Shown piece by piece: positions 1-23,097 of a stretch of 23,097 bases of DNA. This DNA is from a virus. Within the stretch, counting starts at the first letter, position 1; each line of letters opens with the position of its first letter. The stretch spans positions 1-23,097 of IMG/VR virus record IMGVR_UViG_3300030108_003424, one strand, 5' to 3'. The notes under the pieces are model-generated. The model searched no databases. It saw nothing but the letters and a program-made list of their open reading frames with translations, and had not been told where the DNA came from. The translations under genes were made by a program, and so were the position numbers.

Positions 1-1
1 T

Positions 2-1117
2 TTAAAAATATTAATTGTAAACGTTGAAGCGTTTAGTACTAAAAAAGGTGTAACTTTTGTAGAAAAATTTATTTTAAGTCATAACTGTTTAATTGCTGTG
101 GATGAATCTACTACGATAAAAAATCCTAAAGCCCAACGAACTAAAAATCTTTTAAAGTTAGCCGTAAATACAAAATACCGTAGGATTTTAACGGGCTTTC
201 CTGTTACGCAATCACCGTTAGATTTATATAGTCAAAGTGCTTTTCTATCTGATCAACTATTAGGATATACCTCTTTTTATTCTTTTCAAAACCGTTACGC
301 TCAACTTATTAATAGAAATATGGGGGCTAGGACATTTAGACAAGTAATTGGTTATCAAAATTTAGAAGAACTAACTACTAAAGTAAATGGGTTTTCTTAC
401 AGAGTTTTGAAAAAAGAATGTTTAGATTTACCCGCTAAAGTTTATCAACGTAGGGAAGTAGAACTAACTCCTGAACAAAAGAAAGTTTATAAAGAATTAA
501 AAGATTATGCGATAGCGGAATTAGAATCTAATGAACTAGTAAGCGTTACTTCTATTTTGACCCAGATATTAAGATTACATCAGGTAGTTTGTGGTTTCGT
601 TAAACACGATCAAGGGGAAGAAGTAGAAATAAAAAATAATCGTTTAGATGCACTTCTTGATGTATTAGCAGAAACTCAAGGCAAAACTATTATTTGGGCT
701 AACTATCAATACGATATTAAAAGAATATTAAAAACGTTACAAGAATTTGTAGGAACAGAAGCGGTGGCTACTTATTACGGAGAAACACCAGATGAAGAAC
801 GTCAACAAATAATTAATCGTTTTCAAGACCCTAACTCTAAACTACAGTATTTAATTAGTAATGTACAAACAGGCGGTTATGGTATTACTTTGACTGCTGC
901 AAGTAATGTTATTTATTACAGTAATAATTATGATTTAGAAAAACGTTTACAATCTGAAGATCGTGCTCATCGTATAGGACAAGAAAATAAAGTAACGTAT
1001 ATTGATTTAGTTGCTAAAGGTACGGTTGACGAAAAGATTGTAAAAGCGTTACGTAATAAATTAAATCTTGCTCAAGAAGTTTTAGGTGATGAAAAATGGA
1101 AAGATTGGATCAGCTAG
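2..1117 (+). CDS. SNF2-family DEAD/DEAH-box helicase, C-terminal part (5' truncated by window edge)
   Basis: ATP-dependent helicase/translocase of superfamily 2, SNF2-like; in phages such proteins usually belong to the replication/recombination module. The frame is open to the window edge. A GTG at position 98 could be taken as a start but it lies inside motif II (LIAVDESTTIKNP), so the gene begins upstream of the window. Visible motifs: DESTTIKNP (motif II, DExH-like), RRILTGFPV (motif III-like, usually TGTP), GGYGITLTAASNVIYY (motif V) and the SNF2 signature EDRAHRIGQ (motif VI) near the C-terminus. Both RecA-like lobes are therefore represented, but Walker A is missing only because of the edge. 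It is the only plus-strand gene and converges on the late genes; its TAG stop shares the palindrome CTAG (1114-1117) with the stop of the opposing gene. Confidence 0.9.
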   Translation, partial: LKILIVNVEAFSTKKGVTFVEKFILSHNCLIAVDESTTIKNPKAQRTKNLLKLAVNTKYRRILTGFPVTQSPLDLYSQSAFLSDQLLGYTSFYSFQNRYAQLINRNMGARTFRQVIGYQNLEELTTKVNGFSYRVLKKECLDLPAKVYQRREVELTPEQKKVYKELKDYAIAELESNELVSVTSILTQILRLHQVVCGFVKHDQGEEVEIKNNRLDALLDVLAETQGKTIIWANYQYDIKRILKTLQEFVGTEAVATYYGETPDEERQQIINRFQDPNSKLQYLISNVQTGGYGITLTAASNVIYYSNNYDLEKRLQSEDRAHRIGQENKVTYIDLVAKGTVDEKIVKALRNKLNLAQEVLGDEKWKDWIS

Positions 1118-1827
1118 TTTCTTCTATAGTTTCGCATACTTTCTAGAGCTTTCTCTACTTCTTCATCAGATAAAGTTCTACCTGCTTGACCTAATTTTTT
1201 TGCACTATCATATGCACTTTTTAATATAGTTGCAGTATCAGAAATAGTTCTACCACCTTCAACTGGTTTAATATTATCCATTATTATCTGACGTAATGTA
1301 TCAGCATCCTTATCTGATTCAACTGGTTTAATATTATCCATTATTATCTGACGTAATGTATCAGCATCCTTATCTGATATTGCTCTACCCTCAGCCGCGT
1401 ACAGCGGTCCACCCATACTTTTATAGCCCATACGGTTTCGTACTTTTTCAGGAAGTTTACTTAATCCTGGATTATCTTCGGGAACAGCTTTTAACTCACC
1501 ACCATCAGCTGCCATACGTGGTTCACGATCATCAGCTTGAGACAACAACATATCAGCTTGAGCTAATACTGCACGAGCGGAAGCTATATCACCACCTGTT
1601 CTACTAACTACTGCTTGAGCTAAAGCTGTTGCATCACCTTCTATACTCATACCACCTTCCATAGGGTCCATACGTGGTTCATTAGCAGCCATTCTAGGTT
1701 CGCCCATAGAAACAGGTCCTGCCATAGGCGGAGGTCCACCAGCAGCTACTGGAGGTCCTTGTACAGGAGGTACATCAGTTCTAGTACCTGTCATCATCAT
1801 ATTAGTTAAATCTTCTATACCTGCCAT
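1114..1827 (-). CDS. Virion-associated-type repeat protein of unknown function
   Basis: Unknown function, 237 aa; last gene of the minus-strand array. The N-terminal half is rich in Pro, Met, Gly and Ala with repeated EPRMAA/EPRMDP segments (about residues 43-53 and 102-107). The C-terminal half carries a perfectly duplicated 20-residue block (about 151-170 and 171-190) and three copies of a GRxISD/GRxLSD motif (residues 147, 192 and 216); the same motif occurs in the 538-aa protein at 5490-7106. A strong Shine-Dalgarno (AGGAG, six bases before the ATG) supports the start at 1827, and it overlaps the stop region of the upstream gene two bases away. The position behind the ejection-type genes suggests a virion or assembly role, which is inference only. 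Confidence 0.8.
   Translation of the reverse strand: MAGIEDLTNMMMTGTRTDVPPVQGPPVAAGGPPPMAGPVSMGEPRMAANEPRMDPMEGGMSIEGDATALAQAVVSRTGGDIASARAVLAQADMLLSQADDREPRMAADGGELKAVPEDNPGLSKLPEKVRNRMGYKSMGGPLYAAEGRAISDKDADTLRQIIMDNIKPVESDKDADTLRQIIMDNIKPVEGGRTISDTATILKSAYDSAKKLGQAGRTLSDEEVEKALESMRNYRRN
1258..1378. repeat. Perfect 60-bp tandem duplication inside a coding region
   Basis: Bases 1258-1318 and 1318-1378 are identical, a 60-bp unit present twice in direct tandem. The unit is in frame (20 codons), so the encoded protein contains a duplicated block beginning SDKDADTLRQ and ending IKPVE. Complete identity at silent positions shows the duplication is recent or homogenised; an assembly artefact is the alternative. 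Confidence 0.97.
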
Positions 1828-1829
1828 TG

Positions 1830-2210
1830 TTATCTCCTGGGTCTAAAACCGTTTTGAAACATTTGTGTTGTCATTTTATCACCTTGTTCGCTCATCGGCA
1901 ACTGCATAATACCTCTACGGTTAATTTGTCCACCATTAGCAAATCTTTTTTCTATGCCTAAATTAGCTTGGTCATTACCAAAATCATAAGTAAAAGTGCT
2001 TGTTACGTTGTTATCTAGATTTTTAGAAAATTCTAATTTGTTATCTAATAAACCTGCAATACCTTTTTCTATAGCACCAACCTCACGGTCTAGGTAATTA
2101 GCAATATCTGTTTCATATTGATCAGTAGCAGTAGTACGAGCAATATTCGCTTCTCGTCTAAGGTCTGTAACCGCTAGGGTATCGAATAAATTTTTATAAA
2201 AATTAGTCAT
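1830..2210 (-). CDS. Small phage protein with NGG motif, unknown function
   Basis: Unknown, 126 aa, no membrane segment. The N-terminal 60 residues are likely helical and charged (DLRREANIARTTATDQYETD...), followed by a Gly/Asn motif RFANGGQINRRGIMQLP near residues 88-104 and a basic end. Short [AFK][AKN][ND]GG motifs also occur in the proteins at 1114-1827 and 8445-9530, so this is probably part of the same virion-internal protein set. The gene lies two bases from both neighbours and has only a weak Shine-Dalgarno, which suggests translational coupling to the upstream 1091-aa gene. No catalytic signature seen. Confidence 0.78.
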   Translation of the reverse strand: MTNFYKNLFDTLAVTDLRREANIARTTATDQYETDIANYLDREVGAIEKGIAGLLDNKLEFSKNLDNNVTSTFTYDFGNDQANLGIEKRFANGGQINRRGIMQLPMSEQGDKMTTQMFQNGFRPRR

Positions 2211-2212
2211 TA

Positions 2213-5200
2213 TCAGTTTGTTAGTTGATTGAATGCTTTTATTATTTCTTCTGGGATGTTTAATGTATCTCTTGTAGGTAACACCTCTCTAGTATCTCTT
2301 TTTTCTACAGGGTCATAATATTTTAATTGATCACCAATATCATTAACCACAACTGAGTGATGAGTATTAGCTATTCTAATAAAATTATTAATTCTCTTTC
2401 TATTAGTAATTGCTGATACATAAGCATCAAATAATTTTTCGTCCATTAAAAGTTCACCTAAAAACGCTTGGTTTCTTTGACCTATGGTACGTTCTATTGC
2501 CGTAGTTTGTCTACCTATTCTTGTTAACGGTGGAATAATCATTCGTTTTAAAAAGTTTATCTGTGGATCACCTAATTGTGCAGCTAATTCAGCTCTATTA
2601 AATACTTCTGAAGTCATACGGTCTGACTGTCTAGTTGCCATATCTCGTAAAACTTTTAAATTTTTAATAAATTTAGGACTTTCATCACCTAATAATCGTC
2701 CAAAAACTCCTTCAAAAGATAAATCTAAACCAATTATATCTTTGCGACCAAAACCATCATTAAGTAAGCTATCTAGTTTATTTAAATCTAATAAACCATC
2801 AGCATCAGTTAAACGTATGTTTATATAGGATTTAGTAGCGTTAGCTATTTCTTTTTTTAACTCAGCATTATCTGCAACTAAATCTTCAATAAATTTAATA
2901 TCATCAATAAGTTCACCACTAGCTTTTTGATCAGGTCCTGCTCCTAAAATTCTAGTAACAATATTTATAGGTTCACCCGTACCAAATCTTTGTTCAGCTA
3001 AACGTAAACCACGTTCTAATTTTTCTATAGGTTGTATAACTTGTTTTTGTATATTCGCTCCACTAAATTGAGCTATATCTTTACCGAATAATTCTTGTAA
3101 AGTACCTTTATTAGTTTGTAAAAAAGTTTTGTAATTTGCTGCTAAATTACCTGCGGTATCGTCAGCTAAATCTAAAAAATTTGTCCTAATATAATCTAAA
3201 GTTAGTTTTTGTAAATTAGCTAATTGTCCTTGATTACCTGACTTTTTAAAAAATTCTACTAAACTTTTTACTCTACTATTACTGTCTGCGTTTTTTGTAT
3301 TAGTAGAAAAAATATAATTAACTACAGACTCTGGTTGTTGTCTACTTAAATTTACAATAATCTCTTGATTAGCTAGTTCGGTGCCTACTTTTTGTGCTTG
3401 GAAAATATTTTGTATTTCGTCTGCTCGTTTTACTCCTATATTTCTTTTCATAAAGTTATAAATCTCTCCTTCAATAGCGTCTTGTAAATTTTTAGTCGCT
3501 TGAAAAACTCGTTGATCTACCGCTTTTTGTGGGTTTAACGTGTTCCTATAACTATTTAAATCCATTCTTAATTGATTTAATTCAGGTAAAGTAATATCAC
3601 CATTGTTATATCTAGTTAAGCGGTCTCTAGCTTCTTCAGAAAAAAGTTCATAATAAGTATTTTCAGTTTTTTTGCCTCCAGCAGTAAATAGTTTACTTTT
3701 ATTAATATTTTCGAAAGCTGACATTTCTTTTCTAATTTCTCTAGCAGAAATCGTACCGCCTAATTCTGGTATATTAATAGCTTCATTTACATTGTTAGCT
3801 AATTGTTCTTTATATTCTCTAGCAGCAGCATTAATTTCAGTAGTAAATCGATTGTATAATTTACTACTGGCTTGTTCGTCAAAAACTTCGTTTAATAAAT
3901 TAACACCTTTAGGGGCACCTGCTAATTCTATATTATCTAAAGACTGAGCTAAACGGTTTATAATATCGTTACCTTGTTCAATAAAATCTAATTTGTTAGC
4001 TTCAAAACGTTGCGTTAAATCTTTACCTATTTCGTTAGCGGTACGGCTATTTTGTAAATTATCAAATAACCCTGAAAAAAATTTTTGTATTGTTTCTTCA
4101 TTACCCTGAAGCATTTCATTATAAAATTCTGTATATTTTGGATTACTAGAATTACTTATTAATAATTGTTCTATATCGTTTATAAATTGTACTTTTGAAC
4201 CTTTACCTAATGACGGATTATACTTAGGTAAATTTTCACCAATTTCTAAACTTAATTCTTCAATAGCTTCGTCAATATCTAATAAAGTAATATCTTCTGG
4301 TCTACCTGCAACAGTTGGACTTTTTTTACCTTGTTTACTAGCTCGTACTTGTTCTATCGCTTCTCTAATTTTTTTAATTTCTGCTGCACCTACGTCTTTA
4401 CCTGTTATTGCTCGATATAATTTAGGTGCACCGTTTAAAAATGTATCGATAGTTTGGTTTCCTGCAAACGCTAATAAACCAATCCAACCTGCTTCGTTTA
4501 ACATATCAGCAAATTCCATATCATGAGCGTTATAACTAGCCCCAATCATACGTTGTATTAATTGCGTACCTGCCGCTCCCCCTGCTAATATTATATTACC
4601 TGTAACACTTTCTAATATTTTTTTAACAGGACCTGTATTAGCACTAGGAATTTTTTTCAAAAAATCATCTAACCTAGTTAAACCTTTTGCTCCAATAAGT
4701 ACTTCAGCAGCTAAAACGGGACCTTCTTGTAAACCAAACTCTAAAAAATCTCTGGCACCAACTAAAGGTGAGTCTAAGATAACAGGAGCTTTACCCTCCT
4801 CATCATAACGTAAACCTAATTCTGGTTTACTAGGGTTGATATAACTAAATTTTCCAGGAAGTTTATCAGCAAACTCTCCTCTTAGGTCTGGATCTGCTTG
4901 TAAAGCTAATGTACTAACTCCCATTTTTTCTTTAGCACGATTTAACATTTCAGGAGTAAGCGATCTAGGAGCTCCAAAAGCTAAAAGCGATTTAAATTTT
5001 GTTATACCGTCAAAATCTAATTCTTTAGCAGGGTCAATACCATAACTAGCTATTTCTTGTGCAGCACTAAGACCGAAAGGTTCATTAGGTTTTAATCTAG
5101 CTAAATTCTCTCCTGGACTTAAACTAGGGTTTACGTTAAAAGGATTTAAATTTCTTAAACTAGGACCATCTATTAGTGCTTGTTCATATTCATTTAATCG

Positions 5201-5488
5201 TGCGGTATAAGCAGGATGACGAGTAGGTATATCATAGTCGATAGGGGGTAAATCATATTTAGGTATTTTTCTATCTCTAATAATTTGAAAATCAGCTAAT
5301 TGTTTATCGACTATTTCGTCGCCTAGTTGGGTTCTAGCTAATGCTTGTAGTTCGGGATCAGCTTTTAAAGCTGCAATTTTTAATTCATCGGGAGAAAAAA
5401 TAGAAGAAAAAGTTAAATTAGGGTTAACTACTAACGCTCGATTACCAACTTCCGTTGCAGTTAAATTTAATCTTTCTTCAAAAGTCAT
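2213..5488 (-). CDS. Large putative virion-internal/ejection protein (1091 aa)
   Basis: The largest gene of the window. I do not recognise a named family. The N-terminal 220 residues are rich in Pro, Leu and Asp. A region at roughly residues 235-350 is hydrophobic or glycine-rich (EVLIGAKGL, NIILAGGAAGTQL, GWIGLLAFAGNQ) and could be membrane-interacting. The remaining 700 residues are long charged, Asn/Gln-rich helices likely to form coiled coils. In short-tailed phages the largest ejected protein (T7 gp16, P22 gp16) typically sits last in a group of three adjacent ejection genes; here 447, 538 and 1091 aa proteins follow one another in that order. No lytic transglycosylase motif was found. 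The base composition is very AT-rich (about 20-25% GC in sampled 60-base lines). The functional call is based on position and size. Confidence 0.8.
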   Translation of the reverse strand: MTFEERLNLTATEVGNRALVVNPNLTFSSIFSPDELKIAALKADPELQALARTQLGDEIVDKQLADFQIIRDRKIPKYDLPPIDYDIPTRHPAYTARLNEYEQALIDGPSLRNLNPFNVNPSLSPGENLARLKPNEPFGLSAAQEIASYGIDPAKELDFDGITKFKSLLAFGAPRSLTPEMLNRAKEKMGVSTLALQADPDLRGEFADKLPGKFSYINPSKPELGLRYDEEGKAPVILDSPLVGARDFLEFGLQEGPVLAAEVLIGAKGLTRLDDFLKKIPSANTGPVKKILESVTGNIILAGGAAGTQLIQRMIGASYNAHDMEFADMLNEAGWIGLLAFAGNQTIDTFLNGAPKLYRAITGKDVGAAEIKKIREAIEQVRASKQGKKSPTVAGRPEDITLLDIDEAIEELSLEIGENLPKYNPSLGKGSKVQFINDIEQLLISNSSNPKYTEFYNEMLQGNEETIQKFFSGLFDNLQNSRTANEIGKDLTQRFEANKLDFIEQGNDIINRLAQSLDNIELAGAPKGVNLLNEVFDEQASSKLYNRFTTEINAAAREYKEQLANNVNEAINIPELGGTISAREIRKEMSAFENINKSKLFTAGGKKTENTYYELFSEEARDRLTRYNNGDITLPELNQLRMDLNSYRNTLNPQKAVDQRVFQATKNLQDAIEGEIYNFMKRNIGVKRADEIQNIFQAQKVGTELANQEIIVNLSRQQPESVVNYIFSTNTKNADSNSRVKSLVEFFKKSGNQGQLANLQKLTLDYIRTNFLDLADDTAGNLAANYKTFLQTNKGTLQELFGKDIAQFSGANIQKQVIQPIEKLERGLRLAEQRFGTGEPINIVTRILGAGPDQKASGELIDDIKFIEDLVADNAELKKEIANATKSYINIRLTDADGLLDLNKLDSLLNDGFGRKDIIGLDLSFEGVFGRLLGDESPKFIKNLKVLRDMATRQSDRMTSEVFNRAELAAQLGDPQINFLKRMIIPPLTRIGRQTTAIERTIGQRNQAFLGELLMDEKLFDAYVSAITNRKRINNFIRIANTHHSVVVNDIGDQLKYYDPVEKRDTREVLPTRDTLNIPEEIIKAFNQLTN

Positions 5489-5489
5489 A

Positions 5490-7106
5490 CTAAATATCTT
5501 CTACGTTTAGTTGAAAATCTAAAATATTTTCTGGTTCATCTTTTTTTGTTGTCGAACCAGTAGATTCTCTATATCTTGGTCGATTTATAAATTCTTGATA
5601 AACGTCTTCTTTTCCAAAACGATCTGCAAAGTTTTTACGTTTATACGTTGATGTATCTTGACCGTCAGTAAATTCAAAATAATATTCAAAAAGATTTAAC
5701 ATTCTATCAGAGTATTTATCTCCTGTTTTAAACCTTGGTAAACGACCGACTGCTAAAGTTGAAGCTAATCCTGCATCATTTTGTTCTATTGTTGTTTCTA
5801 TAAACTCTACTAAATTACTATATAAAACTTCAGCGTTTTGCGTAGCTCCGAAACCTATTTGTTGTAAAAAGAACGCTAAATCTTTATCTGATAATGTTCT
5901 ACCAGTTTGTCCTGCAGTAGCTGCGGCACTATAAGCTAATTGTAATAATAAACTTCTAGTTCTAACTTCAGCAAACGCTAAATCTCCTAACGCTTCTTTT
6001 ATAGTGTTAAATTTACCCGTTGCTGCCATTGCTCCTGATTTATCAAACTGTTCTATCGCTGCATCTATTTCCGCTTGATTACCGCTTCGTAATGCTTCAA
6101 TTAATGCTAAAGCATTTTGTCCTGTGCCTTGTCGACCTATACTTCCTCCAATACCTTGACTAACATCTACGGGCGTAGCGAATAACTTTTCGCCTCCTGT
6201 TGTTACATAAATTTGTTCAAAATTTGATAAGATACTATCAGCAGCTTTTCCTAAATTAGCTACTAAAGTAGTTGGATTCATTGCAGGGTCGTCTATACCC
6301 TCCTGTAATAAATCTAATGCTGCATTACCAGCGACTAAAAATCTCAAAGTATTAGTATCTTGTTCTTGTATTTTTAAATCTAATTCATCAAATTTTGATA
6401 AACCTACTTTATCTAATTTATTAAAATCAAGAGTTTCTTCTAAAACTTTTACGTCTACAAAATTTGTATCTGGTAATTCCAAAACATTTATATATTCAGT
6501 TCTATCGTCATTTAATACAGAATAACCTTTTTTAGGATCGAATTTACCTTGGCGAATATCCATGATACCGTATTTTGCTTTTTCTTGATCTACTAAAGTT
6601 ACTCGTTGATCAGGTTCATCTTTTATTTGTTGTGCGATAAAATTTTGTCTAGCAGTTTCAGTAAGGTTAGCACGGTCGCTTCTAGCTTTATCAAAAGAAC
6701 TAGCGGTATTAATAAATGCTGCTAGTTCTTGGTCATTATCAGTAAGTAACGCAGGTAAATATTGCGTAGCTAAATCTCCAATACGTTGACCTGTGGTTTG
6801 TGTTCTTCTAGGACCGTAAATTTGTTCAGCTAAGTATTCTGCTTTCGCTAAATCACTAGCGTCTTCATCAGGAACAGGTAAGGGGTCTGCTTTACTAGAA
6901 AATAATTTATCAGCTAAAAAACTTAAACCTACTGGTGCAAGATATGCTAACGGATTTATATCGTCTCTCGGCGGGGTAGTAAACGTTCTACCACTAACGT
7001 TAGGAAATCTAGGAGCCGTAGGAGTTAAAGTAACAGGTGTAATACCACCTGCTGTATCACCACCGAACGTTGGAAAAGGACGTAAACCTGCTATACCGTT
7101 AGTCAT
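5490..7106 (-). CDS. Putative ejection/internal virion protein with GRTLSDKD motif (538 aa)
   Basis: Unknown function. The N-terminal 60 residues are Pro/Gly/Thr-rich and probably extended, followed by a short hydrophobic stretch (AYLAPVGLSFLADKLF) and then mostly helical sequence. Around residue 400 there is the motif GQTGRTLSDKDLAFFLQQIG, matching the GRTLSD motif repeated in the 237-aa protein at 1114-1827. The region around it is Ala/Leu-rich (LLLQLAYSAAATAGQTG). It is the middle member of three neighbouring large genes that I read as an ejection-protein set, with one- and two-base gaps to its neighbours. The start at the ATG at 7106 directly follows the upstream stop, with no clear Shine-Dalgarno, consistent with re-initiation. 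Confidence 0.78.
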   Translation of the reverse strand: MTNGIAGLRPFPTFGGDTAGGITPVTLTPTAPRFPNVSGRTFTTPPRDDINPLAYLAPVGLSFLADKLFSSKADPLPVPDEDASDLAKAEYLAEQIYGPRRTQTTGQRIGDLATQYLPALLTDNDQELAAFINTASSFDKARSDRANLTETARQNFIAQQIKDEPDQRVTLVDQEKAKYGIMDIRQGKFDPKKGYSVLNDDRTEYINVLELPDTNFVDVKVLEETLDFNKLDKVGLSKFDELDLKIQEQDTNTLRFLVAGNAALDLLQEGIDDPAMNPTTLVANLGKAADSILSNFEQIYVTTGGEKLFATPVDVSQGIGGSIGRQGTGQNALALIEALRSGNQAEIDAAIEQFDKSGAMAATGKFNTIKEALGDLAFAEVRTRSLLLQLAYSAAATAGQTGRTLSDKDLAFFLQQIGFGATQNAEVLYSNLVEFIETTIEQNDAGLASTLAVGRLPRFKTGDKYSDRMLNLFEYYFEFTDGQDTSTYKRKNFADRFGKEDVYQEFINRPRYRESTGSTTKKDEPENILDFQLNVEDI

Positions 7107-7108
7107 AA

Positions 7109-8452
7109 TTAAAAGTACCCTGCGTTACCTAAATTAGGAAGTGTTGAATAATTTACTGCGGGCATCATCATTGGTGGATTTAAACTAGGCAATCCTGCAG
7201 CAGGAGCACCTATACTTCCAGGAAGAGTATTTTGTCCAGGAAGACCACCTATATTAGGAGCAAAAGCTCCTACCGTTGGTTGTGAACCTCCAGCAAAACC
7301 ATAACCACCTGCTAACGGTCCTAATGAAGCGGTTAATGCTCCAACATTTTGTAATGTTTGCATTGGTAAATTGTATTGACCTACAAAATTTTGATATGCT
7401 AAATCTAATAAAGACTGTTCTCTGCCTCTACCTAGTCCACCAAGAGCCATTTGTTGACTTATATCTTGTGCTTGTAAAGCAGGTAATGTAGTAGCTAATC
7501 CTTGATATTGTTGTCCTAATGCTCCTAACCCTTGACCTAAACGTTGTCCTAAATTAGCTAAACCAGCACCGCCTTGTAAGCCCATACCAAACTCAGCTTG
7601 TCCAAGTCTACCTAATTGTTGACCCTGTCTTAACGCGGCTTGAGCTTCGGCACTACCTAACTGTCCTTCTCTAGCAGCTAATTGTCCTTGTAAACCTGCT
7701 AACCCTAATTGTCTACGTTGCTGAGCTTCAAACGCTTGTTGAGCAGCATTTCTAGCTCCTTCAAAACCTTGACTACGAATTGCTCCTACTTGTTGAGCGG
7801 CACCTCTTGCCGCATCTTCAGCTAATTCTTCTTGAGTTAATCTAGAACGAGCACCACCAAAAGCTCCTGCTCCTATCGCTTGGTCGCGTAAACCAATATC
7901 GGCTTTACCAAAACGTTCAGTAATATCATCTAATGTTTGCTGTACTACTTGTTCTTCAAAAGGGTTATAGAAATTACTAACTTGTTGGTTAGGGTTGAAT
8001 ATTCCTGTTGAGCCATAACCACTAAGTTCTGCTCTACCTAAACCACCACGAGCAGCAGAAAAATCAGGACCTGCTCCTCTAGTAAATCCTGCTGCTTCTC
8101 CTGTTAGCCCACGTCCTGCTGCTAATCCTGCAGAAATATTTCGTCCACCTATATCAGCAGCACTACGCATAGTGCCTGTCGCTTCGGATAATAAATTTCT
8201 TTGTTGATTTAAAAAAGGTTGATAACTGCCAATACCTTGATCGGCTAATTGCATACCTCTAATTTCTCTAGGGTCAAAATCAGCTACCCGTTGACCTGTA
8301 TAGGTAAATGGGCTAGTGTCATCGCCACCTAATTGTCCAAACTGTTGTCGTAAAAACCCTTGAGCAAGAGGAAAAATATCTTTTTGTAAAAAATCGCCTA
8401 TATAACCCGCGGGGGCTTGGGTCGAATATTCTTGTTCTTCTCTACTAGCCAT
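7109..8452 (-). CDS. Gly/Gln/Ala-rich internal virion protein, likely DNA-ejection type (447 aa)
   Basis: Low-complexity Gly/Ala/Gln/Leu-rich protein with a central coiled-coil region (about residues 215-330, runs of LGQ, QLGRLGQ and AAREGQLG). A more conserved block near residues 160-205 reads FYNPFEEQVVQQTLDDI then GAGAFGGARSRLTQEE; I know this arrangement (NPY/NPF...QAVxAGAFGGSR) from uncharacterised structural proteins of many marine and other short-tailed phages, usually next to ejection or tail genes. The C-terminus is Pro/Met-rich. The start codon overlaps the upstream stop by eight bases. Role as an internal or ejected protein is inferred from family memory and neighbours; a tail or assembly function is the alternative. 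Confidence 0.82.
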   Translation of the reverse strand: MASREEQEYSTQAPAGYIGDFLQKDIFPLAQGFLRQQFGQLGGDDTSPFTYTGQRVADFDPREIRGMQLADQGIGSYQPFLNQQRNLLSEATGTMRSAADIGGRNISAGLAAGRGLTGEAAGFTRGAGPDFSAARGGLGRAELSGYGSTGIFNPNQQVSNFYNPFEEQVVQQTLDDITERFGKADIGLRDQAIGAGAFGGARSRLTQEELAEDAARGAAQQVGAIRSQGFEGARNAAQQAFEAQQRRQLGLAGLQGQLAAREGQLGSAEAQAALRQGQQLGRLGQAEFGMGLQGGAGLANLGQRLGQGLGALGQQYQGLATTLPALQAQDISQQMALGGLGRGREQSLLDLAYQNFVGQYNLPMQTLQNVGALTASLGPLAGGYGFAGGSQPTVGAFAPNIGGLPGQNTLPGSIGAPAAGLPSLNPPMMMPAVNYSTLPNLGNAGYF

Positions 8453-9530
8453 ATTTTCTATTACCTTGTTTATTAAATTTTTCTAACATAGCGATACCTT
8501 TCTGATGATTGCCTTTACCTAGATGTTTTACCGCAGCGTTAGATAACATAAATTCACCGTCACTAGCCATAACAGGTATTAGATCATCTTTAGGACCTCC
8601 TGGACCTTCAATATCGCCACCATCTAACATAGGTTTAAACATAGGTCTATCTAACGTTCCGCCGTTTTTAAAACCTCTACTACCTGCAAAAGCCGTACCA
8701 GTTATCGGTCGTATATTTCTTAAATAATCTCGTTTTGTACCTAAACCACCTGCAGGTAATGTATTTGTTGATTGTATAGTAACTCTACGAGTAGGTTCGT
8801 CCTCTCCTAAAATTTCACTAGCTAAACGTTGTCCTAATGCGGTGCCTATTTGATTTATAGAACCCGCAAATAATTCTTGTGTTTCAGGTGAAAAACGACT
8901 CATAAAACTATCGAAACGTTCTCTTAATGTAGGATTTAAAGTAGCGTCTAAGGAAGCTAAACCAGTTTCCTTCATTAAATCACCATCTATTTGCATAGGC
9001 ATAGAACTGGTACTATCGTATAAATCTACATCTTTAGTTTGTTTAAAATCTATATCAGGAATTAAATCCATAATACCTGTTTTTTCAGGTCCTTCTGCTA
9101 ATAAAATTTTTTTAAATTCTTCTAATTCTTTAGCGTCTAAATCTAACAAACCACCCTCTTTCTCAAATTTAGCTATAAGTTCTTCAATACTTAATTCACC
9201 GCCATTAGCAGCATTTAGGGCTCCACCAATAGCCATTCCTGCAATACCAAGTTTACTTAAATCGCTAAGATTTATTCCTGCGTCTTGTAACATGGTTAAA
9301 ATTTCTTCTTCCTCTCTTGCAGGTTTAGCAGGATCATCATAAGTAAATTCTCCAAATTCTTTTACTTGACTGCCTTCCACGGGAGTAATTTGTGCGTCAG
9401 GTCCAGGAGATAAACTAGGTGCAGTACCTGCTCCAATAGAAGTCGGTTGTTCAGGTTCACCTAAAATTTTATTAGTAGCAACATTTGTTGCTACTCCTAC
9501 AGCTATTTGAGCTAGTATATTTCCTAACAT
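8445..9530 (-). CDS. Virion-associated protein with C-terminal DGEF/NGG motifs (361 aa)
   Basis: Unknown function. The N-terminus (residues 1-25) is a hydrophobic, Gly/Ala-rich helix (NILAQIAVGVATNVATNKI) that may insert into a membrane. The middle is acidic. The C-terminal 80 residues hold GFKNGGTLDRPMFKP, then GPGGPKDDLIPVMASDGEF and LSNAAVKHLG; this GPG..DDxIPxxxSDGEF element recurs at the ends of phage tail or virion proteins, where I know it only as a conserved motif of unknown role. First gene after the 85-base gap and promoter candidate, with a clear AGAGGA Shine-Dalgarno before the ATG at 9530. Overlaps the next gene by eight bases. Probably leads the ejection-type gene set. Confidence 0.8.
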   Translation of the reverse strand: MLGNILAQIAVGVATNVATNKILGEPEQPTSIGAGTAPSLSPGPDAQITPVEGSQVKEFGEFTYDDPAKPAREEEEILTMLQDAGINLSDLSKLGIAGMAIGGALNAANGGELSIEELIAKFEKEGGLLDLDAKELEEFKKILLAEGPEKTGIMDLIPDIDFKQTKDVDLYDSTSSMPMQIDGDLMKETGLASLDATLNPTLRERFDSFMSRFSPETQELFAGSINQIGTALGQRLASEILGEDEPTRRVTIQSTNTLPAGGLGTKRDYLRNIRPITGTAFAGSRGFKNGGTLDRPMFKPMLDGGDIEGPGGPKDDLIPVMASDGEFMLSNAAVKHLGKGNHQKGIAMLEKFNKQGNRKYG

Positions 9531-9606
9531 TATTTCCTCTGCGTTTATTAACGTATTAGCGAGTTAAAGCCCATCTCGTAAGCTGCAGTTCAGTACTGAC
9601 AATTCG

Positions 9607-9635
9607 ATTATACTTCATACTGTATATATTTTTAA
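9607..9635 (-). promoter_or_regulatory. Candidate sigma70-type promoter before the ejection-type genes
   Basis: On the minus strand a perfect TATAAT (9607-9612) is preceded, at 17 bases, by TTAAAA (9630-9635, four of six match to TTGACA). It lies at the end of the cyclase gene and points into the 85-base gap 9531-9614, the longest non-coding stretch between minus-strand genes. The gap also holds the perfect palindrome TCAGTACTGA and a CTGCAG, but no hairpin followed by a T run. AT-rich DNA yields such boxes by chance, so the placement is the main support. Confidence 0.45.
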
Positions 9636-11372
9636 AGGTTTTTCTTTGCCTTTTACTTTTATAGGTTTTAATGGTTTTAGATAATAACCACATTTACTTT
9701 CCGTATTTTCACCTATTAAAATATCTACCCCCGCGTCTTTTGTACCTGATTCTAATCTAGCTGCAGTGTTTACCGCGTCACCAATAGCGGTATAATCAAA
9801 TCGTGAGGAAGACCCCATATTACCGATTACTGCTTCTCCTGTGTTTACTCCTATGCCTATGGCTACTGCAGGAAGTCCTTCCGCTTGGAGTTCTATATTA
9901 AGGTCAGCCATATTTTGCCAAATATCTTTAGCACAATCTACCGCTATTTGTTCATGATGTAATACGTCTAAAGGAGCATTAAATATAGCCATCATAGCGT
10001 CGCCTATGTATTTATCAACCATACCACCGTGTTTTTGCACTGCTGCTTGTTGAGCGGTAAGAGCTTTATTCATAATATAAGTTACTTTTTCTGGCGTTAC
10101 AGCTTCTGATAAAGCGGTAAACCCTCGTACATCGGTAAATAAAAAAGTAGCGTATCTTTTTTCACCACCTAATTTTAATAACTCAGGATTCTTTTGTAGC
10201 TGTTTTACTTGTCTAGGGTCTAAGTAATGTTCGAATTGTTTTTTAATTTCTAAACGTAATTTATATTGTTCACGAAAACGTAAATAAAAAGCAATCGTTC
10301 CTGTTATAAATTCACTAATTAAAGTCCACGTTGTATCTATTAATAATCCTTGTTGTATAGCATAATATCCTCCGATAGCGGTGCTAGACATAATAGCACT
10401 AAAACAAAGAACCCCTGCAGTAACGCCTAAGTTGCTCAACACAACCCAAACTAAAAGCAGGGATATAACTAATATTAAAACTTCAACGGCTAAACTGTAG
10501 TCGGGGATAAATGGACTATTTTCTACCAATATTGATTCTGCTAGTGCTGCTTGTACCTTGTGTGGTTCAAGTAATCCAACTGGGGTAGCTAACTGTGGCA
10601 TTACGCCCTCAGCAGTAACTCCTACAAAAACAAATTTATTTTGTACGGCTAACTCTTGCATATTAGTTTCTGGAGTATCTACCCAACTAACCCACTTACG
10701 TCCTAATCCGTCCGTTTTAACGGCAGGTAAACCTTTTACCCGTACTTCTTCTATACCGTTCGTATTAGTCTTAATAACGTACGTATTAGCCCCTGTTAGG
10801 GCTTTTAGTACTTCGGTACCGAAAGCGGGTAACCACCCGTTAGGCGTCTTATATAGAAGCGGTATACGTCTAACTAAGTTATCTACGTCTACGGGAGCCG
10901 TAGCTATACCTTCATTTGCTTCTAATTCAGGTATATTTCTTACCGTGCCTTGAGCTAAATAACCACCGTTGCCTTCACCCATAATAACGGTGCCTACCGT
11001 ATCTGGGTATTTACCATTAGCGTTTTCGAATAAAGCTAATACCGAAGGAGCATAACTAAGAGCTATTTTAAAATTACCGTCGCCACCAAAACGGTCTTTA
11101 TGTGGAAAGCCAATAACCCAACCAACGCCTAAAGCTCCTCGGTTTAACAATTCTATTTGTAATTCTGCTAAACGTTGTCTAGGAAAAGGATAACCACCTT
11201 CATTATTAACATCTTCTTCAGTGATATTTAAGATAACAAAATTACCAGAAGGTTCAGGAGTCTTTACAAAAGTATCAAAAGTTTTTAATTTTAATATTTC
11301 TTGCGGAGCTAAACTAAAAATTAACGGTAAACTTAACACCGTTATTATTACAATAATTTTTAAATACTTCAC
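9615..11372 (-). CDS. CHASE2-domain class III adenylate cyclase, membrane sensor
   Basis: Predicted to sense a periplasmic signal and make cAMP from ATP in the cytoplasm. N-terminal membrane helix (residues 1-22), an extracytoplasmic CHASE2 domain (about 30-285, with FDTFVKTPEPSGNFVIL and GYPFPRQRLAEL, typical CHASE2 features), three membrane helices (about 291-365) and a class III cyclase domain (405-585). Catalytic residues by eye: metal-binding Asp414 (LFTDVRGFTALSE) and Asp458, adenine-selecting Lys454 (VDKYIGDAMMAIF), Thr528 at the second purine position (FDYTAIGDAVNTAARLE), transition-state Asn535 and Arg539. Thr at that position is typical of class IIIb cyclases, some of which respond to bicarbonate. 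The start is GTG at 11372, overlapping the fecR-like stop as GTGA, with AAGG six bases upstream. CHASE2 cyclases next to FecR proteins are a known bacterial pairing; its presence among phage late genes is the surprise. A central part is locally about 45% GC. Confidence 0.95.
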   Translation of the reverse strand: MKYLKIIVIITVLSLPLIFSLAPQEILKLKTFDTFVKTPEPSGNFVILNITEEDVNNEGGYPFPRQRLAELQIELLNRGALGVGWVIGFPHKDRFGGDGNFKIALSYAPSVLALFENANGKYPDTVGTVIMGEGNGGYLAQGTVRNIPELEANEGIATAPVDVDNLVRRIPLLYKTPNGWLPAFGTEVLKALTGANTYVIKTNTNGIEEVRVKGLPAVKTDGLGRKWVSWVDTPETNMQELAVQNKFVFVGVTAEGVMPQLATPVGLLEPHKVQAALAESILVENSPFIPDYSLAVEVLILVISLLLVWVVLSNLGVTAGVLCFSAIMSSTAIGGYYAIQQGLLIDTTWTLISEFITGTIAFYLRFREQYKLRLEIKKQFEHYLDPRQVKQLQKNPELLKLGGEKRYATFLFTDVRGFTALSEAVTPEKVTYIMNKALTAQQAAVQKHGGMVDKYIGDAMMAIFNAPLDVLHHEQIAVDCAKDIWQNMADLNIELQAEGLPAVAIGIGVNTGEAVIGNMGSSSRFDYTAIGDAVNTAARLESGTKDAGVDILIGENTESKCGYYLKPLKPIKVKGKEKPLKIYTV

Positions 11373-12523
11373 CCTGAACCTTGTCTAATATTTATTGTAG
11401 AATCACTACCACCGTTTACTTTAATTTCATTCATCACGCCGTCTTGTTCTAAAATTACAGTGTAGCTATTGTCGCTATCTATATTTAATACCGCACCTTG
11501 TCCTACAGTTCTATTTAAACTTATTTGTGCTCCAGAAACTACTGTGGTTATCTGAGTTTTAGTGTCTTGACCAATGTTAGTGCCTCGAATAGTAGAAGAA
11601 ATAGCTGATTGATCAAGCTGATCTTCGTCTGTTAAACTGTCTAGTTCATTTAAAATATTTAATAAATCTTCTAAAAAATTTACATTTAACGCATCGTAAT
11701 CTAATTCAGTAAAATCTAACTGTTCTTCTTCTTTTAAGTTTTCTTCTGCTAAATAATCAAAATCTAATTCATTAAAATCTAAAATAGGGTCTTTTATTTC
11801 TTGTGTTTCTTCTTCTTCTGTTTTTATTACTTTTTTAGGCGGTGTAACAATTAACATATTATCAATAAAATCTAATGACAAATCTAATAATACAGGAGGA
11901 CTCGGCGTTGCTTCTAAGGTAGTTGTCGTTGTGGCTTGATATGCTTGGTTTAAAATTACCTCACCCATAGCCGTACTAACTACTATTTCTCCAGAAGGGT
12001 TACCAAATTCATCAGGTAATAAAATAAATAAACTTTCACCCGTGTCGGGTTCTACTGTAATAGTAAAATCTGTTCCTCTAATCGCTACCGTAGCTGAGTC
12101 CGTACGAATAGTCATATTTTCTTTTGGAATACTACTAAATTTAGCAGTTACAAAACGAGCCGTGCCTTTAGCAAAAGATAACGCTAACTTACTTTTTGTT
12201 GGGTTAGGGTCGTAAATGTATTCGTCAATAATTAAAGTAGAATGTTCTGTTAGTTTAACTTTACTATCGTCAGCAAAACGTAAACCTAATCTACCTTGTT
12301 CAGTTTTAGCCTCATCGTTAGATTGTAAATTAAAATCAATTACTGCTTTATAATCTTTATCACGGCTTATTTGTCCGTAACCTGAGACTTCTTCTACAGA
12401 GCCGATGTTAAGGGCAACTGGTTGCTGTGCCTTGATCGTTTTGGATAATACAGAAAGTACCATTAGAACCATTAGAAATGACACGTAACCAGTCGTTATC
12501 GAGTGTTGACGCCTGTGTAACAT
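11369..12523 (-). CDS. Secreted FecR-domain protein with curlin-like C-terminal tail
   Basis: Signal peptide (residues 1-32: RR..., hydrophobic YVSFLMVLMVLSVL, cleavage near IKA|QQP), then a FecR-type domain (about 38-195; GRLGLRFADDSKVKL, LSFAKGTARFVTA, IRTDSATVAIRGTDF are its usual landmarks). Residues 230-305 form a very acidic region with an imperfect repeat (DFNELDFDYL / DFTELDYDAL). The last 45 residues (340-384) resemble curlin repeats: EQDGVMNEIKVNGG followed by STINIRQGSG, i.e. the Q-x-G-x-x-N spacing of CsgA/CsgB. It could therefore be a periplasmic or exported protein that associates with the curlin product. There is a 116-base overlap with the upstream curlin gene; the AGGAGG is 14 bases from the ATG at 12523, with the palindrome GTTCTAGAAC between. 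A later start at 12472 (Met18) would leave a short signal sequence and is less likely. Translationally coupled to the cyclase. Confidence 0.9.
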   Translation of the reverse strand: MLHRRQHSITTGYVSFLMVLMVLSVLSKTIKAQQPVALNIGSVEEVSGYGQISRDKDYKAVIDFNLQSNDEAKTEQGRLGLRFADDSKVKLTEHSTLIIDEYIYDPNPTKSKLALSFAKGTARFVTAKFSSIPKENMTIRTDSATVAIRGTDFTITVEPDTGESLFILLPDEFGNPSGEIVVSTAMGEVILNQAYQATTTTTLEATPSPPVLLDLSLDFIDNMLIVTPPKKVIKTEEEETQEIKDPILDFNELDFDYLAEENLKEEEQLDFTELDYDALNVNFLEDLLNILNELDSLTDEDQLDQSAISSTIRGTNIGQDTKTQITTVVSGAQISLNRTVGQGAVLNIDSDNSYTVILEQDGVMNEIKVNGGSDSTINIRQGSG

Positions 12524-13118
12524 TTATAGTTCTAGAACCTCCTGTGTGGTTTAAATGAAAAAAGCCTCCTTGAAAACCATCACCGTTATAGTTAATGGTG
12601 TTATCAGAACCATCAACGTTCATATAGTTAGTAGCCAAGTCTACATCGATATCGGAATCAATAGTATTGTTTGAACCGTTGATGATCCAATCTAAATCTA
12701 ACGTAGTAGCTAATGCTGCGGTGCCTTGGTCTAAAGACATATCGTTAGCTGTTCCTGTTACTGAAATATTTACGTTAGAGCCGTCAGTCGAATAAGTGTT
12801 AGTAGGGTCTGTTTGAATATCGAAAATATTACTAGAACCAGAAAATTCAAAAAACCCAATATAATTATCAGCGTTAATATCTCCTTTAAATAAATTACTA
12901 GAACCTATCTGATTGATATCTAAGGTCATGTTAGTTCCGTCTAAATCTAGTGGCGTCATGCTCCCTGAAGTAGATAAAACCCCTCCAATTAAGTTACCTG
13001 AACCTAGCTGTTCTATATCTGCGTTTAGGGTTGCTCCTGATTGATCAATAGATATTTCGTTATCCGCAGACCATAAAAAATTAGATAAAACTATTAACAA
13101 AAATAATTGTTTTTTCAT
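12408..13118 (-). CDS. Secreted curlin-like repeat protein (candidate CsgA-type fibre subunit)
   Basis: Signal peptide (KKQLFLLIVLSNFLWSA|DNE) followed by about 210 residues with seven or eight degenerate repeats built around an x-G-S-x-N-x-hydrophobic core: IEQLGSGNLIGG, INQIGSSNLFKG, FEFSGSSNIFDIQ, IINGSNNTID, VDGSDNTINY, ISNGSNGTFCIIQ. The first two repeats keep the classical curlin pattern Q-x-G-x-x-N. Rich in Asn, Asp, Gly, Ser and Thr, as expected for a beta-solenoid amyloid subunit; only two cysteines, both near the C-terminus (TFCIIQND...SCP). The ATG at 13118 overlaps the csgG stop as ATGA with a GGAG nine bases upstream; a TTG at 13133 is the weaker alternative. Placed directly after csgG, where its secretion pore would be made. 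Curlin identity is by motif, so moderate certainty; secretion is well supported. Confidence 0.85.
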   Translation of the reverse strand: MKKQLFLLIVLSNFLWSADNEISIDQSGATLNADIEQLGSGNLIGGVLSTSGSMTPLDLDGTNMTLDINQIGSSNLFKGDINADNYIGFFEFSGSSNIFDIQTDPTNTYSTDGSNVNISVTGTANDMSLDQGTAALATTLDLDWIINGSNNTIDSDIDVDLATNYMNVDGSDNTINYNGDGFQGGFFHLNHTGGSRTINVTQASTLDNDWLRVISNGSNGTFCIIQNDQGTATSCP

Positions 13119-13960
13119 TGTTTTAAGCTCCAATATTCGTATTGTATTCCTTCCATGATGGTTTTGTAAACTGCTGTTTCTATGGCTGCTTGTAGGGCTA
13201 TAGTTACTCCTTCGTTCTCTACGTTACCGTTTTCTATCTCTATTAACCTAGTATTATCTTTTACGAAACGGAAAACATCTTGATTAATACCTACGCTTAA
13301 AATAGTTTTAGTAACAGTAACTTCTGTTAAAATACGCCCCGTAAGCACAGAAACCGTGCGTAAACTTATTGTAACTGTATCTTGTCGGTATTCTTTACTT
13401 ACCCCAATACCTAATATTCTACCTCCCGAACCACCTGAACGAGTATTAGTTTCATAACCAACTACCGCACCTTCCATTAAAATACCTGCAAATAATAAAG
13501 GTTTTAATTTTTGTTCTTCATCAAAGTCTTTTCGTGTACTACGAATTAATTGTCGTTCTTTAGTTAAGTTATCTAAACCAACGCGTTCTACTACTTCGAA
13601 AAAATTACCTTTGCTAGTGTCTTTTAATGCTTTTATTAATAATGCGTAAGGGGCTTGAGTAACTGCGGTGCTAAAAGAAGCATAAGTACTATTACTTCTA
13701 CGTTGTCCTGTTTGATCAGTAAACGCGGTAGGATATACCGCTACCACGGGTTTTATATTTGGAATTCCTAAATTACTTAAGTTTTCATTAATGACTTCAG
13801 AAACCTCTGCATATCTTGAAGGTTCTAAATTTTCTATCGCTTGTTCTGTTTTTAATAAAGCACAACTAGAAAGTAAAACTATCAAGAGGAAAAGTAATGA
13901 TCGTTTCGTTGCCGTCAGCATCAGTGATAGTAAGTGTAATCGTAGTATCATCAGCAACAT
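13115..13960 (-). CDS. csgG: CsgG, curli secretion pore lipoprotein
   Basis: Outer-membrane lipoprotein that in E. coli forms a nonameric pore exporting curli subunits (type VIII secretion). Lipobox LLSSC with Cys33. The body follows E. coli CsgG closely by eye: AVYPTAFTDQTGQ, FSTAVTQAPYALLIKALKDT, GLDNLTKERQLIR, LLFAGILMEGAVVGYETN, SGGSGGRILGIG, TVTISLRTVSVLTGRIL, TKTILSVGINQDVFRFV. At the constriction loop the Phe corresponding to E. coli Phe56 (FSTAV) is kept, while Asn55 appears as Ser and there is one extra residue beforehand. 281 aa against 277 in E. coli; the E. coli C-terminal extension is missing and the N-terminus is longer. The ATG at 13960 has AGGA six bases upstream; the ATG at 13921 would give a conventional 20-residue signal peptide but has no good Shine-Dalgarno. 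Overlaps csgF by 95 bases (56 with the shorter start). Confidence 0.97.
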   Translation of the reverse strand: MLLMILRLHLLSLMLTATKRSLLFLLIVLLSSCALLKTEQAIENLEPSRYAEVSEVINENLSNLGIPNIKPVVAVYPTAFTDQTGQRRSNSTYASFSTAVTQAPYALLIKALKDTSKGNFFEVVERVGLDNLTKERQLIRSTRKDFDEEQKLKPLLFAGILMEGAVVGYETNTRSGGSGGRILGIGVSKEYRQDTVTISLRTVSVLTGRILTEVTVTKTILSVGINQDVFRFVKDNTRLIEIENGNVENEGVTIALQAAIETAVYKTIMEGIQYEYWSLKQ

Positions 13961-14363
13961 AGTCTATCCTGTTTCCCTCTAATTCAATAGTACCTGCGTT
14001 AGAAGCAGTCTCTCCGAATAAATTATCTACTAATTGTTGTGATAGCTTAGCATAAACTCTAGATTCTAAATTTCTAATAAAACGGGCTAACGTGCTGTTA
14101 TTTTTATCTCTTTCTGCTTCATCTGCGGCAGCTTTTAAAGCATCTGAAATACTTTGTTTTCTTGTTTTTTCTTGATTTTCTATTGTTAAATAATGTGCTG
14201 AAGTTCCTACTCCTGAAAAACTAGGGCTTTTAAAAGTAAACTTCATTTCGTCTGCTTGGGTAACAGATGAATAAACTATAGCAAAAACTATAAAAACAAT
14301 ACCCGTGTACGCGAAAATATTTTCAATCGCTATTTCGTTCTTTGTTTTCTTTCGTTTCCTCAT
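13866..14363 (-). CDS. csgF: CsgF, curli assembly factor
   Basis: In E. coli CsgF docks into the CsgG pore, forms a second constriction and links the nucleator CsgB to the cell surface. Here a long basic N-terminus (residues 1-15) precedes a hydrophobic segment (16-33) and a cleavage site VTQA|DEM. The mature start EMKFTFKSPSFSG aligns with TMTFQFRNPNFGG of E. coli CsgF, the part that plugs into CsgG. The C-terminal half also matches: LSQQLVDNLFGE, GNRIDYVADDTTITLTITDADG and TIITFP correspond to the E. coli IVDIANRDGQLQLNVTD region. 165 aa against 138, the extra length being the N-terminus and a charged insert (about 66-95). Overlaps the upstream membrane-protein gene by 41 bases and the csgG gene by up to 95; the only other Met is in the mature region, so the start at 14363 is secure. 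Confidence 0.93.
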   Translation of the reverse strand: MRKRKKTKNEIAIENIFAYTGIVFIVFAIVYSSVTQADEMKFTFKSPSFSGVGTSAHYLTIENQEKTRKQSISDALKAAADEAERDKNNSTLARFIRNLESRVYAKLSQQLVDNLFGETASNAGTIELEGNRIDYVADDTTITLTITDADGNETIITFPLDSFTF

Positions 14364-14598
14364 CTTTTAATTCTCTTAACTCAATCACAGTATCTAGTTT
14401 TTGTTGTAATCTTATTAAATCATTGTCCAACATACGTACTCTATCGATTAAAGCTATTAACGTAACGTTAGCGTCCGCAAGTTTAGCTTTTATATTTTTT
14501 GTAATAAAGTTCCAAATATAATAAAGAATATACAGCAGCCCGACGGTAGCTACAATGGGAAAACCATATTCACTAATAATTACTGCAATATTTTCCAT
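14323..14598 (-). CDS. Small membrane protein with coiled coil, holin-like candidate (paralogue A)
   Basis: 91 aa: short N-terminal segment, one membrane helix (about residues 12-33, GFPIVATVGLLYILYYIW), then a charged coiled coil (LIALIDRVRMLDNDLIRL) and an acidic/basic tail. The EYGFPI-plus-helix start recalls small BhlA/YvrJ-type phage membrane proteins, some of which act as holins; that assignment is tentative. It aligns without gaps to its upstream neighbour at 14598-14879 (E10, GFPI 12-15, A49-L50, R53-V54, D60, I62-R63 identical), so the two are tandem paralogues. Their stop and start share a base (TAATG). An inner-membrane spanin of the Rz type has the same layout (helix then coiled coil) and is the main alternative. 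Confidence 0.82.
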   Translation of the reverse strand: MENIAVIISEYGFPIVATVGLLYILYYIWNFITKNIKAKLADANVTLIALIDRVRMLDNDLIRLQQKLDTVIELRELKDEETKENKERNSD

Positions 14599-14879
14599 TA
14601 ATCTCTACGAGCGTCGTTTTTACCATCGGCTCTTGCAATACGTTCTAGGTCAGGTCGAATACCTAACACCGAACACATAGTAGCATCAACACGAATCATA
14701 TCGTGATTCATAGTTTTTACTCTATTATCTAAAGCCGTAACAATATTATGAATACCGTCTACCTGACCTACGACGCTTTCTAAAATATATTTTACGGTAA
14801 GAAAAATAAAAAACCCGCCTAATAAAGACATGGCTATAGGAAAGCCAACTTCAGCTATTAATGTAAAATAGGTTTGCAT
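14598..14879 (-). CDS. Small membrane protein with coiled coil, holin-like candidate (paralogue B)
   Basis: 93 aa with the same plan as the gene at 14323-14598: EVGFPI at residues 10-15, a membrane helix (about 13-33), and a helical part with ALDNRVKTMNHDMIRVD at 49-65. It differs in the tail, which contains the only cysteine (MCSVLGI) and ends in a charged ARADGKNDARRD. The gene overlaps the upstream 62-aa gene by 22 bases. Two such proteins side by side could form a holin/antiholin or hetero-oligomeric pair; this is inferred from arrangement only. Lysozyme lies about 3.2 kb upstream in the same array. Confidence 0.82.
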   Translation of the reverse strand: MQTYFTLIAEVGFPIAMSLLGGFFIFLTVKYILESVVGQVDGIHNIVTALDNRVKTMNHDMIRVDATMCSVLGIRPDLERIARADGKNDARRD

Positions 14880-15046
14880 CGTTCTATATCTTCAACAGCT
14901 ATCGTTTCATCTAACATACCTACTACAATTACTCCATATTCTTCTGCTTGTTCTTCAGCTTCTTCAAAAGATTCAGCAACGATATTAGGACCTTCGTGAA
15001 TAGTTCCTCTAAACCTAAATTCTGTAAGGAATATTTTTAAAGACAT
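14858..15046 (-). CDS. Small acidic protein, unknown function
   Basis: 62 aa, acidic, no signal peptide or membrane helix. The N-terminus (MSLKIFLTEFRFRGTIHEG) looks like a beta-strand followed by an acidic helix (ESFEEAEEQAEEYG) and a second strand (VIVVGML), suggesting a small alpha/beta fold. I do not recognise the family. It is certain as a gene only by fit: start and stop overlap both neighbours (TAATG with the upstream gene, 22 bases with the downstream one) and no other frame is open on this strand. Confidence 0.72.
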   Translation of the reverse strand: MSLKIFLTEFRFRGTIHEGPNIVAESFEEAEEQAEEYGVIVVGMLDETIAVEDIERCKPILH

Positions 15047-15393
15047 TAATCACCGCCTTTAAAGTTTTTACTTTGTCCTGAAGTACCTGCGTAAATACCA
15101 AAAACTGCTGCCATGGCTCCTACTACGATTGATACTAATGCTGATTGTTCTAGGTTAGGTTCTGGTAATTCCATAAACCAAATAACAACTTTGTAAAGGA
15201 GTACGATATAAACACTTACAAAAATTCTAGGAAAAATACGCCATGCGTCTATAGTTTTAGCTAAATGTACCCAGTTTATATAAGGGTTTTCTCCTTTATT
15301 ATTAGGCGTAACATCTATATCTAATTCTAATTTCTTTTTTATTGGGGGTTCTCTTTCAACTATAGCGTTATCAGTTATTATCTTTTCTTCCAT
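15046..15393 (-). CDS. Two-helix membrane protein, holin candidate
   Basis: 115 aa: a hydrophilic N-terminus of about 50 residues, then two membrane helices (about 53-76, IFPRIFVSVYIVLLYKVVIWF; and 84-107, SALVSIVVGAMAAVFGIYAG) and a short KNFKGGD tail. Two helices, small size and the position near lysozyme and the coiled-coil membrane proteins make it a holin candidate, but similar proteins in marine phages are generally left as unknown. The ATG at 15393 has GAGG seven bases upstream and overlaps the nuclease gene by 16 bases. Confidence 0.78.
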   Translation of the reverse strand: MEEKIITDNAIVEREPPIKKKLELDIDVTPNNKGENPYINWVHLAKTIDAWRIFPRIFVSVYIVLLYKVVIWFMELPEPNLEQSALVSIVVGAMAAVFGIYAGTSGQSKNFKGGD

Positions 15394-15821
15394 GATGTAT
15401 CCTCTACTGGTGTAAATAAACCTAACTCGATAAGTTTAGCTCTATTAAGTAAATGGGTTTCTTCTACCTCTTGTTTATTTTGTCCATAATATGCTACTGC
15501 ATAATAACCATCAACCATAGCTTTATTTATATCTACGCCATCACAAACTACGGTGCCTAATACTCTACCGTATTTACCGCGGGAGTCTTTTAATTCTGTT
15601 CTAATAATTACTTGTTCTGCAGTATTTATAGCGTTTTGTAAATACGCTGCAGCTAATTTACCTCTAACTTTTTCGTCTTTATTTCTGGTTCTAGACTCTG
15701 GAGTATCAATAGCATATAATCTAACTCTAGTTTTAAAAGAAACATCAAAACCTAAATCTAAAATAACGTCTATAGTATCACCATCAACAACACGTTCTAC
15801 TGTACAGCTATATTCATACAT
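15378..15821 (-). CDS. Thermonuclease (staphylococcal-nuclease-like)
   Basis: SNase/thermonuclease-fold protein, predicted calcium-dependent cleavage of DNA or RNA. Motifs from the start at 15821: VERVVDGDTIDVILDLG (metal-binding Asp), RLYAIDTPESR (first catalytic Arg and Asp/Glu), KVRGKLAAAYL, and DSRGKYGRVLGTV (second catalytic Arg region). The length of 147 aa is typical of the bare domain. There is no signal peptide, so it acts in the cytoplasm of the infected cell unless released at lysis. I chose the ATG at 15821 because it has GAGG five bases upstream and begins right at the domain; the longer frame to 15914 would run back over most of the preceding basic-protein gene. Possible jobs are host DNA degradation or nucleotide salvage. 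Confidence 0.92.
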   Translation of the reverse strand: MYEYSCTVERVVDGDTIDVILDLGFDVSFKTRVRLYAIDTPESRTRNKDEKVRGKLAAAYLQNAINTAEQVIIRTELKDSRGKYGRVLGTVVCDGVDINKAMVDGYYAVAYYGQNKQEVEETHLLNRAKLIELGLFTPVEDTSWKKR

Positions 15822-16002
15822 TCCTGCCTCGCTTTTTAGTAGTAGTTCTTGCTTGTCTAAAGTTCTTTTTACTTGGTGCACCTTTACTTCCTGGTTTACG
15901 CATACGTTCACCACTACCCGCTTTTATACGTCTACGTTTTGCATGAATATTTGCCCACAATCCTGGACGTTTACTTTTACCTTTTTTACTATGTTTTGGC
16001 AT
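15814..16002 (-). CDS. Small basic protein, unknown function
   Basis: 62 aa, extremely rich in Lys and Arg (MPKHSKKGKSKRPGLWANIHAKR... RMRKPGSKGAPSKKNF). Similar short proteins with GLWANIHAKRxRIKxGSGERMRKPG are familiar to me from marine phage genomes, with no known function. The start ATG follows immediately on the stop of the preceding gene (TAAATG). It may bind DNA or be packaged with it, which is inference from charge. Confidence 0.82.
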   Translation of the reverse strand: MPKHSKKGKSKRPGLWANIHAKRRRIKAGSGERMRKPGSKGAPSKKNFRQARTTTKKRGRNV

Positions 16003-16287
16003 TTAACACTTCCATCTTCTTCTTGCTTGTCTCAACCTAGAATTAGGATTTTTTGCGGCTTTAGGAAACTTTTTCATTTGTCCTGCTGATCTAGCACAAA
16101 ACGATTTACGTCTCTTAGCTGCTTTACTACCTTTTTTGACTTTACCAGTAACAGCGGTTTTTAATTTACTTCCAGGATTCATACGTCTATACGCTTTTAC
16201 CCCTGCAGCAGTCATACCCGCACCTTTTTTAGTAGGTCTAAAATTCTTTTTATTACGTTTAGGCATTTTCGCCTGTTTTCTAGGCAC
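16003..16287 (-). CDS. Small basic protein with SFCARS motif, unknown function
   Basis: 94 aa from the preferred start, about one third Lys/Arg. Contains KKGAGMTAAGVKAYRR, NPGSKLKTAVTGKV and AAKRRKSFCARSAGQM followed by FPKAAKNPNSRLRQARRRW. This whole pattern is a conserved marine/cyanophage-type family without known function. The cysteines of SFCARS and the C-terminal WKC could bind metal. Start: GTG at 16287 with GGAG eight bases upstream gives MPRKQAKMPKRNK; ATG at 16266 is possible, while the long frame to 16323 overlaps the previous gene by 44 bases without a ribosome site. Confidence 0.82.
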   Translation of the reverse strand: MPRKQAKMPKRNKKNFRPTKKGAGMTAAGVKAYRRMNPGSKLKTAVTGKVKKGSKAAKRRKSFCARSAGQMKKFPKAAKNPNSRLRQARRRWKC

Positions 16288-16585
16288 GTCTTTTTCTCCT
16301 TCTTGTGGTTTTCTTTTTAGCAAACGTTCTTACATTAGTTGGTTTGCCTCCTGGATTACCTGCTGCTCTTTTTCTACGTACTGCACTTTTACGTTGTGCT
16401 GCAGTCATGCTTCTAGCTTTAGCTCTGGGAACACATTTAGGGTATTTTCTTTTAGATTTACCTTTAGCAGATTTACGCCCACATTTTTGAAACTTACCTT
16501 TTTTCTTAGGAGCACCTATATCAACCCAATCACCTTTAGGTCCTTTACCAAACCACTCTGTTAATCCACCTTTAGGTTTTGCCAC
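16280..16585 (-). CDS. Small basic protein with EWFG/CGRKSAKG motifs, unknown function
   Basis: 101 aa, strongly basic. It begins AKPKGGLTEWFGKGPKGDWVD and continues IGAPKKKGKFQKCGRKSA, KRKYPKCVPRAKARSMT and GNPGGKPTNVRTF. The two conserved cysteines (KCGRK, KCVPR) with aromatic and basic surroundings resemble a small zinc- or nucleic-acid-binding module; I recognise the family as a recurrent marine-phage protein of unknown role. Starts with GTG at 16585, with GAGG seven bases upstream, inside the end of the preceding gene (14-base overlap). Confidence 0.85.
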   Translation of the reverse strand: MAKPKGGLTEWFGKGPKGDWVDIGAPKKKGKFQKCGRKSAKGKSKRKYPKCVPRAKARSMTAAQRKSAVRRKRAAGNPGGKPTNVRTFAKKKTTRRRKRRA

Positions 16586-16874
16586 TTTTTTTCCTCGCTT
16601 TCCTAATAGCTTCTTTTCCGCGTTTAAAAATACTAACTACTTGTGTTTTACCCATGACTTTAGCTCTTTGTTCACCAACGGTAAGTATTTGTATTTTTCT
16701 AGCAAAAGGTTTTTTAACCTTTTTAACTTTAGCAACTGTTGCTCTAGCATCAGCAGGTGTTGCAAACTTAATTTTAACAGTGTCTTTAGGATTTTCATCT
16801 GTATATAACCTTCTACCAGACCCTTTTGGTTTTTTACCTGTGCCTTTTTTAGGGTCGCGTTTTTTCTTAGGCAT
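16572..16874 (-). CDS. Small basic protein, unknown function
   Basis: 100 aa, basic. The N-terminus PKKKRDPKKGTGKKPKGSGR is followed by RLYTDENPKDTVKIKF, an AxDAR/T helix and a second basic helix. The first half is well conserved in marine phage proteins of unknown function that I recall; the second half looks diverged. The start ATG shares a base with the stop of the preceding gene (TAATG). Confidence 0.84.
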   Translation of the reverse strand: MPKKKRDPKKGTGKKPKGSGRRLYTDENPKDTVKIKFATPADARATVAKVKKVKKPFARKIQILTVGEQRAKVMGKTQVVSIFKRGKEAIRKARKKSGKT

Positions 16875-17053
16875 TATTTATAGCCACCACCACGTTTCTT
16901 ATACGTACGTACTAACCAACCATTAGCATAAGCACTTGGATAAACTTTAAATTTACGTTTAGCTTCCGCTTTTACTCTTGCATATAATGCAGGATTAGTT
17001 GGCGTAGCTCCTTTTTTCTTTTTAGTTGTTTTCTTTTTCTTTTTTGCGGGCAT
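16874..17053 (-). CDS. Very small Lys-rich protein with YPSAYANGWLVR motif
   Basis: 59 aa, read directly from the sequence: lysine-rich head (MPAKKKKKTTKKKKG), then NPALYARVKAEAKRKFKVYP and SAYANGWLVRTYKKRGGGYK. The YPSAYANGxLVxxYxxRGG element is a well-known small module in phages and large DNA viruses, function unknown. The start ATG at 17053 has GAGG nine bases upstream, and the stop overlaps the next start (TAATG). Clear gene despite its length. Confidence 0.87.
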   Translation of the reverse strand: MPAKKKKKTTKKKKGATPTNPALYARVKAEAKRKFKVYPSAYANGWLVRTYKKRGGGYK

Positions 17054-17056
17054 AGT

Positions 17057-17227
17057 TTATTTCCTCTTTTTAATTGGTTTTCTTTTAGTTACTTTTTTTG
17101 CTGAACCATATCTAGTTTTTTGATCTTTATTGATTTTTTCTAGTTTTTTAGCTTGTTCTGCGTGTAACTTACTAGCTTTTTTCAACGCTTTTACAATCTC
17201 ATTTAAATCTTTAGTGTAATGTGGCAT
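17057..17227 (-). CDS. Very small Lys-rich helical protein, unknown function
   Basis: 56 aa, read directly: MPHYTKDLNEIVKALKKASK, a charged helix (LHAEQAKKLEKINKDQK) and a basic end (KKVTKRKPIKKRK). Likely a single amphipathic helix or coiled coil with a nucleic-acid-binding tail. The start lies one base after the stop of the 224-aa gene and the stop is three bases before the next gene, so it fits an otherwise unexplained gap exactly. No family recognised with confidence. Confidence 0.78.
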   Translation of the reverse strand: MPHYTKDLNEIVKALKKASKLHAEQAKKLEKINKDQKTRYGSAKKVTKRKPIKKRK

Positions 17228-17228
17228 T

Positions 17229-17903
17229 TTAATCTTCGTATAAATTATTAAATGTAATTGCAGGGTCTAAATAACTTTCATGACCTTCAGCAGAGTGTAC
17301 CCACTGAGAGGGTTTAAAGTCAGGTGCTCCATCACCTGTTACCCATAAAGCAGGACTTGTTGCTCTAACTCTGTTGTTAGGCAAAGCAACAAAGTTGCCT
17401 TTCCACTTACAATCTTCAGTTATATATAACACATGAGATTGTTTATGTTGAGCAGGGTCATCAGCAATATCGCTATCAGTATAGTCTACGGTAAACATAT
17501 AACGACCAGTATAAAACTCGCCGTCTATTTTACAAAGCCAAGGACTAGAACTGACTCTATCCATAATCACTATAGAATGGTTTCTTGATTCACAATCCCA
17601 AGGTTGAGCTAAATGATCTTCCATTGGTTCTGGGAAATCCTGACTAGGAATATCGGCAACTAATGCTTGTATTGGCATTCTAGCCCACATAGCACCGCCG
17701 TGGATATTACCTTCGTCATTATCGTCACAATTAGCTTCTTCTCCAGTAAAAACTACTTGAAAACTTAATGATCTATCAGGAATAGTAGTAACTGCTATTG
17801 CTAGTGCATGAATATACTCATCTTGGTATTCTTCATGGTTTTTAGTAAACTCTCGTCTAACCCAACATTTAAAATGCGGGATGTTACTTATTAAATAAGG
17901 CAT
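17229..17903 (-). CDS. Conserved phage protein of unknown function (224 aa)
   Basis: A conserved hypothetical of marine phages by my recollection: it starts MPYLISNIPHFKCWVRREFT and has YIHALAIAV, SFQVVFTGEE, GGAMWARMPIQALV, a central GEFYTGRYMFTVDY and ALPNNRVRATSPALW. Rich in Trp, His and acidic residues, no membrane segment, no recognised catalytic motif. It is the only mid-sized, non-basic gene within the run of small lysine-rich proteins. A structural role (capsid decoration or tail accessory) is possible but not shown. Ends one base before the 56-aa gene. Confidence 0.85.
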   Translation of the reverse strand: MPYLISNIPHFKCWVRREFTKNHEEYQDEYIHALAIAVTTIPDRSLSFQVVFTGEEANCDDNDEGNIHGGAMWARMPIQALVADIPSQDFPEPMEDHLAQPWDCESRNHSIVIMDRVSSSPWLCKIDGEFYTGRYMFTVDYTDSDIADDPAQHKQSHVLYITEDCKWKGNFVALPNNRVRATSPALWVTGDGAPDFKPSQWVHSAEGHESYLDPAITFNNLYED

Positions 17904-17906
17904 AGC

Positions 17907-18074
17907 TTATTTCTTTTTCTTTTTAAGAATTTTACGTTTTTTAGATTTTTTTCTTAAAGAACCGCCCTTAGACATTTTCCTTAAAGAACCACCTTTAGAC
18001 ATTTTCCTTAAAGAACCGCCCTTAGACATTTTCCTTAAAGAACCACCTTTAGATTTACGTTTGTGCATTGGCAT
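17907..18074 (-). CDS. Tiny Lys/Gly repeat protein
   Basis: 55 aa, almost entirely four copies of SKGGSLRKM (the last ending RKK) between basic ends. The start ATG at 18074 has a perfect AGGAGG six bases upstream, and that site also forms the last codons and stop of lysozyme (KGG-stop). The longer frame to 18140 lacks a ribosome site. The charge (about half Lys/Arg) suggests nucleic-acid binding or condensation. Strong translation is implied by the ribosome site; function unknown. Confidence 0.82.
   Translation of the reverse strand: MPMHKRKSKGGSLRKMSKGGSLRKMSKGGSLRKMSKGGSLRKKSKKRKILKKKKK
17953..18060. repeat. Four 27-bp tandem repeats in an A-B-A-B order
   Basis: Units at 17953-17979, 17980-18006, 18007-18033 and 18034-18060. 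Units 1 and 3 are identical; units 2 and 4 share two substitutions (ACCACCTTT in place of ACCGCCCTT), and unit 4 diverges in its last bases. The order fits a 27-bp duplication, divergence, then a 54-bp duplication. The length is a multiple of three, so each unit adds nine residues. Confidence 0.95.
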
Positions 18075-18076
18075 AA

Positions 18077-18520
18077 TTAACCTCCTTTTAATACACGTTT
18101 TTGTAATCTTACTGCTCTTTGTTTGACTTGTGTAGCCCAACGACTATCCATCATTTCCGTAGCAGCAAGTTCCCAGTTTCTTTCAGATAACGCTGTTAAA
18201 AATTTTTTAAACTTTTTTAATCGCGTAATACCTAAATTGAAACACATATTAGCTAACACTAATTGTATATCATCTGGTAACTCTCGCCACCAAGATAAAC
18301 TCCTATCTAACTCTTTAAAAACTATTTCTATATCGTTTTTAAAACACTCGTTAATTCTTTTAGTAGATATGGGTGTACCAACAGGTTCTCCCCATTCTTT
18401 GTCTTTATCTGTTATTAAGTGTCCTATTCCAAAAGTATGGTAACCAAGATGATCTAAATAAATTTCGTTTATACAACCCTCATCGACTTTTAATTCTTCT
18501 CTAAGTTTTTCTATGTTCAT
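18077..18520 (-). CDS. T4-type lysozyme (glycoside hydrolase family 24 endolysin)
   Basis: Muramidase that cleaves peptidoglycan at lysis. 147 aa. The catalytic triad of T4 lysozyme (Glu11, Asp20, Thr26) is matched by Glu14, Asp23 and Thr29 with identical spacing (VDEG, YLDHLGYHTFGIGHLI). The C-terminal lobe is also recognisable (ANMCFNLG, FLTALSERNWELAATEMMDS, RWATQVKQRAVRL). No signal peptide or signal-anchor, so it needs a holin to cross the inner membrane; candidates are the small membrane proteins at 14323-15393. The start is the ATG at 18520, two bases after the preceding stop. Confidence 0.96.
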   Translation of the reverse strand: MNIEKLREELKVDEGCINEIYLDHLGYHTFGIGHLITDKDKEWGEPVGTPISTKRINECFKNDIEIVFKELDRSLSWWRELPDDIQLVLANMCFNLGITRLKKFKKFLTALSERNWELAATEMMDSRWATQVKQRAVRLQKRVLKGG

Positions 18521-18522
18521 AA

Positions 18523-18849
18523 TTACTGAATAGGTATAGTGGTAGCTCCTGCTAAAGAAACCGTAACTTTGCCAAGTGCTGTTGTACCTTGTGTACCTTT
18601 TTCTGTACCTGTATAAATATCAACCCATTGTTCTCCTGTCCAAAGTTGTATTTGGTTTGTTGATAAATTCCAAATTAAATCTCCTGTTCTAAAACTTGTA
18701 GAATTTCTTTGTTCTTCTGTAAAGTTATTAGTCGAACCAACATCTACTTTATTTAAGCTAAGTTCTAAGATTCTTACTAATCTATTAAATATCTCAGGAG
18801 ACAGTTCATTTTGAGCAAAAGGTAATTTAGTTTCTAATATTTTAGCCAT
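18523..18849 (-). CDS. Small tail-associated structural protein (putative)
   Basis: 108 aa. N-terminal LETKLPFAQNELSPEIFNRL is helical; the middle (TGDLIWNLSTNQIQLWTGEQW) has the strand-turn pattern seen in short phage fibre-tip or fibre-attachment proteins, and the end (GKVTVSLAGATTIPIQ) is beta-rich. The start overlaps the stop of the gp10-like gene by one base (TAATG). The position right behind the tail protein suggests a small tail accessory; similar proteins are common in marine phages but not characterised as far as I know. Confidence 0.78.
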   Translation of the reverse strand: MAKILETKLPFAQNELSPEIFNRLVRILELSLNKVDVGSTNNFTEEQRNSTSFRTGDLIWNLSTNQIQLWTGEQWVDIYTGTEKGTQGTTALGKVTVSLAGATTIPIQ

Positions 18850-20726
18850 TATCTTTTACCGTCAGGTTGTGTTTCTATACGTGTTGCCCCTACTTTAAAC
18901 CCTAGTCCTGTTACAGTAGTGTCTGTATCATCAGATTGAATTCTTAATACTGCTTGTCTACCTCTAACTCTAGTATCTATTTTAGTTGTTACTGAGGTAC
19001 AAGAACCAGTAGCTCCTACGCTTAAATCTTCTCCAGGAAAATTTCTTTTCTTTAAAACTAAATTTACTTTTTGTCCAGAAGCACCTGTGCTTCCTGTGCC
19101 ATTAAAAGTTACATCAGGTATTATTCTACTAACAAACTGAAACTCATCTCCTTCACCTAAATCGAAATCACTAGACTCTATAAAAACATTAGTCATAGCA
19201 TTTCCATCATCATCATTACCTAATTCATGATCAAATAAATAATTAGAAGAAGTTGCTTTAGGGTTAGCAAAAATACCTTCATCTAACCAAGCTGTTCTAG
19301 AAAGTTCTCCTATCATCCAAACATTTTCTTCATAATTATAAGTAACGTATTTGTCTATAGTATTAGAACCTGCCGAGCAATAAAACCAACCTACTTCACT
19401 AAATTCTTTATTTAAAAAACCGAAGGTTTGGTAACTTTGTGTTTCGTTTATATTACCAAAAACATGTTCTTCTACAGAACACGGTAGTTTTACTACAGAA
19501 CCTGCATAATTATAAAAACCTTTTTTATCCATCCAAAACACTCCTTTAGACGTGTTTATCATGGCGTTAGGACCTATAGACCCCACTCCTTCGTTTATTA
19601 AATTAACACCAAAAGTAAATGGTTGTCCTATAAAAGACATAGAAAATAATGCAGTGTCTGTCCAAATTAATATTTCTTGTCTAGTTCTAATAGCTCCTAC
19701 TATTTGAGAACCAGAAGAAAGTCTTAAAGAACCTGCAGTATTTGTTGTTTTTGGCTCCCACTCAGCAACATTCTCTTGATCACTAAACGCTATAAATAGA
19801 GGGTCTATTGCTCCTGTTCTAGCCGTGCCTGAAGCATTTAACGGGTCTGCTCCAAAACAAATTACGTGTCTATCTACATCTGAAACCATTGTTTGTAATG
19901 CAAGTGTGGGGGCTAAGTTAGCTCCTGCTAAATCAGTTAAAGCTACCGCTCTATTGTTAGTGCCATTAGTTTTATCCCAATAATAAACACTACCTCCTCT
20001 AACATTTATTAATAAATCTTCACCAAAATTATCATGTGTCCATAAACGTAATTGATTATTACCCCCCAACGAAGAAGAACTTCCCCAACTGCCTGATCCC
20101 CAAGCGTCTGCTCCCCAACCAGTAGCGGGTACATAAACATCTAAACCTACGTTTATTTGGTAAACTCCGTCAACTCCTGAACCTCCGTTTCCTGTATCAC
20201 TACTATTAGCGGTAACAGTAACTCCAGAAGTATTTTTAGCGGTTATAGTATACGTATTAGCGGTAGGTACTGTTTCTACTTCATATTCTTGATTTAGAAC
20301 ATTAGAGTTTATATTACCGCCTAAACTTACTGCTCCTGATAAAGTTACAAAATCTCCTTGAACAGCACCGTGTGAGGAATCAGTAACTGTTAAAGTGCTA
20401 GAGCCATTAGTCGCTGCAAAAGTTATTGAATCAGTACTGGTTTTTCTAATAGGGGTGATGTCGTTAAAATCGGTGCCGTCTAATATGTAATATTTTACCG
20501 TTGTGCCTAACCCAAGATATTTAGTTCCATCTATCGCAACCCAAGCATGTAACCCTCTACCTGTGCCTAAGTAAGTAGAAGAAGTAGCTTTAGTCCAACC
20601 ACCTATTTTTTCGGGTAATCCTTTTTTAAAACGAACTAAATTACTATCAAACCAACCACCTTCGTTAGCATAAGCAGTAGCTTCTTTATTAATTCCTGGT
20701 CTAAATATTAATTTCTGCAAAGGCAT
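18849..20726 (-). CDS. P22 gp10-like tail/DNA stabilisation protein
   Basis: 625 aa. The N-terminus PLQKLIFRPGINKEATAYAN followed by GGWFDSNLVRFKKGLPEKIGGW is typical of the P22 gp10-type packaged-DNA stabilisation (tail-hub) proteins of short-tailed phages: a protein that closes the portal after packaging. Further support comes from the repeating beta-propeller-like pattern (LWTHDNFGEDLLINVRGGSVYYWD, HVICFGADP, LIWTDTALFSMSF, VFWMDKKGFYNYAG). An insert at about residues 105-190 (TVTDSSHGAVQGDFVTLSG ... YTITAKNTSG) resembles an Ig-like surface domain. The ATG at 20726 follows a 22-base gap. No other gene in the window fits this role. Homology is from motif memory. Confidence 0.85.
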   Translation of the reverse strand: MPLQKLIFRPGINKEATAYANEGGWFDSNLVRFKKGLPEKIGGWTKATSSTYLGTGRGLHAWVAIDGTKYLGLGTTVKYYILDGTDFNDITPIRKTSTDSITFAATNGSSTLTVTDSSHGAVQGDFVTLSGAVSLGGNINSNVLNQEYEVETVPTANTYTITAKNTSGVTVTANSSDTGNGGSGVDGVYQINVGLDVYVPATGWGADAWGSGSWGSSSSLGGNNQLRLWTHDNFGEDLLINVRGGSVYYWDKTNGTNNRAVALTDLAGANLAPTLALQTMVSDVDRHVICFGADPLNASGTARTGAIDPLFIAFSDQENVAEWEPKTTNTAGSLRLSSGSQIVGAIRTRQEILIWTDTALFSMSFIGQPFTFGVNLINEGVGSIGPNAMINTSKGVFWMDKKGFYNYAGSVVKLPCSVEEHVFGNINETQSYQTFGFLNKEFSEVGWFYCSAGSNTIDKYVTYNYEENVWMIGELSRTAWLDEGIFANPKATSSNYLFDHELGNDDDGNAMTNVFIESSDFDLGEGDEFQFVSRIIPDVTFNGTGSTGASGQKVNLVLKKRNFPGEDLSVGATGSCTSVTTKIDTRVRGRQAVLRIQSDDTDTTVTGLGFKVGATRIETQPDGKR

Positions 20727-20748
20727 AGCTCATCGTATTATATCGGTA

Positions 20749-21093
20749 TTACGTTAAAGTTTTTGTTACAGATGTTGGTGTAACTTTTTCTGCTATTTCA
20801 GCATCTAAAGAAGCTTTCATTTCAGTAACTTTATCGCTACCTAATGCAGTTTCAACCCAGCCCTGAACATCGCTTGTTTTTAAACTAGACCAATTAATAA
20901 AAGATGACAGGTCAGAAGTATCTAAAGTTTGACTGCCGTACACTGTTGCTGTTTGAAAATTATCTTCAGAGTCTTTATTAGTGTCATCGGTAGCTGTCAG
21001 TCGCCAATGCACATTATGTACTACGTTTGATTTTCCGCTTTTTGTGGGGTAGGTATCACAAGTTGAAACATCCCATGCGTATGATATTGCCAT
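20749..21093 (-). CDS. Small phage structural protein, DUF7936-like
   Basis: 114 aa. Begins MAISYAWDVSTCDTYP, continues with VVHNVHWRLTATDD, TATVYGSQTLD, WVETALGSDKVTEMKASLDA and a C-terminal KTLT. This order (short strand, NVHW strand, then a helix with KVTxxKASLxxxI) is that of a widespread small phage protein family that I believe is named DUF7936; it is often located next to tail fibre genes. Function unknown, probably virion-associated. Two bases separate it from the fibre gene. Confidence 0.82.
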   Translation of the reverse strand: MAISYAWDVSTCDTYPTKSGKSNVVHNVHWRLTATDDTNKDSEDNFQTATVYGSQTLDTSDLSSFINWSSLKTSDVQGWVETALGSDKVTEMKASLDAEIAEKVTPTSVTKTLT

Positions 21094-21095
21094 TT

Positions 21096-23021
21096 TTATT
21101 TTCCTTTGAGTGTGTTTATTTCAGTTTGTAAAGCTTCAATCTGTGCTTGTTGTTCTTGAACTGCTTTTATTAGTACAGGTGTTAGTTTTAAATAATCTAA
21201 ACTATAATCTGATTGGTTTTCATCATCTTTAGGATCGTGTTGTAAAAGCCAAGTGCTATTTTTTTCTATACCTACTTCACTTAAAGATTTTTCTAAGTCT
21301 TGTGCTATTAAACCAAACATTTTAGGAGAGCCCTCATCGTCAATTTTATAATTGTATTGACTTGGTTTTAATTTAGCGATTAAGTTCAAACCTAAATCTA
21401 AATCACTAATATCTCTCTTGAAATTTTTATCTGAAGGTAAGGAATTAGCATTTGTGCTAATAGTTCCAACTTGACTTGAGTTTTTTCTTAAATCAAGTAA
21501 AACCCCGTCACTTGACAATCTGTTCAATAATAAAGGTGTTCCACCACTTTTTGTAATTCTAGCTGCATTACTTTCAAATTCAAAACCCTCTGAACTCACT
21601 GCTGCTGCTGTTTTGTTAATTAAAAAATCACCACCAGAAGTAATCCTGACTCTCTCACTACCACCAGCTGAAAGTTTTAGACCAGCACCACTGACAGCAA
21701 AAATTTCAGCTAAAGAATCAGTGTTGTCAAAGTTAAAATTTGCTTTGGTAGTGCCATTATTAGCTATAGTAAGTTGTGTAAATCTATCGCCATCATTGTC
21801 TAACCTAAGTTGATCACCATTATCCGCTTTTATATCGACTTTCATGCTTGGACTTGTATTCCCTATTCCAACACGACCTGCTGCTGACATATCAAGCGTA
21901 AGAGCAGTAATTTCTGAGCCACCATCGTTACCTTTGAAAATAATGTCTTTATCTTGTACTTTAGACTCTATAACAAAATCAGATGATGAATTTACAAAAT
22001 CTCCAATAGCAGTGCCACCATCACTAAATGTAACATTACCACCATCTGCATCAAGAATAATATCTCCTGCAACATCTATTGTTAAGTCACCGCTAGATAA
22101 ATCTATTTCTGTGCTATCTATAGTTATGTTGTCTGCAACTAATGACCCACCAGTAATAGCACCAGTAGTTGTAATCGTACTAGAACCAGTATCGATTGTT
22201 CCAAAACCGCTCGTAATTGATCCTGAATCTAATGCACCTGTAGTAACAATACTTGAACTACCTGCAGCAGCAGAAGCACCTATATCTGATAGGACTTCAC
22301 TCGCTGACCTACCTTCTATGGCTGTACCATTAACTCTTAAGAAATCGTCATCAACTACGCCACTTGTAAATTTAGGCACATTGTTATTAGAAATACCAGT
22401 GCTTAAAGTGGCTGTGGTTGTAATAGATGTGCCGTCTAAAGTCATAGCATCAGCTTCTAATGTGCCGTCTACATCTACATCACCTGAAATATCTAAATTA
22501 GTAAATACAGATGTACCTGTAACTGTTAAATCTCCTCCAACAGAAACGTCATCGGTAACTGTTAAATCATCTTGTACTTTTAAATCAACAACTGAAAGAC
22601 TAGCAAAAGCATCCACCATGGCTGCACCAGAACCAGCACCGTCAGAATAAATGACTTTAGTGTCTCCTGGAGGTATAGTTACACTAGCTCCACTTCCTTG
22701 AGAAATGATTATATTTTGAGAACCACTTGTGCCATTTTCTATAAACCAAAGTTTAGAAATAGTGTTTGGACCGATAGTAATAGTACAAGCAGAATCTAAA
22801 GTACCTGTGTATTTAAGGTACATTGATCTTCCTGGATCAGTAGCACCATCAGCTACAGTTGTAGTATGTGTGTCTGCATTAGTGGTTATGGCTTCTGTAC
22901 CATAACTAAATGCTTCTGCAATTAACTCTAGGTTAGTGTTGGTAATCGTACCCCACGTACCACTAGCGTCTCCAGTAGCTAACTCGTTTAATCTTAAATC
23001 GTTTACATATGTACTTGCCAT
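21096..23021 (-). CDS. Tail fibre/spike with C-terminal peptidase S74 chaperone domain
   Basis: 641 aa receptor-binding fibre. The N-terminus (TYVNDLRLNELATGDASGTW) is the attachment region; residues 150-400 are a Gly/Asp/Thr/Ser-rich beta-structured shaft (SVGGDLTVTG, SGDVDVDGTL, DIILDADGGNVTFSDGG). The C-terminal 112 residues form the intramolecular chaperone of the S74 family: SDKNFKRDI (Ser530 and Lys535 form the Ser/Lys dyad; self-cleavage is expected just before Ser530), KLKPSQYNYK, MFGLIAQDLEKS and a final coiled coil (VQEQQAQIEALQTEINTLKG). The chaperone drives trimerisation and is then released. The start at 23021 has GAGGA about six bases upstream and a promoter candidate at 23039-23067. 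A large antisense frame is a composition artefact. Confidence 0.95.
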   Translation of the reverse strand: MASTYVNDLRLNELATGDASGTWGTITNTNLELIAEAFSYGTEAITTNADTHTTTVADGATDPGRSMYLKYTGTLDSACTITIGPNTISKLWFIENGTSGSQNIIISQGSGASVTIPPGDTKVIYSDGAGSGAAMVDAFASLSVVDLKVQDDLTVTDDVSVGGDLTVTGTSVFTNLDISGDVDVDGTLEADAMTLDGTSITTTATLSTGISNNNVPKFTSGVVDDDFLRVNGTAIEGRSASEVLSDIGASAAAGSSSIVTTGALDSGSITSGFGTIDTGSSTITTTGAITGGSLVADNITIDSTEIDLSSGDLTIDVAGDIILDADGGNVTFSDGGTAIGDFVNSSSDFVIESKVQDKDIIFKGNDGGSEITALTLDMSAAGRVGIGNTSPSMKVDIKADNGDQLRLDNDGDRFTQLTIANNGTTKANFNFDNTDSLAEIFAVSGAGLKLSAGGSERVRITSGGDFLINKTAAAVSSEGFEFESNAARITKSGGTPLLLNRLSSDGVLLDLRKNSSQVGTISTNANSLPSDKNFKRDISDLDLGLNLIAKLKPSQYNYKIDDEGSPKMFGLIAQDLEKSLSEVGIEKNSTWLLQHDPKDDENQSDYSLDYLKLTPVLIKAVQEQQAQIEALQTEINTLKGK

Positions 23022-23038
23022 GGTCTTTCCTCGTTTTG

Positions 23039-23067
23039 ATTATATTATGTTTTTTACTCCCTGTTAA
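23039..23067 (-). promoter_or_regulatory. Candidate sigma70-type promoter before the tail fibre gene
   Basis: On the minus strand TTAACA (23062-23067, five of six match) is followed after exactly 17 bases by a perfect TATAAT (23039-23044), ending 17 bases before the tail fibre ATG. It overlaps the stop of the preceding gene. This is the best promoter match seen in the window and could drive the structural and lysis genes through host RNA polymerase. Confidence 0.6.
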
Positions 23068-23096
23068 GCAACTTCTTCATAGTTTGGTGTTTGAGT
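23064..23096 (-). CDS. 3' end of an upstream gene (10 codons plus stop)
   Basis: Ten codons ending PNYEEVA and a TAA stop, the end of a gene that enters from the right window edge. Another frame across the same bases (ending LLNRE, stop at 23054) is also open, so which one is real cannot be decided here. The acidic ending and spacing to the promoter favour this frame slightly. Confidence 0.4.
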   Translation of the reverse strand, partial: TQTPNYEEVA

Positions 23097-23097
23097 T

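Follow-up and report, generated by a model that had tools for sequence, protein, structure and literature searches.

Curli-type secretion genes in bacteria and pelagiphages

The curli genes of E. coli are organized as csgBAC and csgDEFG. A CsgG pore, CsgF and a curlin-like substrate are common to bacterial curli (E. coli and the alphaproteobacterial csgF-csgG-curlin loci) and to a set of phage genes. The phage set, however, is without CsgE and adds a FecR-domain protein, a CHASE2 adenylate cyclase and the M genes, which encode one or two small proteins with a single transmembrane (TM) segment. Phage profiles of these three additions had no match in any of the five cellular curli loci examined, which were taken from seven alphaproteobacterial genomes with a CsgF match (G002, read as phage, and G187, below the cut-off, were omitted).

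In its description of the module, Wittmers 2022 (PMC9599517) places the phage set in HTVC023P-type pelagipodophages and in pelagimyophages, with the order CsgF, CsgG, CsgA/B-like protein, FecR and adenylate cyclase, and with one or two genes before CsgF, as in the DNA studied here (the window, a viral stretch of 23,097 nucleotides). Many of the modules described there have a second CsgA/B, whereas the window has one. The genes before CsgF are called 'histidine kinase' in that description, whereas those of the window encode small one-TM proteins; the two are paired by position and copy number. The cultured phages HTVC008M (KC465899) and Melnitz (MZ577097) have the order M-M-CsgF-CsgG-curlin-FecR-curlin-cyclase. 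They differ from the window in the extra curlin-like gene and in their curlin, FecR and cyclase, which are 29-34% identical to those of the window; the Melnitz cyclase has Ser instead of Asn535. Melnitz is described by its authors, in the relevant part of their paper (PMC9004378), as causing no clumping by cytometry or TEM. A Burkholderia biofilm operon, as outlined in PMC5192318, pairs FecR with a CHASE2 kinase. Such operons resemble the phage genes in that a FecR protein of the periplasm is encoded next to a membrane sensor with CHASE2, but their output is a histidine kinase and that of the phage is a cyclase.

The cassette of the window belongs to an HTVC023P-type podophage and is the curli-type (type VIII-like) secretion cassette already known from pelagiphages. 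Because the five-gene set had been published, it is not new. Its identity by sequence as a pelagiphage curli-type cassette is close to certain. The phage itself, a marine virus akin to those of oceanic Pelagibacter, is assigned to the HTVC023P-type pelagipodophages by portal and polymerase similarity: for both proteins of a 99.9% identical longer contig the top four matches are 023Pt_psg01, HTVC027P, HTVC023P and DSL-LC04. What is added here is M1 and M2, which lie before CsgF at the position of the published 'histidine kinase' and show neither a kinase domain nor a conserved histidine.

Layout, contiguity and conservation of the cassette

The cassette and its neighboring small genes are as follows.

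9615..11372, minus strand: CHASE2 sensor joined to a class III adenylate cyclase that keeps its catalytic residues (CHASE2 4.5e-24, Guanylate_cyc 5.2e-19)
11369..12523, minus strand: FecR-domain periplasmic protein, signal peptide recognized by eye (Pfam FecR 3.7e-10)
12408..13118, minus strand: predicted curlin-like exported protein, predicted β-solenoid with repeated GxxN turns (Pfam Curlin_rpt 3.6e-5)
13115..13960, minus strand: CsgG-like outer-membrane pore lipoprotein, lipobox LSSC (Pfam CsgG 8.7e-49); translation may instead begin at the ATG at 13921
13866..14363, minus strand: CsgF-like pore partner, N-terminal hydrophobic segment (Pfam CsgF 1.6e-17; phrog_35372 2.8e-46)
14323..14598, minus strand: M2, a 91-residue paralogue of M1 with one TM segment (phrog_18771 5.3e-28; weak holin match, phrog_4898 1.1e-4)
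14598..14879, minus strand: M1, a 93-residue membrane protein with C-terminal DARRD (PHROG 18771; dN/dS 0.01)
14858..15046, minus strand: P62, a 62-residue ORF between P115 and M1 (profile in 14 of 80 CsgG loci)
15046..15393, minus strand: P115, a small membrane protein and putative holin (phrog_10198)

CsgF, CsgG, the curlin-like protein, the FecR-domain protein and the cyclase run head to tail on the minus strand from 14363 to 9615. Neighboring ORFs overlap, by 4 nt at CsgG/curlin and at FecR/cyclase, and every Pfam match in the five proteins exceeds Pfam's curated cut-off. The flanks are phage genes (lysozyme, SNase, a virion protein with a phrog_3287 match of 5.2e-71, tail fiber and helicase), and the cassette shares its strand with the virion and lysozyme genes. 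The families, the strand and the phage surroundings given in the initial annotation are thus all borne out. The unit is larger than the 9615-14363 assigned to it there, because M1 and M2 (14323-14879) belong to it.

Contiguity was checked with other assemblies in place of reads. A separate contig of 54,989 bases (L001) is 99.9% identical to the window over 3118-23097 (19,980 bases) and crosses both cassette borders unbroken. The matches of L002 (96%) and of L003-L005 and L007 (90%) are unbroken from 9528 to 17-18 kb, and that of L008 (90.6%) from 9528 to 15822, so that all of these span the border next to CsgF. Toward the cyclase the six matches end at 9528 and restart in a tape-measure-like gene; just beyond the cyclase end the relatives hold about 0.55 kb that is absent from the window (one ORF of 181 residues in L003). 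Around the cassette, flanks included, gene order in the related strains is otherwise the same.

The recurrent linkage proposed at the outset was found in other phages. Among the 80 CsgG loci, those with room on the contig carry, with order and strand kept, CsgF in 70/70 cases, the curlin gene in 67/67, the FecR gene in 59/59 and the cyclase gene in 30/37, and M genes lie upstream of CsgF in 65/65; these counts are of loci and not of independent events, since many of the 80 are near-copies. In comparisons with L003 and L008, dN/dS is 0.01-0.13 across all seven cassette genes and 0.09-0.55 in the flank genes. The flank lysozyme (0.10 and 0.09) is about as constrained as the cassette, and the low values therefore speak for function and not for special importance. 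M1-M2-CsgF-CsgG-curlin-FecR-CHASE2/cyclase is one conserved, strongly selected unit, and the original view of a functional unit rather than stray genes stands on fixed order and low dN/dS. A scan of genome contigs gave two matches, one in a MAG of Maricaulis and one in a MAG of Neomarinimicrobiota; we read both as phage contigs in bins because M and SNase genes adjoin.

Proteins of the export apparatus and the envelope sensor

CsgG aligns to the E. coli CsgG structures (3.8e-42), and its LSSC lipobox is kept in 18 of 19 representatives. A phmmer search at E<=1 matched CsgF to no structure in the PDB, and CsgF reached only 0.015 against the NCBIfam model of E. coli CsgF; it is therefore identified by the Pfam profile, the PHROG and the gene position. 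The CsgE gate (PF10627) was found in none of nine phage records, the whole HTVC008M and Melnitz genomes among them, whereas the E. coli control matched. The cassette is accordingly classed as a phage module and not as a canonical E. coli-type curli operon, and the 'complete' unit of the initial annotation is coherent but of doubtful completeness. Published excerpts describe CsgE as raising the yield without being essential.

The curlin-like protein, like CsgG, carries export signals. Its Curlin_rpt match covers one repeat; the same family is found at E<=1 in 10 of 23 members. Canonical Gln repeats are few, and two Cys are invariant (21/21 rows). The AlphaFold2 model (mean pLDDT 84.8) is a β-solenoid. 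Foldseek found no PDB match to the model at E<=0.001. VIA-align placed it on SufB/SufD and other β-helix proteins (best Z 17.4, rmsd 2.7, 194 residues aligned), which we read as a common solenoid arrangement of the predicted fold. The curlin-repeat structure 8c50 gave a sequence match only (E 0.91) and is absent among the Foldseek and VIA-align matches listed. The description as a curlin-repeat substrate with a β-solenoid fold thus comes from the Curlin_rpt match above cut-off and the model, and not from a fold match to a curlin structure.

Pfam FecR matched 21 of 21 members of the FecR family, and the model of the window protein matches FecR/PupR-type domains, so that profile and fold agree; the C-terminal part (214-384) is modelled poorly. 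This protein had been taken for a second exported product beside the curlin-like one. Homology places the FecR-like protein in the periplasm, and its label as an export substrate has been corrected. A role of its C terminus as a curlin repeat (nucleator) was considered on account of Q-x-G-x-x-N-like turns and rejected: Curlin_rpt matched none of 21 members at E<=10, and hhalign gave no match. Against the repeat profile the best scores were -3.2 to 4.0 bits, with no match in one of 23 members; five of the 23 exceeded the 99% level of shuffled sequences (2.8 bits), whose best score was 7.8.

The CHASE2 profile spans residues 11-306, the N-terminal half of the cyclase. The protein matches PDB adenylate cyclases at 1.4e-33, and D414, D458, K454 and R539 are present in 20/20 rows and N535 in 19/20. 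We take the catalytic set to be two metal-binding Asp, Lys, Asn and Arg. The enzyme makes cAMP, and the name 'cAMP sensor' used at first was mistaken. A FecR-profile match lies within 5 kb of 23 of the first 100 alphaproteobacterial CHASE2 places listed, against about 0.6 expected by a rough uniform estimate; the comparison was with the 148 FecR places listed (104 in genomes up to G198), leaving aside two rows of G002 read as phage contigs. In 10 of the 23 pairs the genes are on opposite strands. An earlier motif test gave 1/30; its flanks and its regular expression were inadequate, and the present test supersedes it. Since the two genes are neighbors in alphaproteobacteria as well, by analogy FecR and the CHASE2 cyclase probably act as one envelope sensor in the phage.

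M genes and possible function in the infected cell

M1 has one TM segment followed by a probable coiled coil, presumably on the cytoplasmic side. M proteins are 85-117 residues long, and 25 of 26 have one TM segment above threshold. The published name of histidine kinase would require HisKA/HATPase domains together with a phospho-acceptor His that is conserved, and it was rejected for M1/M2. No kinase family occurs in M among the 25 Pfam families listed, of 34 (26 members) or in NCBIfam (four members), and the alignment has no conserved His (best column 8/26). One weak PDB coiled-coil match is to a kinase-GCN4 fusion (E 0.023). M1/M2 is almost certainly not a kinase. Similarity to holins is weak (E 1e-4 for M2, 0.04 for M1).

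Two scans of 80 loci each, out of at least 566 and at least 577 relatives, gave 137 M loci, which are again loci and not independent events, with many near-copies and at least two contigs counted twice. Of those listed, 118 include at least one gene for CsgF, CsgG, curlin or FecR; a further 10 stop within 1.5 kb, five have the cyclase only and four have none of these genes. L125 has the M pair without curli genes, in the order P115-M1-M2-Rz-Rz1-endolysin-terminase (terminase named by eye); in L257 and L258 the pair lies between P115 and endolysin by profile order, in what is likely a lysis module. The three look like one phage type and thus amount to few events. Among two-M CsgG loci, 25 of 28 have P115 ahead of the M genes; among single-M loci, P115 was found upstream in none of 37. 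The P62 profile adjoins M in L001-L009 and L072. Judged from gene neighborhood, the M pair is likely to be related to lysis.

The reading we slightly favor from these sequences is that the infected cell exports a surface protein late, accompanied by a dedicated envelope sensor and a membrane pair of lysis type. Late in infection Sec would export CsgG, CsgF, the curlin-like protein and FecR, and the CsgG/CsgF pore would release the curlin-like β-solenoid to the cell surface; export of this protein to the surface is itself rated as probable. There it might alter adhesion or receptor access, resulting in superinfection exclusion or in sister cells being held together. The FecR-CHASE2 cyclase sensor would report export or envelope state as cAMP, and M1/M2, as small inner-membrane proteins of lysis-module type, would couple the cassette to the lysis apparatus. 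Points against this reading are the scarcity of canonical Gln repeats, the absence of a Foldseek match for the curlin model at E<=0.001, the nine records in which CsgE was not found and the lack of clumping described for Melnitz. An extended form, in which one envelope-wide release program couples curli-type export to the M1/M2 lysis proteins while a FecR-CHASE2-cAMP checkpoint reads the surface or envelope and times lysis, is improbable.

The cassette might instead be a lysis-timing device, with CsgG in the outer and M1/M2 in the inner membrane as pores or gates that set or execute lysis, and with the curlin-like protein and FecR-CHASE2-cAMP reporting envelope state. The M pair between holin candidate and spanins/endolysin in L125, its place in L257 and L258 and the P115 gene preceding it in two-M loci agree with this, as does the pinholin-like role suggested for Melnitz CsgG in a passage of Buchholz 2022. 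In none of the 37 single-M loci was P115 found upstream, however, conservation of the curlin-like gene equals that of the pore, and CsgG is by homology an outer-membrane lipoprotein, where a holin would not act; we regard this reading as doubtful. Uptake through CsgG, opening the outer membrane for cofactors or iron complexes with FecR as an iron regulator, is an idea raised in parts of Zaragoza-Solas 2020 and Wittmers 2022, and the missing CsgE gate suits it. It leaves the conserved curlin-like gene and CsgF unexplained; moreover, FecR adjoins a CHASE2 cyclase, and Pfam finds no TonB receptor or sigma factor among 17 window proteins, which makes it quite improbable. That the genes share their strand with surrounding virion genes might suggest that exported amyloid coats virions or joins the particle, but the export signals of the curlin-like protein and CsgG should take both out of the cytoplasm, where virions assemble, and the chance of this is very small. 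The 0.55-kb difference immediately outside the cyclase end is all that speaks for a chimaeric assembly or decaying cargo; with both borders crossed in L001, order kept in the 96% and 90% relatives and low dN/dS, its probability is negligible.

The cultured carriers HTVC008M and Melnitz make the purpose of the cassette testable. Treating the M pair as lysis-type rather than 'histidine kinase', and FecR/CHASE2 as one sensor, shifts experimental priorities. In HTVC023P and HTVC027P a glycosyltransferase follows the same virion gene, pointing to a slot for cargo that modifies the surface.

Gene content and genomic setting

Through the 23,097-b window runs one gene array on the minus strand, from about 23,021 to 1,114. 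A curli secretion cassette lies within it, and its genes from CsgF to the cyclase are arranged head to tail and overlap:

M1 and M2, directly upstream of CsgF, minus strand: tandem paralogues of 91-93 aa, phrog_18771
14363-13866, minus strand: CsgF (Pfam above curated cut-off; PHROG 3e-46)
13960-13115, minus strand: CsgG, with a lipobox (Pfam above curated cut-off; PHROG 2e-66)
13118-12408, minus strand: curlin-like protein (Pfam above curated cut-off)
12523-11369, minus strand: FecR-domain protein (Pfam above curated cut-off; PHROG 1e-63)
11372-9615, minus strand: CHASE2 class III cyclase (Pfam above curated cut-off; PHROG 5e-121)

Four of these five proteins match PHROG phage protein families strongly; the exception is the curlin-like protein, whose matches are weak. 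CsgE was found in none of nine records (the window, six longer phage contigs and two cultured genomes), the E. coli control being positive.

Comparison with other assemblies bears out the contiguity that the initial annotation asked to have confirmed. A separate contig of 54,989 b (L001), 99.9% identical over 19,980 b, spans both cassette borders. Its portal protein and DNA polymerase are closest to those of 023Pt_psg01, HTVC027P, HTVC023P and DSL-LC04, and the phage is therefore an HTVC023P-type podophage; the host is probably Pelagibacter. In HTVC023P and HTVC027P the homologue of window gene 18849-20726 is followed by a glycosyltransferase gene (1e-16 and 6e-11, respectively) and another gene, whereas 023Pt_psg01 has only three small genes between this homologue and the tape-measure-like gene. 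The tape-measure-like profile matches HTVC027P and 023Pt_psg01 and has no match in HTVC023P, where the far side of the slot was assigned by position. Because the genes at this place differ, the cassette occupies a variable cargo slot, which in the window also holds lysozyme, basic-protein and SNase genes.

Six other viral loci match the window from 9528, just outside the cyclase end, at 96% identity to 17053 (L002), about 90% to 18024 (L003-L005 and L007) and 90.6% to 15822 (L008). In all six the match ends at 9528 and picks up again in the tape-measure-like gene. Compared with the window (about 9505-9615) and L001, they have about 0.55 kb extra between the cyclase and tape-measure-like genes; in L003 this stretch is a 181-aa ORF (L003 11602-12147), cupin-like by eye.

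The cassette is under selection. Codon analysis against L003 and L008 gave dN/dS values of 0.06-0.07 for the cyclase and curlin genes, 0.07 for FecR, 0.07-0.09 for CsgG, 0.06-0.13 for CsgF and 0.01-0.03 for M1/M2. The flanking genes gave 0.36 and 0.55 (tape-measure-like), 0.16 and 0.22 (P115, a small membrane protein and holin candidate, phrog_10198, at 15046-15393 on the minus strand), 0.27 and 0.10 (SNase), 0.10 and 0.09 (lysozyme), and 0.13 and 0.16 (virion gene). The more distant locus L072 (45-67% amino-acid identity within the cassette) gave 0.12-0.28 where defined, a less informative range because synonymous change is near saturation.

Recurrence and earlier descriptions

A CsgG scan of viral contigs returned 280 relatives, of which 80 loci, many of them near-copies, were kept. 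All 80 have CsgF, 78 have curlin and 68 have FecR; M was found in 74-76 with two profiles, the cyclase in 45-46. Where the contig leaves room, the counts become 70/70 for CsgF, 67/67 for curlin, 59/59 for FecR, 65/65 for M and 30/37 for the cyclase, with strand shared and side as expected throughout. The recurrent linkage of CsgG/CsgF with curlin, FecR and CHASE2 genes sought by the initial annotation is thus found in other phages. One phage contig (L142, 130-3792) has a curlin-FecR-curlin set followed by a PstS-like phosphate-binding gene, as judged by eye. OR851715.1, a record of 1,499 b labelled as a Salmonella phage, has a CsgG gene of 41% identity, which is likely host DNA.

The five-gene set, unfamiliar to the initial annotation, is already published. 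Wittmers et al. 2022 (PMC9599517) describe the T8SS module in nine HTVC023P-type genomes and in pelagimyophages, and report its expression in metatranscriptomes. The order that they give is one or two 'histidine kinase' genes, CsgF, CsgG, CsgA/B, FecR, in many cases a further CsgA/B, and adenylate cyclase. The csgG/csgF-like genes of marine phages mentioned in the initial annotation are likewise on record: csgG or csgGF ranks first in abundance among the 'virulence' genes of marine phages in one survey (PMC7003362), makes up 32% of 'virulence' genes in seawater phages in another (PMC11309003) and is counted in sediment temperate viruses in a third (PMC9636769); the accessible passages of these three do not describe the cassette.

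The M proteins

Wherever the contig leaves room, one or two M genes precede CsgF; in place and number they agree with the published 'histidine kinase'. The proteins have 85-117 residues; in 25/26 a single transmembrane segment exceeds the threshold, and a probable coiled coil follows it. No kinase family occurs among the best 25 of 34 Pfam families (26 members, E<=1), nor in NCBIfam for the four members scanned, and the best histidine column reaches at most 8/26 in the alignment. M is therefore judged not to be a kinase.

M is probably a lysis-type membrane protein. There are weak matches to a holin PHROG (M2 1e-4, M1 0.04; the pair of locus L125 7e-4 and 0.0035) and to YvrJ (11/26, best 0.04; Pfam, E<=1). 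In L125 the pair sits inside a lysis module: P115, M1, M2, Rz (phrog_739, 2e-14), Rz1 (phrog_812, 3e-11), endolysin (6e-61) and terminase (by eye). L257 and L258 have the same P115-M-M-lysozyme order by profile. P115 lies upstream of the pair in 25/28 two-M CsgG loci, but was found in 0/37 loci with a single M gene. In the accessible open-licence literature no description of M1/M2 as lysis-type proteins was found, though one may be in print elsewhere.

The M genes keep close company with the cassette. A search of annotated phages with M1 returned six records, all curli carriers, and the M profile was matched in 1/289 alphaproteobacteria, only a MAG with apparent phage contigs. Two scans gave 137 M loci: 118 have at least one of CsgF, CsgG, curlin and FecR, ten end within 1.5 kb, five show the cyclase alone, and four have none of these genes in view. 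The pair still adjoins the cassette where the latter is inverted (e.g. L144, L153, L155). In L176 (6-2744) and L182 a CHASE2 cyclase precedes the M genes, with no CsgG in nearly 6 kb downstream; only the cyclase end is present in L182, and the piece before the L176 cyclase looks like an HlyD-type adaptor, without a Pfam match. Cyclase and M genes arranged in this way may accompany a different secretion system. In L165 (5399-6104) an M pair is followed by genes for two small membrane proteins and then a P115-like gene, with no curli genes in view; by eye, one of the two membrane proteins is similar to a fragment of MscS, but it has no PHROG match.

Putative sensor, curlin-like protein and possible role

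Of the cyclase's active-site residues, the two metal aspartates, lysine and arginine are kept in 20/20 aligned rows and the asparagine in 19/20. The structural model of FecR matches FecR-type domains of the anti-sigma/PupR kind (E 1e-4 to 6e-4); its C-terminal 171 residues are of poor model quality. Of the first 100 CHASE2 places listed in alphaproteobacterial genomes, 23 have a match to the FecR profile no more than 5 kb away, 13 of these in the same orientation, where a rough estimate of chance gives about 0.6. FecR is also paired with a CHASE2 kinase in a biofilm operon of Burkholderia (PMC5192318). On these grounds FecR and CHASE2 are read as one putative sensor, perhaps acquired as a pair.

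By eye, the curlin-like protein carries a signal peptide; its predicted structure is a β-solenoid (mean pLDDT 84.8, pTM 0.81). Its GxxN turns are invariant or nearly so across relatives; the curlin glutamines are kept mainly in the first repeats. Two cysteines, absent in the cultured pelagiphages HTVC008M and Melnitz, are invariant in 21/21 alignment rows, which suggests a disulfide-stabilised end.

Published proposals include sibling capture (Zaragoza-Solas et al. 2020, PMC7029224) and a lysis-related pore (Buchholz et al. 2022, PMC9004378). The latter paper states that clumping was not seen and that Melnitz is without fibre genes; the deposited Melnitz annotation names two curlin-repeat proteins, and both are matched by our curlin profile. 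We propose that late in infection the curlin-like protein would be exported through CsgG/CsgF and could act at the surface, for example in superinfection exclusion or in holding cells together. FecR-CHASE2 would sense, with cAMP as output, and M1/M2 might link the cassette to lysis.

Elsewhere in the window, short ORFs (56-106 aa) with a very high Lys/Arg content follow one another at 15814-17227; DUF6321 (7e-13) and DUF5872 (6e-10) are each matched by one of them, and they may encode DNA-condensing virion proteins. A tandem repeat at 17941-18053 (27 nt x 4.2 copies, KGGSLRKMS units) lies in a basic ORF overlapping the lysozyme gene, and ORF 1114-1827 contains a perfect 60-nt tandem duplication at 1258-1378.
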